This document shows, in pieces, positions 1 through 64,000 of a stretch of 64,000 nt of DNA (positions are counted from its first letter, which is position 1; each line of letters opens with the position of its first letter). The notes beneath the pieces were generated by a model. It was given only the letters and a program-made list of their open reading frames with translations. It did not search any database and was not told the origin of the DNA. Source of the DNA: Acidovorax soli. Its GTDB lineage: Bacteria > Pseudomonadota > Gammaproteobacteria > Burkholderiales > Burkholderiaceae_C. Made by a program: the position numbers and the translations under genes. The stretch is taken from contig NZ_FNQJ01000021.1 of the NCBI RefSeq assembly GCF_900107605.1, positions 1-64,000 on the forward strand, read 5' to 3'.

Positions 1-89
1 CATCGCCATCACACCCGAGTCGTCATAATCTGGTCGTCCTGCCTGGGGGAATTTGGGGTGGCCAAGGGTGGGGGAATTTGACCTGGCCA
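1..89. mobile_element. Probable terminus of an IS21-family insertion sequence
   Basis: Two copies of the 20-base motif GGGGGAATTTGNNNTGGCCA lie at 45-64 and 70-89 as direct repeats with start points 25 bases apart. IS21-family elements are known to carry repeated transposase-binding motifs of this kind just inside their ends. The trbL reading frame begins abruptly right after the second copy, which fits an insertion or deletion junction near base 89-97. A short frame ending in TAA near base 28 could be the tail of an istB-like gene, but too little is present to say. The family assignment is from memory of the motif layout. Confidence 0.5.
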
Positions 90-102
90 TCGGGGGCTTT
101 TC

Positions 103-918
103 GTGACGTTGATCGAGTTCAAGCTGACCACGCTCGCGGGCTTCGTGCTGGTGCCGTTCGCGCTGTGGAACAAGACGGCCTTCCTGGCCGAGAAGGTATT
201 GGGCAATGTGGTGTCCTCGGGCATCAAGGTGCTGGTGCTGGCGGTCATCGTGGGGATTGGAACGGGGCTTTTTTCGGAGTTCAACATTCCCGCAGGGGCC
301 GAGCCCTCCATTGACCAGGCGCTGGTCATCATGCTGGCCTCGCTCTCCATGCTTGCCCTGGGCATCTTTGGGCCTGGCATCGCCACTGGGCTGGTATCTG
401 GTGGGCCGCAGCTTGGTGCGGGAGCCATGGCTGGAGCAACGCTGGGCGCGGCAGGCGCCGCCCTTGGCGTTGGCGCCGCTGCTGCCGGCACCGCTGGCGC
501 GGTGGCTGCCGGCGCACGCATGGCTCCCGGCGCGGCGCGGCTTGCAGCCAGCGGTGCGCGTGGTGCCAAGGCTGCTTTCGCTGAAGGCTCCACCGCCGCG
601 GGGGGTGGCATCAAAGGCGCCGCCGCGGGGGTGGGCAGCGTGGCCAAAGTCGGCGCGCAGGCTGCAGGTCAGAAGCTGGCGGATGGAGCGCGCTCGATGA
701 AGGGGCGCATGGCCTCGGCATTCCGACCTGATGAGGCATCGGTGTCCAGCGCGGGCGCCGCAGATTCGCCCGCAGCGGCTGAACAGCCCGCCTGGGCCAA
801 GCGCCTGCATCGCAGACAGCAGCTTACCCACGCCGCAACGACCACCGCCCACGCGCTGCGCGGTGGCGATGGTGGCAGCTCCAGCCAGGGGCCAAGCCTG
901 CGTGATTCCGATTCATAA
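103..918 (+). pseudogene. trbL: TrbL, 5'-truncated conjugative transfer membrane protein
   Basis: This is the C-terminal 271 or so residues of TrbL, the polytopic inner-membrane (VirB6-like) component of the conjugative type IV secretion channel; full-length TrbL is usually 440 residues or more. Hydrophobic segments cover roughly residues 10-25, 38-58 and 72-95. They are followed by a long Ala/Gly-rich region and a polar tail, which is typical of TrbL. Homology begins a few codons before the GTG at 103, and an in-frame stop lies at 79-81, so the N-terminal membrane part is missing. The break coincides with the IS21-like repeats at 45-89. An AAGGAG ribosome site for trbF follows the stop codon. 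Loss of function is inferred. Confidence 0.85.
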
Positions 919-929
919 GGAGAACTCCC

Positions 930-1634
930 ATGCGATTCAAACGACCGCAGGTGCGCTATGCCGACACACCGCAGCCTGCCACACCGTACCAATCCGCTGC
1001 CCAGGTCTGGGACGAGCGCATTGGCTCGGCCCGCGTTCAGGCGAAGAACTGGCGCTTTATGGCCTTTGGGTGTCTCACCTTGGCCGTGCTGATGGCGGGC
1101 GGGCTGGTGTGGCGCTCGGCGCAGTCCATCGTCACGCCCTACGTCATCGAGGTGGACAACGCGGGCCAGGTGCGCGCCGTGGGCGAAGCCGCCACGCCGT
1201 ACCGGCCCAGCGATGCCCAGGTGGCCTATCACCTGGGCCGCTTCATCGGCCTGGTGCGCTCGCTGTCCATCGACCCGGTGGTGGTGCGGCAGAACTGGCT
1301 GGATGCCTATGACTACACGACCGACAAGGGCGCGGTGGTGCTCAACGAGTACGCCCGCGTGAACGATCCGTTCGCGCGCATCGGCAAGGAGTCGGTGACG
1401 GTGCAGATCAGCAGCGTGACCCGCGCCAGCGAGCAGTCCTTCAACGTGCGCTGGACGGAGACGCGCTTTGTGAACGGTGCGCTGGACCGCACCGAGCGCT
1501 GGAACGCGGTGATCTCGACAGTGCTGCAAACCCCGCGCACCGAGCAACGCGTGCGCAAGAACCCCCTGGGCATTTACGTCAACGGCTTGTCGTGGAGCCG
1601 TGAACTGGAAGCGAATGAAGGAGCAAAGCCATGA
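930..1634 (+). CDS. trbF: TrbF, VirB8-like conjugative transfer protein
   Basis: A 234-residue protein of the VirB8/TrbF family, a bitopic inner-membrane protein of the mating-pair formation complex. One membrane segment lies at about residues 43-62 after a short cytoplasmic N-terminus. The remainder is the periplasmic VirB8-like domain, including the late conserved NPLGIYV stretch near residue 215. The start has a clear AAGGAG site 7-8 bases upstream. The stop overlaps the trbG start by four bases (ATGA), so the two are probably translationally coupled. Size and sequence are those of Tn4371-family TrbF. Confidence 0.95.
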   Translation: MRFKRPQVRYADTPQPATPYQSAAQVWDERIGSARVQAKNWRFMAFGCLTLAVLMAGGLVWRSAQSIVTPYVIEVDNAGQVRAVGEAATPYRPSDAQVAYHLGRFIGLVRSLSIDPVVVRQNWLDAYDYTTDKGAVVLNEYARVNDPFARIGKESVTVQISSVTRASEQSFNVRWTETRFVNGALDRTERWNAVISTVLQTPRTEQRVRKNPLGIYVNGLSWSRELEANEGAKP

Positions 1635-2620
1635 ATGACCTTTTCCGTAAATCCACTGTGCTGTTGATGTTCGCCGCTTTGGCGGGCTGCGCCAGCCAGG
1701 GCAAGCCGCCGCCGACTATCTCGCTCGATGAGCCGGTGCAGGCCCAGCCGCTGCCCGAGCCGCCAGCGCCGGTGGAGGTGGTTGCCATGCCCGAGGTGCT
1801 GCCGATGCCGGCGCAGTTGAAGCCAGCATCTCAGGCAGAAGACGTCAAGCCCGCGCCGGAGCCGGCCGACGAGAAGGTGCGCGTGTCGCGAGCGAACACC
1901 GAGGCCCGCGTCGCGCCCACGCGAGAGGGCTACGTCAATGCGATTCAGGTCTGGCCTTTCACGGATGGCGCGCTCTATCAGGTCTATGCGGCCGTGGGCC
2001 GCGTGACTGTGATCGCGTTGCAGCCGGGCGAGGAGTTGGTGACAGTGGCGGCCGGCGACACGGTGCGCTGGATCGTCGGGGACACATCGAGTGGCAGCGG
2101 CGATGCGCTGCGGGTCAATGTGATGGTGAAGCCGATCCGCTCGGGATTGAAGACAAACCTGGTCATCACCACCAGCCGCAGGACGTACCTGCTGGAGTTG
2201 ACCTCGACCGAGAAGACATGGATGGCATCGGTGTCCTGGGAGTATCCGAAGGACAAAATGCTGGCCTTGCAGCGCCAGGCGCAGGCGGCTAGCGCAGCCG
2301 CGCCGGTCGATGCCGGGCTGTCGCTGGAGAAGCTGCGTTTCCGCTACGCGGTCAGCGGCAGCAATCCGCCGTGGAAGCCGCTGCGCGCCTTCGATGACGG
2401 CGAGAAGGTCTATATCCAGTTCCCGCCGGGCATCGCCCAGGGCGAGCTGCCGCCGCTGTTCGTCATCGGCGCGCAGGGCGACGGGCAACTGGTGAACTAC
2501 CGTTTCCGTGCCCCGTACTACATCGTGGATCGTCTGTTCGGCGCCGCCGAGCTGCGCCTCGGCGGTGACAAGGGTGACGTGGTACGGATCGAGCGCACAG
2601 ACGGCACGCGGAGGAACTGA
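1631..2620 (+). CDS. trbG: TrbG, VirB9-like outer-membrane channel lipoprotein
   Basis: A 329-residue TrbG/VirB9 family protein, a component of the outer-membrane core of the conjugative type IV secretion system. The first 20 residues form a lipoprotein signal with a LAGC lipobox (lipidated Cys20). A Pro/Glu-rich linker spans about residues 25-80, and the VirB9 beta-rich domain follows. It overlaps trbF by four bases and ends two bases before trbI, so it is part of one translational unit. TrbG is expected to pair with TrbI (VirB10-like) across the periplasm. Confidence 0.95.
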   Translation: MNDLFRKSTVLLMFAALAGCASQGKPPPTISLDEPVQAQPLPEPPAPVEVVAMPEVLPMPAQLKPASQAEDVKPAPEPADEKVRVSRANTEARVAPTREGYVNAIQVWPFTDGALYQVYAAVGRVTVIALQPGEELVTVAAGDTVRWIVGDTSSGSGDALRVNVMVKPIRSGLKTNLVITTSRRTYLLELTSTEKTWMASVSWEYPKDKMLALQRQAQAASAAAPVDAGLSLEKLRFRYAVSGSNPPWKPLRAFDDGEKVYIQFPPGIAQGELPPLFVIGAQGDGQLVNYRFRAPYYIVDRLFGAAELRLGGDKGDVVRIERTDGTRRN

Positions 2621-2622
2621 CC

Positions 2623-3894
2623 ATGAGCCAGGACGACACTCCCGACCTTGCCACGCCACAGGTGGGGAAGGTGGCGCCCGAGGCGGTGGCGCTGCGCGCC
2701 CAGCCGCGCCCGGTCACGCGCCTGAATCGGCGCACGCTGGCCATCCTCGTCGGTGGCCTGTCGGTCGCCGTGCTCGGGGCCACGATCTGGTCATTGCAGC
2801 CGCATCGACGTGGCGCGGGCGAGCAGACCGAGCTTTACAACGTCGATCGCATCTCGAAGTCCGAAGGGCTGGACGGCCTGCCGGCCGACTACTCCAAGCT
2901 GCCGAAGGTGCCGGAGCTGGGGCCGCCGCTGCCGGGCGATCTCGGCCCGGCCATCGTGAATTCGCAGCAGCCGGCCGTGGCCGCATACGCAGCCCCCGGC
3001 CACGATCCGAACGACGCCCTGCGCAAGGAGGCAGAGGCTGCGGCGGCTTCGTCGGTGTTCTTCCGCTCGGGTCGCCCAGGTCAAGCCGCCGCCACGGTGG
3101 CGCAGGCGGCGCCAGGGGCGCCTGGTGCTGCAAGCACGCTTGCTGCCTTCGATCCGCTCGCCGCCGGGCCGGCCTCGACGGCGGCGCCGCGCGCTGACCC
3201 GGCCACCACGCAGAACGGGCAGGATCAGAAAGAGGCATTCCTGAAATCCGGTTCCACAGAAACCCGCAATTCCGGCGACCTGAAGACGCCGGCGTCGCCG
3301 TATCAGGTCATGGCCGGTACGGTGATCGCGGGAGCGCTGGTGACGGGCATCAAGTCGGACTTGCCGGGCGACGTGATCGCCACGGTGACGGAGCCGGTCT
3401 ATGACACGGCCACGGGCAAGTTCCTGCTGATTCCGCAGGGATCGCGCATCCTCGGACGCTACAACAGCCAGGTCAGCTACGGGCAGAGCCGTGTGCAAGT
3501 GGTGTGGAACCGGGTCATCCTGCCCGACACGTCATCGCTGACGCTCGACAACCTTGTCGGCACCGATCCGGCCGGCTATGCGGGCCTGGAGGACGACGTG
3601 GACTGGCACTGGGGCCGCGTCTTCGCGGGCGCGGCGCTGACCACGCTGCTGGGCATCGGCGCCGAGTTGGCCGCGCCGGAGAACCGCCAGGACGGTAACC
3701 GCATCGTCATTGCTGGGCGCGACAGCGCCCAGGACAGCATCAACCAAGTCGGGCAGGAGATGACCCGGCGCAACATGAACATCCAGCCGACGCTGACGGT
3801 GCGTCCGGGACTACCGATGCGGCTGGTCGTGGCCCGCGATTTGGTATTGCGTCCCTACCAGCCGATGTTCTATCAACTCGGGAGAACTCGATGA
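2623..3894 (+). CDS. trbI: TrbI, VirB10-like conjugative transfer protein
   Basis: A 423-residue TrbI/VirB10 family protein that spans from the inner membrane to the outer-membrane core. A single membrane segment lies at about residues 37-57. A long Ala/Pro-rich periplasmic region runs to about residue 220. The conserved VirB10 domain starts at the YQVMAGTVI motif and includes IPQGSRILGRY and the region normally carrying the antenna helix. Its stop overlaps the DUF2274 start by four bases. Length and domain order match intact family members. Confidence 0.95.
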   Translation: MSQDDTPDLATPQVGKVAPEAVALRAQPRPVTRLNRRTLAILVGGLSVAVLGATIWSLQPHRRGAGEQTELYNVDRISKSEGLDGLPADYSKLPKVPELGPPLPGDLGPAIVNSQQPAVAAYAAPGHDPNDALRKEAEAAAASSVFFRSGRPGQAAATVAQAAPGAPGAASTLAAFDPLAAGPASTAAPRADPATTQNGQDQKEAFLKSGSTETRNSGDLKTPASPYQVMAGTVIAGALVTGIKSDLPGDVIATVTEPVYDTATGKFLLIPQGSRILGRYNSQVSYGQSRVQVVWNRVILPDTSSLTLDNLVGTDPAGYAGLEDDVDWHWGRVFAGAALTTLLGIGAELAAPENRQDGNRIVIAGRDSAQDSINQVGQEMTRRNMNIQPTLTVRPGLPMRLVVARDLVLRPYQPMFYQLGRTR

Positions 3895-4136
3895 ACACGA
3901 CGAAGAAACTCCGCCTGGGGCCGCTTCCCCGCTTGGATTCCACGAAGATGACCTTCACATGTCCAGCCCGCTTGAAAACGGATCTCGATCGCTATGCAGC
4001 GCAGCACGCGCAGACCTATGGCGAAGCGGTTGATGCGGCGACGTTGATCCCGCACATGCTCGATGCCTTCATGGCTGGGGATCGTGGATTCAGGAAAGGA
4101 ACGACGGTCAAGGCTGTCCCACCGAAACAGCCCTGA
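3891..4136 (+). CDS. DUF2274 family protein, last gene of the trb block
   Basis: An 81-residue protein of the DUF2274 family, routinely found as the last gene after trbI in Tn4371-type and related ICEs. It contains the family core with CPARLKTDLDRYA and a Ser/Thr-rich N-terminus, and no membrane segment. It overlaps trbI by four bases (ATGA). Its biochemical role is unknown. Its constant position suggests a function in transfer or its control, but this is inference. Confidence 0.85.
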   Translation: MNTTKKLRLGPLPRLDSTKMTFTCPARLKTDLDRYAAQHAQTYGEAVDAATLIPHMLDAFMAGDRGFRKGTTVKAVPPKQP

Positions 4137-4158
4137 TGGCCCGGCCATCGCACCACGC

Positions 4159-4188
4159 CGAAAGCGCAGCCCATGGGCTGCGCTTTCG
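4159..4188. terminator. Perfect 30-bp palindrome after the trb operon
   Basis: The arms CGAAAGCGCAGCCCA and TGGGCTGCGCTTTCG are exact reverse complements with no spacer, 22 bases after the DUF2274 stop. The position suggests a transcription terminator for the trb operon, but no run of T follows. A protein-binding palindrome or an RNA stability element is equally possible. Confidence 0.5.
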
Positions 4189-4389
4189 CTTATGGACGAG
4201 GATGGCGACAAGCTGGCGCTACGATCTTGCCTGCTGCGATGCCCCCGCGTTTGCTACCGCGAAGCGCCCATGTGGCACCTAGCTTAAAAGGTGGCAAGAG
4301 CCCGCAGTGGCCAGAATCTGGTCTAACCTATTGCCCCATATGACCTTTTGCTTCGCTGCAAGTCTGCATCAAAGGCTTGACAACGGACA

Positions 4390-4397
4390 TTTTTCAT
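4390..4397. other. Probable attR of the Tn4371-family ICE (TTTTTCAT)
   Basis: The octamer TTTTTCAT matches the 8-bp attachment sequence known for Tn4371-family elements. It lies 254 bases after the last ICE gene, exactly where a new open frame with a different character (the 3' part of a host gene) begins. The partner attL would lie left of the window. An eight-base match has little weight alone, but position and family context make it convincing. Confidence 0.75.
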
Positions 4398-4827
4398 GGC
4401 CGCATTGGGCCAGGTGCTCAGTCCCCTCGCTGCCCTGACCGGGCGCTTTGAATCGGCATTGCTGGATGCGGCTCAACAACAACAAACCCACGACGAAGCG
4501 CAGATGGAGTCGGACTACCTGGGGCTGAAGCCCACCGAGCAGGCCGTGCTGTGGCGCATGCTGACGCAAGGTTCACGATACCGCCCTTACGATGCCGAAG
4601 CACTGCGCTTTTACCGGGAAAGAACTGGCCACCCAGTAAACGCTACCCAAGTTCAGCGGGCGCTGGAGGGTTTGCGACAGCGTATGCCCGCGTTGGTATG
4701 GAAGTCGGCCCGCGGTGAATACGCGCTAGAAGACGTGGCCATGCACCGCTGGTTTGAAAAGCGCGGCGGCGCAGGAAAGTGGCCACCCACACCGCCACAG
4801 GGCGTGCTGCCCCTTGATGATGATTGA
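4396..4827 (+). pseudogene. 3' remnant of the gene split by the ICE (probable ATP-binding protein C-terminus)
   Basis: An open frame of 143 codons whose first ATG is made by the attachment site (TTTTTCATGG); an in-frame stop lies at 4378-4380 inside the ICE. The sequence around LKPTEQAVLWRM and the Tyr/Arg-rich part after it look like the winged-helix C-terminus of an ATP-binding protein common in accessory regions of Burkholderiales, from memory of similar proteins. The N-terminal ATPase part would be at the other ICE end, outside the window. No good ribosome site precedes the ATG, so it is probably not expressed as a functional protein. Confidence 0.6.
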
Positions 4828-5451
4828 ATACAGGGCAGAAGGGAACAGCCCTCTTGTCCCATCGACCAGTTGCTGATCACATGCATAAAGTTACCGGGCA
4901 GTCAGCTTCTGATCGGACGCGCTCAATGGGCATTGACAAAGAGCCATCAGCTCCGCTAGATTAGCGCGAGCTAGCTTTATGGCCTGCTGGTGTGAGCCCG
5001 CCGCACCAAAAATACTTGCGGGCCCCTGAACAAGCTGGGCCCGATCCCAGCAAAAGGCCCCTAGGCCGGATATTTCTGCCTGCGCAGATATAAATTTCGT
5101 GGGCTTTTGCTCGCGATGGCTTTTTTGCCAAAAGTCTCTTTGAGGTCGTCCTGTACCTCAGTGGAGGGCGTTCGACTGAACGATCTCCGATGTCCGGAAA
5201 TTAGGCCAGCAAAGCCAAGCCCCAAAAGTTGCCCTGATTAGGGGCTATCAATGCGGCGCGCTCACGCGCGCCCCTTCAATGCTGCCCGCCTGACGCGTAC
5301 CACGTTCGGGCCGGCGCAGCCACATCACGAGCGGCGTCACGCCGCCCCCCTTGATGCCCGACACCTCGGCTGGCGCCGATCGAGGTGCATCCGCGCGCGC
5401 CTACATGGCCCTTCCCCCCTTTCTCGGCCCGGCTTTTTCTATGGAGTTGCT
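4828..5451. other. Leader region upstream of the large recombinase operon
   Basis: These 624 bases hold no convincing gene. The plus frame of the next gene stays open back to an ATG at 5251, but codons before 5452 are Arg/His/Pro-rich and look non-coding. A GC-rich hairpin lies at 5255-5272 (GGCGCGC, four-base loop, GCGCGCC). An imperfect inverted repeat lies at about 5069-5095 around TCTGCCTGCGCAGA. Either could belong to operon regulation or to a recombination site. Confidence 0.4.
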
Positions 5452-7482
5452 ATGACTATTCCGGCGTCCTTCGTTTTCGCTCACACCTCCGTTGCCGTGG
5501 AGGGGCCTGATGCTGCGCGACTGCTTTTGAGCATCATTCCGGCGCCACCGCATCAACCGGGCATCGGCTTAGTCGCTAAAAATACCTTGACCTGCCTGAC
5601 GGCACTGCTGATCGAAGTTCCCGCTGCCGGATCTCATCTCGCGCAACATATCTCGTTGCTTGGCAAGTTGAGCGACGATTCAGGCGCCTGCATTGCTCAG
5701 CCCAATGCAATGCTCGGCCTCGCGAGCGATTACCCAGCCTGGGCGTGGTTCGTATCTGCGAGCTTTCCTTACGCGCATCGACTCCAGAGCTTGGTCGGCA
5801 AGCATTTAGTCGCGGCCCTCCTGAAAGAAGCCTCCATAGAAAAGAGCTTCGTTCAAAAACTGCGCAAGCTCATCAAACAATCACACGACGAGATCCTGAC
5901 AAACCAGCAGTTCGAAGCGGAGGTCACCAAGCTTGAAGGGCAAGCACATCAAAAGCTCCTGCAGTTGCTGGCGTTGCACTCCTGCTCCACGAACAGCGCG
6001 CAACTGTCATTTAACGCAGCGGTGACCTCCTGCCTTTCCAATCGACTGAGCTCCCTACGTCAAACCGAGCGCCAGGCCGTAGATACCGGCCAAACACTCA
6101 GCCGCAGCGAGCTCACACGCACCGTCGTCCTTCTTCTCGACCAAGCACAGCAGGGTCACTCTGATGACCTGGTCACCCTCATCTGCCTATGCGTTGGCCT
6201 CGGCCTAAACCTCGGCAAGCGAATACCACTGGTTTCCGGAGAAAGCGGACAAGGCTGGATGGCCTGGATCGATCCGGTTGCAGGCTCAACATACGTGGAC
6301 TTGTCATTCGCACTGGCAGGTCTTGGTAAACGTTCAAGCCCGCGGCATCAAGCGTCCACGCTGATCCTGAAGCGCCCACTGCCGCAGGGTGTTGCCACCA
6401 TGCTGCGAGAGGCCCACACGCAAAACAGCCAGTTGCGCACGCTCGCCGATCTGTGCATTAACAAACCAACCAGCCGCAAAAAAATCTCGTTGCCGGGGGT
6501 TCATCACAGCGCTTCGTTGGCCGGACTGATGAACTCCGCGCGATCGATTTCATTAGCGACCACCGACAGGCGTGATATCTCTGCCTACGCGACTCTTGCC
6601 CTTGAACTGGTAAACAAATCCGATCTCCATTACGTCTGCCCACGCGAGCGCGAGATCTGGCAGGCCTGCTCCGACTTCTATGACGCCGTCGGCCTGGGGC
6701 CAGCAGTACCGCAAAGTGGTGGCAACTCCAACCTCCGCATCGGCTCCCGCCTGACACCATCGGCGGATTGGATCAAAGAAGTATTTGCAAGCGCTGGCGA
6801 TGAACTGCTCGCGAAAAAGTGTGGTCGCAGGTACTCGTTGCCATCATTGATCGAGCACCACAACGCGTGCGCGCGTTACGTCGGCCTCTTGATGCAGTTT
6901 GTCGTCGGAGGCCGCGACCGCCGCCTTATCGACTTTCGTGCGAGCGTTTGGAGCGGCACCACGACCTTCGGCTTGATGGAAGACAAGCCCTTGAGTGCCA
7001 CGCGAGGCACGACACCGATCCCCATCCCAGCAGCGCTCTCCGAGCAGCTCAAGCTTTGGCACGCGCACATCGCCGCGCTGGATAAGCGGCTATTGAAATT
7101 GCAAGCCCCCGGCTCTTCGGCCGCCTTTCAACTCATCCGCCAGATCAGGGAACTCCAGAACTTGCCCATGCTTTTTTTGCTGGACACGCATGGCGCCCCC
7201 GTCCCCTTGAGCTCAGATGTCCTTTTCACAGGCCCAGCCAGCCAGCTCAACCGGGACTTTGGTCGCCATTCTCTGCCGGATCTTTTGCTGGATGCGGGCA
7301 TGCCATTCGAGGATATCCAAGACTGGCTCCGCCATTTCTCGCCGGGAATCTCAACGCACGAACTGAATTCCAACCGCGTCAAGTACCACAGCACCGAACG
7401 CCTTATTTCAGGCATCGACCAAGTGCTACTGGAGCTGAACATCCGACCCAGGTCCGGCCTGAGCAAGGAAATCGCTCCATGA
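5452..7482 (+). CDS. Large degenerate tyrosine-recombinase-like protein, first gene of a three-gene operon
   Basis: A 676-residue protein starting at an ATG with GGAG about six bases upstream; longer upstream starts were rejected because the added codons look non-coding. Most of the protein has no recognisable motif. The last 150 residues resemble a decayed tyrosine recombinase catalytic domain: an Arg-rich GGRDRR segment, then FGRHSLPDLLLDAG, DWLRHFSPG and a Tyr soon after, replacing the usual HxLRH, GH and Tyr series. It overlaps the next gene by four bases. I infer a DNA-binding or architectural partner for the catalytic recombinase encoded next. Similar pairing is known in Tn554 (TnpA/TnpB) and in multi-recombinase islands, but close identity is not claimed. 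Confidence 0.6.
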   Translation: MTIPASFVFAHTSVAVEGPDAARLLLSIIPAPPHQPGIGLVAKNTLTCLTALLIEVPAAGSHLAQHISLLGKLSDDSGACIAQPNAMLGLASDYPAWAWFVSASFPYAHRLQSLVGKHLVAALLKEASIEKSFVQKLRKLIKQSHDEILTNQQFEAEVTKLEGQAHQKLLQLLALHSCSTNSAQLSFNAAVTSCLSNRLSSLRQTERQAVDTGQTLSRSELTRTVVLLLDQAQQGHSDDLVTLICLCVGLGLNLGKRIPLVSGESGQGWMAWIDPVAGSTYVDLSFALAGLGKRSSPRHQASTLILKRPLPQGVATMLREAHTQNSQLRTLADLCINKPTSRKKISLPGVHHSASLAGLMNSARSISLATTDRRDISAYATLALELVNKSDLHYVCPREREIWQACSDFYDAVGLGPAVPQSGGNSNLRIGSRLTPSADWIKEVFASAGDELLAKKCGRRYSLPSLIEHHNACARYVGLLMQFVVGGRDRRLIDFRASVWSGTTTFGLMEDKPLSATRGTTPIPIPAALSEQLKLWHAHIAALDKRLLKLQAPGSSAAFQLIRQIRELQNLPMLFLLDTHGAPVPLSSDVLFTGPASQLNRDFGRHSLPDLLLDAGMPFEDIQDWLRHFSPGISTHELNSNRVKYHSTERLISGIDQVLLELNIRPRSGLSKEIAP

Positions 7483-10205
7483 CATCTCTGTCACAACCCT
7501 GGACAACAACAAAACGAAATCCAGTCCTGATTCCGGCCTTCAGCGCTCCCGGCGGGGTCGCTCGCTTCGACAGCTTTATTCGATCGGCCGACCGGCTGGT
7601 GACCCAACTCGCGCCTTCGCATGCCCTGATCTTGTGCGCCATCCTCTACGAAGGCATGGGCTCATCCGCAGAGCTATCGAACTTCCTTCATGCCTTGGTG
7701 TCATCGCACTCCACCTGTGACGGCCACTACGTCCAATGGTCCGATGAACAGGACCGTCTGCATAGCCGGGCGCTCGATCCACGCACGCGCATCGCATTGT
7801 TCCGAGTCCCCAGTGGAACGTTGCCCAAGAAGGACCTGGACTCCTTCCATCAAGTATTGCTGAAGAACTACCCAATGGCCCAATCCCAGATGGGCAAGGA
7901 CCTCTGGCATCTCATCTTCCACGACGCGCTGGCCTGGCTACATCAGCACATCCCCAATTTTTGTCTGGGGATGCTCACGGGCAGTATTCCCATCACGGCA
8001 CTGCCCCGCGATGTGCTTACGCGATGGAACCTACGACAAAAGGACGTGCACTGGGAAACGCGGGATGCTGCAGATGATGATGCTCTCAGTCCCTCCCACG
8101 ACGGAGCATTGGAAATACTCCTTGAGATGGAGGCGCCCATCAACCGCCGCGCTCGGTGCCTGAAGGAGATTCAAGACCTGTTTACTCTACCCAACCAGGC
8201 AACAGACATCCGGCTTTCTGATCAGCGTTGGCGAACAAGCCTGTACAGCAGGTTGGCCATGACCGCCGACTTGATTGCACGCCAAGGCACAGAAGGCGAT
8301 GCGCTGGTCCTGCTGTGGGTGCACCACCTGCTTAGCGTTGGCAGCGTGCGCCTGAAGAATCCTTCCGTCGCAACAATCTCTCGCTACGTCAGCGCTACCG
8401 CGGGGCTCATCTCCGAAAACTACACTCAATGCCCGTGCTCTGCAGTTCACATGGACGATGAACAGTGGATCGCCTTCTTCGATGCACTGAAGCATGCCGT
8501 TAACAGCGACCCACAACGCCCGGCCCTTGCCTCCTTCCATCAGTTTTGCATCCAGACATTTGGCGCCCCGCCGATGGCGCAGGTACTTTTTTCGGGTGAC
8601 GGAAACACCACGGTAGTGCACGCCAACACGGTCTGGTCCCAAGAAATCCACGGGGCCCTGGAACTTGCCCTCACTGCCAGCAGCGATGCACGCATCTGCG
8701 CCAGTGTGCAAGCGCTGCTGGCTCTTGCCGCTATTTTTCCCCTGCGCATCGGCGAGGCACAAGCCCTACGCCTAGAGGACTTCGTCATCACTGAAGAAGG
8801 CATCGAACTCCGATACCACCCTCGGCGAGGGCAGCATCAAGGTAAAAGCTACAGCGCGAAGCGATGGATGCGCAGCTTCGGCGAGCCGGCGTGGGTGGCG
8901 TGCGTAGCCAGCTGGATCAAGCGCAGGAAGAGTGAAGAAGAGGGCAGACATGGCAAGTCTGCTCTGCTGTTTGGAGATCCCCACAGCAGCCATCGCACCT
9001 ACATGTTTGCCGCCTGCAGCCGACTGGTCAACCGCGCTCTTAAGCAAGTCTGCGGCGACAAATCAGTTTCCTTCCATACGCTGCGGCACGCATGGGTCAA
9101 CCGCAACATCATCCATCAGCTGGATCAGCCTTCTTCTCGTCCAAGCCCCGTTTCCTGGTTGCAAAAAGTTGCCGCTGAGGTGGGACATGCCCAAGTTCCG
9201 ACAACCCTGCAGCACTATTTCCACCGACCCGACATGGCCTTGCGCTGCTCTCTGAACAGCTATTGGCAGACGAGGCCACTTACCGCTGAAGTCGCAGCCT
9301 TCTGGACCGGACGTTCCGCTGCCGCATTGCGAAAGGCTAAACAACGCAGTGAGAACAAAGCGGAATTCTTGTGGTCTTGTCTCTTCGAGACATCCACTGG
9401 GCTGGCTGTACGCCAAGCGCCGCCCCCATCTCTGCTGGCGGCGTTGCCGCCGCCACCAATAGCGTCAATCGGCCTGATGCATGTACGCAAGATCCTCTGC
9501 GATCTTCACACTGGCATACCAGTCGAGGCTGTGGCTTCTCGCTGCAGTGTCCCTTTGGCCACCGTCTTGGAAGTGATCGATCGTGCTGTATTGATCGCCA
9601 ACCAGCTTCTTGTCTTGGGAAGTGTCCGTGGTCGCCGCCTGATCCTCGAACATGCCACGCGGGTGATCAAACTTGCACGGCTACTTCAGATCTTTATGGA
9701 TTGCGATATTCGGCCGACGGTCACCGATGAACCTTCCTGGCAAAAGTTGGCACCTCAAAACATTGCTCCTACGTTTGCACAGCGCAATGCCGTGCGCTCA
9801 TGGATGCACTGCCGCGATGGGCAAAGCATTGCATTGCGACCCGATGGATCGGCCGACGACCTTTTGCGTTGGCTGAGCGACGGCTCCGTTCCTGGCAGCT
9901 GCATTGTCCTTCGAGTTCCAATGAAGCATGTTGCTGATCCTCATTCTCGCGCTACGACTGTGCGCAGTGATTCAGCCAGAAGTGCGCAAGATCAGCTAGG
10001 ACAGTACTTCGGAACCTCCGTCACGATTGAAGGGGTTCGCCAACGGAAACTCGAACAACCTCCCTACATGCTGATCTCAAGAAAGCCTTTCACCAAAACA
10101 TCCAAGCCTTGCCCTTCCGCCAGATTGCGCATGGGATCTTTTCATGGCCTTATGTTTTCCATGGCCGTATGGCACGGCATGATTGGAATGGATGCGCATG
10201 AGTAA
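7479..10205 (+). CDS. Very large tyrosine recombinase, second gene of the operon
   Basis: A 908-residue protein with an intact tyrosine recombinase catalytic domain at about residues 420-590. It shows the first Arg in FPLRIGEAQAL, the HTLRHAW box (His-x-x-Arg), a later GHAQ box and the nucleophile candidate in LQHYFH about ten residues on. Ordinary integrases are 300-450 residues, so about 400 N-terminal and 300 C-terminal residues are extra; the tail includes a helix-turn-helix-like stretch (CSVPLATVLEVIDRAV) near residue 690. It overlaps both neighbours by a few bases, so the three proteins are probably made together. It is likely the catalytic engine of a mobile element; the exact family is not recognised. 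Confidence 0.75.
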   Translation: MTSLSQPWTTTKRNPVLIPAFSAPGGVARFDSFIRSADRLVTQLAPSHALILCAILYEGMGSSAELSNFLHALVSSHSTCDGHYVQWSDEQDRLHSRALDPRTRIALFRVPSGTLPKKDLDSFHQVLLKNYPMAQSQMGKDLWHLIFHDALAWLHQHIPNFCLGMLTGSIPITALPRDVLTRWNLRQKDVHWETRDAADDDALSPSHDGALEILLEMEAPINRRARCLKEIQDLFTLPNQATDIRLSDQRWRTSLYSRLAMTADLIARQGTEGDALVLLWVHHLLSVGSVRLKNPSVATISRYVSATAGLISENYTQCPCSAVHMDDEQWIAFFDALKHAVNSDPQRPALASFHQFCIQTFGAPPMAQVLFSGDGNTTVVHANTVWSQEIHGALELALTASSDARICASVQALLALAAIFPLRIGEAQALRLEDFVITEEGIELRYHPRRGQHQGKSYSAKRWMRSFGEPAWVACVASWIKRRKSEEEGRHGKSALLFGDPHSSHRTYMFAACSRLVNRALKQVCGDKSVSFHTLRHAWVNRNIIHQLDQPSSRPSPVSWLQKVAAEVGHAQVPTTLQHYFHRPDMALRCSLNSYWQTRPLTAEVAAFWTGRSAAALRKAKQRSENKAEFLWSCLFETSTGLAVRQAPPPSLLAALPPPPIASIGLMHVRKILCDLHTGIPVEAVASRCSVPLATVLEVIDRAVLIANQLLVLGSVRGRRLILEHATRVIKLARLLQIFMDCDIRPTVTDEPSWQKLAPQNIAPTFAQRNAVRSWMHCRDGQSIALRPDGSADDLLRWLSDGSVPGSCIVLRVPMKHVADPHSRATTVRSDSARSAQDQLGQYFGTSVTIEGVRQRKLEQPPYMLISRKPFTKTSKPCPSARLRMGSFHGLMFSMAVWHGMIGMDAHE

Positions 10206-10974
10206 GGACCAAGAAATATTTCGGGTGTTCATCAACTCGGTGCAAAAGGCCAGAGATCCCGCCAAGGAGCAGCGGGAGATCATGCTCGTGCAGAACACGA
10301 TGAACACGGTCTTGGGGCAGCTGTCTGAACAGGACCGCCTGTACTACTCTCTGGAGGTAGACCCGGGCAAACTTGACCAGTGGTTAGTGGTTTCCTGCTG
10401 TGACAGTCTTCAGCGCAGGCTCTTTGAGGACAGAAAAGCGCCTTACTCAGCATCCTCCACCGAGGATCCGCTTCTCGCTGGAACAGTCATGCAAGCGACT
10501 AACGCATTGAAGCACCTGAGAACATTGTCTACCTCGACGGGCTTGAGCCCTGATGACTTCATCGATGCCATACGCACCACTGCGCCAGCATTGATCCGCC
10601 TGCTTACGGACCGGGAAGAAACCACGAGCTTCCGGACCAGCGATGGCGTGACTATCTCTGTGGATCCAATCTACCAATCGCGAAGAACAATGCTTCCCGA
10701 CCCCGTCTCCGTTCGCTTTCGTGTAGACATGGTAGGTCGCGAGAAAGCTGTTATTGAGCCGACCAAGGAACATCGATCGCAACTGAAGACCAAGAGCAAG
10801 CAGATCCAGCTTCACTGGCTTCCGCTGGAGCATCCATTTCTGTATGAAATTCTCCTGGAATCCATGGAGTCACGAGCACTCGTTGAGGTTGACGCATGCC
10901 GCTATGTCAATCGGATAGGCCAAACCGTTAATTTGTCTTTTCTTAGGATGATTGAATCGCCCGATGACTGTTGA
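10198..10974 (+). CDS. Third protein of the recombinase operon, unknown function
   Basis: A 258-residue protein whose ATG overlaps the stop of the preceding gene (ATGAGTAA). An alternative ATG lies 15 bases earlier. It is rich in charged residues with a predicted helical N-terminus, and has no membrane segment or recognised catalytic motif. By position it may be an accessory factor, as the small third protein TnpC is for Tn554 recombinases, but it is twice that size and I see no clear similarity. No obvious terminator follows. Confidence 0.55.
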   Translation: MSKDQEIFRVFINSVQKARDPAKEQREIMLVQNTMNTVLGQLSEQDRLYYSLEVDPGKLDQWLVVSCCDSLQRRLFEDRKAPYSASSTEDPLLAGTVMQATNALKHLRTLSTSTGLSPDDFIDAIRTTAPALIRLLTDREETTSFRTSDGVTISVDPIYQSRRTMLPDPVSVRFRVDMVGREKAVIEPTKEHRSQLKTKSKQIQLHWLPLEHPFLYEILLESMESRALVEVDACRYVNRIGQTVNLSFLRMIESPDDC

Positions 10975-11021
10975 CATACATGAGGAGCGCTCGAATCTGT
11001 GCCTTTGCCTTCGGGTAATGT

Positions 11022-11363
11022 TTACGTTGGGGTGGCAGGGGCATCCACCGTCATTGCGGGTACGCGGAGTTCGATGCGGATGGCGCGCGGCGTGACCTCG
11101 CCTTGCTCCAACCGCTCGGCCAGAACGCGCAACGCTACGGCCTGGGCCTTCGCCATGGCATCTTCAGCCGTGGCTCCCAAGGCACGTGCTCCCGGCAGCT
11201 CCGGGACAACCTCGGCCAGAAACCGTCCGTCGTTGTCACGCATGCACTCCAACGTGTAGTTGGCGGCGCAGGGGCCAGAAGGTTGCGTTTGGCTCGTGGC
11301 CACATATATGCCGAACCAGGTAATCACGCCGCCGATAAGGCATAGGGTAATTAAGCCCACCAT
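11022..11363 (-). CDS. Membrane-anchored HicB-like protein
   Basis: A 113-residue protein. The ATG at 11363 is preceded by AAGGA about eight bases upstream; longer starts exist. Residues 1-24 form a hydrophobic membrane segment. The following part, RFLAEVVPELPGARALGATAEDA and the helix after it (about residues 47-90), looks like the HicB antitoxin fold, which has a characteristic AEVPELPG strand and turn. No hicA toxin gene is adjacent, and the C-terminal DNA-binding domain of HicB is missing. A signal-anchor joined to a HicB-like domain is unusual; its function is not known. Confidence 0.55.
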   Translation of the reverse strand: MVGLITLCLIGGVITWFGIYVATSQTQPSGPCAANYTLECMRDNDGRFLAEVVPELPGARALGATAEDAMAKAQAVALRVLAERLEQGEVTPRAIRIELRVPAMTVDAPATPT

Positions 11364-11622
11364 GGCGCATATTCCTTTCATCTTGTAGAGAACTGCCAAG
11401 CAGATCTCATGCGATACCGATCAACGCCTGCGCACCAGCATGGGTTGCCTCACTCGCCAACATAGACAGGGGCGCGATGTGTACTTTGCGTCAGGGCCTT
11501 CGCGGCGGTCTACCGCGCGAGCGGTTTAGTCCTCCGCTGCACAGCCGACTTCAAGTGAGCCCACTTGCAGTGCCCGCACAAAGATCCTGCAGTCTTGCGT
11601 CCAACCTTAAAATCGTCTTGAG

Positions 11623-11745
11623 CTACAGTCCAATGGCATTGGAGAGCACTTCGTCGGTAAATCCCATGAGCGTGCCAGCGCGAAGCGCACCTTGCGTCAA
11701 CACATGGTCTTCGATCAACAGCGCCGGGGTAACGAGCCAAAGCGT
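11623..11745 (-). other. In-frame coding-like extension after the next gene's TGA stop
   Basis: Reading on past the stop of the gene at 11746-12117 gives 40 further sense codons, including LIEDHVLTQGALRAG and GFTDEVLSN, before a TAG. The composition looks coding. It could be a separate small gene starting at an internal GTG or TTG, or the real C-terminus of the upstream protein cut off by a nonsense mutation. The rest of the interval 11364-11622 shows nothing convincing. Confidence 0.35.
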
Positions 11746-12117
11746 TCAGACGCCCAAAGCGCTTTCGTCCACTGGCCACTGCAGCTCTCGCGCAACCCTG
11801 CGCATGATCCATACGCACTGCGCATCTGTGCACCATCGCTTGGCCAGAAGACCTTTTAACGCAGTCTTCACCGTCGCTTCCTGGCCCCCTTCAAAGGTGG
11901 GCAGCTTTCGCTGGCAGTACGGAACCATCTGCGAGACCAGGTCGTCACACATCTGAAAGGCTGCCACGACTTCTGAGGGCGAAGTACCTGGCGCATAGAA
12001 CTTTCCATCTTCCTCAACGAGGCTCATCTTCGGCTGGGCGCCTCCAATGGCAGAGGGAACCGCAGTCACCGGGAAATCATCCGGCACGCCTGGATAGCTG
12101 GCACGGTCAATCGTCAT
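11746..12117 (-). CDS. Conserved accessory-region protein, unknown function
   Basis: A 123-residue protein starting at an ATG preceded by AAGGAAT at a good distance. Its central part (AIGGAQPKMSL, followed by GKFYAPGTSPSEV) recalls the GAQPK loop of HipA-type N-terminal domains, but there is no kinase domain and the likeness may be chance. The C-terminal half is helical. It lies about 60 bases after the 224-residue gene on the same strand and is probably co-transcribed with it. See the following entry for a possible C-terminal continuation. Confidence 0.6.
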   Translation of the reverse strand: MTIDRASYPGVPDDFPVTAVPSAIGGAQPKMSLVEEDGKFYAPGTSPSEVVAAFQMCDDLVSQMVPYCQRKLPTFEGGQEATVKTALKGLLAKRWCTDAQCVWIMRRVARELQWPVDESALGV

Positions 12118-12178
12118 ATCAATTCCTTGCGTACTACTTCGCCATACAGCCGGTACTGCCCTGTCCATTCAAACCTCT

Positions 12179-12853
12179 TCAGGCCTTCACTTCAGGGGCA
12201 GTGTGGTGGGCGGGAGCCAGTACGGCCCGCTCGCGCAGCCAGCTTGCTTTGTCGTATACAAAGTCCGGAAACTCTTGGGTCAAGGTGGTTTTCTGCAAGA
12301 TGAGTTCTCGGGCCAAGTGCGCCACTTCTGCCAGCTCCTTTTCATTTCTTACTTCAAACGGTGCCACAAGGCTGACACCCATCGCCCAACTGAGACGCTC
12401 CCATTTCCATGAGGGCCGAACCTCCAAGTCAATCCCATCCCGGGTCAGCCGTTCTTCAATTTTCTGAAGCTTTGCGTAGTGCTGTGTCTGGGCCTCGGAA
12501 GGTGCGCGGCTGGTGAAGCTGCTCAGTTTTTTCCGCTTGCTCGACTTGCCAACCATCTTGTAGCCTTTGGTCCCGCCCTCAAAGAGCCAGTCATCCCGTG
12601 GGCCGTCACCCGCCTCGTCCCAAGCCATGGAAGAAATAGCCTCCCCATAGATGTGTCGAGGGTGATGCCACCAGACGATGATGCGCCGCCCGTTGAGGAT
12701 GAAACCCACGTCATCCCAATACGACAGACTTTCAGGCCCCATGTTCCAGTAGGCGTGCGGGATGAACAGACCGCCATCTGAAAGACGCCACTGTTGCATG
12801 CGGTGATACTCACGCATGCGCCTACCCAAATACTCATAATGCGGATTTCTCAT
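12179..12853 (-). CDS. Hypothetical protein, 224 residues
   Basis: The start ATG is preceded by AAGGAAT. The N-terminal half is rich in Trp, Tyr and His (for example IIVWWHHPRHIYGEAI), and the middle is basic (KSSKRKKLSSF). A later part (ERLTRDGIDLEVRPSWKWERLSW) suggests a mixed alpha/beta domain. I do not recognise a family. It is the second gene of a minus-strand run of four unknown genes (13760 to 11746) with short gaps, which looks like one operon belonging to a mobile island. Confidence 0.6.
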   Translation of the reverse strand: MRNPHYEYLGRRMREYHRMQQWRLSDGGLFIPHAYWNMGPESLSYWDDVGFILNGRRIIVWWHHPRHIYGEAISSMAWDEAGDGPRDDWLFEGGTKGYKMVGKSSKRKKLSSFTSRAPSEAQTQHYAKLQKIEERLTRDGIDLEVRPSWKWERLSWAMGVSLVAPFEVRNEKELAEVAHLARELILQKTTLTQEFPDFVYDKASWLRERAVLAPAHHTAPEVKA

Positions 12854-12866
12854 GTGGATTCCTTGG

Positions 12867-13121
12867 TCAACCCTTGGGTGCTAAGGCCCAGGCAGACGTC
12901 GACAGGCGCAGCCAGGGACCCAGTGTTTCCTTCAAACAACTGTGGCAAAGATCGATATCCACCCGCGTTCCATCGCCCAGGGGCGATCCCCAGCCCGCGT
13001 CGAACCCCAGCTGCAGGAAGTTGTTCAGGCCATCGCCCTCATCGTGTCGCGCCTGCGTTCCACAGCGGTCGCAAATGAGTTCCGCGACGAACGGTGTCGA
13101 CATCAATTCATGAACTCTCAT
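12867..13121 (-). CDS. Small zinc-ribbon-like protein
   Basis: An 84-residue protein. The ATG at 13121 is taken because AAGG lies nine bases upstream; an in-frame GTG exists nine bases earlier. Two Cys pairs (CDRCG near residue 19 and CHSC near residue 60) are spaced as in a zinc ribbon. No catalytic motif is visible, so a structural or nucleic-acid-binding role is the most that can be inferred. It is 13 bases upstream of the 224-residue gene on the same strand. Confidence 0.65.
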   Translation of the reverse strand: MRVHELMSTPFVAELICDRCGTQARHDEGDGLNNFLQLGFDAGWGSPLGDGTRVDIDLCHSCLKETLGPWLRLSTSAWALAPKG

Positions 13122-13142
13122 TTTGTGCACCTTGATTGATAG

Positions 13143-13760
13143 CTAAGGCATCTGCATCATCACACTGCCAAGCGCAGCCTGTATACGCGCTACCTGCTGC
13201 GGGTCAGCCGTGTCGTCATGTTCCATCCCCAGCACTTGAGCAAGTGTGTATCCCAGATCCGCGTGGCAGCGTCGCAGTTGCCTGAGGGGCTCTTCCAGTA
13301 ACGCTTTGTGTGCCGAGGCTATGCGGCTGCGATAGAAGCGCATGGTTTCGGCATTCTGGGCAGCAGGCCGCCCCAGGACTTGTTGGTAGGCACACCAATA
13401 GTAGCCACAGGATTGCACAAAGGCGGCGACTGCTGCCAACTCTCTTTCGTGGCGGTGCAACAGTCTCGGGTAACGGCTCGCTTGGTTTGCGGCGCGTTCG
13501 CAAAGGTCCAGAGGCATGGTCGCCGGCTCTCCCGCAGGAGTTGCCACGGGATGAAGATAGGCACGCACCAGGCCATCATCGCCAAAAAGATTGCGAATGA
13601 ATGCGTTCAGCGCGCCCTGTGCAGCATCGGGCATACGAGCGTAGATCTCGTCGCGATATTGCGTGATCACGTCACAGTCATGTTGCTGCACGCGCTCCGA
13701 CATGAGCGTGCGGAGGGAGATGCGGTTACGGTTTCGATGCAAGTGAAGTGATGCGGTCAT
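13143..13760 (-). CDS. Hypothetical protein, 205 residues
   Basis: The start has a strong AAGGAG site seven bases upstream. The protein is largely helical, Arg- and Ala-rich, with a conserved-looking CGYYWCAYQQVLGRPAAQ segment near residue 117 and no membrane span. I do not recognise a family. It is the first gene of the minus-strand run that ends at 11746, and lies downstream of the integrase on the same strand after 122 bases without a gene, so its expression may depend on an island promoter. Confidence 0.6.
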   Translation of the reverse strand: MTASLHLHRNRNRISLRTLMSERVQQHDCDVITQYRDEIYARMPDAAQGALNAFIRNLFGDDGLVRAYLHPVATPAGEPATMPLDLCERAANQASRYPRLLHRHERELAAVAAFVQSCGYYWCAYQQVLGRPAAQNAETMRFYRSRIASAHKALLEEPLRQLRRCHADLGYTLAQVLGMEHDDTADPQQVARIQAALGSVMMQMP

Positions 13761-13882
13761 ATGAAACTCCTTGGCACTCGAAGTGCAGATTCGGCCAATC
13801 GGGCTTACAGGGTGGGCGCAGGCAAGGCTCCGCCCTGCCCTGCGCGTCGGGCACTTGGCGTAGGTTCAAAAAAGCGATGTGG

Positions 13883-15154
13883 TTAGGTAGTGGTTGCCAC
13901 TGCCGGTGAAGCCTCAAGCGCCAGGATCACGGGGGTCACGTTCCCCGTGACGGGCGCTAACGAGATGTGCTGCTTGAGCAAGCGCTCCATGGCAGAGCCG
14001 TCCCGGCGCGTCAGGTTGGGCACATACCGGCTGTAGACACGGAACAGCATTTCGGTGCTGGTGTGACCCAACTGTCGCGCAATCCATTCCGGCGCTTCCC
14101 CGGCAGCAAGCCACAGCGTTGCCGCCGTATGCCGCATCTGGTAGGCCCTGCGGTGCTCCAACCCCAGGTGACGTAGCAGCGGCGCCCAGACCCGGTTGAG
14201 GAAGTTCTGGTTATCAATGGGCTTGCCACTGCGCAAGCTGAATACATACTCCGAGTCAGGGTGCCGAGTCTTGAACTGCGCCTGCAGGGCATCGAACACC
14301 ATCTCGTTCATCTGGATGTCGCGCATGCTGCCATCCGTCTTGAGCTCGTCTTCCTCGTTGAGCACGATCGACTCACGCACCAGGATGAGCCGACGCTCGA
14401 AATCGATGTACTTCCATTTGAGACCATGCACCTCTCCGGTTCGCATTCCTGTGAAAAAGCGCACGGTGAAGTAGTTGCGATAGTCCGCCCTCGCGGTGGA
14501 CAGGATGCGCTGCACGTCCTCCAGCGTGAAGGGCATGACATCGCTGCGCTTCATCTTCAAGGGTTTGATATTGCGGAAGGCGGACGTAAACTCGAACCGG
14601 TCGGCCGCTTCGTTAAGGATCTGTCGCAAAGGCTTCATGATGGAGTTGATGCGTCGGTTGGATAGGGTGTTGCTGGACTTTCGGGCGGGAACTTTGGCGA
14701 GTGAAGCCCGAAATGCCAGTACGTCTGCCTTGGTGATCTGGCCGACCTCCTTGTCCCCGAAAAAGGGGATCAGGTATTTGTCCAGTGCACCGCGTTGCGT
14801 GATGCTGTAGCTGCGCCGCCATGTCACCTCGGCCTCTACGAACCACACCTCGGCGAAGTCGCTAAACAGCGGGGTTGTGCTGGGAGGCTGCTTCAACGCG
14901 CCTGGTGCAGGCCCGGCAAGCATGGGCTCCTGCGGGGGGTCTGTCTCCACGGCAGGCAAGGGTTTGCCGAAGGTTTTTTGGTAATCGAAGGCGCCCAGGG
15001 CGATTTCTCCTTCGATGCGCTCCAGCACCTTCAGTAAGCGCTTGCGGTTGGCTGAGGTGTCGGGCAACGTGGTGTATTCCCGCAGCCGCTGCCCCGCATA
15101 TCGGAAGTCCAGGAACAGCGTCCCTTTACTTTCCAGGCGGCGGATACTACCCAT
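13883..15154 (-). CDS. int: Tyrosine integrase with an N-terminal arm-binding (DUF3596-type) domain
   Basis: A 423-residue phage-type integrase. Residues 1-60 form an arm-type DNA-binding domain (SIRRLESKGTLFLDFRY). A core-binding domain lies at about 100-190. The catalytic domain follows with FFTGMRTGEVHGL (Arg), YQMRHTAATLW (box II), RQLGHTSTEM (GH) and RVYSRYV (nucleophile Tyr). Its start overlaps the excisionase-like gene by eight bases. It is the likely integrase of a genomic island or prophage remnant in this part of the window. Its attachment site is not identifiable from one boundary. Confidence 0.92.
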   Translation of the reverse strand: MGSIRRLESKGTLFLDFRYAGQRLREYTTLPDTSANRKRLLKVLERIEGEIALGAFDYQKTFGKPLPAVETDPPQEPMLAGPAPGALKQPPSTTPLFSDFAEVWFVEAEVTWRRSYSITQRGALDKYLIPFFGDKEVGQITKADVLAFRASLAKVPARKSSNTLSNRRINSIMKPLRQILNEAADRFEFTSAFRNIKPLKMKRSDVMPFTLEDVQRILSTARADYRNYFTVRFFTGMRTGEVHGLKWKYIDFERRLILVRESIVLNEEDELKTDGSMRDIQMNEMVFDALQAQFKTRHPDSEYVFSLRSGKPIDNQNFLNRVWAPLLRHLGLEHRRAYQMRHTAATLWLAAGEAPEWIARQLGHTSTEMLFRVYSRYVPNLTRRDGSAMERLLKQHISLAPVTGNVTPVILALEASPAVATTT

Positions 15155-15386
15155 GAATCACACCTCCATTGGCCAGCGGTATGCCCTCTGCACATACGGC
15201 CGAATACTGAGTCATGTCTGTTTCGATGTGCTCCCAGATATAGAGAGTTTTGCGTCCACCGAAAGGGCGGATGTAATGCCGACCCTCAAGTAGGACGCTG
15301 TCCTTGAGCCTGTCCCGGATGGTCCGTGCGTCGTACTTGATGCGGTCTGACAACTCGTCAGTGGTCAGATAGGTACACGATGTCAT
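15147..15386 (-). CDS. Excisionase-like small DNA-binding protein
   Basis: A 79-residue protein directly upstream of, and overlapping, the integrase. The N-terminal half (YLTTDELSDRIKYDARTIRDRL) is a winged-helix/MerR-like fold typical of excisionases and of small helix-turn-helix regulators that sit next to integrases. A GGAGAG site precedes the ATG. The role in excision directionality is inferred from size, fold and position. Confidence 0.7.
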   Translation of the reverse strand: MTSCTYLTTDELSDRIKYDARTIRDRLKDSVLLEGRHYIRPFGGRKTLYIWEHIETDMTQYSAVCAEGIPLANGGVIHG

Positions 15387-15522
15387 TTCTCTCTCCTTGC
15401 AATGGTGGACAATCAGGATTCAAAAAAGTCACGCACTGCGTTTTTTTGTCATCCTGGATGGCATTATGAGCGCGAAATCGCCCTTGTCAATGACTTTTTG
15501 TCGTTCTGAGCGATATTTCTAC
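15387..15522. promoter_or_regulatory. Divergent control region between xis/int and the XRE regulator
   Basis: This 136-base gap separates the minus-strand xis-int pair from the plus-strand XRE gene and must hold both promoters. It is AT-rich compared with its surroundings. Related half-sites AAAAAAGTCAC, TTTTTTTGTCATCC and ATGACTTTTTGTCG recur in alternating orientation at about 15420-15505, a pattern expected for operators bound by the neighbouring repressor. Binding is inferred only. Confidence 0.45.
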
Positions 15523-15756
15523 ATGGAGAATGTCTTGATCAAGTGTCACCTGTCCAGGCTTATGGGAGAACGAAAGCTCAAGATCAGCGACCTTGCGCGG
15601 GACACTGGTCTCCATAGGAACACCATCACGCTGCTCTACCAGGAGACGGCTACACGAGTTGATCTGGATGCGATCAACACCTTGTGTGGCTACTTCAGCG
15701 TTCCGGTAGGTGAATTGTTCGAATACGTCCCAGACAGTACGTCGGACCAAGAATGA
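15523..15756 (+). CDS. XRE-family (Cro/CI-type) regulator
   Basis: A 77-residue single-domain helix-turn-helix protein (LKISDLARDTGLHRNTITLL forms the second and third helices) of the small Cro/CI group. The frame is open further upstream with alternative ATGs at 15397 and 15466, but the HTH domain begins right after the ATG at 15523. It diverges from the excisionase-integrase pair and lies 62 bases upstream of hsdM on the same strand. It could control island excision, the restriction locus, or both. Controller proteins of similar size are known for restriction systems, but this link is inference. Confidence 0.8.
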   Translation: MENVLIKCHLSRLMGERKLKISDLARDTGLHRNTITLLYQETATRVDLDAINTLCGYFSVPVGELFEYVPDSTSDQE

Positions 15757-15817
15757 CAACCCGTCCCCTGCGGCACAACACGAAGTTGCCTCAGAGATCT
15801 GCGTATAACCACCATCA

Positions 15818-17560
15818 ATGAACCAACAAACCCTCTCCGCCTTCATCTGGTCCGTGGCCGACCTGCTGCGCGGCGACTACAAGCAATCCGACTACGGCAA
15901 GGTCATCCTGCCCTTCACCGTGCTGCGCCGCCTCGACTGCGTGCTCGAATCGACCAAGCCCGCCGTGCTGACCGAGTTGGCGGCCAAGCAGGCACAGGAC
16001 GTCAACCCCGAACCCTTCCTGCTGCGCAAGGCGGGGCAGAGTTTCTACAACACCTCCACGCTCGACCTCAAAAAGCTGCTGGGCGACCCCGACCACATCG
16101 CGCAAAACCTGTTCAGCTACGTGCAGGCGTTCTCACCTGCCGTGCGCGACGTGTTCGAGCGCTTTGAATTCCACACCCAGGTCGAGCGGCTGGCCAAGGC
16201 CGGGCTGCTCTACCAGGTGGCAGAAAAGTTCACCCAGATCGACCTGCACCCCGAAGTGGTCAGCAACATGCAGATGGGGCTGGTGTTCGAGGAGCTGATC
16301 CGCAAGTTCGCTGAAATCAGCAACGAGACCGCCGGGGAGCACTTCACCCCGCGTGAGGTCATCCGGCTCATGGTCAACCTCATCTTCATTGAAGACGACG
16401 CCATCCTCAGCAAGCCCGGCGTGGTGCGCACCATTTACGACCCCACGGCGGGCACGGGCGGCATGCTCAGCGTCGCCGGCGAATACCTGGCCGAGCACAA
16501 CCCCCAGGCGCGCCTGACAGTGTTTGGCCAAGAACTCAACCCCGAGTCCTACGCCATCTGCAAGGCCGACATGCTGATCAAAGGCCAGGACGTGGCCAAC
16601 ATCGCCTTTGGCAACACCCTCAGCGACGACGGCCATGCGCACAAGCGGTTCGACTACATGCTCTCCAACCCCCCGTTTGGCGTGGAATGGAAGAAGGTCG
16701 AAAAAGAAGTGCGCAAGGAGCACGAGCAGCAGGGCTACAACGGCCGCTTTGGCCCCGGCCTGCCCCGCGTGAGCGATGGCTCCATGCTGTTTTTGCTGCA
16801 CCTGCTCAGCAAGATGCGCCCCGCGACCGAGGGTGGTAGCCGCTTCGGCATCGTGCTTAACGGCTCGCCGCTGTTCACCGGCGGCGCGGGCAGTGGCGAG
16901 AGCGAAATCCGCCGCTACGTGCTGGAGAACGATCTGTGTGAAGCCATCGTGGGTCTGCCCACCGACATGTTCTACAACACCGGCATCAGCACCTACGTCT
17001 GGATCATCAGCAACCGCAAGCCCGAGGCCCGCAAGGGCAAGGTGCAGCTGATCGACGCCAGCGGCATGTGGCAGAAGATGCGCAAGAGCCTCGGCTCCAA
17101 GCGCAAAGAACTCAGCGACGCCCACATCGAGCGCATCACCCGCCTGTTTGGCGACTTTGCCGAGGCCGAGCACGACGGCAAGCCCATCAGCCGCATCTTC
17201 GACAACGAAGCCTTCGGCTACCACGCCATCACCGTCGAGCGCCCGCTGCGCGATGAAGCGGGCAACGTGGTGCTGGGCCTCAAGGGCAAGCAAAAGGGCA
17301 AACCCCAGCCCGATGCCAGCCTGCGCGACACCGAGAACGTGCCCTACACCGAAGACGTGGCCGAGTATTTCAAGCGTGAGGTGCTGCCCCACGCCCCGGA
17401 CGCCTGGATCGACCCAGAAAAGACCAAGGTGGGCTACGAAATCCCGTTCAACCGGCACTTCTACGTCTTCAAGCCGCCGCGCCCTCTGGCGGAGATTGAT
17501 GCCGATCTCAAGCAAACAACCGACCGCATCCTGGACATGATCAAGGGGCTGTCGGCATGA
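15818..17560 (+). CDS. hsdM: Type I restriction-modification system, methyltransferase subunit HsdM
   Basis: A 580-residue HsdM, the N6-adenine methyltransferase subunit of a type I restriction-modification complex. The N-terminal HsdM helical domain (residues 5-130) precedes the catalytic domain with [10 protein letters not shown] at about 173, SAM-binding DPTAGTGG at 208-215 and catalytic NPPF at 284-287. Length is normal for the family. The stop overlaps the hsdS start by four bases, so M and S are coupled as expected for a complex with two M and one S. Codon use is strongly GC-biased like the chromosome. Confidence 0.96.
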
Positions 17561-18954
17561 GCTTTCCGAGATACCCGGAGTACAAGGACAGTGGTCAGGA
17601 TTGGCTTGGAACTATTCCGAGCCATTGGACTGTCATGCCATTGGCCAAGATAGCCCTGGGGCCAGGCTCACTTTTCATCGATGGGGACTGGGTCGAGAGC
17701 AAGGACTTGGCGGATGACGGCATTAGGTACATCACGACCGGCAATGTTGGCGAAGGCAGATACAAGGAACAAGGCAGCGGATACATCAGTCAGGCCAAGT
17801 TTGACGAACTGCGATGCACAGAAGTGCTACCCGGCGATGTATTGATCTCGCGTCTCAACCTGCCGATAGGCCGCGCTTGTGTTGTGCCTGATCTGGGTGA
17901 ACGAATCATCACTTCAGTGGATAACGTGATCACCCGCCCGGATAGCGGTTATTCCCGGGCATATCTTGCCTACATGCTTTCAAGTGCATCGCACTTTGCA
18001 AACATGGAGATTTTGGCTCGCGGCACCACCATGCAGCGCATCAGCCGCAGCACTCTCGGGCAAGTCCGATTCGCATTTCCAACTGAAGAACAAACCACCA
18101 TCGCCACCTTCCTCGACCGCGAAACCGCCAAGATCGACGCGCTGGTGGCCGAGCAGGAAAAGCTGATCGGCCTGCTGCAGGAAAAGCGCCAGGCCGTCAT
18201 CTCCCACGCCGTGACCAAGGGGCTGGACCCGAACGTGCCGATGAAGGACTCGGGCGTGGAGTGGCTGGGGGAAGTGCCGGGGCATTGGGAGCCAAAGCGG
18301 CTCAAGTTTCTTGCTTCAAACATCAAAGCTGGCCCGTTTGGCTCTGCATTGACTAAGGATATGTACGTCGGCTCTGGATACAGGGTGTACGGGCAGGAGC
18401 AGGTGATCCCCGGTGATTTTGCTATCGGTGATTACTACATCGACGAGGCCAAGTTTGCAGAGTTGTCCCAGTACGAAACCCGGACAGATGATGTGCTAAT
18501 CAGCTGTGTTGGCACGTTTGGGAAGATTGCCGTTGTGCCAGCGGACGCTGCGCCGGGAATCATCAACCCACGCCTTATTCGCTTGCGTACGGCGAAAGAT
18601 GTCATGCCGCTTTTTCTTGCTGAGGTTCTCAGGAGCACCGTAACCTTCGAGCAGTTCTCGGTTCTCAGTAGGGGCGGTACCATGGACGTAATCAACATCG
18701 GAACGTTAAGCGACATCTGGATTGCACTCCCACCAATAGCCGAGCAATCAGCGATCCTGAACGAAATCACTACGCAGATGGCACGCTTTGACGCGCTGAT
18801 GGCCCAAGCCCAATCCGCCATCACCCTCCTGCAAGAACGCCGCACCGCCCTGATCTCCGCCGCCGTCACCGGCCAAATCGACGTGCGCGGGCTGGCGGGC
18901 GGTGCAAATGCTCCTGATTCAATAGCTGCTAGCGATTATCCAGCAAGCGCTTGA
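17557..18954 (+). CDS. hsdS: Type I restriction-modification system, specificity subunit HsdS
   Basis: A 465-residue specificity subunit with two target-recognition domains. The conserved segment [16 protein letters not shown] starts TRD1, and a second copy ([16 protein letters not shown] near residue 228) starts TRD2. Each TRD is followed by a conserved helical spacer ([20 protein letters not shown], then [20 protein letters not shown]). The TRDs have lower GC than hsdM and hsdR, as expected for domains swapped between strains. The last codons run into a copy of a dispersed intergenic repeat (18920-18965), so the final residues [11 protein letters not shown] are repeat-encoded. Confidence 0.95.
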
Positions 18955-18965
18955 GGCCAATTTTG
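18920..18965 (-). repeat. Comamonadaceae-type dispersed repeat, copy 1
   Basis: The segment starting AATAGCTGCTAGCGATTATC and ending GAGGCCAATTTTG is, in reverse complement, a relative of the segments at 45990-46043 and 62421-62474. They share a GCCTNNAGCGCTT start and a CGCTNNNAGCTATT end. It overlaps the 3' end of hsdS. I associate this repeat with Acidovorax and relatives from memory. Confidence 0.65.
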
Positions 18966-19301
18966 CTTCAAACCCACCCTATCCCCTTGCCGCATGAAGC
19001 CTTCAAGGCAACCATCGTCGCCTTATGAGCAACAAACAGAACGGACCGCCATAGCGCCCTTGCATGGGCAGATGGGTAGTGAACCGGCGGCCAGGAAACT
19101 GAGAAATAAATCGCCCATCCCCGCATTTCTGAGAAAAATCCCCTGGCGCTGAAAATTCCCCCCGATTGTTCGGGCGCAACGCCGACGCCAAGTTCTGCGG
19201 GCGCTGTCCAGCAAGGCGCCTCCACGCAAACGCCCTCTGACAGCCCTCCTGCTACCATTCAGTCATCTCATTTCCAGACGGTCCCTCACCCAAGGTTTTT
19301 C
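18966..19301. other. Gap between hsdS and the nucleotidyltransferase module
   Basis: This 336-base interval contains no convincing gene on either strand. It presumably carries the promoter for the two-gene module at 19302-20143. No clear terminator is seen. Confidence 0.4.
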
Positions 19302-19616
19302 ATGCAAGCGCCCAACATGCAAGCACGCCAAGGCAAGCAAGCGCAGGACGAAGCGCTGCGGTCCTTGCACCGCTATGTCTACGAGCAGCTGCAGTCAGAC
19401 CGCAAGGATGAGATCCTGCAACATGCGCGCCAGCGCATCGGGCTGTGGAAACAGGGCCGCCTGTGCAGCGATTACTACATCCGGTTTTGGTCTGGTGTGG
19501 TGAGCTCGGGCGACAGTGCTGTTTACAAGCAGAAAGTGCTGGAAGCGTCGGAGCGCCGCTCGCTGGGAATGATGCAGAACACGCCCTTTTCGTTCTTGCT
19601 GCGGGAATTGCGTTGA
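19302..19616 (+). CDS. Small protein paired with a nucleotidyltransferase-like gene
   Basis: A 104-residue charged, helical protein that I do not recognise (central part RQRIGLWKQGRLCSDYYIRFW). A second ATG 12 bases in is equally plausible as start. Its stop codon overlaps the TTG start of the next gene, so the pair is translationally coupled, as in toxin-antitoxin modules. By position it would be the antitoxin or regulator of the nucleotidyltransferase-fold partner. This role is inference. Confidence 0.6.
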   Translation: MQAPNMQARQGKQAQDEALRSLHRYVYEQLQSDRKDEILQHARQRIGLWKQGRLCSDYYIRFWSGVVSSGDSAVYKQKVLEASERRSLGMMQNTPFSFLLRELR

Positions 19617-20143
19617 ACCGCGAACAGCTTCATGCACTGCTGACGCAGGCCAAAGCCATCGTTCACCACACAGACTTCGTGATCGTTGGCTCGCTCTCCA
19701 TCCTGGGCGCCGTCAGCGACCCACCCCGCACGATGGTGATGTCCATTGATGTGGATACCTATCTGAAGAACGACCCCCAGCGCACCTACGAACTGGCCCA
19801 GGCACTGGGCCAGGGCTCTGTGTTCGAGGATGAATTCGGTTATTACCTGGACCCGGTATCCCCCAGCCTGCCCTCGTTCCCGGAGGGGTGGCAGGAGAGG
19901 TTGATTCCGCTGGATTTCGGTGACGTGAAGGCTTTTTTTGTGCAGCCTGACGATGTGGCAGTTTCCAAGTACATGCGCGGCGAAGAACGCGACCTGCGTT
20001 GGCTGCTCGCTGGCCTGAAAAGTGGGCTCCTCGACATGCACACCATTGAACGTCGGATTGCGAGCGCACCGGCATTGGAAGGGGAGCTGCCCGCTGCCCG
20101 CAAAAGGATGGCGCGGCATCGCAAGGCATTGAAGCTCACCTGA
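19613..20143 (+). CDS. Nucleotidyltransferase-fold protein (DUF6036/AbiEii-like), possible toxin
   Basis: A 176-residue protein beginning at a TTG that overlaps the preceding stop (TTGA); no in-frame ATG gives a complete domain. Residues 15-50 show a polymerase-beta-type nucleotidyltransferase signature: VGSLSILG followed by the acidic MSIDVDTYL. The C-terminal part (PDDVAVSKYMRGEERDL) also fits this superfamily, which includes AbiEii-type toxins and DUF6036 proteins. It lies inside a type I restriction locus between hsdS and hsdR, a site often used by extra defence genes. Toxin activity is not shown by the sequence alone. Confidence 0.7.
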   Translation: MNREQLHALLTQAKAIVHHTDFVIVGSLSILGAVSDPPRTMVMSIDVDTYLKNDPQRTYELAQALGQGSVFEDEFGYYLDPVSPSLPSFPEGWQERLIPLDFGDVKAFFVQPDDVAVSKYMRGEERDLRWLLAGLKSGLLDMHTIERRIASAPALEGELPAARKRMARHRKALKLT

Positions 20144-20226
20144 CCCCCGCTGAATCCAAGGCCAGGCATGGAGTGCAGTCACGGTGTCCCCATGAGACAA
20201 ACAGCATCGGAAGGAACCTGCAGCCC

Positions 20227-23200
20227 ATGAGCTTGCACAACGAAATCGCGTTCGAGACCGACATCTGCAACCACCTGGCAGCGCAGGGCTGGCTCTATGG
20301 TGAACCAGGCACCGAGGGCGACGCCAGCGGCTACGACACCCCCCGCGCCCTGTACCCCGCCGACCTGCTGGCCTGGGTGCAGGCCACGCAGCCGCAAGCC
20401 TGGGAGGCGCTGGTCAAGAACCACGGCGCAGCGGCCCCGGCCATGCTGCTGGACCGCCTGCGCAAGGCGCTGGACGACCGGGGCACGCTCGAAGTGCTGC
20501 GCGTGGGCATCGACCTGCTGGGGCTTAAAAGCCCGCTGAAGCTGGCGCAGTTCAAGCCCGCGCTGGCGATGAACCCCGACCTGCAGGCGCGCTACGCCGC
20601 CAACCGCCTGCGCGTGGTGCGGCAGTGCCGCACCGGGCATGACGACATCATCGACCTGGTGCTGTTCTTGAACGGCATCCCCGTGGCCACGGCGGAAATC
20701 AAAACCGACTTCACGCAGGACATGAACGCGGCGGTGGACCAGTACCGCTTTGACCGCATCCCCAAACCCAAGGGCCGGCCGTTTGCCGAGCCGTTGCTGG
20801 ACTTTCCGCGGGGTGCGCTGGTCCACTTTGCCGTGAGCAACCGCACGGTGATGATGGCCACGCGCCTGCTTGGGCCCGCCACGCGCTTTCTGCCCTTCAA
20901 CCAGGGCGACCACGGCGGCGCGGGCAACCCGCCCAACCCCGCAGGGCATCGCACCGCCTACCTGTGGGAGCAGGTGTGGCAGCGCGACAGCTGGCTGGAG
21001 ATCATTGGCCGCTACCTCGTCACCCAGCGCGACAGCAAGAAGAAGGTGACGGGCTTCATCTTCCCGCGCTACCACCAGCTCGATGCCACGCGCAAGCTGC
21101 AAGCGGCCGTGCTGGCCGAGGGCGCCGGGCACAAGTACCTGATCCAGCACAGCGCGGGATCGGGCAAGACCAATTCGATTGCCTGGACGGCGCACTTTCT
21201 GGCCGACCTGCACGATGCCGACAACCACAAGCTGTTTGACAGCGTGCTGGTGGTGAGCGACCGCAACGTGCTCGATGCGCAGCTGCAAGAGGCCATCTTC
21301 GACTTCGAGCGCACCAAGGGCGTGGTGGCCACCATCAAGGGCGAAGGCGGCAGCAAAAGCGGCGAGCTGGCCGAGGCGCTGGGCGGCAGCAAGAAGATTG
21401 TGGTTTGCACCATCCAGACCTTTCCGTTCGCCCTCAAGGCCGTGCAGGAGCTGGCCGCCACCCAGGGCAAGCGCTTTGCCGTGATTGCCGACGAAGCGCA
21501 CAGCAGCCAGACGGGCGAAGCTGCAGCCAAGCTCAAGCAGTTGCTGAGCGCCGAAGAACTCAAAGACCTGGCAGATGGTGGCGAGGTCAGCACCGAAGAC
21601 CTGCTGGCCGCGCAGATGGCAGCCCGGGCCAACGACACCGGCATCACGTATGTGGCCTTCACCGCCACGCCCAAATCCAAAACACTGGAGCTGTTTGGCC
21701 GCCGCCCCAACCCCGAGCAGCCCGCCGGGCCAGGCAACCTGCCCGCACCGTTCCACATCTACAGCATGCGCCAGGCCATCGAAGAGGGCTTCATCCTCGA
21801 CGTGCTGAAGAACTACACGCCCTACAAGCTGGCCTTCAAGCTGGCGAACGAGGGCAAAGAGTGGGACGAGAAGCAGGTCGAGCGCAGCGAGGCCATGAAG
21901 GGCCTGATGCGCTGGGTGCGCCTGCACCCCTACAACATCAGCCAGAAGGTGGCGGTGGTGGTGGAGCACTTCCGCGAGAACGTGCAGCCCCTGCTGAGCG
22001 GCCACGCCAAGGCCATGGTGGTGGTGGGCAGCCGCCAGGAGGCCGTGCGCTGGCAGCTGGCCATGCAGAGCTACATCCAGGACAACGGCTACCAACTGGG
22101 AGCGCTGGTAGCGTTCTCGGGCGAGGTGAACGACCCGCAGAGCCTGCCCGACCCGGTGACGGAAAACAGCATTCAGCTGAACCCGAATCTCAAGGGCCGC
22201 GACATGCGCGAGGCGTTTGCCACCGACGAATACCAAGTATTGCTGGTGGCCAACAAGTTCCAGACCGGGTTTGACCAGCCCCTGCTGTGCGGCATGTACT
22301 TGGACAAGCGCCTGGGCGGCATTCAGGCGGTGCAAACACTGAGCCGCCTGAACCGGGCCTACAGCGGGCCATTCGGTGTGAAGGACACCACCTATATCAT
22401 GGACTTCGTGAACGAGCCGGACGACGTTCTGGCTGCGTTCAAAACCTATTACGAAACCGCCGAACTGGCCGGGGTGACCGACCCGCACCTGGTTTATGAC
22501 CTGCGCGCCAAGCTCGATGCCTCGGGCCACTACGACGAGTTCGAGGTCGAGCGCGTGGTGCTGGCCGAGTTGAACCCCAAGGCCACGCAGGCCATGCTGG
22601 TGGCCGCCATCGAGCCCGTGGCCGACCGGCTGCTCAAACGCTACAAGGCGGCGCGGCAAAAACAACAGGATGCAGAGGGCAGCGCCATTGCAGATGGCCC
22701 GGCAGCGCAGCAGGCAAAGGATGAGCTCGCGGCCCTTGTCCTGTTCAAGCGCGACCTGGGCACCTTCGTGCGCGTGTACGCCTTCCTGGGCCAAGTATTC
22801 GACTACGGCAACACCGCCATCGAAAAGCGCGCCATCTTCTTCAAGCGCCTGCTGCCCCTGCTGGACTTCGGCCGGGAGCGCGAAGGGGTGGACCTGTCGA
22901 AGGTGGTGCTGACCCACCACCGGCTGAAGGAGCAAGGCCAGCGCAGCCTGGCGCTGCACGACACCGACGGCGACTACAAGCTGCAGCCCCTGACCGACAC
23001 CGGCGCGGGCGCGGTGCAGGACAAGATGAAAGTGCTGCTATCAGAGATCGTTGCCAAGGTGAACGACCTGTTCGACGGCGAACTCAGCGACGACGACCGG
23101 CTGGTGTATGTGAACCACGTCAAAGGCAAACTGCTGGAGTCCGACATCCTGGTGCAACAGGCCAGCAACAACAGCAAGGGCCAGTTCGACAACTCACCCG

Positions 23201-23379
23201 ACCTGGACAGCGCACTGACCGACGCCATCATCGACGCCTTTGATGCCTACACCACCATGAGCAAACAGGCGCTGGACAGCGAGCGGGTGCGCTCCGGGCT
23301 CAAGGCCATCTTGCTGGGGCCGGCGCAGTTGTATGAGGTGTTGAGGGAGCGGGGGGGCAACAGATTCAATGCTCAGTAG
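20227..23379 (+). CDS. hsdR: Type I restriction enzyme, restriction and translocation subunit HsdR
   Basis: A 1050-residue HsdR, the ATP-driven translocase and endonuclease of the type I complex. The N-terminal nuclease domain has Asp143 and the E157-x-K159 motif. The SF2 helicase motor has Walker A GSGKT at 311-315 and a DEAH box at 422-425. An Arg-rich motif VI region (LSRLNRA) follows near residue 710 and a helical C-terminal domain contacts M. The ATG at 20227 is chosen because homology starts at MSLHNEIAFE. Length is normal. Together with hsdM and hsdS this is a complete restriction system. Confidence 0.95.
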   Translation: MSLHNEIAFETDICNHLAAQGWLYGEPGTEGDASGYDTPRALYPADLLAWVQATQPQAWEALVKNHGAAAPAMLLDRLRKALDDRGTLEVLRVGIDLLGLKSPLKLAQFKPALAMNPDLQARYAANRLRVVRQCRTGHDDIIDLVLFLNGIPVATAEIKTDFTQDMNAAVDQYRFDRIPKPKGRPFAEPLLDFPRGALVHFAVSNRTVMMATRLLGPATRFLPFNQGDHGGAGNPPNPAGHRTAYLWEQVWQRDSWLEIIGRYLVTQRDSKKKVTGFIFPRYHQLDATRKLQAAVLAEGAGHKYLIQHSAGSGKTNSIAWTAHFLADLHDADNHKLFDSVLVVSDRNVLDAQLQEAIFDFERTKGVVATIKGEGGSKSGELAEALGGSKKIVVCTIQTFPFALKAVQELAATQGKRFAVIADEAHSSQTGEAAAKLKQLLSAEELKDLADGGEVSTEDLLAAQMAARANDTGITYVAFTATPKSKTLELFGRRPNPEQPAGPGNLPAPFHIYSMRQAIEEGFILDVLKNYTPYKLAFKLANEGKEWDEKQVERSEAMKGLMRWVRLHPYNISQKVAVVVEHFRENVQPLLSGHAKAMVVVGSRQEAVRWQLAMQSYIQDNGYQLGALVAFSGEVNDPQSLPDPVTENSIQLNPNLKGRDMREAFATDEYQVLLVANKFQTGFDQPLLCGMYLDKRLGGIQAVQTLSRLNRAYSGPFGVKDTTYIMDFVNEPDDVLAAFKTYYETAELAGVTDPHLVYDLRAKLDASGHYDEFEVERVVLAELNPKATQAMLVAAIEPVADRLLKRYKAARQKQQDAEGSAIADGPAAQQAKDELAALVLFKRDLGTFVRVYAFLGQVFDYGNTAIEKRAIFFKRLLPLLDFGREREGVDLSKVVLTHHRLKEQGQRSLALHDTDGDYKLQPLTDTGAGAVQDKMKVLLSEIVAKVNDLFDGELSDDDRLVYVNHVKGKLLESDILVQQASNNSKGQFDNSPDLDSALTDAIIDAFDAYTTMSKQALDSERVRSGLKAILLGPAQLYEVLRERGGNRFNAQ

Positions 23380-23762
23380 CCATGTCTTGCGCTCGTGAAA
23401 CGCTACTAGGCTCAGTGGAGTTGATTTCTATGGGGCTGGCAGGTGATGGCCAAGAGCAAGCTTCATGTCTTACGGGCGAACTTCCGCTTCAGGCTGACTG
23501 CCGTCACCTTCGGTGTACGACTCAATGATCGCTGATACACACACAGCTGACGCTGAACCGATTGCGGATCGAACGCCGGGTCCTCCTGCAGGACAAGCAC
23601 TGAGTAGGGGACGCACGGGACACCGCTAACTTCGAGAAGCAGTGCAACACTAGCGTTGGCTGCCGGAAATGTGTCCGAATCCCCAAATTGTCTGCTGCGC
23701 CAGGCAGCAGCGATCAGCTCCAAGGAGAGTCAGCGCCCTTGCCGTCGACTCAGACACTCGCA
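23380..23762. other. Gap between hsdR and the cobalamin operon
   Basis: This 383-base interval has lower GC than its neighbours. An open frame of 86 codons on the minus strand (23463-23723) has no ribosome site or motif I recognise and is not called. This is the junction between the plus-strand defence locus and the end of the minus-strand cobalamin operon. Confidence 0.4.
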
Positions 23763-24509
23763 TCATTCTTCAAATGACGGGCTCAGTCGCACCGTTTCGC
23801 CAATGATCAGCAAGCCCGGTCGAGGACCGTAGGGGGGAGCGATCTCGACCAAGCGGCGCAATGGGTGGGCCAGAACGGACTGTGTGGGTCGGGCACCGTC
23901 CTGGACGATGGCCGCGGGTGTGTCGGGCGGCAGCCCGTGGGCGATCAAGGCCTGGGCAATCTGCGCCAGACGCTGAACGCCCATGTAGAACACCCGGGTC
24001 TGCCCCGCACCCGCCAGGGCTTGCCAGTCGTGACTGGCCTGGTCGTCCGCCAGATGGCCGGGCAGAAACACGCAGCTGGCTGCAAGGTGGCGGTGAGTCA
24101 GCGGAATGCCAGCCGCGGCGGAGCAGCCGCTGGCGGCTGTCACACCGGGCACCACCTCGAATGCAATGCCGGCCGCCTGCAGCGCCAGCACTTCCTCGCC
24201 ACCACGTCCGAACACATAGGGGTCACCACCTTTGAGGCGAACGACGCGCAGGCCCTGGCGCGCATGCCCCACCAGCAGGTCATGAATCTCTTCCTGCGGG
24301 ACCGCGTGGTGTCCCAGCGCCTTGCCCACGTACACACGCCGGGCGGCGGCCGGGATCAGCGCCAGCACATCCTCGGCGATCAGCCGATCGTGCACCACCA
24401 CTTGGGCCTGTTTCAGCCGGTTCAGCGCGCGCAGCGTCATCAGGTCGGCCGGTCCCGGCCCGGCGCCAACGATGCAGACCGAGCCCGCAGCCGGCGTCTC
24501 ACTCACCAT
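23763..24509 (-). CDS. cobA: Uroporphyrinogen-III C-methyltransferase (SUMT)
   Basis: A 248-residue SAM-dependent methyltransferase that makes precorrin-2 from uroporphyrinogen III, the entry step into corrinoid synthesis. It shows the family signature VGAGPGPADLMTLRAL at the N-terminus, LKGGDPYVFGRGGEE near residue 92 and VPGVTAASGCSAAAGIPLTHR near residue 118. It is the single-domain type, without the CysG dehydrogenase part. It is the last gene of the cobalamin operon and overlaps the ferredoxin-like gene by 11 bases. Confidence 0.95.
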   Translation of the reverse strand: MVSETPAAGSVCIVGAGPGPADLMTLRALNRLKQAQVVVHDRLIAEDVLALIPAAARRVYVGKALGHHAVPQEEIHDLLVGHARQGLRVVRLKGGDPYVFGRGGEEVLALQAAGIAFEVVPGVTAASGCSAAAGIPLTHRHLAASCVFLPGHLADDQASHDWQALAGAGQTRVFYMGVQRLAQIAQALIAHGLPPDTPAAIVQDGARPTQSVLAHPLRRLVEIAPPYGPRPGLLIIGETVRLSPSFEE

Positions 24510-24849
24510 CGATGACCCCCGGTCCCTGGTGGAACACCAGATCGGCGACTACCTGTCCGCCCACCAGGTGCTGCCCGATGATGCGGTCCATGTTGTCGGG
24601 GGTCACGCCGTGGTACCAGGTGCCGTCGGGCTGCACGCACAGGATGGGGCCGCCCTTGCAGGCAGCAAAACAGCTCACGCGGCTGCGCTTGACGCGAAGC
24701 GCGCCTTCGTTCAGCCCGGCGGCCTTGAACTTCTCGCCCAGGCTGTCGAACAGCACCTGCGCCGCGCCGTCCTGCGTGCAGCGCGTGCCGGTGCAGACCA
24801 GCAGGTGCCGGCGGTAGTCGCCGATGCGGGGTTTTTCTGTGCTGCTCAT
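24499..24849 (-). CDS. Thioredoxin-like [2Fe-2S] ferredoxin in the cobalamin operon
   Basis: A 116-residue protein with four Cys in the thioredoxin-like ferredoxin pattern (Cys19, Cys24, Cys60, Cys64; the last pair in SCFAACKGG). Such ferredoxins recur in cobalamin clusters of proteobacteria next to cobJ or cobA. They may supply electrons for ring contraction or cobalt reduction, but the partner is not established. It overlaps cobJ by four bases and cobA by 11, so it is certainly co-translated. Confidence 0.85.
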   Translation of the reverse strand: MSSTEKPRIGDYRRHLLVCTGTRCTQDGAAQVLFDSLGEKFKAAGLNEGALRVKRSRVSCFAACKGGPILCVQPDGTWYHGVTPDNMDRIIGQHLVGGQVVADLVFHQGPGVIDGE

Positions 24850-25865
24850 GCCTCGGTCTCCTCTGTGCCGGCCTCGGCCGGTGCGTGTGCATCGGGCGCC
24901 GCCAGCACCTGTGCGATGTAGTCGGCGGGCAGGCGGTGTCGGCTGGCGAGTTCGACCAGTCCCGCGCCGGCTGCGTGCTCGGCCCGCAGCCCCTCGATCC
25001 AGCCCAGCAGGCCACTGGAGAGCGAGCGGCCGGCCTTCTCGCCTTCGCGGGTCTCGAAGCCCTGGCCCACGTCGTATTTGTTGGCGTAACCGCGCGGGGT
25101 GACCATCAGCCCCTCGCGCAGGAAGGTGCTGCTGTTGCCGATCAGCACGGTGCTGAGCATGCCGATCTCCTGTTCGGCCATCTGGTCCAGGGTGGTGTGC
25201 ACGATGTGCTGGCGGCGCCGGTAAGCGCTCTTGACGATCGCCACCGGCGTGTCCGCCCGGCGGTGGCGCAGGAACAGGCGCTGCGCCTCGACGATCTGGC
25301 GCGTGCGGCGCCCGCTCTTTGGGTTGTAAAGCGCCACCACGAAGTCGGCCGCGGCGGCGGCGTCCAGGCGCCGGGCGATCACCGGCCAGGGCGTCAGCAG
25401 GTCGGACAGCGAGATGGAGCAGAAGTCGTGCGTCAGCGGCGCGCCGACCAGGGCCGCGCAGGCGTTGATGGCCGACGCGCCGGGCACGATCTCCACCGCC
25501 ACATGGTCCTCCGGCGTCCAGCCGGCCTGGAACAGCACCTCGTAGGTCGGGCCGGCCATGCCGTAGACGCCGGCGTCGCCCGACGAGATCAGCGCCACCT
25601 TCTTGCCGGCGCGGGCCGCGGCCAGCGCGTGCACGGCGCGGTCCAGCTCTTCGGTCATGCCCTTGCGCACGACTTCCTTGCCGTCCAGCAGGTCGGCCAC
25701 CAGCTTGATGTAGGTGACGTAGCCAACCACCACGTCGGCCTCGGCGATGGCGGCGCGCGCGCGGGCGGTCATGTGGTCGGTATGGCCGGGGCCGATGCCC
25801 ACCAGGCTGATGCGGCCGGTGGTGCCCGCGTTGCGCGGGGCAGTGACGGGGGTGTCTGTGGTCAT
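24846..25865 (-). CDS. cobJ: Precorrin-3B / cobalt-precorrin-3 C17-methyltransferase with C-terminal extension
   Basis: A 339-residue CobJ/CbiH methyltransferase, which methylates C17 and contracts the macrocycle. The tetrapyrrole methylase core covers residues 18-265: SLVGIGPGHTDHMT, SSGDAGVYGMAG at about 94-105, VPGASAINACAALVGAPLTHDF and LYNPKSGRRT. About 75 residues follow the core, more than in the shortest CbiH enzymes; they form helices of unknown role. As cbiX and cbiD are present, the substrate is probably the cobalt form. It overlaps the ferredoxin-like gene, and the cobE-bluB fusion ends 43 bases upstream. Confidence 0.92.
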   Translation of the reverse strand: MTTDTPVTAPRNAGTTGRISLVGIGPGHTDHMTARARAAIAEADVVVGYVTYIKLVADLLDGKEVVRKGMTEELDRAVHALAAARAGKKVALISSGDAGVYGMAGPTYEVLFQAGWTPEDHVAVEIVPGASAINACAALVGAPLTHDFCSISLSDLLTPWPVIARRLDAAAAADFVVALYNPKSGRRTRQIVEAQRLFLRHRRADTPVAIVKSAYRRRQHIVHTTLDQMAEQEIGMLSTVLIGNSSTFLREGLMVTPRGYANKYDVGQGFETREGEKAGRSLSSGLLGWIEGLRAEHAAGAGLVELASRHRLPADYIAQVLAAPDAHAPAEAGTEETEA

Positions 25866-25908
25866 GTCGTTCCTTGGGACGGGCGGGGGTTCAATGGCAA
25901 GGCCGCGG

Positions 25909-27033
25909 TCAGCTGTGCAGCGGTTGTTCGGTGGTGGCGCTGGTGTCGGTGTTCCAGGACGGGGCCCAGTTGTTCTCGGTGAACAGGGCCGGCACCGGAC
26001 GCGCCTGGCGCCACTGTTGCTGGATGAGCAGGGGTGTTTCGTAGAAGCGATCCACCGGACCGATGCACAACAGGCCCAGCGGCACGGCGCCCGCGGGCAG
26101 CGCCAGCAGCGTGTGCAGGTCGCCGGGTTCGAACAGCGACACCCATCCGAGACCCAGGTGTTCGGCGCGCGCGGCCAGCCAGAGGTTTTGCACGGCGGCG
26201 CCCGCCGAGCACCACGCCATTTCGCTCGCCAGCGTGCGGCGACCGAACAGCGTGCCGTCGTCTGGCGCCAGCACCAGCGCCCACAGTTCGGCGCACTCGC
26301 GCACCCCTTCCACCCTCAGTGCCAGGAACTCAGCCGCACGGGGGCCCAGGGCCTGCGCGGTGCGCATGCGCTCCTGGTCCACGGCAGCGGCCAGCCGGTC
26401 GCGCAATACAGGGTCGGTGATGCGCAACACCCGCAGCGGCTGCATCAGGCCCACGGACGGCGCGGCGAGCAGCGCCGATTGCAGGCGGGCCCGCACGTCT
26501 TCGGCGACCTGCGCACCGGCAGTGAAGTGGCGCATGTCGCGCCGCACCTGCATCAGCGCCTGCACGGCTTCGCGTTCGCTGGCTGTGAAACGGCGCGCCG
26601 GATCGGGGTTGGCGACACAGGGCGGGATGGCTGTGCGCGGCATCACCCGCGCCACCGACACCGTGGCGTTGCGCCCGTCGCCGCCGCGCAGCCGGTGCTT
26701 CTCGACGCACAGGGCGGAGGCCTCGGTGGTGCCCGCGGCCAGCAGCGCCGCGGCTTCGGAGACCGAAGGGGTGCCGGTGTGGCGGCGCACGGTTTCGGAC
26801 GGGTGGGGCACCACCACCTCGGCCAGCTGGGTGGCGGGGTAGAAGTGCAGCGGCCAGCCGGCCTGCGCGGCCAGCGCCAGCAGCGCGGGTTCGTCGGCCT
26901 TGAGCGTGATGCTGCCCACGCCGGTCACCTGTCCGCGCTGAAGGCCGGCCACGGCCAGGGCTTCGTCGACCGCTCGCGCCAGCGTAGCCAGGGGCGTGCC
27001 GCGGTCGCAGCCGATGCCCAGGGCCACCTTCAT
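25909..27033 (-). CDS. CobE (CbiG C-terminal domain) fused to BluB (5,6-dimethylbenzimidazole synthase)
   Basis: A 374-residue fusion. Residues 1-135 are a CobE/CbiG-C domain (start KVALGIGCDRGT, then VTGVGSITLKADEPAL), which helps ring opening and acetaldehyde loss. Residues about 148-370 are a BluB flavin-destructase domain of the nitroreductase fold (RRDMRHF, PSVGLMQPLRVLRI, GLGWVSLFEP), which makes the lower ligand 5,6-dimethylbenzimidazole from FMN and oxygen. The frame is open throughout with no internal stop. Its start overlaps the end of cbiG by four bases. That neighbour lacks exactly this C-terminal domain. Using the ATG at 27033 removes an upstream Pro/His-rich stretch that is not homologous. 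Confidence 0.85.
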   Translation of the reverse strand: MKVALGIGCDRGTPLATLARAVDEALAVAGLQRGQVTGVGSITLKADEPALLALAAQAGWPLHFYPATQLAEVVVPHPSETVRRHTGTPSVSEAAALLAAGTTEASALCVEKHRLRGGDGRNATVSVARVMPRTAIPPCVANPDPARRFTASEREAVQALMQVRRDMRHFTAGAQVAEDVRARLQSALLAAPSVGLMQPLRVLRITDPVLRDRLAAAVDQERMRTAQALGPRAAEFLALRVEGVRECAELWALVLAPDDGTLFGRRTLASEMAWCSAGAAVQNLWLAARAEHLGLGWVSLFEPGDLHTLLALPAGAVPLGLLCIGPVDRFYETPLLIQQQWRQARPVPALFTENNWAPSWNTDTSATTEQPLHS

Positions 27034-27809
27034 GCCGCGGCCTCGGTGGTGGCGTCGTTGCCGGCCGGCAGCGGCGGGCGGTACACCACCAGCCGCTCGT
27101 GCAGCGTCTGCCAGAGCGTGTCGTCCACCGGGCGGTGGGTGATCCACAGCACCGCGCGGTAGCGGGCCAGATCCACATCCTCCAGGCGCGTGTGGCGGTG
27201 GATGTTCGGCGGCAGCGGGGTGGGGCGGGTCCACCAGTGCGGGCTGCCGGCCTCCTGCACCACGGCCACCGGTTCCTCGTTGACCACCGCGGCCGAGACG
27301 CGGGTGATGTTGAGTTTGGGCGCCTCAACCAGCCAGCCCAGCTCACGGCCCAGGATGTCGACCGGGATGGTCTTGCCCACGTCCGACGCGGTGGTGAGCA
27401 CCGCCGTGGCGCCCAGCAGCGCGGCCACGGTCTCGGCCATGGCGTTGGCGCCGCCCACGTGGCCCGAGAGCACGGGAATGACGAACTGGCCGGCGTCATC
27501 CACCACCAGCACGCCGGGGTCCTCGTCCTTGCTCTTCAGGTGGGGTGCGATCAGCCGCACCACCGCACCCAGTGAGACGAAGAACACGATCTGGTCGAAG
27601 GCCTGGAAGAGCGACCCGATCTGGTCCTTGAACGCGCCTTCGTACGCCTGCACCGGGTTGGACAGGCCCCTTGTGGCTTCTGCAAACTTGGCCGCGACAC
27701 AGAGCGACGCCTGAGGCAGCTGCCGCGCCAGCGTGGCCGCCTGGGCAGAGCCGTGTTTCGTGATGGCGACCAGGCAGACGCGGGGAGGGGCGGTGATGTC
27801 CGGGTTCAT
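27030..27809 (-). CDS. cbiG: CbiG lacking its C-terminal domain (cobalt-precorrin-5A hydrolase)
   Basis: A 259-residue protein with the N-terminal and central domains of CbiG: VCLVAITKHGSAQ, FFVSLGAVVRLIAPHL and FVIPVLSGHVGGANAMAETVAALLGA. CbiG opens the delta-lactone of cobalt-precorrin-5A and releases acetaldehyde. Complete CbiG proteins are about 330-350 residues; here the last third is encoded separately as the CobE part of the next gene. It overlaps both neighbours by four bases. Presence of CbiG points to the early-cobalt pathway. Confidence 0.9.
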   Translation of the reverse strand: MNPDITAPPRVCLVAITKHGSAQAATLARQLPQASLCVAAKFAEATRGLSNPVQAYEGAFKDQIGSLFQAFDQIVFFVSLGAVVRLIAPHLKSKDEDPGVLVVDDAGQFVIPVLSGHVGGANAMAETVAALLGATAVLTTASDVGKTIPVDILGRELGWLVEAPKLNITRVSAAVVNEEPVAVVQEAGSPHWWTRPTPLPPNIHRHTRLEDVDLARYRAVLWITHRPVDDTLWQTLHERLVVYRPPLPAGNDATTEAAA

Positions 27810-28624
27810 GGGGTGGTCTCCAGTGGCGGTGGGCCGCTCTTTTTCAGGCAGCCCTTGATGCGCTCGCCGCGCACGCGATGAGGGTTCTTCACGATCAGCA
27901 GCGAGAGGTAGCTGACCTTGCTGCCGCGCAGCGTGAGCAGTTCGGGGCCGGACAGCCGGCGCTCGTCCAGCGCGCCCACACGCTCCACGAAATGCGCGCC
28001 GGCCAGCAGGTCGCGCGCCTCCAGCCAGTCCAGCAGGTCCTCGATCAGCGGCTTGATCTTCATCAGCACCAGGGTGTCGAAGTCGGGCAGCAGCCGGTCG
28101 ACCGCGCCCACGCCGTAGGCCGCCGGCACGATGGCCACTGTGTCGTCCTGCTCGGCGAACGGTTCGCCCACATCCGCACAGGCCGCGGTGAACGAATTGA
28201 CTCCTGCGATGGTGCGCACCGGCACCCGCTCGTCCAGCCCGCGCAGGGTGCGCGCGAGGTGGCCGAAGGTGGCGTAGGTGGAGGCATCGCCCTCGACCAG
28301 GAACAGCACCTCGCGCCCGGCCTGCAGCCAGGGCAGCACGGTCTGCGCGGCCTTCAGCCAGGCGCGCGCCAGCTTCTCGCCGTCGTGGGTCATGGGAAAC
28401 AGCAGCGGCGTGTGCGTTTCGGGCAACGGCAGCCCGGCGCGCATCACGATGTCCAGCGCATAGCTGGGCGTCTTGCCACTGCGCACCGGGTAGACCCAGA
28501 TGGCGTCGCGGCACTCCAGCGCGGCCCAGGCCGCGCGGGTGATCAGGCCGGGGTCGCCCGGGCCCAGCGAGATGCCGTGCAGGGTGCCCATGCGCGGGGT
28601 GGTTGAAGGCGTGACGTCAGCCAT
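27806..28624 (-). CDS. cobI: Precorrin-2 / cobalt-factor II C20-methyltransferase
   Basis: A 272-residue tetrapyrrole methylase of the CobI/CbiL group: GTLHGISLGPGDPGLITRAA at the N-terminus, FLVEGDASTYATFGHLAR near residue 109 and the family ending before a short basic tail. It adds the C20 methyl group of the corrin precursor. The gene overlaps cbiG by four bases and cobL by eight. Within this operon cbiL would be an equally valid name, as the substrate is probably cobalt-containing. Confidence 0.93.
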   Translation of the reverse strand: MADVTPSTTPRMGTLHGISLGPGDPGLITRAAWAALECRDAIWVYPVRSGKTPSYALDIVMRAGLPLPETHTPLLFPMTHDGEKLARAWLKAAQTVLPWLQAGREVLFLVEGDASTYATFGHLARTLRGLDERVPVRTIAGVNSFTAACADVGEPFAEQDDTVAIVPAAYGVGAVDRLLPDFDTLVLMKIKPLIEDLLDWLEARDLLAGAHFVERVGALDERRLSGPELLTLRGSKVSYLSLLIVKNPHRVRGERIKGCLKKSGPPPLETTP

Positions 28625-29968
28625 GCGCCGTCTCCTCGGCCGCCACCACCGGCCCGTGTTCGCCGTGGCCCATGGGGCCCACGCCGGCGCACACCAGCCA
28701 CACCGGGTTCTCGGCCGCCATGCGGTGCATGTGCAGGATGGGGCGGCTGCGCGCCGCCTGCAGCTGCAGCACGTCCCAGTCGGCGTTCAGCTGCTGCAGG
28801 GCCTGGGTGGCGGTGGCCAGGTTCTCCAGTGTCACGAAGTTCATCACCAGCCGGCCGCCGGGCCGCAGGCGCCGCAACACCTGCTCGATCAGTCCGGCCA
28901 GCTCGCCGCCCGAGCCACCGATGAACACTGCGTCGGGGTCGGGCCAGTCCTCCAGGCCCTCGGGCGCCTTGCCGTGCTGCAGCGTGTAGTTGCTGACGCC
29001 GAAAGCTGCATGGTTGCGCCGGGCGATGGCGTGGTCGGCCTCGTTCTTCTCGATGGCAAACACATGGCCCTGCGGGCACAGGCGGGCGGCCTCCAGGCCC
29101 ACCGAACCGCTGCCGGCGCCGATGTCCCAGACCACGCTGTCGGCGTGCAGCTGCAGCCGCGCCAGGCTGACGGCGCGCACCTCCTGCTTGGTGATCAGGC
29201 CTTTCTCGGGCTGGCGCTGCTCGAAGGCGCTGTCGGCCAGGCCGAAGCGCACCGGTTGCGGTCGCGGCCGGGTGCGCCACAGCAGCACCACGTTCAGCTC
29301 GGCAAAGCGCATGCTGGCCGCCTCGGTGGGACTGAGCTGCGCATGCACCTGTTCGTCGGGCTGCAGCAGGTCTTCAGCCACGGCCATGTGGAAGTCGCTG
29401 CCCAGACCTTCGGCCAGCAGCAGGCGGGCGATGCGGTCGGGGCAGTTGGCCGGGCTGGTCAGCAGCAGCAGGCGCTGCTCGGCGCGCAGGGCCTGGGCCA
29501 GCGCGTACAGGCCGTGCGAGGGTGGGGCACCGCGCTGCCACTCGCCTGCGTCGGCGGCGTGCACGGAGACGATGCGTGCGTCCTGCCAGGCCAGGCCCAC
29601 GCGGGCACAGGCCAGTTGCAGGGTCGAGAGGTTGGGCAGGATCTCCAGCGCGTCCAGGCACAGGTGCTGGGCAAGGTAGGGTGCGATGCCGTGGCACAGC
29701 GGGTCGCCGGTGGCCAGCACCACGCAGGACTGGTGGGCCTCGCGTGCGGCGCGCACCCAGCCGGGCACGGCCTTCAATTGTCCTGTCAGGTCGTGGGTGA
29801 GGGTGCCGGGCTTGAGTGCGTGGCGGAACAGCGCCAGCGTGCGCGCGCCGCCAATCACCACGTCGGCCGTGCGCAGGTGGGCCAGCGCGGTGGCGCCGAG
29901 GCTGGCCACGCCGTCGTCGAGCACGCCGATGACGCGGCAGCGGTTGGGATCGTGGGAGGGCAGGTCGT

Positions 29969-29972
<4 letters not shown>
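28617..29972 (-). CDS. cobL: Bifunctional precorrin-6Y C5,15-methyltransferase / C12-decarboxylase (CbiE-CbiT fusion)
   Basis: A 451-residue CobL. Residues 10-210 form the CbiE methylase domain (VIGVLDDGVASL, TGDPLCHGIAPYL). Residues about 235-430 form the CbiT domain with a Rossmann SAM motif VWDIGAGSGSVGLEAARL and the IGGSGGEL loop. It methylates C5 and C15 and removes the acetate carboxyl at C12. The ATG at 29972 overlaps cbiD by four bases; the longer upstream frame is only the other frame of cbiD. Confidence 0.95.
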
Positions 29973-31168
<1,196 letters not shown>

Positions 31169-31849
31169 TCAGGCGCCCTCGGCGCGTTGCTGTGCCTCGG
31201 CCAGCGCCAGCAGCGCGTGCAGGGCGGCGACCACCAGGGTGGAGCCGCCCTTGCGGCCGCGGATGACGATCCAGGGCACGTCGGCGATCTGCGCCATCAG
31301 GTCTTTCGACTCTGCGGCCGACACGAAACCCACCGGCATGCCCACCACCAGGGCCGGGCGCACGCCGTCCTCCATGATCAGCCGCACGAGTTCGATCAGC
31401 GCGGTGGGCGCGTTGCCGATGCCGACGACGGCGCCCTGCAGCAGGCCCAGGCGGTGTGCCTTGCGCATGGCCTGCACGGCGCGGGTGGTGTTCTGCGCCT
31501 GCGCCTGCGCAATCACGTCGGCGTCGCTGATGAACTGGTGCGTGGACATGCCGAAGTGCGCCAGGCGCGGCCGCGACAGGCCCGAACAGATCATCTCCAC
31601 ATCGGCCACCACGGGGGTGCCTCCGCGCAGCATCGCGGCCACGCCCGCACGCACCGCGCCGGGGTGGAAGTCGGTCAGGCCGTTGAACTCGAAGTCGGCG
31701 TTGGCGTGGATCATGCGGCGCACGATCGGCCACTGCTCGGCCGAGTAGGCGTGCCGCCCGGCCTCGGCGTCGATGATGGCGAAGCTGTCGTGCTCGATGG
31801 CCTGGCCGGCGGCGGTGAGCTGCTCGGTGACGGTGTTGACCGTGCTCAT
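31169..31849 (-). CDS. cobH: Precorrin-8X methylmutase
   Basis: A 226-residue CobH/CbiC, which moves the methyl group from C11 to C12 to give (cobalt) hydrogenobyrinate. Residues 39-60 (RRMIHANADFEFNGL) carry the conserved His of the active site. VVADVEMICSGLSR and VVGMPVGFVSAAESKDLM are also family signatures. The ATG at 31849 overlaps the end of cbiX by four bases. The first base after its stop is the start of cbiD. Confidence 0.96.
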   Translation of the reverse strand: MSTVNTVTEQLTAAGQAIEHDSFAIIDAEAGRHAYSAEQWPIVRRMIHANADFEFNGLTDFHPGAVRAGVAAMLRGGTPVVADVEMICSGLSRPRLAHFGMSTHQFISDADVIAQAQAQNTTRAVQAMRKAHRLGLLQGAVVGIGNAPTALIELVRLIMEDGVRPALVVGMPVGFVSAAESKDLMAQIADVPWIVIRGRKGGSTLVVAALHALLALAEAQQRAEGA

Positions 31850-32736
31850 GCGGCAGCACCCTCGTGCGCATGGCTGTGCACGTGCACCGGGGCGTGCGTG
31901 TGCTCGTGGGAGTGCCCATGGCCCATGTCGTGTGCGAGCTCGCGGTAGCTGCAGCCGTCGCAGGGCAGCTTGCTGTCGGGCACACCGGCCAGCAGGTCGT
32001 GCACGCGCTGCTCCACCAGTTCGAAGATTTCTTTCTCGAACCCGAAGTGCGTGCCGCAGGCAAAGCGGATCTGCGGGTACTGCGCCCGCAGGTGGTCCAC
32101 CTGGCGGTGGATGCGCTGCATCAGCGTGCCGGTGTAGAGGTAGTAGGGCAGCACCACCACTTGGCGCAGGCCGATCAGCACCTGCCGCTGCACCACGCGC
32201 TCCAGCCGCGGAAAGGTGATGCCGGTGAAGGCCAGGTCCACCAGCTCGTGGTCGCTTTCTTCCTGCAGCCAGCGCGCCATCTTGGCCATGTCGCCGTTGG
32301 CGCCACGGTCGGACGAGCCCCGGCCCAGCAGCACCACGCCGGTGGTGGTGGGGTCGGGCATGTCCAGCGTGGCCATGGCCTGGCGCAGGCGGCGCTTGAG
32401 GATGGCGAGGATGGGGTCGCAGGCGCTCAGGTGCGGGCCGTAGAGGAACTCGACGCCGGGTGCGTGCTCGCGGGCGTGCTCGATGGCCTCGGGAATCTCC
32501 ATCTTGGCGTGACCGGCGGCATTCAGGATCAGTGGCAGCACCAGCACGCGGCGCGACGACCGCGCCGCGGCCAGCAGGCCATCGTGCAGCGAGGGCGCGG
32601 CAAATTCGATGAAGCAGACCTCGATGCGCCAGGCCGGCTGGCGCGCGCGCCACTGGTCGACGAAGACGCGGATTTCCTGGTTGCCGGTGTCCTCGCGCGA
32701 GCCGTGGCCCACCAGCAGGATCGTGGTGTGATTCAT
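31846..32736 (-). CDS. cbiX: Sirohydrochlorin cobaltochelatase CbiX with a His-rich tail
   Basis: A 296-residue long-form CbiX with two chelatase half-domains. The first starts TILLVGHGSREDTGN and the second VVLLGRGSSDRGANGD near residue 135. The C-terminus has a CDGC pair near residue 258 and ends in a His-rich stretch with about nine His in the last 28 residues (HGHSHEHTHAPVHVHSHAH). It inserts cobalt into sirohydrochlorin, the committing step of the early-cobalt pathway. The tail may store or deliver cobalt, and the CDGC may bind a metal centre, as iron-sulfur clusters are known in some CbiX-L proteins. It overlaps cobM and cobH by four bases each. Confidence 0.95.
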   Translation of the reverse strand: MNHTTILLVGHGSREDTGNQEIRVFVDQWRARQPAWRIEVCFIEFAAPSLHDGLLAAARSSRRVLVLPLILNAAGHAKMEIPEAIEHAREHAPGVEFLYGPHLSACDPILAILKRRLRQAMATLDMPDPTTTGVVLLGRGSSDRGANGDMAKMARWLQEESDHELVDLAFTGITFPRLERVVQRQVLIGLRQVVVLPYYLYTGTLMQRIHRQVDHLRAQYPQIRFACGTHFGFEKEIFELVEQRVHDLLAGVPDSKLPCDGCSYRELAHDMGHGHSHEHTHAPVHVHSHAHEGAAA

Positions 32737-33515
32737 GTCGTGGCTTTCCTGAAGCGGTGTGTGAAGCCCGGGTCGTAGAGCCGGGACCGGGTCAGCTCGG
32801 GCCAGTGGCGCGCGCCCAGCGTGGGGCTGGCGATCACCATGGCCTGGCTGACGATGCCAGCGTCGCGGCACTGTTGTTTGATGGTGGCCAGCGTGCCGCG
32901 CACGATGCGCTCTTCGCCGGGCCAGCTGGCCTTGTGCACCACGAGCACCGGCGCGTCGTCGGACCAGCCGGCGGCGCGCAGGCCGGCTTCCACCTTGTGC
33001 AGCAGCGTGATGGACAGAAAGATGCACAAGGTCGTGCGGTGCGCCGCCAGCGCGGCGAGGTCCTCGCCGTCGGGCATGGGCGTGCGGCCTTCCACCCGCG
33101 TGAAGATGGTGGTCTGCGTGACCTCGGGCAAGGTGAAACTCTCGACCGCCGCCGCCGCCGAGGCCATGGCCGAAGACACGCCCGGCACCACCGCCACCGG
33201 CACGCCCGCGGCGTCCAGCGGCTGCACCAGTTCGATGAGCGTGCCGTAGAGGGCCGGGTCGCCGGTTTGCAGGCGCACCACGGTGTCGCAGCGCGCCGCG
33301 TTTGCGATCAGCCAGGCCGACATCTGCTCCAGCGTCATGTCCTTGCTGTCCGCGATCAGGCAACCCGGCGGTGCCCAGCGGGTGGCCGCCTCGTTCACCA
33401 GCGAACCGGCGAACAGGATGGCCCCGGCGCGCGCGATCAGGTCGCGCCCCTTGACCGTGACCAGGTCCGGGTCGCCCGGACCCGCCCCCACAAACCAGAC
33501 CGTTCCGAGGCCCAT
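32733..33515 (-). CDS. cobM: Precorrin-4 / cobalt-precorrin-4 C11-methyltransferase
   Basis: A 260-residue tetrapyrrole methylase of the CobM/CbiF family: TVWFVGAGPGDPDLVTVKGRD at the start, VVRLQTGDPALYGTLIEL near 78 and VVPGVSSAMASAAAAVESFTLPE near 107. It methylates C11. The ATG at 33515 fits the family N-terminus. It lies 13 bases after the cbiM-like gene and overlaps cbiX by four bases. Confidence 0.95.
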   Translation of the reverse strand: MGLGTVWFVGAGPGDPDLVTVKGRDLIARAGAILFAGSLVNEAATRWAPPGCLIADSKDMTLEQMSAWLIANAARCDTVVRLQTGDPALYGTLIELVQPLDAAGVPVAVVPGVSSAMASAAAAVESFTLPEVTQTTIFTRVEGRTPMPDGEDLAALAAHRTTLCIFLSITLLHKVEAGLRAAGWSDDAPVLVVHKASWPGEERIVRGTLATIKQQCRDAGIVSQAMVIASPTLGARHWPELTRSRLYDPGFTHRFRKATT

Positions 33516-33528
33516 GGTGTGCCCCCGG

Positions 33529-34206
33529 TCAGGCGGCCTGGTGCAGACGGCGATCCACCACCGCGCTGCCCTGCAGGCCACGCAGCGTCTTGGCCAGTGC
33601 GAGCACGGCCAGATCGATCAGCGGCTCGGCCAGCACCACGCTCATGTAGGCGGCGCCGAAGCTGCCGATGCTCACCAGGTTCTCGGCGCCCAGGCCACGC
33701 CCGTAGAGCGCCCAGAAACCCACCCACAGCACGATGCCGCCCTGGTAGGCCAGCGACAGCTTCAGGGCCTGGCCGTAGCGCAGATCCACATAGGCCATCT
33801 GGTCGGGAATCACGCGGCGAGCCAGCGCCGCGGTGGCGAACAGCGGCACCAGCAGCGTGGTCACGTTCATACCGTACTGCGGCAGGTCGAAGGGTGCAAA
33901 GAACAGGCCCTGGATCAGCAACCCACCCGCCAGCCCGATGGCCGCGGGTGCCGCGCCGAACAGCAGCATCAGCGTGGTGCCCAGGATCAGGTGCACCTCG
34001 GACACGCCCACCGGGTGGTGCGGCAGCACCTCGAAAAAGCAGAACACCAGCGCCGTGGCCAGCGCGGCCCGTAACAGCAGGGCCGCTGCGCCGTCCTTTC
34101 TGATCGCGTCCGCGGACAGCTTGGCCGTGTAGCCGATGCAGGCGGCCGCCGTGGTGTAGCTCAGGGCGAGCTTGGCCCCGTCCACCAGACCTGGTTCGAT
34201 GTGCAT
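33529..34206 (-). CDS. CbiM-like energy-coupling factor permease, probable cobalt uptake
   Basis: A 225-residue membrane protein with about six or seven hydrophobic segments, starting MHIEPGLVDGAK, an N-terminus typical of CbiM-type substrate-binding components (N-terminal Met-His binds the metal). The VSEVHLILGTTLMLLFG region is also typical. An AAGGAG site lies eight bases before the ATG. No cbiN, cbiQ or cbiO genes are present here, so it may work alone or with a module elsewhere. It is the first gene after the cobalamin riboswitch, matching a role in cobalt supply repressed by vitamin B12. Confidence 0.85.
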   Translation of the reverse strand: MHIEPGLVDGAKLALSYTTAAACIGYTAKLSADAIRKDGAAALLLRAALATALVFCFFEVLPHHPVGVSEVHLILGTTLMLLFGAAPAAIGLAGGLLIQGLFFAPFDLPQYGMNVTTLLVPLFATAALARRVIPDQMAYVDLRYGQALKLSLAYQGGIVLWVGFWALYGRGLGAENLVSIGSFGAAYMSVVLAEPLIDLAVLALAKTLRGLQGSAVVDRRLHQAA

Positions 34207-34424
34207 GAAGTGACTCCTTGGGTTGGATGCGTTGGACACAACGCGGTTAAAAAGTCGGCAAAGACCCAAGGGAGAGGTGAGGACAGGTTCCGTCGGCGAA
34301 CGGACAGCCCCCGGCGAGCGCACGCGCAGGCGCTGGCACAGACTCGCAAAGCAATGCGAAGGGACGACATGAGAACACCGGCGAAGACCCCTCACCGCCT
34401 TCCCCGACGGTGTTTGGGTAATGC

Positions 34425-34445
34425 GGCTGCGCTTGGGGCGCAGCC
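34425..34445 (-). promoter_or_regulatory. Hairpin just after the cobalamin riboswitch
   Basis: The arms GGCTGCGC and GCGCAGCC flank a five-base loop, directly 3' (on the minus strand) of the B12-box region. It may be part of the expression platform. No run of U follows, so a classical intrinsic terminator is not supported. The remaining 218 bases to cbiM (34207-34424) hold nothing else I recognise. Confidence 0.45.
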
Positions 34446-34449
34446 TCCT

Positions 34450-34662
34450 TGTTGGCCGGTATCCGGGCTGACAGAACGTTTCTCAAAGCCTTCCCGGTGT
34501 GACCCAGTGGCGAAATTTTGAGAAATGGGGGCCTTGGCAATGCCTTGGACCACCCGTCTGCTTACCGTTGCGGGGGCAGCGCAGGTTAGGTTCGTCCGTG
34601 TGGGACTCGCCCTCCTGCTTCCCGTTGAACTGCGATGCCTGAACAGCATCGCGAGCACCAAC
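34450..34662 (-). ncRNA. Cobalamin riboswitch
   Basis: Read on the minus strand, the interval shows the conserved blocks of the adenosylcobalamin aptamer in order: AACGGGAAGCAGG, then GCTGCCCCCGCAACGGTAAG, later CACTGGGTCACACCGGGAAG, and finally the B12 box GTCAGCCCGGATACCGGCC (34454-34472). It lies in the long leader of cbiM and the whole cobalamin operon. The expected effect is repression of the operon when coenzyme B12 is plentiful. Boundaries are approximate. Confidence 0.93.
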
Positions 34663-34971
34663 AGCTTTTATTCTATACCCCCAAAAATTGCTCGGAGCGT
34701 TTGAGCGGCAACGTTGCAATCCTAGAGCTCGTGCATCGGAGCATGGAGCACAGGCGAGAGGCTCGTATTGGCTGACACTCCGCACTCCAATGCTGCACTC
34801 CTGAAGCTGAAGTGCTTGCTTAGTGGGTGGGGAGTCCCCTTCTGCAGGTCTGTCTCGATCTCGCTCGCACCCACCCGGTCACATAGTTTCAGATGACGAC
34901 TTGACCCAGAACAAGACGAAGGAAGGTATCAGGCGCAAGCTGTCGGCCCCTCAACTCGATGGGAGACCATC
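34663..34971. other. Gap between the cobalamin operon leader and the disrupted recombinase gene
   Basis: This 309-base interval must hold the promoter of the cobalamin operon, reading left. It has no convincing gene. The composition changes to lower GC near 34665-34720. Confidence 0.4.
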
Positions 34972-35466
34972 ATGGAAACTCCGAGCAGTTCCGTTCACCA
35001 CGAGCCTTGGAACAAGGGAAAGATAGTGGGGCAAAAGGCACCCTTCAAGCTGAAGGAGATATGGGCGTTACGGGTGCGCCTACAGATGCAAGGGCGCGTC
35101 CGAGAACTTGCGCTCTTCAATCTGGGCATCGACAGCAAACTACGTGGTTGCGACCTCGTGGCCCTCAAGGTTCGTGATGTGTGTCACGGGGACCAACTGG
35201 CCGCGCGAGCCATCGTCATGCAACACAAAACGCAGCGACCGGTGCAGTTCGAAATCACCGCAGCAACCCGAGACGCGCTGCAGGCATGGATCCAGCTGGC
35301 AGCGTTGAAATCGGATGATTTCCTGTTTCCAAGCAGGTTGCACGAGTCTCCGCACCTGGGGACTCGGCAGTACGCGCGGATTCTTGGGCACTGGGTGGAC
35401 GAACTCGGGCTGGATCGCGCCGACTACGGGACACATTCGATGCGGAGAACAAAGGCGACACTGATC

Positions 35467-35474
35467 TATCGTCG
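35467..35474. repeat. Target site duplication of the IS66 element, left copy (TATCGTCG)
   Basis: The octamer TATCGTCG occurs directly before the insertion sequence and again directly after it at 37959-37966. Eight-base duplications are the rule for IS66-family insertions. Confidence 0.93.
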
Positions 35475-35539
35475 GTAAGCGGCTGGCAAACCCATCTTGA
35501 ATGACCTGATCGGTCTGAGCAAGATCATGTGCACGCAAC

Positions 35540-35983
35540 ATGAACGTGGACACGATGCTCAAAGACCCTCAGACCCAGCGATATGCGCAGCGCCGTACGC
35601 ACCGCACCTACACCCCGCAATTCAAGGCCGAACTGGTGGCCATGTGCCAGAAGCCCGGCGCATCGATCGCGGCGGTGGCCCTGCAACATGGCATGAATGC
35701 CAACTTGCTGCACCGCTGGCGCAAGGAGTGGGCGCAGGGACTACACCGCCTTGAAGGTGGCATCACTACGACAGTCGCAACACCTCAGACCCCGGCCTTC
35801 ATTCCTATCGAGCTGAGCCACGCAGCGTCAACGGCCGCCAGTGAGCAGCCCAGCGTTGCCTCCTCAACGCCAGCGGCCGACATCCGTATCGAATGCCAAC
35901 GTCCCGGCATGTCCGTGACTGTGCACTGGCCCTTGTCTGCCGCGGCCCAGTGCGCCCAGATGCTGCGCGAGTTGCTGCGGTGA
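35540..35983 (+). CDS. tnpA: IS66 accessory protein TnpA (helix-turn-helix)
   Basis: A 147-residue protein of the IS66 OrfA/IS3-OrfA-like group. The N-terminal helix-turn-helix (YTPQFKAELVAMC, then IAAVALQHGMNANLLHRWRK) binds the element ends. The C-terminal part shows the short IS66-specific segment before the tnpB overlap. Its TGA overlaps the GTG start of tnpB, implying translational coupling. Confidence 0.93.
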   Translation: MNVDTMLKDPQTQRYAQRRTHRTYTPQFKAELVAMCQKPGASIAAVALQHGMNANLLHRWRKEWAQGLHRLEGGITTTVATPQTPAFIPIELSHAASTAASEQPSVASSTPAADIRIECQRPGMSVTVHWPLSAAAQCAQMLRELLR

Positions 35984-36312
35984 TCCGCATCGATGCGGCC
36001 TGGCTGGCCACCGCCCCCCTGGACATGCGAGCGGGAACCGACACCGCCCTGGCGCGGGTGATCGCCACCTTCGGCGCGGCCCATCCGCACCACGCCTACG
36101 TCTTCGCCAACCAGAGAGCCAATCGCCTGAAGGTTCTGGTGCACGACGGCGTGGGACTGTGGCTGGTTGCGCGCCGGTTGCACCAGGGCAAGTTCGTCTG
36201 GGCGCCGCCGGGCAGTCCGAACGTGGCACTGGAACAAGCTCAACTGGACGCCCTGGTACTGGGCTTACCCTGGCAACGCGTGGGCTCGCGCGGCGCCATC
36301 ACCGTGATCTGA
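35980..36312 (+). CDS. tnpB: IS66 accessory protein TnpB
   Basis: A 110-residue IS66 Orf2 protein, required for transposition in the family though its exact role is unclear. It contains PLDMRAGTDTALARV and the conserved RLKVLVHDGVGLWLVARRL core near residues 49-67. The GTG start overlaps the tnpA stop by four bases; no ATG is available without losing the conserved N-terminus. Length is normal. Confidence 0.93.
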   Translation: MIRIDAAWLATAPLDMRAGTDTALARVIATFGAAHPHHAYVFANQRANRLKVLVHDGVGLWLVARRLHQGKFVWAPPGSPNVALEQAQLDALVLGLPWQRVGSRGAITVI

Positions 36313-36394
36313 ATCTTCGGTTCGACGATGAATTCATGGCAATTGGGAGATGTGCCAATGGCCTTGGCTGTTGGTGATTGGCACACTGCGGGTC

Positions 36395-37906
36395 ATGGTG
36401 ATCGACGAGCAAGCCCTGGGCGAACTGGACGCAGAGCAACTGCGCGAAGTGACCCAGCGCCTGCTCACCGAATTGCGCCACCAGCGTGCCCTCAACGAGA
36501 AGCTCGCCTATGAGTGCGCGCTGCTCAAGCGGCTGAAGTTCGCCGCCCAATCTGAGCGTCACAGCGCCGATCAGCGCAACCTGCTGGAAGAGGAACTCGA
36601 CAGTGACCTGGCCGCCGTCGCGCACGAGATCGAGCAATTGCGTCCGGCACAACCTGCTGCCCAGAAGCAGCAACCCAAACGCACACCGCTGCCGGCCAAT
36701 CTGCCACGGCGCGAGATACACCACGAACCCACGTCCACGACATGCCAGTGCGGCTGTCAGCTCAAACGCATCGGCGAGGACATGGCCGAGAAGCTGGACT
36801 ACGTGCCGGGTGTCTTCACCGTGGAACGTCACATCCGGGGCAAGTGGGCCTGCGCGAAGTGCCAGACCCTCACGCAGGCGCCGGTGGCCGCCCACGTCAT
36901 CGACAAAGGCATCCCGACAGCTGGCCTGCTGGCCCAGGTGCTGGTGGCCAAGTACGCCGACCATCAGCCTTTGTATCGGCAGGAGAACATCTTCGGTCGT
37001 GCCGGTCTGGCCATTCCAAGATCCACCCTGGCGCAATGGGTGGGCACCTGCGGAGCGCGGCTGCAACCACTGGTCGATGCCCTCAAGGCCGAAGTGCTCC
37101 AGCACCGGGTGCTGCACGGCGACGAGACCCCGGTGGCCATGCTCAAACCGGGCAACGGCAAGACACACCGGGCCTACCTGTGGGCCTATGCCCCGGGAGC
37201 GTTTGAAGCCACGCGCGCCGTGGTCTATGACTTCTGCGAGTCACGCGCGGGCGAACACGCCCGAGCCTTCCTGGGGGACTGGCGCGGCAGTCTGATCTGC
37301 GACGACTACGCCGGGTACAAGGCCAGCTTCAGCCAAGGCGTGACCGAAGCCGGTTGCCTGGCACACGCCCGGCGCAAGTTCTTCGACCTGCACGCGGCCA
37401 ACAAGAGCCAGATCGCCGAATTTGCCCTGACGCAGTTCGCCCGAGTCTATGAGATAGAACGGGAAGTCCATGCTCTACCGGCACCGAAACGGCTGCAGGT
37501 GCGTCAGCAGCACAGCCGGCCGATACTGGACGCCTTGCACGAATGGATGGTGCTGCAGCGCCAGCAGGTGGCGGGCAACTCGGCCACAGCCAAGGCACTG
37601 GACTACAGCCTCAAGCGCTGGGCGGCGCTCACGCGCTTTGTCGATGACCCGCAATTGCCGGCTGACAACAATTGGATCGAGAACCAGATCCGGCCCATTG
37701 CCCTTGGGCGCTCGAACTGGTTGTTTGCCGGTAGCCTGCGCGCGGGTCAGCGAGCAGCGGCCGTGATGAGCCTGATCCAGTCGGCACGCATGAACGGGCA
37801 CGACCCATATGCCTACCTCAAGGATGTGCTCACCCGGCTGCCCGCGCACAAGGCCAGCCGCATCGAAGAGCTCTTGCCGCACCGCTGGCAACCCGCCGAC
37901 ATCTGA
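36395..37906 (+). CDS. tnpC: IS66 family transposase TnpC
   Basis: A 503-residue DDE transposase. Domains in order: N-terminal coiled coil (residues 3-65), zinc-finger-like CQCGCQLK with a second CAKC pair, then the catalytic domain. The latter has HGDETPVAM (first Asp), ICDDYAGYK (second Asp) and DNNWIENQIRPIALGRSNW (Glu), and ends in an IS66 C-terminal domain. The ATG at 36395 is preferred; the frame is open further upstream. Full length, so probably functional. Confidence 0.94.
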   Translation: MVIDEQALGELDAEQLREVTQRLLTELRHQRALNEKLAYECALLKRLKFAAQSERHSADQRNLLEEELDSDLAAVAHEIEQLRPAQPAAQKQQPKRTPLPANLPRREIHHEPTSTTCQCGCQLKRIGEDMAEKLDYVPGVFTVERHIRGKWACAKCQTLTQAPVAAHVIDKGIPTAGLLAQVLVAKYADHQPLYRQENIFGRAGLAIPRSTLAQWVGTCGARLQPLVDALKAEVLQHRVLHGDETPVAMLKPGNGKTHRAYLWAYAPGAFEATRAVVYDFCESRAGEHARAFLGDWRGSLICDDYAGYKASFSQGVTEAGCLAHARRKFFDLHAANKSQIAEFALTQFARVYEIEREVHALPAPKRLQVRQQHSRPILDALHEWMVLQRQQVAGNSATAKALDYSLKRWAALTRFVDDPQLPADNNWIENQIRPIALGRSNWLFAGSLRAGQRAAAVMSLIQSARMNGHDPYAYLKDVLTRLPAHKASRIEELLPHRWQPADI

Positions 37907-38087
37907 GCCTCAGCCTTGACCGCCAGCAGAGGTCAACATGGGTTCACCGCGCGCATACTATCGTCGTACCAAAAACCTGCGAGCCGTGCAGTTGCTGCTG
38001 GGACACTCGAAGCTCGAATCGACCGTGAGATACCTCGGCATCGAACTCGATGATGCTCTCGAAATCGCGGAGCAGACGGAAATTTGA

Positions 38088-38340
38088 GCAGGGTATGAGT
38101 GGCCGATTTCTACTGGGCGCCCAGCGGCCACCCCTTTCGCGTGGAACTAAGGTTCACGACATCTGCCTCCCCTTCACAAGAAGGGAGTGCTTTGTTTGCC
38201 ACTGATTTCCCGCGATATACACGCAGTCGTTGGACAAAAAAAGATCGAGACCGTTTGGGTGACCGCTTCGTCGACGAGAGCAGTCGTTGTGTGGTTCCCG
38301 GCGAACTACTGCAACCGCTGCTTATGGAGAGCTCTCCATA
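38088..38340. other. Flank between the disrupted recombinase gene and the RIT element
   Basis: The interval has no convincing gene. Its last part forms, together with the first RIT bases, a perfect 32-bp palindrome at 38316-38347 whose core is CTTATGGAGAGCTCTCCATAAG. The palindrome includes the outermost six or seven bases of the RIT repeat. Confidence 0.5.
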
Positions 38341-38378
38341 AGCAGCGTTATGCACAGCACGCAGTTATGGACAGTTGG
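38341..38378 (+). repeat. RIT element left terminal inverted repeat
   Basis: The 38-base sequence matches the reverse complement of 41824-41861 with one mismatch. Inside it are two direct copies of an 11-mer, GTTATGCACAG at 38347-38357 and GTTATGGACAG at 38364-38374, start points 17 bases apart, which are likely recombinase binding sites. Confidence 0.9.
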
Positions 38379-38471
38379 CCAGTCTGAACGCGCCAGAGGC
38401 TGTGATCGCCCTGGTAGATCGCAAGGAGGCGGTGCCGTTGAACTGGACATAAGTTCGCAGTCGGCGCATGA

Positions 38472-38500
38472 ATGGTGATCTCACAACTGGAGATCACCAT
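38472..38500 (+). promoter_or_regulatory. Hairpin that covers the ritA ribosome-binding site
   Basis: ATGGTGATCTC (38472-38482) and GAGATCACCAT (38490-38500) are exact reverse complements around a seven-base loop. The right arm contains part of GGAG and the first bases of the ritA ATG at 38499. It could restrict translation of the operon; a recombinase operator site is another possibility. Confidence 0.5.
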
Positions 38501-39749
38501 GGACTTGATTCTTTCGATGCACCCGATGGCCAGGGCATGGCTGCTCGATGGCCCGCTGTCTTCATACGTCGGGGCGTTCCAGGCATTGCTGGAGCGCGGC
38601 CGGTACGCCGAAGGCAGCTCGGAGACTGCCCTTCGTGCCTGGTCGCACTTTGCCCACTGGATGGCGAAGTGCCAGGTATCTGCCGAACAGATCGACGAAG
38701 CCCTCGTCGAGCAGTTTCTGGATTCGCATCTGCCGCGCTGCGACTGCCATCCCGCGGCTCTGCGTACACGCAGCGGCTTGAGCGCCAGTCTCGGACACCT
38801 GCTCGCCTTGTTGCGGGAACAGCATGTCATCGTGGAACTGCCAGGCCCCAGCGGTCCCATTGCAGAAGAACTGAACCGTTACAACGTCCACATGCGCGAC
38901 GCCCGCGGCCTGGCGATAGGCACGCGCGAGGATCGGCTGGTACTCGTAGGTCGTCTGCTGCAATGCAAGTTCGCGGGCAAGGCCATCGCCATCGGCGAGT
39001 TGCAGCCGGAAGACGTTCGCGGCTTCATCGCAACCGAGCTCACGCGGGTCAGCAGCGGGTCGCATTCCAGCGCGGTCACTGCTGCGCTGCGGGCCTACTT
39101 CCGATACCGCGGGACCTGCGGTGACGCAGTGAACAGCCTGCTCGGCGCTATCTCGTCGCCGGTGCGATGGAGCCAAGCATCGTTGCCGCGCGCGCTGACG
39201 ACCGAGGAGGTCCAGCGCCTCGAAGCGCATTGCGCCGAGGCCAAGCGGGCTCCGCTGCGCCTGCTGGCCATGGTGCGCCTGGCCTTGGATCTCGGACTGC
39301 GCGTGGGCGAGATCGCCAAGCTGGAGATCGGCGACTTCGATTGGCGTGCCGGAACGGTGACCTTGAAGCGAACAAAGTCCCAGCGCCAGGATGTCCTACC
39401 GCTGCCGGTGCTCACCGGGCAGGCTCTGGCGGAGTACATGAGACACGAGCGGCCCGCAACCACGCTGCCATCGCTGTTCGTCCGTCGGTTGGCGCCACAC
39501 GACAAGCCCATCGGCGTCGATGCAGTGAGCCAGGCAATCGGGCGTGCCCTGCGAGGTGCCGGCATCTCACGCGGTTGCCATTCGTTGCGTCACACGCTGG
39601 CCTGTCGCCTGGTCAACAGCGGCAGTTCGATCAAGGAGGTCGCCGATGTGCTTCGGCATCGATCGCTGGACACCTCGTTGATCTACGCCAAGCTCGACTT
39701 GCAACTGCTTGCCGAGGTCGCTCTGCCTTGGCCTGGGAGTGCATCATGA
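38499..39749 (+). CDS. ritA: RIT element recombinase A
   Basis: A 416-residue tyrosine recombinase, first of the RIT trio. The ATG at 38499 is chosen for its GGAG six bases upstream; an ATG 27 bases earlier is in frame. The core-binding domain lies at about residues 100-210. The catalytic domain has LGLRVGEIAKLEIGDF (Arg), CHSLRHTLACRL (His-x-x-Arg) and DVLRHRSLDTSLIYAKLD with the Tyr; Arg replaces the usual Gly before the late His. The stop overlaps the ritB start by four bases. Confidence 0.92.
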   Translation: MDLILSMHPMARAWLLDGPLSSYVGAFQALLERGRYAEGSSETALRAWSHFAHWMAKCQVSAEQIDEALVEQFLDSHLPRCDCHPAALRTRSGLSASLGHLLALLREQHVIVELPGPSGPIAEELNRYNVHMRDARGLAIGTREDRLVLVGRLLQCKFAGKAIAIGELQPEDVRGFIATELTRVSSGSHSSAVTAALRAYFRYRGTCGDAVNSLLGAISSPVRWSQASLPRALTTEEVQRLEAHCAEAKRAPLRLLAMVRLALDLGLRVGEIAKLEIGDFDWRAGTVTLKRTKSQRQDVLPLPVLTGQALAEYMRHERPATTLPSLFVRRLAPHDKPIGVDAVSQAIGRALRGAGISRGCHSLRHTLACRLVNSGSSIKEVADVLRHRSLDTSLIYAKLDLQLLAEVALPWPGSAS

Positions 39750-40747
39750 GCGCCGCAGCATCGGCGAACATCGACCTCACCGCCAAGGTGGAGCAATACC
39801 TGGCTGAACGCCTGCGCCTCGGGTTCAAGCCGTGCTCCTCTGATCTCGCTGTGCGCAGCTTCACTCGCTTCATGGTCGGAGAGGGACGCGACATCGCGTT
39901 GACGGTAGACGTGATGGTCCAGTGGGCGCACCAGGTACAGCCTCGGTATCTCGTGGGCGGCCGGGCCAATGTCGACACGGCAGCGCGCCGACTGGCAACG
40001 CTGCGCCCCTTCATGCGCTGGCTCCAGCAGTTCGATCCGACTGTCGAAGTTCCTGACGATTCCAGCTTCGGTCCGATCCCGCGCCGCGTGGCGCCTCACA
40101 TCTACAGCGAAGCCGAGATCGCGGCATTGATCGTCGCTGCCCGCCGACTCGGCCCCTCGGATGGCCTTCGTGCCACCACCTATGCAACGCTGTTCGGTCT
40201 GATCGCATCGGCCGGGCTTCGGGTCTCTGAAGCGATCAACCTGGCCGACTCGGATGCAGATCTGGACGGCGGCATCCTGACCATACAGCAGACCAAGTTT
40301 GGCAAGTCCCGCATGGTGCCGCTGCACCCCAGCGTGATCGGTCCGATGGCAGCCTACCGGGCCTTGCGCCGCCAGTACGTGCCTGCGAAGCCGCAGATGA
40401 CATTCTTCGTGGGCTCGCGTGGCGTGCACCGGGGTGAACCGCTGGGAGATCGGCAGGTGCATCGAGTGTTCTGTCAGCTGCGCGAGCAATTGGGTTGGAT
40501 CGATCGCGGCGGCCATGGCCGACCGCGGGTGCATGACCTGCGCCATAGCTTCGCCGTGAGACGGATGATCCTGTGGCACCAGCAGGGAGCGAACCTTGAC
40601 CAACGAATGCTGGCCCTGTCCACGTACATGGGCCACATCAATATCTCCAGCACGTACTGGTACCTGAGCGGCGTGCCGGAGTTGATGGCGTTGGCCGGCG
40701 CTCGATTCGAACGCTTCGCCGACGTCGCGGAGAACGACGATGAGTAG
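39746..40747 (+). CDS. ritB: RIT element recombinase B
   Basis: A 333-residue tyrosine recombinase starting at an ATG overlapping the ritA stop. An N-terminal SAM-like core-binding domain lies at about 10-95. The catalytic domain has SAGLRVSEAINLADSD (Arg), KFGKSRMVPLH (Lys), VHDLRHSFAVRR (His-x-x-Arg), STYMGHINIS and STYWYLS (Tyr). It overlaps ritC by eight bases. Size and order agree with known RIT elements. Confidence 0.93.
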   Translation: MSAAASANIDLTAKVEQYLAERLRLGFKPCSSDLAVRSFTRFMVGEGRDIALTVDVMVQWAHQVQPRYLVGGRANVDTAARRLATLRPFMRWLQQFDPTVEVPDDSSFGPIPRRVAPHIYSEAEIAALIVAARRLGPSDGLRATTYATLFGLIASAGLRVSEAINLADSDADLDGGILTIQQTKFGKSRMVPLHPSVIGPMAAYRALRRQYVPAKPQMTFFVGSRGVHRGEPLGDRQVHRVFCQLREQLGWIDRGGHGRPRVHDLRHSFAVRRMILWHQQGANLDQRMLALSTYMGHINISSTYWYLSGVPELMALAGARFERFADVAENDDE

Positions 40748-41759
40748 TTCTGAACACCGCAAGCCCGCTCCGCCGAGCTTCGCGACGCTGGTCCAGTCCT
40801 TCTTCGCCGAGCACCTGACGCAGCAGCGCGCGTTGAGCCCGCAGACCGTTGCGGCCTATCGGGACGCGTTCGTGCTGTTCCTGGACTTCGCCCAGGCGCA
40901 ACTGCACAAGACGCCCACGACGCTGTCGCTCGCCGACCTGACGCCCGCGCTGATCCTGGACTTCCTCGATCATCTCGAACGCGATCGGCACAACACCGTT
41001 CGCAGCCGCAATGCGCGACTGGCCGCGCTGCGCTCGTTCCTGAAGTTCGCGGCCCGGCGAGACGTGACGGCACTTCAGGTCGTCGAGCAGGCGCTCGGCG
41101 TGCCGATGAAGCGCTTCGAGCGGCCGATGTTCGAGTTCCTGACACGCGAGGAGATGCTGGCCGTGATCGGCGCGCCAGGAGCGGATTGGATGGGCCAGCG
41201 AGACAAGCTGCTGCTGGCCCTGCTGTACAACACCGGTGCCCGCGTGTCGGAGGCAATCGGCGTAAAAGTGGGCGACGTCGTGCTGGCACCCGCCGCCTGC
41301 GTGCATCTGCATGGCAAGGGACGCAAGCAGCGGTCGGTGCCGCTCTGGCGATCGACGGTCAAGGTGATCCGCGCCTGGCTGAAGTTCAACCCGGACCTGA
41401 CTCCCACGTCGGCGCTGCTGCCCAACCGTGGCGGACAGGCGATGACGCGGTCCAACGTGACGCAGCGCCTGGCATTGGCCGTCAAGAAAGCCGCGCTCAC
41501 GACGCCGAGCCTGGCCGGGAGAACGATCTCTCCACACTGCCTGCGTCACTCGACCGCTATGCACCTTCTGCAGTCGGGCGTGGACATCAGCGTGATCGCT
41601 CTGTGGCTCGGACACGAGAGTCCGGCGACAACGCATCAGTACATAGAGGCCGATCTCGCCATGAAGGAAAAGGCACTGGCCAGGCTTCAGGATCCCAATG
41701 TGGTCCCACAGCGGTTCCGGGCAGAAGACGATCTGTTGAAGTTCCTCAAGACCTTGTGA
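40740..41759 (+). CDS. ritC: RIT element recombinase C
   Basis: A 339-residue XerC/D-like tyrosine recombinase, third of the trio. The core-binding domain is at residues 12-110. The catalytic motifs are NTGARVSEAIGVKVGD (Arg), GKGRKQRSVPLW (Lys), SPHCLRHSTAMHLLQSG (His-x-x-Arg), LWLGHESPATTHQYIEAD (GH and Tyr). It ends 64 bases before the right inverted repeat. All three RIT proteins are probably needed together, as their conserved clustering suggests. Confidence 0.94.
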   Translation: MSSSEHRKPAPPSFATLVQSFFAEHLTQQRALSPQTVAAYRDAFVLFLDFAQAQLHKTPTTLSLADLTPALILDFLDHLERDRHNTVRSRNARLAALRSFLKFAARRDVTALQVVEQALGVPMKRFERPMFEFLTREEMLAVIGAPGADWMGQRDKLLLALLYNTGARVSEAIGVKVGDVVLAPAACVHLHGKGRKQRSVPLWRSTVKVIRAWLKFNPDLTPTSALLPNRGGQAMTRSNVTQRLALAVKKAALTTPSLAGRTISPHCLRHSTAMHLLQSGVDISVIALWLGHESPATTHQYIEADLAMKEKALARLQDPNVVPQRFRAEDDLLKFLKTL

Positions 41760-41823
41760 TTACGTGAAGTTCAAAGACGCGACCGCAGCCCTCTTGCGAG
41801 GGCGGCGACGCCGCGCTGCCGGA

Positions 41824-41861
41824 CCAACTGTGCATAACTGCGTGCTGTGCATAACGCTGCT
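41824..41861 (-). repeat. RIT element right terminal inverted repeat
   Basis: This 38-base segment is the inverted partner of 38341-38378 with one mismatch. It contains two identical copies of CTGTGCATAAC at 41828-41838 and 41845-41855, matching the 17-base spacing of the paired sites at the left end. Confidence 0.9.
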
Positions 41862-42174
41862 GAACAGTCATTTGATTGCTTATCCCCCAAGTGGGAAGGT
41901 TTAGCAGTCAACGGAGCATCCATCAAGAGATGACGGCAAGCTGAAGAACTTTCGATGGGCCACGGGCCCAATGGTCAAAAATCCCTTGAAGCTTCATCTC
42001 TGCGCTATGGCAGGGCCACGCATGGGCCACAGGCGGGCCATGAACACAGACGTCAGAAAACTGTGACCCTGAGCCTCAAGGCCTTATTGGCTGCTGAGAG
42101 CGGTCAACTCTGAGACTTGAACCAAAATTTGACTGTATCGTGGGCCATGGAAAACTCACGTAAGTCCTTGATTT
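41862..42174. other. Gap between the RIT element and tRNA-Arg
   Basis: These 313 bases have no convincing gene, promoter or terminator. They are the last accessory-side sequence before the tRNA 3' end and may include an old island end. Confidence 0.4.
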
Positions 42175-42177
42175 TGG

Positions 42178-42250
42178 TGCGGCTGGCGGGGATCGAACCC
42201 ACGACCCTCGGCTTCGGAGGCCGATACTCTATCCACTGAGCTACAGCCGC
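42178..42250 (-). tRNA. tRNA-Arg (anticodon CCG)
   Basis: On the minus strand the sequence begins GCGGCTGTAGCTCAGTGGAT and folds as a standard cloverleaf: seven-base acceptor stem (GCGGCTG with CAGCCGC), D arm, anticodon loop CTCCGAA with CCG anticodon, and T arm containing GGTTCGATCC. A CCA follows in the genome at 42177-42175. The 3' end faces the accessory region on the left, the usual orientation when an island sits at a tRNA 3' end. Confidence 0.97.
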
Positions 42251-42304
42251 AACTCTTAAAAGACCAATACTCAAAATTCCGCTGACAGCCCGGATGACTA
42301 TAGC

Positions 42305-42344
42305 CTTCGGAGGCCAATACTCTATCCACTGAGCTACAGCCGCA
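42305..42344 (-). repeat. Duplicated 5' half of tRNA-Arg(CCG)
   Basis: These 40 bases repeat 42212-42251 with one mismatch (CCAAT for CCGAT). They cover the tRNA from its first base through the anticodon loop. The copy lies 93 bases to the right of the real gene, on the side of the tRNA 5' end, and lacks the 3' half. It looks like an integration or recombination scar. Confidence 0.9.
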
Positions 42345-42631
42345 CTAGATGCACTGCACAAACCCTCCGATTATTGCACGCGCAAGCACTCGAACACCCA
42401 CAAATCCATTGCGAAATCATGCGCTGAGCGCATCCAATCGGAACAACCAGAGGTCAGAGGCACCGACACACCGCTGCGCCTGCGGCCCACCTGCCTCAGA
42501 CCGGCGACCTCGCTTGTACCACCCGGAGTCTATGCACCTCTATCGAAGGCGTAGCAGTCTGCACTGGCAATACATCATCGCACCTATAATCAAAGGTTGA
42601 TTTCATCAAGCCCCGATACACTGAGGACGTC

Positions 42632-43444
42632 ATGAGCGACAACAACCATCACGAAGAAGCGCATACCGGCCCAATCAAGAACCCCAAGCAGCTGCTGGTA
42701 GCGGTCATTTTCTCGTTTGTGATTCCTATCTTCGCCATCATTGGCCTCGTCCTGTATGTCACCTCAGACAACAAGACGGCGGCGGGCTCGGCCAATCCCG
42801 AAAAAGCCATTGCCGAGCGCATCCAGAAGGTGGGATTGGTGGAAATCCGCGACGCCAACCGCCCACTGCGCGGTGGTGAGGATGTCTTCAAGGGCCAATG
42901 CGCCGCCTGTCACACCACGGGCGCAGCAGGCGCTCCCAAGCTCGGGGATGCTGCCGCCTGGGGCCCACGCATCAAGACGGGCCTGGACGCACTGGTTCAG
43001 TCCGCACTCAAGGGCAAGAATGCCATGGCACCACAGGGTGGTGGCGAGTTCAATGACACCGAGATAGCCCGTGCGGTGGTCTACATGGCGAATGCTGCTG
43101 GCGCCACCTTTGCAGTACCAGCGGCCGCAGGTGCTCCTGCGGCTCCCGCAGCTCCAGCCACTGCCGCTGCCGCGGCACCGGCGGCAGCCGCAACCACCAC
43201 GGCATCGGCCAATGGCGAGAATCTGTACAAGCAGGCTTGCCAGGTGTGCCATGGTGCCGGCATCGCAGGCGCACCCAAGTTTGGAGACAAAACCGCCTGG
43301 ACTCCTCGCCTGGCTGCTGGCATGGATGCGGTGTATGCCAATGCCGTGCAGGGCAAGGGCGGTATGCCAGCACGCGGCGGCACCCAGGCATCGGATGCAG
43401 ACCTGCGTGCTGCCGTGGATTACATGGCTGCTGCGGCCAAGTAA
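42632..43444 (+). CDS. Membrane-anchored cytochrome c with two class I (c5-type) haem domains
   Basis: A 270-residue cytochrome. A single membrane segment at residues 20-43 anchors it in the inner membrane with both haem domains in the periplasm. The first domain has CAACH at 90-94; the second has CQVCH at 203-207. Each has the c5-like ending with a Met ligand candidate (NAMAPQGGG; GGMPARGG). An Ala/Pro-rich linker (160-190) joins them. Such proteins carry electrons to terminal oxidases; the exact partner is not shown. GAGGA precedes the ATG, and a terminator follows at 43464. Confidence 0.93.
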   Translation: MSDNNHHEEAHTGPIKNPKQLLVAVIFSFVIPIFAIIGLVLYVTSDNKTAAGSANPEKAIAERIQKVGLVEIRDANRPLRGGEDVFKGQCAACHTTGAAGAPKLGDAAAWGPRIKTGLDALVQSALKGKNAMAPQGGGEFNDTEIARAVVYMANAAGATFAVPAAAGAPAAPAAPATAAAAAPAAAATTTASANGENLYKQACQVCHGAGIAGAPKFGDKTAWTPRLAAGMDAVYANAVQGKGGMPARGGTQASDADLRAAVDYMAAAAK

Positions 43445-43463
43445 TCCCAGCTCCTGGACCTGA

Positions 43464-43489
43464 GCCGACCCGTGGGGTCGGCTTTTTTG
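43464..43489 (+). terminator. Intrinsic terminator after the cytochrome c gene
   Basis: The stem GCCGACCC / GGGTCGGC with a three-base loop is followed directly by six T. It begins 19 bases after the stop codon. Confidence 0.9.
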
Positions 43490-43527
43490 TGTCCGCAATG
43501 GGCGGCACCCCCACCCAGACGGACGCG

Positions 43528-44058
43528 TCAGCGCTGCGAACTGTGCGCCTTGGGACTCAACACAAAACCGTACCGGCCCGGCAGTTCGCTATTGAGCGCC
43601 GCTTGCGGCGACCAGATCCCCTGGTCCACGGCGTCCGCCACCAACCCCATGTCCAGGGTGTGAACCAGGCCCACTCCGATGGTAGAGGGCAAAAAAATCC
43701 GACCGAACTCATCCTGCAAACAGTCCAACGCAACGGCTTTGGCGCCCGTGTGGGTTCGTAGCGAAAAGTCTGGTTCGACCCGCCACACCCAGGGCGCGCA
43801 TTCCAGCTCAACGTATACCCGCTGTGGACCATTCTGAAAAAACCACTGCCCCTGGGCGTCCTGCTCGTAGTTGCGCTCAATGAAGTTGATGAGTTTTTCG
43901 TGCTGCAGCAAGGAGCCCCGACTCTGGGGGAAAGGCCCAGCCGCCTGCACGGCATCGTCACGCAGGTACCACCGCCCGCGCGCATCAAGACCTAGCCAGC
44001 CGTAGCAAGCGGGAACATTGGGCCACTTGGCAAGGGCCTGTTTGACGATGTCATCCAT
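43528..44058 (-). CDS. DUF2946-type conserved protein
   Basis: A 176-residue soluble protein starting MDDIVKQALAKWPNVPACYGWLGLDARG, typical of a conserved Burkholderiales family that I recall as DUF2946. It is rich in aromatic residues (QWFFQNGPQRVYVELECAPWVW is conserved-looking in part) and has no catalytic motif I recognise. It overlaps the 3' end of the YheT-like gene by eight bases on the same strand, so the two are co-transcribed. Function unknown. Confidence 0.75.
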   Translation of the reverse strand: MDDIVKQALAKWPNVPACYGWLGLDARGRWYLRDDAVQAAGPFPQSRGSLLQHEKLINFIERNYEQDAQGQWFFQNGPQRVYVELECAPWVWRVEPDFSLRTHTGAKAVALDCLQDEFGRIFLPSTIGVGLVHTLDMGLVADAVDQGIWSPQAALNSELPGRYGFVLSPKAHSSQR

Positions 44059-45115
44059 GGGCCGATTGTGCTCCGTTCAGCGCCACGCCTGCGTCCGGCG
44101 ATCCATGGGCATGCTGGTGCAGCCACATCGCCACCGCTTGCGGCATGGCACGCACATGCCCTGGCAGGCAGCCCTGTGCAAAACCCACATGCCCGCCGTG
44201 CAGCGGCTGCCACAAACGGACATACGGCCCCACCTCGCTGGCGGTCGGCAAACTTGCTGCCGGCACAAAGGGATCATTGCGGGCATTGACCGCCAGCGCG
44301 GGGATGCGGATGCGGTGGAGCAAGGGCTTGGCAGAGGCGCGACACCAGTAGTCCTCTGTGTTTCTGAAGCCATGCAAGGGCGCGGTGAACACGTTGTCGA
44401 ACGCATACAGATCACGCGCCCGCAGCAGCGTATCACGGTCAAACAGACCCGGATGCTGCGCCAGCTTTTGCAGGGCTTTGGGAATGAGCGTACGCATGAA
44501 CATGCGTGTGTACACCTGCCGATTGAACCCCCGACCAATCGCCCTGCCCCCGGCCGCCAGATCCAGCGGCGAGCACACCGCTGCCACGGCATCAGCACAG
44601 CGCCCTGCCTGCGCTCCGGCCTCTGCTGCCCACCGCAACAGTGCGTTGCCGCCCAGCGAGACACCCACCGCCAGCAGCGGCCCACGGTGGGCCGAACGCA
44701 GGCGCTGCAGAATCCAGCCCATCTCTTCGTAATCACCCGAATGGTAGGCCCGGGGCGCTCGGTTGATTTCACCGCTGCAGCCGCGAAAATGGGGCAGCGC
44801 GCAGGCCCAGCCGCGTTCGCGGGCCACATCGGCAAAAGCCTCGCCGTAGTGGCTGCGGGAAGAACCCTCTAGGCCATGGAAAACCACCAGCAACGGCCGC
44901 TGCATGCCCGGCGGCACGCCGTCTGCGAGGTAGTCTACGTCCAAGAAATCTGCGTCGGGCGTCGTCCAGCGCTCGCGCCGGTAAGGCAGCGGCGCCCCCG
45001 CCACACGCCGCGAATACAGCGCCGGCCAGATCGTCTGCAGCTGCCCTCCGGGCAACCAGCGTGGTGCCGCATAGTTCAGGGATTCCTGGGCACATTCAGC
45101 AGGTTTTTCAGGCAT
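44051..45115 (-). CDS. YheT-family alpha/beta hydrolase
   Basis: A 354-residue hydrolase of the YheT/ABHD family. The N-terminus has WLPGGQLQTIWPAL. The oxyanion region is VVFHGLEGSSRSHY, the nucleophile elbow GVSLGGNALLRW, and a late Asp and His (NARNDPFVP; LHGGHVGF) complete the triad. Substrate is unknown; related enzymes act on short esters or lipids. The ATG at 45115 has GGAG six bases upstream; longer frames exist. The next gene on the strand overlaps its end. Confidence 0.88.
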   Translation of the reverse strand: MPEKPAECAQESLNYAAPRWLPGGQLQTIWPALYSRRVAGAPLPYRRERWTTPDADFLDVDYLADGVPPGMQRPLLVVFHGLEGSSRSHYGEAFADVARERGWACALPHFRGCSGEINRAPRAYHSGDYEEMGWILQRLRSAHRGPLLAVGVSLGGNALLRWAAEAGAQAGRCADAVAAVCSPLDLAAGGRAIGRGFNRQVYTRMFMRTLIPKALQKLAQHPGLFDRDTLLRARDLYAFDNVFTAPLHGFRNTEDYWCRASAKPLLHRIRIPALAVNARNDPFVPAASLPTASEVGPYVRLWQPLHGGHVGFAQGCLPGHVRAMPQAVAMWLHQHAHGSPDAGVALNGAQSAHG

Positions 45116-45384
45116 TTTTTCTCCCTGCACAAGCCATTCCGGCCACCCATTGCTGACGCGCCTGGCAAGTCGCCGCTTCAAAGGGGACTGCAGGGGCACG
45201 CTAGGTAGCGGCATCGCTGTCTGCACGGGTCATGGGTTGGGGTGGCGGTCGCAAGACTGGTATTGTGCGTTGTCCCGGACGGCGCCAGCGTTGCCCGGGT
45301 CTTGGGGCCACGCCCGCCTTGCGGCAGAATTCGAAGGCACTTGGCTCTTTGCAATCCCGCTTCTTCAGACACAGGCCCGCCACC

Positions 45385-45978
45385 ATGAAACGTCTTTTTG
45401 CCCTTCTCACGGCTGCACTGCTCTTGACAGGCTGCGGCTACAACGATTTTCAGCGCCTGGATGAACAGTCCAAGGCCGCCTGGAGCGAGGTGCTCAACCA
45501 GTACCAGCGCCGCGCCGATCTGGTGCCCAACATCGTCGCCACGGTGAAGGGTGAAGCCAGCTTCGAGCAGGATACGCTGACCAAGGTGATCGAGGCCCGC
45601 GCCAAGGCCACCTCCATCCAGGTGACGCCGGCAACCCTCAATGATCCCGCCGCTTTCGCCAAATTTCAGGCCGCGCAGGGAGAGCTATCGGGTGCACTGT
45701 CACGGCTGATGGTGGTGGCCGAGCGTTACCCTACCCTCCAGGCCAACCAGGGTTTTCGGGATTTGCGCGTGACGCTGGAAGGCACGGAAAACCGCATTAC
45801 CGTAGCCCGCAACCGATACATTCAGACAGTGCAGGAATACAACGTGCTGGCGCGCAGCTTCCCCACCAACCTGACCGCCATGGCGTTCAGCTACGCCCCC
45901 AAACCTGTTTTCAGTGTACAGAACGAGGCGCAGATCACGACGCCCCCCGCGGTGGATTTTTCGGCATCCAAACCCTGA
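45385..45978 (+). CDS. lemA: LemA family protein
   Basis: A 197-residue LemA-like lipoprotein or signal-anchored protein: LLLTGC (Cys18) forms a lipobox, followed by the family core YNDFQRLDEQSKAAWSEV, NQYQRRADLVPNIVATVKG and NRYIQTVQEYN. LemA proteins have a helical bundle fold facing the periplasm and are routinely encoded with TPM-domain proteins, as here. Function is unclear, possibly envelope protein quality control. The next gene starts 13 bases after the stop. Confidence 0.9.
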   Translation: MKRLFALLTAALLLTGCGYNDFQRLDEQSKAAWSEVLNQYQRRADLVPNIVATVKGEASFEQDTLTKVIEARAKATSIQVTPATLNDPAAFAKFQAAQGELSGALSRLMVVAERYPTLQANQGFRDLRVTLEGTENRITVARNRYIQTVQEYNVLARSFPTNLTAMAFSYAPKPVFSVQNEAQITTPPAVDFSASKP

Positions 45979-45989
45979 TATGTGATCAT

Positions 45990-46043
45990 TTATGCCTTTA
46001 GCGCTTATCCGCATTGCGCTATTAGCTATATTATTTATAGCGA
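45990..46043 (+). repeat. Comamonadaceae-type dispersed repeat, copy 2
   Basis: The segment from ATGCCTTTAGCGCTTATCCG to TTTATAGCGATT belongs to the same repeat family as 62421-62474 and, inverted, 18920-18965. It contains GCTATATTATTTATAGC, which can form a hairpin. It overlaps the start codon and signal sequence of the TPM-domain gene. Confidence 0.7.
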
Positions 46044-46900
46044 TTGACTGGAGCGATGCCCGCGCTGACACGCTGCAACCTGTTCCGGCACTCACCGCCC
46101 GCGCGCTGGACCAGACCGGCACGATGACCCCCAGCCAGCTGCAGGCGCTGGAGCAGCAACTGGCAACCCTCGAACAATCCCGAGGCGCGCAGGTGGTGGT
46201 GCTGATGGTGGCCACCACGGCCCCCGAAGACATCGCCAGCTATGCCAACCGCGTCGCCAACGACTGGAAAATCGGCCGCCGCGCAGTGGGTGATGGTGTG
46301 CTGGTGCTCGTGGCCAAAGACGACCGCAAGATGCGGCTGGAGGTCGCCAAGACGCTGGAAGGGGCCATTCCTGACATCGCCGCGGCCCGCATCATCGACA
46401 CCGCCATGAAGCCGCGCTTTCGCGAAGGCGATTTTGCCGGCGGCCTGCAAGCCGCTGTCACGCAGATTGCCGCCCGCATCGCCAACGAAGGCCTGCCCGA
46501 ACCGCCATCGCCGGCGCGCACGTCAGCCCAGAATGACGCCATCGACTGGGGTGAATGGGCCATCTTCCTGTTTCTGGGCGTCACGGTGGTTGGCCCCGTG
46601 GTCCGCGCCCTGCTCGGCAATGCCGTGGGCACGGTGCTGACCGGGGCCTTGGCGGGGGTCGTGGCTTATGTGGCCACGGCCAGTGTGCTGCTGGCCGGCC
46701 TGGCGGGCCTGGCCGCGCTGGTCTACACGTTGCTCAGCGCCTCCTCCCGTGCCATGTCCGGGCACGGGCGTGGCGGCGGCTGGGGTGGAGGCACCGGCGG
46801 CGGTGGTGGCTGGAACGGCGGATCTTCCCGCGGTGGCGGTGGTTTCAGCTCGGGCGGTGGTGGCGATTTTGGGGGCGGTGGCGCCTCGGGAGACTGGTGA
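45992..46900 (+). CDS. TPM-domain membrane protein (YgcG family)
   Basis: A 302-residue protein. Residues 1-25 form a signal or anchor segment encoded by a dispersed repeat. The TPM phosphatase-like domain covers about 32-165 (LEQSRGAQVVVLMVATT, RVANDWKIGRRAVGDGVLVLVAKDDRKMRLEV). Two or three membrane segments follow at 185-250, and the C-terminus is a Gly/Ser-rich tail with GGGGGFSSGGG-like repeats. This matches YgcG proteins, which are encoded with LemA. Role is probably in the envelope. An alternative start in the repeat is possible. Confidence 0.88.
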   Translation: MPLALIRIALLAILFIAIDWSDARADTLQPVPALTARALDQTGTMTPSQLQALEQQLATLEQSRGAQVVVLMVATTAPEDIASYANRVANDWKIGRRAVGDGVLVLVAKDDRKMRLEVAKTLEGAIPDIAAARIIDTAMKPRFREGDFAGGLQAAVTQIAARIANEGLPEPPSPARTSAQNDAIDWGEWAIFLFLGVTVVGPVVRALLGNAVGTVLTGALAGVVAYVATASVLLAGLAGLAALVYTLLSASSRAMSGHGRGGGWGGGTGGGGGWNGGSSRGGGGFSSGGGGDFGGGGASGDW

Positions 46901-46902
46901 AC

Positions 46903-47427
46903 ATGGCTGGACCTTTTTCCTGGATTGGCGCCCTTGCCCGCCTGTTGTGGCACCGTTGGAATGATCCGTTCGTACGCCGCGCGCTGCCGGAAAGCGCCCT
47001 GCAGCGCCTGACTGCCCGCATCGCGGCCAGCGAACGGCGGCATACCGGTCAGATCCGCATCTGCGCCGAAGGCGGCCTGCCCTGGAGCTATCTGCTGCGC
47101 CAGGCACCCGTTCGTGAGCGCGCACTGATGATGTTCAGCAAGCTGCGTGTGTGGGATACCGAGCACAATAACGGTGTGCTCATCTACCTCCTGCTGGCGG
47201 AACACTCGATCGACATCGTGGCCGATCGGGGGCTGCACGCGCATGTCGCCAGCAGCGAGTGGCAGCAGATGGTTGCCCGCATGTCATCCGCCTTCCGCGC
47301 GGGATATTTCGAACAGGGTCTGGATCAGGCCGTGGACGAGGTGACAGCACTGCTGTGCCGCCATTTCCCCACCCGCGCCAGCAGGGATCGCCCCAACGAA
47401 TTGCCCGACGAACCGCATATCCAGTGA
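46903..47427 (+). CDS. Second TPM-domain protein
   Basis: A 174-residue protein with a TPM domain (RLTARIAASERRHTGQIRICAEG, NNGVLIYLLLAEHSIDIVADRGLH). It lacks the membrane segments and glycine tail of its neighbour. The ATG lies two bases after the stop of the upstream TPM gene, so the lemA and two TPM genes are one operon. It may interact with the membrane-bound TPM protein. A strong terminator follows at 47469. Confidence 0.88.
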   Translation: MAGPFSWIGALARLLWHRWNDPFVRRALPESALQRLTARIAASERRHTGQIRICAEGGLPWSYLLRQAPVRERALMMFSKLRVWDTEHNNGVLIYLLLAEHSIDIVADRGLHAHVASSEWQQMVARMSSAFRAGYFEQGLDQAVDEVTALLCRHFPTRASRDRPNELPDEPHIQ

Positions 47428-47468
47428 CCTGGGTGCATCACGGCATGATTTGCCGTGGATTGCAAAGT

Positions 47469-47509
47469 GCCCATGAAAAAACCCGGCCAAGCCGGGTTTT
47501 TTCATGGGC
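47469..47509. terminator. Bidirectional terminator between the TPM genes and the ATP synthase operon
   Basis: Arms GCCCATGAAAAAACCCGGC and GCCGGGTTTTTTCATGGGC are exact complements around a CAA loop. A T-rich tract is present in either direction within the stem, so it can end both the plus-strand lemA operon and the minus-strand atp operon. Confidence 0.93.
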
Positions 47510-47528
47510 GATCAACCGAAAGGTCAAC

Positions 47529-47948
47529 TCACCGCTTCTGGCGGAACTTGCGCAAGGCGGCGATCTGCGCGGCCATGACGGCCAGTTCGGATTGCGCCTT
47601 GGCCAGATCGATCTCGCTCTTGGCGTTTTTCAGGGCTTCTTCTGCAGCAGCCTTGGCAGCATTGGCCTTCTCGTCGTCCAGATCCTTACCACGGATGGCG
47701 GTGTCGGACAACACGGTCACGCAGTCGGGCTGAACTTCCAGAATGCCGCCGGCCACGAAAACAAACTCTTCGCTGCCATCGGCCATTTCAATGCGCACCG
47801 AGCCGGGCTTGATGCGCGTGATCAGCGGAGTGTGGCGTGGGTACACACCCAGTTCGCCCGCTTCGCCGGGCAGCGCAATAAAGCGCGCTTCACCGGAGAA
47901 GATGGACTCTTCGGCACTGACCACATCGACGTGGATGGTGTTCATCAT
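47529..47948 (-). CDS. atpC: ATP synthase F1 subunit epsilon
   Basis: A 139-residue epsilon subunit: N-terminal beta-sandwich ([39 protein letters not shown]) and C-terminal helical hairpin that can inhibit ATP hydrolysis. AGGAGC precedes two adjacent ATG codons; either may be used. It is the last gene of the atp operon, followed by the shared terminator. Confidence 0.96.
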
Positions 47949-48020
47949 TGCTCCTGGGAAAAGATGGTTGGCAGGATTGGCGAAAGGCTGGCCGGCCGGA
48001 ACCGGTCAGCCATTGCGCAA

Positions 48021-49460
<1,440 letters not shown>

Positions 49461-50327
49461 TTACACAGCAGCGGCGCCGGACACGATTTCCGAAAGTTCT
49501 TTCGTGATCGCTGCCTGGCGCGTCTTGTTGTAGACCAGCTTCAACTCGCCAATGACGCTGCCGGCGTTGTCGGTGGCGGCCTTCATGGCCACCATGCGTG
49601 CCGACTGCTCGGACGCCATGTTTTCCGCAACCGCCTGGTAGATCAGGGACTCGACATAACGGACCAGCAGCTCGTCAATGACGCTCTGCGCATCGGGCTC
49701 GTAAATGTAGTCCCAGCCATGCTCCGTCTTCTCGGCATGCATCTGCTCGGACGACAGGGGGAGCAACTGCTCCACCACCGATTCCTGCTTCATGGTGTTG
49801 ATGAACTTGGTGTAGCTCAGGTACACCGCGTTGATCTTGCCTTCTGCATAAGCATCGAGCAGCACCTTCACCGGACCAATCAGCTTGTCCAGATGGGGCG
49901 TGTCGCCCAGACCCGTCGCATGCGAAACCACCTTGGCGCCGACACGGTTCAGGAAACCCAAACCCTTGTTGCCAATGGCCACGGCCTCGGTGGACACGCC
50001 AGCGCTCTGCAGCTCACGCAACTTGGTCGTCACGGCACGCAACACGTTGGTGTTCATGCCGCCGCACAGGCCCTTGTCGGTCGTCACCACAATCATGCCC
50101 GCCACCTTGGCATCGTTCACTTTCATGAACGGATGCACGTATTCGGGGTTGGCGTGGCCGAGGTTGGCTGCAATGTTGCGGATCTTCTCGCTGTAGGGAC
50201 GGGCGGCACGCATCCGGTCCTGCGCCTTGCGCATTTTGGATGCAGCCACCATCTCCATGGCTTTGGTGATCTTCTTGGTGTTTTCCACCGATTTGATCTT
50301 GCCGCGTATTTCCTTGCCTGCTGCCAT
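49461..50327 (-). CDS. atpG: ATP synthase F1 subunit gamma
   Basis: A 288-residue gamma subunit, the rotating central stalk. The N-terminal helix [20 protein letters not shown] and the C-terminal helix with [19 protein letters not shown]-like sequence form the coiled coil inside the alpha3beta3 ring. The GLCGGMN motif is present near residue 87. Length is normal. Confidence 0.98.
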
Positions 50328-50345
50328 GATGGCTCCTCGTCCGGT

Positions 50346-51899
<1,554 letters not shown>

Positions 51900-51940
51900 G
51901 ACTCTTTCCTTCTTTCTTTGGTTCGCGAGGCCTCGCCGCG

Positions 51941-52483
51941 TTATGCGGTGAGGGCTGCTTTCATTTGTTCAAGACGGGCCTTGACCGAAGTGTCCAGCAC
52001 CTCGTCACCCACCACTACGCGAATGCCACCGATCAGGGATTCATCCTGCTGCGCGGTGAGATTGAGCTTGCGGCCGAAACGCTTTTCCAGCGCAACGCCG
52101 ACCTCGGCCAGTGCCGCACCGTCCATGGGAAAGGCGCTGTACACCACGGCATCCGAAGAGCCGCTGCGGCGATTCACGAGGGCGCGAAACTGCGCAGCCA
52201 CTTCGGGGAGCGTATTGAGGCGCCCGTTGTCGATGACCGTGCGCAGGAAATTCTTCGCCATGTCGGGCAGCGCAGACCGCGCCACGCCCGTGAAGACGTC
52301 AAACACCTGGTTCGCCGTCACCTTGGGGTTGTCTGCCAGCTGGCGCAACTGGGGGTTGGCGGCAATCGCCGCCAGTTCATCCACCCAGGCAGCAGTGCTG
52401 CCCAGATCGACGCCCGCACCCGCCGTAGCAGCCTTGAACAAGGCATCGGCGTAAGGGCGTGCAATGGTGGCGAGTTCAGCCAT
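51941..52483 (-). CDS. atpH: ATP synthase F1 subunit delta
   Basis: A 180-residue delta (OSCP-like) subunit linking the b stalk to the top of F1. [12 protein letters not shown] at the N-terminus and the C-terminal [21 protein letters not shown] are family signatures. It lies nine bases after atpF. Confidence 0.96.
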
Positions 52484-52492
52484 GATGTCCCC

Positions 52493-52963
52493 TTACAGCT
52501 CGGTCTTGAGGCGGTTGAGCAGATCGGCATGGACACCGGCATTGACTTCCTTGCGGAGAATCTGCTCGGCACCCTTGACGGCCAGTGCTGCCACCTGCTC
52601 ACGCAGGGATTCGCGGGCTTGAACCGTTTGCTGCTCGGCTTCGGCGCGGGCAGCGGCAACAATCTTGTTGCCTTCCTCGGTGGCGCGGGCCTTGGCCTCT
52701 TCCACGATGGCCTGGGCACGACGGTCGGCGTCCGCAAGACGCGAGGCCGTTTCGTTGCGCGCCTGCGACAGCTCCTTCTCGACACGCTGGTTGGCAGCAG
52801 TCAGCTCGGATTTGGCACGGTCGGCAGCGGCGAGGCCATCGGCGATTTTCTGGGCTCGCTCATCCAGCGCTTTCGCGATCGGTGGCCACACGAATTTCAT
52901 CGTGAACCACACCAGGATCAGAAAGACAATGGCCTGAACGAACAGGGTCGCATTGATACTCAC
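52493..52963 (-). CDS. atpF: ATP synthase Fo subunit b
   Basis: A 156-residue b subunit: a single membrane helix at residues 5-23 ([20 protein letters not shown]) and a long charged, Ala-rich coiled coil that forms the outer stalk dimer. Length is standard. Confidence 0.97.
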
Positions 52964-52997
52964 GGCAACACCTTTCTAGAGTGGCGTTGAACGGGAC

Positions 52998-53294
<297 letters not shown>

Positions 53295-53321
53295 TTAAGG
53301 GAAAGAAAACGAAAGGGAAAC

Positions 53322-54200
53322 TTAGTGCGCGTTGTGCGCCTGACCAAGGTAGATCAGTGCCAGCATCATGAAGATGAATGCCTGCAAGGTGATCACCAGA
53401 ATGTGGAACAGCGTCCAGATGGTGCCAGCGATGACGTGGCCCACAGGCAGCAGCACACCCGACAGCGACAGCGCAGCCGCACCACCCATGAGGGCAATCA
53501 GCATGAACACCAGTTCGCCAGCGTACATGTTGCCGAACAACCGCATGCCATGGGACACGGTGTTGGCCACATATTCAATGATCTGCATGAGCAGGTTCAC
53601 CACGCCCAGGATCAGGGCGAAGATGGGATTCTTGCTGGTACCGAACGGAGCGGACACCAGCTCGTGCGCCCAGCCGCCCGCGCCCTTGACCTTCACGCTG
53701 TACCAGAAGCGCAGGACCAGCACGGCAAAAGCCAGGCCGAGGGTGGTGGACAGGTCGGCGGTCGGGACGACGCGCAGGTAGGCATGGCTTGGATCGTGCC
53801 CGGCTGCACCGTAGATTTGGGCCCAGAGGGCGGGCAGCGCATCCACAGGCAGCATGTCCATGAAGTTCATCAGGAAGATCCAGACGAACACCGTCAGACC
53901 CAGCGGTGCGATGAACTTGCGGCTTTCGGCGTTGTGAATGTTGGCCTTGGCCTGGTTATCCACCATTTCGACCAGAATTTCCACAGCCGCCTGAAAGCGG
54001 CCAGGAACACCGGAAGTCGCCTTGCGGGCGGCCGACCAGAGAATCAAAAGCGTGAGAGCACCCAGAACCAACCCCACGATGATGGAGTCATAGTTGAAGA
54101 CGGTGAAGTCGACAATCTTGGTCTGGTTGATGTTTTGAAGATGCTGCAGGTGGTGAACGATGTATTCACTTGCAGTCGGAGCGTGCGCTTCTGCGGCCAT
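53322..54200 (-). CDS. atpB: ATP synthase Fo subunit a
   Basis: A 292-residue a subunit with five or six membrane helices. The essential Arg lies in VSHGMRLFGNMYAGE, and a late conserved helix (LITLQAFIFMMLALIYL) ends the protein. The ATG at 54200 (MAAEAHAPTASEYI) fits family starts better than the upstream one at 54239. Confidence 0.96.
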   Translation of the reverse strand: MAAEAHAPTASEYIVHHLQHLQNINQTKIVDFTVFNYDSIIVGLVLGALTLLILWSAARKATSGVPGRFQAAVEILVEMVDNQAKANIHNAESRKFIAPLGLTVFVWIFLMNFMDMLPVDALPALWAQIYGAAGHDPSHAYLRVVPTADLSTTLGLAFAVLVLRFWYSVKVKGAGGWAHELVSAPFGTSKNPIFALILGVVNLLMQIIEYVANTVSHGMRLFGNMYAGELVFMLIALMGGAAALSLSGVLLPVGHVIAGTIWTLFHILVITLQAFIFMMLALIYLGQAHNAH

Positions 54201-54219
54201 CGGACAACTCTTCTCTCTA

Positions 54220-54693
54220 TCAATCGGTTTTTCGGACACCAGGCCGCACCCAAAGTGCCACCCAGTACGTTTTCATTGTGATCACCATTCCCACCAGCAA
54301 GGCGATCCAGCTCAATCCCGGCACCAGCCGGGGGGCCGCTGCCAGCAGCGCCACTGTCAACACGATCTTGGCGACTTCCCAGCCAAAGAACCCCACCATG
54401 GCTGCCCGCGGATTGCCAGACGCCTTGCGGCGAAACACACCACGGGCAAACAGCGCAGCCGGAACCACCACCGCCAGGGCACCATAGGCGGCAGACCAGC
54501 CCACCGACGCCCTGCCCGTCAAAATCCAGGCCACCAGAGCCACCAGCATTCCAACCAGCGCCTGACCCGCCACCACCTTCCACACCGAAATGGGAGGATG
54601 GCGACTGCGCCACTGTTCAGCCTCTTGGGCCGTCAGGGGCTTGAAGTCAGATTCTTCAGCCTCAGATTCAGTCTCTGGCGCGATTGTTTTCAT
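54220..54693 (-). CDS. atpI: ATP synthase subunit I
   Basis: A 157-residue protein with an acidic cytoplasmic N-terminus and four membrane helices (from about residue 38), as in AtpI proteins that help assemble the c ring. It is the first gene of the atp operon, 19 bases upstream of atpB. The operon promoter must lie between 54694 and the divergent gene at 54981. Confidence 0.88.
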   Translation of the reverse strand: MKTIAPETESEAEESDFKPLTAQEAEQWRSRHPPISVWKVVAGQALVGMLVALVAWILTGRASVGWSAAYGALAVVVPAALFARGVFRRKASGNPRAAMVGFFGWEVAKIVLTVALLAAAPRLVPGLSWIALLVGMVITMKTYWVALWVRPGVRKTD

Positions 54694-54980
54694 TGTTCAA
54701 TGACGCCCGCGTTAAAGACCAGAAATTTACAAAGCCTCTAATTATAAGTAAAAACCCGTGAGGCAAGACAAAAACCTGCATCCCGGGGCCAGGATCGATG
54801 CTTGGCGCGCGCCGTTGTGGTGATGCGCCAACGACCATGCCTGAACTCGCCACACCTAGCGCGCGCCCCACCGGCGCAAATCCGACCAACCATCCTTATG
54901 CCCTTGCGAGGCCTGTAGCGCACAATGCCAAAGCGTTGCCAGCTATTGAATCCGCAGCAGATACCACGATCCCCAGCACC
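54694..54980. promoter_or_regulatory. Divergent promoter region of the atp and lip operons
   Basis: This 287-base interval separates divergent operons. An AT-rich stretch (CTAATTATAAGTAAAAA at about 54739-54755) is a candidate promoter zone. No sites are precise enough to call. Confidence 0.45.
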
Positions 54981-55298
54981 ATGACATCTTCCACTCTACC
55001 GCCCGCAAACGGCATCGACCGCCAGACCAACGATCCGCGCAAAGATTCGCTGATTGAATACCCCTCCAGGTTTCCGATCAAGGTCATGGGCGCCAAGGTG
55101 GACGGCTTCGTGCATGCAGTCACCGAGCTGGCACGCCAGTTCGACCCGACCTTCGACGCCGCCACGATTGAACTGCGCGACAGCCGCGCCGGCAATTATC
55201 TCGGCGTCACCATCACCATCACCGCCACCAGCCGCGAACAGCTCGATGACCTGTATCGGGCACTGTCGTCCCACCCCCTGGTCAAAGTGGTGCTGTAA
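54981..55298 (+). CDS. YbeD-like (DUF493) protein
   Basis: A 105-residue DUF493 protein: SLIEYPSRFPIKVMGAKVDGF, then ITATSREQLDDLYRALSSHPLVKVVL at the end. Family members such as YbeD have an ACT-like fold and are encoded upstream of lipB in many proteobacteria, as here. The ATG at 54981 is preferred over upstream starts that add a Pro/Ala-rich stretch. lipB starts three bases after its stop. Confidence 0.92.
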   Translation: MTSSTLPPANGIDRQTNDPRKDSLIEYPSRFPIKVMGAKVDGFVHAVTELARQFDPTFDAATIELRDSRAGNYLGVTITITATSREQLDDLYRALSSHPLVKVVL

Positions 55299-55301
55299 GG
55301 C

Positions 55302-55997
55302 ATGGCCATCGACATCCGCAGGCTGGGCCGAGTCGATTACGCCGCCACCGTGCAAGCCATGCAGGACTACACCGCCTGCCGCACCTCCGAGAGCCCTGAT
55401 TTGCTCTGGATTTGCGAGCATGATTCGCTTTACACACAGGGTATTGCAGGAAAAAGTGATCACATACTCCAGCCGGGCGATATTCCGGTGGTGGCGACCA
55501 ATCGCGGCGGGCAGGTCACCTTCCATGGCCCAGGCCAGGTGGTGGCGTATCCGCTGATCGACCTGCAGCGCGCCGGCTACTTCGTCAAGGAATATGTCTA
55601 CCGCATGGAAGAGGCCGTGATCCGCACGCTGGCACATTTTGGCGTGACGGGCCACCGCGTGGGCGGCGCCCCCGGGATCTATGTGCGCCTGGATGACCCG
55701 CACAGCCATGCGTTGCTGCCCCAGCGCCCGCAAAAGCGCACCGGCGACGCAGCCCCCGTGCCCGACTTCGACGGCCTGGGCAAGATTGCCGCCCTGGGCA
55801 TCAAGGTCAGCCGACACTGCACCTACCACGGCGTGGCGCTCAATGTGGGGATGGACCTGGAACCCTATGAACGCATCAACCCTTGCGGTTACGCAGGATT
55901 GAAAACCGTCGACCTTTCTACAATCGGGGTCCACACCACCTGGGAAGAAGCCGCGCAGGTGCTGGGCCAGCAGCTCAGCATTCGCCTCGCTCCCTGA
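55302..55997 (+). CDS. lipB: Octanoyltransferase LipB
   Basis: A 231-residue lipoyl(octanoyl) transferase, which moves octanoate from acyl carrier protein to lipoyl domains. [12 protein letters not shown] lies at about 68-79, catalytic Lys at 161 ([10 protein letters not shown]) and catalytic Cys173 in [14 protein letters not shown]. It forms an operon with ybeD and lipA. Confidence 0.97.
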
Positions 55998-56020
55998 CCT
56001 CCATACGCCGTCTACACGCC

Positions 56021-57001
56021 ATGAGCACCCCTGAAGTCGTTCGCGAAGCACAATCCACCGAAGCCTACAACCCTCTGGCCAAGCAGAAGGCTGCGGCCAA
56101 GCTGTCGCGCATCCCCATCAAGGTGGAACAGGGTGAAGTACTCAAGAAGCCCGAGTGGATCCGCGTGAAGGCCGGCAGCCCCACCACGCGCTTCTACGAG
56201 ATCAAGGAAATCCTGCGCGAGCACAAGCTGCACACGGTGTGCGAAGAGGCCTCGTGCCCCAACATCGGCGAGTGCTTTGGCAAGGGCACGGCCACCTTCA
56301 TGATCATGGGCGACAAGTGCACGCGCCGCTGCCCGTTCTGCGACGTGGGCCATGGCCGCCCCGACCCGCTGGACAAGGACGAGCCCTTGAACCTGGCCAA
56401 GACCATTGCCGCACTCAAGCTCAAGTACGTGGTCATCACCAGCGTGGACCGCGACGACCTGCGCGACGGCGGCAGCGGTCATTTCGTGGAGTGCATCCAG
56501 CGCATCCGCGAACTCTCGCCCGCCACGCAGATCGAGATCCTCACGCCCGACTTCCGCGGCCGCGACGACCGTGCGCTCGAAATCCTCAAGGCCGCGCCGC
56601 CCGACGTGATGAACCACAATCTGGAGACCGCGCCCCGCCTGTACAAGGAAGCACGCCCCGGTTCGGACTACCAGTTCAGCCTGAATCTGCTGAAAAAGTT
56701 CAAGGCCCTGCACCCCAACGTGCCGACCAAGAGCGGCATCATGGTGGGCCTGGGCGAAACCGACGAAGAGATCCTGCAGGTGATGCGTGACATGCGCGCG
56801 CACGACATCGACATGCTGACCATCGGCCAGTACCTGGCGCCCAGCAACAGCCACCTGCCCGTGCGCCGCTACGTGCACCCCGACACCTTCAAGATGTTCG
56901 AGCAAGAGGCCTACAAGATGGGCTTCAGCCACGCTGCCGTGGGTGCCATGGTGCGCAGCAGCTACCACGCGGACCAGCAGGCGCACGCCGCCGGCGTGTA
57001 A
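56021..57001 (+). CDS. lipA: Lipoyl synthase LipA
   Basis: A 326-residue radical SAM enzyme that inserts two sulfurs into the octanoyl group. Auxiliary cluster ligands Cys74, Cys79 and Cys85 ([13 protein letters not shown]) and the radical SAM motif Cys100-x3-Cys104-x2-Cys107 are complete. The C-terminal RSSYHADQ gives the Ser ligand of the auxiliary cluster. The ATG at 56021 lies 23 bases after lipB. Confidence 0.98.
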
Positions 57002-57088
57002 GTACGGTACCAGAACGCGGCCCGCCGGGCTCGCATTCTCTCCGCGCCGCCAAGCATTGCAGCACCTCGCACCGCCTATAGTCGGTGC

Positions 57089-57922
57089 ATGCAAGCCAAC
57101 CTCTATGCCCTGGGCGCCATCGCCCTGTGGGCCTCGCTCGCCTCTCTGGGCGTGTCGCTCACCCATGTTCCACCGTTTCTGCTCACGGGTATCGCGCTCA
57201 TCATCGGCAGCGTGCCTGCGTGGCCGTTTGTGCTGCGCGACCCCTCGCAGTGGCGCATTCCTGTGCGCACGCTGGCGCTGGGGGTGTATGGCCTGTTTGC
57301 CTACCACTTCCTGCTGTTCATAGCGCTGCGCCACGCGCCGCCGGTCGAGGCCAACCTGGTCAACTACCTGTGGCCGCTGTTCATCGTGGTGCTGGCGCCC
57401 GTGGTGCTGCCCGGCGTGGCGCTGCGCCTGCCGCATGTGCTGGCGGCCCTGCTGGGTTTTGGCGGTGCGGCCATTGCCATCGTGGGCGGGCGCGAGCTGA
57501 GCGGCACGCTGGCCTGGGGCTACCTGCCCGCGCTGGCGGCGGCGTTCATCTGGGCGACCTATTCGCTGCTGACCAAGCGCGTGGCCGCATTCCCGACCAC
57601 GGCCATCGGCCTGTTTGGCCTGGTGTCGGGCGCGCTCTCGCTGCTGTGCCACGCCGTGCTGGAGCCTGCCGTGGCGCTGCAGCCGCGGGACTGGGCGCTG
57701 CTGGCAGTGCTGGGCCTGGGGCCGCTGGGGGCCTCGTTCTTTCTGTGGGACAAGGCGCTCAAGCTCGGCGATGCCCGGCACATCGGCATCCTGAGCTACA
57801 TCACGCCGCTGGCATCCACCGCGCTGCTGCTGGTGGTGAGTGGCCGCCCCTTCAGCTGGAGCATTGCGCTGGCCACGGTGATGATCATCGGCGCGGCGGT
57901 GATGGGGATGCGGGCACGCTGA
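57089..57922 (+). CDS. EamA-type drug/metabolite transporter
   Basis: A 277-residue inner-membrane protein with about ten hydrophobic helices in two EamA repeats (first around FLLFIALRHAPPVEANLVNYLWP, second around GASFFLWDKALKLGDARHIG). Members export metabolites such as amino acids or nucleotides; the substrate cannot be read from sequence. It is a stand-alone gene after lipA. Confidence 0.92.
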   Translation: MQANLYALGAIALWASLASLGVSLTHVPPFLLTGIALIIGSVPAWPFVLRDPSQWRIPVRTLALGVYGLFAYHFLLFIALRHAPPVEANLVNYLWPLFIVVLAPVVLPGVALRLPHVLAALLGFGGAAIAIVGGRELSGTLAWGYLPALAAAFIWATYSLLTKRVAAFPTTAIGLFGLVSGALSLLCHAVLEPAVALQPRDWALLAVLGLGPLGASFFLWDKALKLGDARHIGILSYITPLASTALLLVVSGRPFSWSIALATVMIIGAAVMGMRAR

Positions 57923-58004
57923 TCAGGAATTTCAAGGAAAACTGACATCTCGCGCTTATCCGCAAAGTGCCAAAAGCCAGACATTGGATAGCAAATGAAA
58001 TGCG

Positions 58005-59756
58005 CTACGACACCAGCAGCGCGGCGGGCTCGTCACCTTCGAGCACCTGCTGCGCCCATGGTGCCAGCTTGCGGGTGTCGGCCCGCAGGATTTCCTGCTT
58101 CACGGCCAGGATCTGCGCCGGGTGCATGGAGAAGCTGCGCAGCCCCAGCCCCAGCAGCAGGCGCGTCATGGTCACATCGCCCGCAGTTTCGCCGCACACG
58201 CACACGCTCTTGCCCTGGCGTTCGCCCTCGGCAATCACATCGGCCACCAGGCGCAGCACGGCCGGGTGCAGCGGGTCATACAGATGCGCCACAGCCTCGT
58301 CGGTACGGTCGATGGCCAGCGTGTACTGGATGAGGTCGTTGGTGCCGATGGACAGGAAATCGAAGTACTTGAGGAAGCTGCGCACCATCAGCGCGGCCGC
58401 CGGCACCTCGATCATGGCGCCCAGCTGCACCGGGCCGTAGGGCACGCCCCGGGCGTCGAGTTCGGCGCGTGCCAGTTCGACCTGGGCCAGCGTCTGCTCG
58501 ATTTCGTGGCGATGCGCCAGCATCGGAAACAGCAGCTTCACCTGGCCATAGGCCGCCGCGCGCAGCACTGCGCGCAGCTGGTTGCGGAACATGGACGGAT
58601 CGGCCAGGCTCCAGCGGATGGCACGCAGGCCCAGCGCAGGGTTCAGGTGCGTGTCCTTGCCCCCCTTGTCGAGCGGTTTGTCGGCGCCCACGTCAATGGT
58701 ACGGATGGTGACCGGCAGGCCCTGCATGCCGTCAATCGCCTCGCAGTACGCGCGGTACTGCTCGTCTTCACCGGGTAGGTTGCCATTTTTGCCCATGAAC
58801 AGGAATTCACTGCGAAACAGGCCCACGCCCACGGCGCCCGCGCGCACGGCAGCGGCGGCATCACCGGGCTGCTCGATGTTGGCCAGCAATTCGATCTTGT
58901 GGCCATCGATGGTGATGGCGGGTGTATGGCGCAGGCGCGCCAGGCGCTCGCGCTCCAGTGCCACCTGGCGCTGGCGAAAGCCGTATTCGGCCAGGATGAT
59001 GGGCGAAGGATCGACGATCATCACCCCGGCATCGCCGTCGATGATGACCCAGTCGTCCTGGCGCACCAGCTGGCTGGCTGCACGTGCACCCACCACCGCC
59101 GGGATGTCCATGCTGCGCGCCACGATAGCGGTATGCGAGGTCTTGCCGCCCACGTCGGTCACGAAGCCTGCGAACACGCTCTGCTTGAACTGCAGCATGT
59201 CGGCCGGGGACAGGTCGTGCGCCACCAGCACCAGCGGCACATCGACCGTGTCGTCGAGCAGCAGGTCCTGCTGGGTCTTGCGCGGGCTGCTGGCAGGCGG
59301 CGCCACGGGGCTGGCCACGCCCTTCATGTAGCGCAGGATGCGCTCGACCACCTGCTCCAGGTCGGCCTTGCGTTCGCGCAGGTAGTCGTCTTCCATCTCG
59401 TCGAACTGGCGCGCAATCAGTTCGAACTGCGTGGTCAGCGCCCACTCGGCGTTGTACAGGCGCTCGGAGATCCAGTGCTTGACCCCGCCGGTGAGCATCT
59501 CGTCCTGCAGCAGAAGCAGGTGCACGTCCAGCAGCGCGGCCAGCTCGGGTGGCGCATCGTGCGGCATGTCGGCCTGCAGGCGCTGCAACTCCTCGGCCAC
59601 CGCATTGCGCCCCTGGCGCACCCGCTCGATTTCCGCCGCCACCTGCTCGGGCTGGATGAAATAGTGCGCCACATCCACGCGGCTTGATGCCACCAGCACG
59701 GCCCGGCCGATGGCGATGCCCCGTGCAACCGCGAGACCGTGGACGGAAAACGTCAT
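58005..59756 (-). CDS. ptsI: Phosphoenolpyruvate-protein phosphotransferase (Enzyme I)
   Basis: A 583-residue Enzyme I. The phosphorylated His is His208 in GGKTSHTAIVARSMDIPA. The PEP-binding barrel has GVGLFRSEFLFM and, near the end, the Cys of CVCGETAGD. It passes phosphate from phosphoenolpyruvate to HPr. It is the last gene of a three-gene regulatory PTS operon (EIIA, HPr, EI) with no sugar permease in sight. Confidence 0.97.
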   Translation of the reverse strand: MTFSVHGLAVARGIAIGRAVLVASSRVDVAHYFIQPEQVAAEIERVRQGRNAVAEELQRLQADMPHDAPPELAALLDVHLLLLQDEMLTGGVKHWISERLYNAEWALTTQFELIARQFDEMEDDYLRERKADLEQVVERILRYMKGVASPVAPPASSPRKTQQDLLLDDTVDVPLVLVAHDLSPADMLQFKQSVFAGFVTDVGGKTSHTAIVARSMDIPAVVGARAASQLVRQDDWVIIDGDAGVMIVDPSPIILAEYGFRQRQVALERERLARLRHTPAITIDGHKIELLANIEQPGDAAAAVRAGAVGVGLFRSEFLFMGKNGNLPGEDEQYRAYCEAIDGMQGLPVTIRTIDVGADKPLDKGGKDTHLNPALGLRAIRWSLADPSMFRNQLRAVLRAAAYGQVKLLFPMLAHRHEIEQTLAQVELARAELDARGVPYGPVQLGAMIEVPAAALMVRSFLKYFDFLSIGTNDLIQYTLAIDRTDEAVAHLYDPLHPAVLRLVADVIAEGERQGKSVCVCGETAGDVTMTRLLLGLGLRSFSMHPAQILAVKQEILRADTRKLAPWAQQVLEGDEPAALLVS

Positions 59757-59853
59757 CGAAGAACCTTTTCTGGCAAGCGTTCAACCACCGCGTTGCCCGC
59801 ACGCACCCCGGAGGGACCACCTCCCGCGCAATCGGGGCGCAGGGGGCTCACCG

Positions 59854-60123
59854 TCATTCCCCTTCGCCGAACTTGTCGGCGATCAGCGCGAGCAACGCAT
59901 CCATGGCCTCCTGTTCGCGCTCGCCAATGGTCTCGATCTCAATCTCGGTGCCCATGCCCGCGGCCAGCATCATCACGCCCATGATGCTCTTGGCATTGAT
60001 GCGGCGATCACCCCGGCTCATGAAAACATCGCAGGGAAAGCTGCCCGCCAGCTTGGTCAGCTTGGCAGACGCCCGGGCATGCAGGCCCAGCTTATTGTTG
60101 ATGGTCGTGCGGGTCTTGATCAT
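59854..60123 (-). CDS. ptsH: Phosphocarrier protein HPr
   Basis: An 89-residue HPr with the phosphorylated His15 in NKLGLHARA and Ser46 in INAKSIMGV, the site used by HPr kinase when that enzyme is present. The chosen ATG gives the family start; its first 32 bases overlap the EIIA gene in another frame, an unusually long overlap for this pair. Confidence 0.96.
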   Translation of the reverse strand: MIKTRTTINNKLGLHARASAKLTKLAGSFPCDVFMSRGDRRINAKSIMGVMMLAAGMGTEIEIETIGEREQEAMDALLALIADKFGEGE

Positions 60124-60541
60124 GGGAGTTTCGTCGAGTCTGGTTCTGCGGCGCTGCAATGGCCACCTGCATCACCCCCTGGGTGCCGCCCACGACAGCG
60201 CGGGTCACCACGGCATCGAGGGGTTCGGCGCGGTAGCTCACGGCACGCAGCAGCATGGGCAGATTCACGCCCGCGACCAGGCGCGAACCCACGCCGTCCA
60301 CCAGGCGCTGGGCGATATTGCAGGGCGTGGCGCCAAACAGGTCGGTCAGCACCAGCGTGGAATGGGTGCCCAGCTGCTCCAGCAAGCTGCGTGCCTGGGC
60401 CAGGCTGGCTTCTGGCGCCGCGCTGGGCTGCACGTCCAGGGCCGCCACACTGTCGCCACAGTCGGCAAACACGTGCAGCGCACATTCACGCAAGGCATGG
60501 GCCAGCGGAGCGTGGGCAATGATGAGAATGCTGGTACTCAT
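60092..60541 (-). CDS. PTS Enzyme IIA, mannose family (regulatory type)
   Basis: A 149-residue EIIA-Man domain protein. His10 in LIIAHAPLAHAL is the phosphorylation site, and LVLTDLFGATPCNIAQRL is conserved. Stand-alone EIIA-Man next to HPr and EI, without IIB, IIC or IID, is common in betaproteobacteria and is thought to regulate rather than transport. The tail beyond residue 135 is His/Asp/Gln-rich and is read from the HPr-overlapping part. Confidence 0.92.
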   Translation of the reverse strand: MSTSILIIAHAPLAHALRECALHVFADCGDSVAALDVQPSAAPEASLAQARSLLEQLGTHSTLVLTDLFGATPCNIAQRLVDGVGSRLVAGVNLPMLLRAVSYRAEPLDAVVTRAVVGGTQGVMQVAIAAPQNQTRRNSHDQDPHDHQQ

Positions 60542-60631
60542 GGTGTGATGGTTTGCCTTGCATTATGGCGGGCCGAAAGGAGTTCACCACGGTCAGCCCG
60601 ATGGCCGCGCGCAATGGCATCGGGCCGACAG

Positions 60632-61153
60632 TCAATCCAGGCCGGCAAATAGGGCGTTGGCCACGTCGGGCCGGGGCTTGTCGGTGTACACCACGGCGTG
60701 GTACAGCCGCACTTCTTGGCCCACCGCGCGCGCAAACCACACGCCCTGCACCGTCACCGCCGTGCCATCCGCGCGCCGGCCCTGCGCCACCAGGCGCACC
60801 GAGGATGGCAGTGGCAGCGTGCCCGCGAACGCAAACGGCTGCTCGGAGAGCACGGTGGCAGCCTCCAGGCGCGCCAGCACTGCGGCCCGCCAGTGCGCCA
60901 GCGCGACATCGGCACGGGCCGGGTCTGGCAGCGCGGCGTGCGAGATGGCAAAGGTGGCGCTGTCGGCTTCGCAACCCGCCATGGCCAGCTCCACCGGCAC
61001 CCCAGCCATTTCCACGGTGCGCGTGGCATGGTCGGGCTTGCACGGCAGGGTGGCCGTGAGCGCAGCGCCGGCCAGCGGCACGCTGCGCCAGTTCAGTGCG
61101 GGGCTGCATGCCGCCAGCAGCAGGGCCGCAGCCCAGGGCAATGTCCGGTTCAT
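60632..61153 (-). CDS. Putative lipoprotein, unknown function
   Basis: A 173-residue protein with a lipoprotein signal (LLLAACS lipobox, Cys16). The mature part is a mixed beta-rich domain with two further Cys and no motif I recognise (LTATLPCKPDHATRTVEMAG is the most distinctive part). It stands alone between the PTS operon and the divergent thioredoxin gene. The ATG at 61153 is chosen because the signal starts there. Confidence 0.75.
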   Translation of the reverse strand: MNRTLPWAAALLLAACSPALNWRSVPLAGAALTATLPCKPDHATRTVEMAGVPVELAMAGCEADSATFAISHAALPDPARADVALAHWRAAVLARLEAATVLSEQPFAFAGTLPLPSSVRLVAQGRRADGTAVTVQGVWFARAVGQEVRLYHAVVYTDKPRPDVANALFAGLD

Positions 61154-61331
61154 GGTCCGATTATGGGCAACAGCACATGGCCGCAAAGCGACTGTGCACC
61201 AGGAGGTGAACTTTTATGGCGCAATGCGGTCTGTCTTCCAGGGTCATAAAGGGCTGCCGAACTGTCGGGGCAGGCAGTCCTGCACAATGCGGGCTTGGGC
61301 GCTTGCCCACCGCTTTTTGGATGAGGATGTC

Positions 61332-61835
61332 ATGGGTATCAAGCATTGGGCAGTCGGCGCCGCATTGGTGGCTTTCGTGGGCGTGGGCGCATGGGTGTAT
61401 CTGGACGCCGGGCGCTCGGTGGCACCTGAATCCACGTTTGTGCTGCTGGACGGATCCCGCCAGACCACCGCCGATCTGCGCGGCAAGGTGACGCTGGTCA
61501 ATTTCTGGGCCACCAGCTGCACCACCTGCGTGGCGGAAATGCCCGAAATCATCGCCACCCACAACAAATTCCACACCAAGGGCTTCGACACCCTGGCCGT
61601 GGCCATGAGCTACGACCCGCCCAGCTACGTGGTGAACTTTGCCGAATCGCGCAAGCTGCCGTTCAAGGTGGCGCTCGACAACACGGGCGCGGTGGCCAAG
61701 GCCTGGGGCGATGTGCGCCTGACGCCCTCGACGTTCATCGTGAACAAGCGCGGCGAGATCGTGAAGAGCTATGTCGGCGCCCCTGACTTTCCAGAACTGC
61801 ACCGGCTGATCGAGAAGCTGCTGGCCGAGACCTGA
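61332..61835 (+). CDS. TlpA-like membrane-anchored thioredoxin with a CTTC site
   Basis: A 167-residue TlpA/ResA-type protein: N-terminal membrane anchor at residues 5-22, then a thioredoxin fold with NFWATSCTTCVAEMPEI. The active site is Cys-Thr-Thr-Cys rather than the usual Cys-x-Pro-Cys; the later cis-Pro (RLTPSTFIV) is present. Periplasmic reductases of this class serve cytochrome c maturation or peroxide defence; the target is unknown. Confidence 0.88.
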   Translation: MGIKHWAVGAALVAFVGVGAWVYLDAGRSVAPESTFVLLDGSRQTTADLRGKVTLVNFWATSCTTCVAEMPEIIATHNKFHTKGFDTLAVAMSYDPPSYVVNFAESRKLPFKVALDNTGAVAKAWGDVRLTPSTFIVNKRGEIVKSYVGAPDFPELHRLIEKLLAET

Positions 61836-61903
61836 TCTGCCACGGCCGCGTGAGGCTTGATGGGTGAAAAAGTGACTTCCGTAGGTGCCGCTACACTGTT
61901 CCT

Positions 61904-62416
61904 TTGCATCAGCCTGCCTGCGTTGTGGAAAAGCTACCTGTCACCCTGCTGACCCCGTCCCTCCCCCATGAGCTGGATGCGGTGCGCGCCATCTTCCGGG
62001 AATATGCCGATAGCCTCGGCATCGACCTGTGCTTTCAGGATTTCGAGACCGAACTGGCCCAGCTGCCAGGTGAATATGCCCCACCACGCGGGGATTTGCT
62101 GCTGGCCGAGGTCGATGGGACCATTGCCGGCTGCTGCGCATTGCGTCCGCTGGACGCGGCAGACTATCCCAATGCCGCTGAAATGAAACGCCTCTATGTG
62201 CGCAAGGCGTTTCGGGGGTTCGGCCTGGGCCGGCAACTGGCCGAGGCCGCGCTGGATGCAGCCCGGGCAAAAGGTTATGCCTGCGTGCTGCTCGACACGC
62301 TGGACGACATGGAATCCGCGCGGGCCCTGTATGCCGACCTCGGCTTCGAGGACATTCCACCCTACTACCACAACCCCATTGCCGGGGCCCATTACCTCAA
62401 GGCGGACATTCTTTGA
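61904..62416 (+). CDS. GNAT family N-acetyltransferase
   Basis: A 170-residue GNAT protein. The acetyl-CoA binding motif is RKAFRGFGLGRQLAEAAL (the Arg-x-x-Gly-x-Gly/Ala type), preceded by the EMKRLYV strand; the C-terminus (LYADLGFEDIPPYY) is also typical. The TTG at 61904 or a GTG at 61925 may be the start; no ATG is available near the domain. Substrate unknown. Confidence 0.88.
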   Translation: MHQPACVVEKLPVTLLTPSLPHELDAVRAIFREYADSLGIDLCFQDFETELAQLPGEYAPPRGDLLLAEVDGTIAGCCALRPLDAADYPNAAEMKRLYVRKAFRGFGLGRQLAEAALDAARAKGYACVLLDTLDDMESARALYADLGFEDIPPYYHNPIAGAHYLKADIL

Positions 62417-62420
62417 AGAA

Positions 62421-62474
62421 ATAGGCTACCAGCGCTTATATGCAATGCGCTGATAGCTATTTATTTCATAGCAA
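62421..62474 (+). repeat. Comamonadaceae-type dispersed repeat, copy 3
   Basis: The segment with CCAGCGCTTATATGCAATGC and TGATAGCTATTTATTTCATAGC matches copy 2 at 45990-46043 in its main blocks (AGCGCTTAT, GCGCT, TAGCTAT, ATAGC). It lies between the convergent acetyltransferase and peroxiredoxin genes and could form a hairpin acting on either transcript. Confidence 0.75.
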
Positions 62475-62477
62475 TTC

Positions 62478-62984
62478 TCAACCCTTGGCTTGCGCCAGCA
62501 GCGTATCGGCGTCGCTCACGGCAAACTGGCCAGGCGCTTCGATATTGAGCGTGACGACCTTGCCGTCGCGCACCAGCATCGAATAGCGGTTGCTGCGCAG
62601 TCCCAGGCCCTTGCCCGTCAGGTCCAGCGTCAGGCCCGTGGCCTTGGCGAAGGCGGCATCACCGTCGGCCAGCATGCGCACCTTGTCGCCGGTCTTCTGG
62701 TCGCGGGCCCAGGCGCCCATCACAAAGGCGTCGTTGACGCTCACGCACCAGATCTCGTCCACGCCAGCCGCCTTGAACTCGGCCGCCTTCGCCAGATAAC
62801 CGGGCACATGCTTGGCCGAGCAGGTGGGCGTAAAGGCGCCAGGCAGGGCAAACAGCGCAATGGTCTTGCCGGCAGTGGCCTTGTCCACGGGCACGGGGTT
62901 GGGGCCAATGCTGCAGCCTTCGCCCTCGACTTCCGAGTATTCCATCAGGGTGGTGGCAGGCAGGGTATCACCGACTTTGATCAT
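62478..62984 (-). CDS. Peroxiredoxin (Prx5/redoxin type)
   Basis: A 168-residue Prx5-type peroxiredoxin. The peroxidatic Cys55 lies in PGAFTPTCSAKHVPGY. The start MIKVGDTLP and the WCVSVNDAFVMGAW segment are typical. It reduces peroxides using thiols such as glutaredoxin or glutathione. GGAG lies six bases before the ATG at 62984. It follows rpsQ on the same strand after two hairpins, so it probably has its own promoter. Confidence 0.93.
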   Translation of the reverse strand: MIKVGDTLPATTLMEYSEVEGEGCSIGPNPVPVDKATAGKTIALFALPGAFTPTCSAKHVPGYLAKAAEFKAAGVDEIWCVSVNDAFVMGAWARDQKTGDKVRMLADGDAAFAKATGLTLDLTGKGLGLRSNRYSMLVRDGKVVTLNIEAPGQFAVSDADTLLAQAKG

Positions 62985-63015
62985 CTTCATCTCCAAGAAA
63001 CTGGGGCAGTCCGCC

Positions 63016-63034
63016 GGGGTGCAATGTGCACCCC
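63016..63034. terminator. Hairpin downstream of the ribosomal gene cluster
   Basis: GGGGTGCA and TGCACCCC surround a three-base loop. It lies between the stronger hairpin at 63042-63068 and the peroxiredoxin start. Confidence 0.45.
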
Positions 63035-63041
63035 ACAAAGC

Positions 63042-63068
63042 AAAACGACCCACATTGTGGGTCGTTTT
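63042..63068 (-). terminator. Terminator after rpsQ
   Basis: AAAACGACCCACA and TGTGGGTCGTTTT form a long stem that ends in T on the minus strand, 31 bases after the rpsQ stop. It should end the ribosomal transcript in this direction. Confidence 0.8.
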
Positions 63069-63099
63069 GAAGGTCCTTGCAGGCTTGCGCCGTTAGGGC

Positions 63100-63369
63100 T
63101 TAGAGCAGGCCGGCCTTTTGCACCAGACGGGTCGCAACCCAGTTCTTGGTCTTGGAGAGCGGACGGCTCTCGGTGATTTCGATCACGTCGCCGAGATGGA
63201 AATCACCATTTTCGTCGTGGGCGTGGTACTTGCTCGACTTGGCAACGATCTTGCCGTAGAGCTCGTGCTTCACACGGCGCTCGACCAGCACCGTCACGGT
63301 CTTTTGACGCTTGTCGCTGACCACCTTGCCAATCAAGGTGCGCTTGAGGGATTTTTTAGGTTCCGTCAT
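63100..63369 (-). CDS. rpsQ: 30S ribosomal protein S17
   Basis: An 89-residue S17. [24 protein letters not shown] is the family core, and [20 protein letters not shown] follows. It is the last gene of the visible part of the S10 operon. In many bacteria rplN follows directly; here a terminator does. Confidence 0.97.
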
Positions 63370-63378
63370 GTTGGCTCC

Positions 63379-63573
63379 TTACTTGGCGGCTTGCTTTTCA
63401 GCAAGAATGGTCTTGGCGCGAGCGATGTCGCGACGGGTGGTACGCAGCGTGTTGGTGTTACCCAGCTGTTGCGTAGCCTTCTGCATGCGCAGACCGAAAT
63501 GGGCTTTTTGCAAGGCCTTGATTTCGGTTTCGATGCCGGCAACGTCTTTTTGGCGCAGTTCAGTAGCTTTCAT
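63379..63573 (-). CDS. rpmC: 50S ribosomal protein L29
   Basis: A 64-residue L29: [18 protein letters not shown], then [20 protein letters not shown] and the conserved basic C-terminus. The ATG at 63573 has AGGAGAA upstream. It lies between rplP and rpsQ in the usual order. Confidence 0.97.
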
Positions 63574-63589
63574 TGCATGTTCTCCTGAA

Positions 63590-64000
63590 TTACGAGCCAA
63601 TCAGGCGGCTGACAAAGGTGGTGCGCAGCGGCAGCTTGGCGGCAGCCAGGCGGAACGCTTCACGGGCCAGTTCTTCAGGCACACCCACGATTTCAAAAAC
63701 GATCTTGCCGGGCTGGATTTCAGCCACGTAGTACTCGGGGTTGCCCTTACCGTTACCCATACGCACTTCTGCGGGCTTGGTAGAGATTGGCTTGTCCGGG
63801 AACACGCGGATCCAGATACGGCCGCCACGCTTGACGTGACGGGAAATCGCACGGCGTGCAGCTTCGATCTGGCGGGCCGTCAGACGGCCACGATCGGTGC
63901 ACTTCAGACCGAAATCACCGAAGGCAACGGAGGCACCCCGCGTTGCGACGCCGGTGTTACGGCCTTTTTGCTCCTTGCGGTATTTGCGGCGAGCAGGTTG
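63590..64000 (-). CDS. rplP: 50S ribosomal protein L16, cut by the window edge
   Basis: All but about the first two codons of L16 are present (137 codons including stop): [54 protein letters not shown] and the ending [11 protein letters not shown]. The start lies just beyond base 64000. It is upstream of rpmC in the S10-type operon. Confidence 0.97.

Follow-up and report, generated by a model that had tools for sequence, protein, structure and literature searches.

Do two giant proteins of the tyrosine recombinase (YR) kind, encoded side by side on mobile DNA, move that DNA by themselves, or do they serve elements that another enzyme inserts? The question was raised by an operon of three overlapping genes, here called A, B and C, in the window, a stretch of 64,000 nucleotides at the start of contig NZ_FNQJ01000021.1 of Acidovorax soli. 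A preliminary description had presented these genes as a candidate undescribed mobile system, with a catalytic recombinase, an inactive partner and a third protein in a layout resembling that of Tn554, although the sizes did not fit.

The Three-Gene Operon and Its Surroundings

Gene A (positions 5452–7482, plus strand) encodes a giant protein of 676 aa with a probable YR fold and without the conserved nucleophile tyrosine, gene B (7479–10205, plus strand) a giant YR of 908 aa with R423, K456, H533, R536, H570 and Y580, and gene C (10198–10974, plus strand) a protein of 258 aa assigned to no family. A and B overlap by 4 bases and B and C by 8 bases; the coordinates and sizes first given for the three genes were confirmed. 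The longest ORF in the frame of A starts at 5251 and would give 743 aa, as against 676 aa for 5452–7482, and C counts 258 aa from its ATG or 263 aa if an upstream TTG is the start.

Scans of the Pfam, NCBIfam, phrog and PADLOC libraries gave no credible match for A or C. B was matched by PF00589 in Pfam (E 2.3e-4, under the curated cut-off) and by the phrog_1 integrase (E 8e-8). No Pfam domain covered the N-terminal part of either A or B, in agreement with the initial impression that these large regions have no recognizable domain. Pfam, NCBIfam and PADLOC named no family for the A/B module; full-length homology to a named family, considered at the outset as a case against novelty, was not found in the families searched, and a literature search of partial coverage, which does not demonstrate absence, recognized no description of such an A/B pair.

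A conventional tyrosine integrase with PF12167 arm-binding, SAM-like and PF00589 domains (Int, 13883–15154, minus strand) lies 2.9 kb from C and is convergent with the trio. A 79-aa ORF (15147–15386, minus strand) overlaps the start of Int, and its DNA is conserved at four other loci (L012, L047, L053 and L056); its size and place suggest an excisionase. The neighbours of the trio also include type I restriction genes.

Conserved Residues of the Two Giant Proteins

The residues R423, K456, R536, H570, Y580 and H582 of B were invariant in all 24 aligned sequences, while H533 was present in 20. A profile of B matched XerA in the PDB (E 8e-9) and aligned clearly with Int in a profile-profile comparison (E 9e-9). 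Judged by these residues and alignments, B is a catalytically complete member of the tyrosine recombinase superfamily, and the complete active site first noted in this giant protein was upheld.

For A, the residues R488, K512 and R605 were invariant in 23 of 23 sequences, H628 was kept in all 22 sequences that reach this position, Y394 occurred in 22 of 22 and S640 in 19 of 22. Position 639, which aligns with the Int nucleophile in a profile comparison, is Asn in the window, Tyr in 4 of 22 sequences (L027, L053, L054 and L060), Phe in another 4 of 22 and mixed in the rest. These residue counts omit L052 (identical to L053), L002 and L003 (near-identical to the window), the B halves of L016 and L017, the separate 521-aa ORF of L025, L049, L147 and the plasmid pairs, and that of A also omits L055, where no A was found; the A of L060 was assigned by position, without a profile match, and the A rows of L028, L046 and L059 are partial. 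A had been regarded as a decayed version of the recombinase domain. The tyrosine is indeed mostly missing, but the pattern points away from random decay, the R/K/R/H set being kept invariantly and only the conserved Tyr being absent.

A profile of 14 A proteins matched solved YRs at box II (4a8e, E 6e-5; XerD, E 0.014), these being among six PDB matches up to E 5, two of which were non-recombinases (Enteropeptidase-1 and Homer). The HMM-HMM comparison proposed earlier, so clear for B against Int, was weak for A against B: with 23–24 sequences the Arg-I region was aligned (E 1.9e-4, probability 48%), and with six sequences each there was no match. Against Int, the A profile aligned at box II (E 0.009, probability 4.5%), and Pfam gave no recombinase match on the 14 A members. 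Structure prediction, also proposed earlier, gave no usable fold, as the AlphaFold model of A (for the window protein and two 98–99% identical copies) had a pLDDT of 34. Based on the retained residues and the box II matches, a YR fold for A is likely.

Distribution, Fusions and Third Genes

Near-identical copies of the operon (99%) occur in A. temperans DSM 7270 and in one Acidovorax MAG. At the family level, 8 of 299 genomes contained a relative of B; the figures were 5 of 369 for the class sample and 12 of 300 for the order sample, each including the genome of A. soli itself. One of the eight family genomes (G132), with a weak B match and no A, was set aside; locus L019 was left out on these grounds. 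Because the genome searches scored only a few leading candidates in each genome, they can overlook copies, such as a second A/B of A. soli, a single frame of 1,381 aa near a contig start (C78:105-4250) with a second Int about 15 kb away.

A and B adjoin each other in divergent genomes whose proteins share 14–22% identity, and the gene maps place A upstream of B, mostly overlapping. Since the same gene order recurs in divergent genomes, the A-B neighbourhood is, by this comparison, above chance. At seven loci (L045, L047, L048, L049, L050, L051 and L058), A and B form a single open frame of about 1,770–1,940 residues, and at L046 the catalytic part of A forms the start of the second ORF; at L055, B is present and A was not recognized. 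Relatives of C were found 3′ of B at L012, L013, L014 and L015, and a profile of C made from five loci gave no match at any additional one. As far as this profile reaches, C is not a general part of the module, so that of the proposed layout the catalytic recombinase and its partner stand and the third gene does not stand as a general member. Other loci carry other genes: a different gene of 312–325 aa takes the place of C at L016 and L059, a small gene lies directly upstream of A at L026, L054 and L056, and at L053 it sits past a tRNA fragment.

The pair is also carried by plasmids. B and C of the window matched no plasmid, and B of L053 as a query matched 212 plasmid records, 208 of them from Acinetobacter, at about 24% identity and mostly in the catalytic part among the ten matches listed. 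All three plasmid records inspected had an A relative 5′ of B, whole in pM131-2, of 339 aa in a Sphingobium plasmid and cut by the record start in an A. baumannii plasmid, and the fetched stretches of the three contained no Int relative. The A protein of pM131-2 keeps Y394, R488, K512, R605, H628 and S640, with His at 639. The fused protein of L047 matched one plasmid record. Fic and DUF4011 proteins are encoded near the pair on one plasmid. Phage records gave no match, nor did viral contigs in a pattern search limited to close relatives.

Linkage with a Conventional Integrase

We found that A/B is strongly linked to the conventional integrase. Among 22 genomes chosen for A/B, 21 had an Int relative (threshold E <= 1e-30), in one to three copies each; it lay on the A/B contig in 15 of the 22, at a distance of 0.1–69 kb, and on other draft contigs in six. 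In G731, A, B and a third gene are present and Int is absent. In the 300-genome order sample, 12 genomes had A/B, 16 had Int and 11 had both (one-sided Fisher P 1.4e-15, related genomes not being independent). The Int cut-off in this sample was E <= 1e-100 and differed from the A/B threshold, A. soli was counted, and the two counts were treated as referring to the same 300 genomes, since the listed genomes agree. Five of the 16 Int carriers had no detected A/B (G716, G816, G848, G849 and G903): in G848 there was no A/B within 60 kb of Int, and the contigs of G849 and G903 stop near Int. The trio and Int are convergent at most loci where they share a contig, the exceptions being G820 and G297, in which they point in the same direction, and G233, in which the operon is reversed.

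Islands in tRNA Genes

A scan for tRNA 3′ ends at 27 loci, extended to 28 with one genome match and with L049 from a relaxed scan, revealed a decapitated tRNA 3′ half near A/B at 10 of 28 loci (L013, L014, L017, L025, L026, L047, L049, L053, L056 and L058). Six matches of the relaxed scans lacked the anticodon arm and were regarded as chance. In the window, at L002 and at L003, no tRNA fragment was detected close to the operon. The fragments derive from tRNA-Pro, fMet, Thr and Arg and another tRNA with a CAT anticodon. The alternative of a fixed chromosomal position, raised in the preliminary description, is contradicted by these several tRNA types and by the plasmid copies.

A direct repeat of the 3′ half of an intact tRNA bounds islands of 39,027 bp (G917, tRNA-Pro), 49,420 bp (G002, tRNA-fMet) and 40,570 bp (G233, tRNA-Thr), and both A/B and Int lie inside the tRNA repeats, one Int copy of G917 lying outside the tRNA fragment. 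These three genomes contain what defines a tRNA genomic island, an intact tRNA and a displaced fragment in direct orientation that bound an integrase. In G409, an intact tRNA-Arg partner is present in direct orientation, spread over two contigs, and no intact tRNA partner was seen for the remaining six fragment loci in the sequence stretches examined. The repeats begin at or near the anticodon loop, the G233 fragment having a 7-nt gap. The operon lies 168–188 bp from the fragment at 6 of the 10 loci and 0.85–4.4 kb away at the other 4, the gap in G233 being taken to the C end because its operon is reversed, and at 9 of the 10 loci it is directed inward from the fragment. In the mapped islands, A/B is located at the end with the displaced fragment, opposite the intact tRNA.

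Two islands in which both tRNA ends were mapped, in G716 (about 21 kb) and G816 (about 14 kb), have an intact tRNA-fMet, Int about 1 kb inside and an fMet fragment opposite, and gave no A/B match. Thus, barring a later loss of A/B, Int can occupy a tRNA site where A/B is absent, and integration is probably performed by Int. Other candidate sites were rejected or gave no result. A repeat considered as the att site of L013 looks like an IS end and that of L014 is a short match only; truD as a candidate target common to L014 and L018 gave no repeat, and no usable empty site of L013 or L014 was found among the relatives searched.

The window has a tRNA-Arg(ccg) gene at 42175–42250 (minus strand), its CCA end toward the trio, which is probably the attachment gene of the island. 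Beside it lies a second copy of the tRNA-Arg 5′ half (nt 1–39, to the anticodon; 42305–42343, minus strand), which we read as the footprint of an insertion at the anticodon loop. The left flank of A holds the last part of an ATPase gene, which at about 4389 abuts trb-type conjugation genes; the same ATPase gene is complete at L003. DSM 7270 has two tRNA-Arg copies about 102 kb apart (C4 345,781-345,856 and 448,421-448,496), and its operon is situated between them at about C4 410,111-415,633, about 33 kb from the nearer copy. This interval, which may hold several islands, includes a relative of the Int-restriction segment of the window (91% DNA identity over 13844–17639). In G262, the tRNA-Arg/Tyr/Gly/Thr cluster is uninterrupted.

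Comparison with Known Systems

Several described systems resemble the trio in part. In the available part of its description, GInt (ginABCD; PMC5385486) likewise has an operon at an island end that encodes several YR-type proteins, among them one with a partial catalytic set, and a small accessory protein, and its insertion sites are diverse. It needs three integrase-like genes and a small HLH gene, whereas the trio comprises two YR-type genes and one without a recombinase match. Compared by description, GinC lacks the first Arg and A lacks only the Tyr; the att repeats of GInt measure 10–17 nt and those of the A/B islands are tRNA halves. The Results in that part mention no separate tRNA integrase, whereas A/B mostly occurs with Int, and the A-B fusions of about 1,800 aa are unlike GInt.

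The partly available accounts of the strand-biased circularizing integrative elements, SE (intA, tfp, intB, srap; PMC10214605, PMC11064530), describe a large YR, IntB, a YR-fold protein without the nucleophile, Tfp, and an auxiliary protein, with the operon at one end as here. By these descriptions, Tfp lacks the RHRY set, whereas A keeps R/K/R/H, and the SE termini are imperfect inverted repeats of 13–19 bp. The gamma-mobile-trio shares three neighbouring genes for a YR, a 908-aa protein and a small protein, but its YR, GmtY, has 441 aa against 676 aa for A, and no pairwise similarity to the trio was found. RIT elements (PMC8138268, in the part available) share three adjacent recombinase genes. 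The window itself contains at 38472–41759 what we read as a RIT-type set, with proteins of 339–425 aa; blastp matched none of them to A or B at E 0.01, and they scored weakly, in the general YR manner, against the A and B profiles. RIT encodes three related, ordinary-sized catalytic YRs, as against 676, 908 and 258 aa in the trio, A being without the Tyr and C without a recombinase match. The closest frame for the islands is that of Islander (PMC4383910), with an integrase, an intact tRNA and a displaced fragment and a crossover centred on the anticodon; the available part of this source mentions no additional giant module like A/B beside the displaced fragment.

A Proposed Two-Subunit Module and Its Alternatives

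Considering these results together, we regard it as fairly probable that A and B are the two subunits of an undescribed YR module, which belongs to mobile DNA as an accessory and works beside attachment sites or on circular forms. The neighbouring genes and the single fused protein at seven loci suggest that A-B acts as a unit, and fusion and gene order would fit a complex or heterodimer. The two proteins would be subunits of one recombination machine, in which cutting and joining of DNA would fall to B and A would be YR-like, with the phosphate-binding residues retained and the cutting Tyr mostly missing. On chromosomes, the module would mostly ride islands for which Int uses the anticodon loop of tRNA genes as the insertion point. 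Its position beside att suggests that in the excised circle A/B adjoins attP, with Int on the other side; plasmids carry the same pair without Int nearby. The most likely target of A/B would be a site in an att arm or at another place on the circle, with tRNA integration not its task; a purely att-bound role is opposed by the plasmid copies, by G731 and by the left flank of the operon in the window, where no tRNA fragment was detected. The reaction could be strand-limited recombination, as the missing Tyr of A suggests, multimer resolution or excision control. In a more specific version, A/B would be a new recombinase class whose A subunit has lost the nucleophile and retained the phosphate-binding pocket, and an (A-B)2 complex would cut one strand per duplex, perform a single exchange and leave a Holliday junction to replication or host enzymes; this version is doubtful, if conceivable.

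Could A/B/C instead be the true integrase or excision machine of the islands, with Int as a helper? The 168–188 bp between A/B and the tRNA fragment at six of the ten loci are what a recombinase adjacent to the att site it uses would show, and the GInt and SE operons, in the parts of their descriptions available, also lie at one element end. The islands of G716 and G816, which have Int and no A/B match, speak against it, and conventional tyrosine integrases are the class known to target tRNAs (PMC4383910, in the part available); we consider this reading unlikely. Distinctly unlikely is an autonomous YR transposon of the Tn554 or RIT kind that inserts by its own ends. Such a transposon would agree with G731 and the Acinetobacter plasmids, where the pair occurs without Int, and with the comparison of the window and DSM 7270, in which the sole common block of the fetched 22.7 kb is one of 6,290 bp (99.2% identity) with the operon inside. 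This block was rejected as an element: it starts inside the ATPase gene, and in L002 its left break adjoins a candidate transposase-like ORF at CTAG, so that the block need not end at an element boundary. The conserved ends that had been sought around the three genes were not seen either, as no ungapped direct or inverted repeat scoring 9 or more joined 4301–5460 and 10961–11080. Because Int accompanies A/B in 11 of 12 carriers of the order sample, the trio is probably not a free-standing transposon; with no flanking ends seen and a tRNA fragment at 10 of 28 loci, the Tn554-like unit first proposed is not supported. What remains of the undescribed mobile system is that the module matches none of the named families searched and is found on mobile DNA.

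Cargo for defence or competition, which might for example cut rival elements at the same tRNA, would be in keeping with the restriction genes of the window, with Fic and DUF4011 on the plasmid and with the occurrence of A/B on islands and plasmids alike. Cargo would not be expected to recur so close to the island end, B keeps its complete YR site invariantly, and the PADLOC scan of the trio gave nothing better than E 0.027, to C, which makes this reading very unlikely. Highly improbable, finally, is a strongly diverged GInt, SE or gamma-mobile-trio element. The division of labour is comparable in the available GInt and SE descriptions (catalytic YRs, GinC or Tfp without catalytic residues, a small accessory protein), GmtZ, the middle gamma-mobile-trio protein, named by position, also has 908 aa, and the large B profile scored 8.1 bits against GmtY. 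Two RIT recombinases out of three scored higher (19.8 and 16.8), so that the GmtY score is read as general YR similarity; B against GmtZ gave E 0.36 and the B profile less than zero bits, and none of the NCBIfam models, GmtX (NF040692) and GmtY (NF040693) included, matched any protein of the trio up to E 1. By the same partial descriptions, GinC without the first Arg and Tfp without RHRY are set apart from A, which keeps R/K/R/H.

Significance of the Module

Under the two-subunit reading, A/B joins the repertoire of both tRNA islands and Acinetobacter plasmids as a recurring module. SE and GInt also have a YR-type protein without catalytic residues, whose role is unexplained, and the A-B fusions make this dead-recombinase question testable on a single polypeptide. 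If the (A-B)2 version were true, the module would be a built-in, one-way and copy-out-capable recombination engine common to tRNA islands and plasmids.

Conserved Tyrosine and Neighboring Genes of the A/B Pair

In gene A, the probably tyrosine-recombinase-like partner of B in the giant A/B pair, Tyr394 (window 6631–6633), which lies upstream of the catalytic part, was invariant in all A sequences compared (22 of 22), whereas the usual nucleophile position was not. To the left of the pair, genes of the TrbL, VirB8, CagX, and TrbI families (window 1–4389), conjugation-type genes that we take to be Tn4371-like, form a run that stops within an ATPase gene; this gene, incomplete in the window, is whole in L003, a locus with a near-identical A/B relative. 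An ATPase of the same family was also observed on the Acidovorax carolinensis plasmid pACP4.3 (L061, 5255–8246), where it is followed by an overlapping gene for a 611-aa tyrosine recombinase, possibly another ATPase–recombinase pair.

Relatives of B were found in 208 Acinetobacter records among the plasmid records searched. On two Acinetobacter plasmids of replicon cluster 639 (L175 and L177), a DUF4011 protein adjoins the A/B pair, as do Fic/YhfG genes in L175. Following Int, the conventional integrase, a gene of 281–331 aa was observed in L026 (6117–6962) and L134 (G716), and that of L026 resembles YhaM/HD-domain nucleases. The genome G409 (L065), which bears an A/B island, also carries a gamma-mobile-trio (441, 908, and 200 aa), in which GmtY was named from a model match and the other two genes from their position.

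The window contains a further set of three recombinase genes, separate from A/B (38472–41759; products of 425, about 380, and 339 aa). PF00589 was detected in two of the products, and the third resembles both. The set adjoins tRNA-Arg and is surrounded by a short inverted repeat (38341–38378/41824–41861). We read it as a RIT element.
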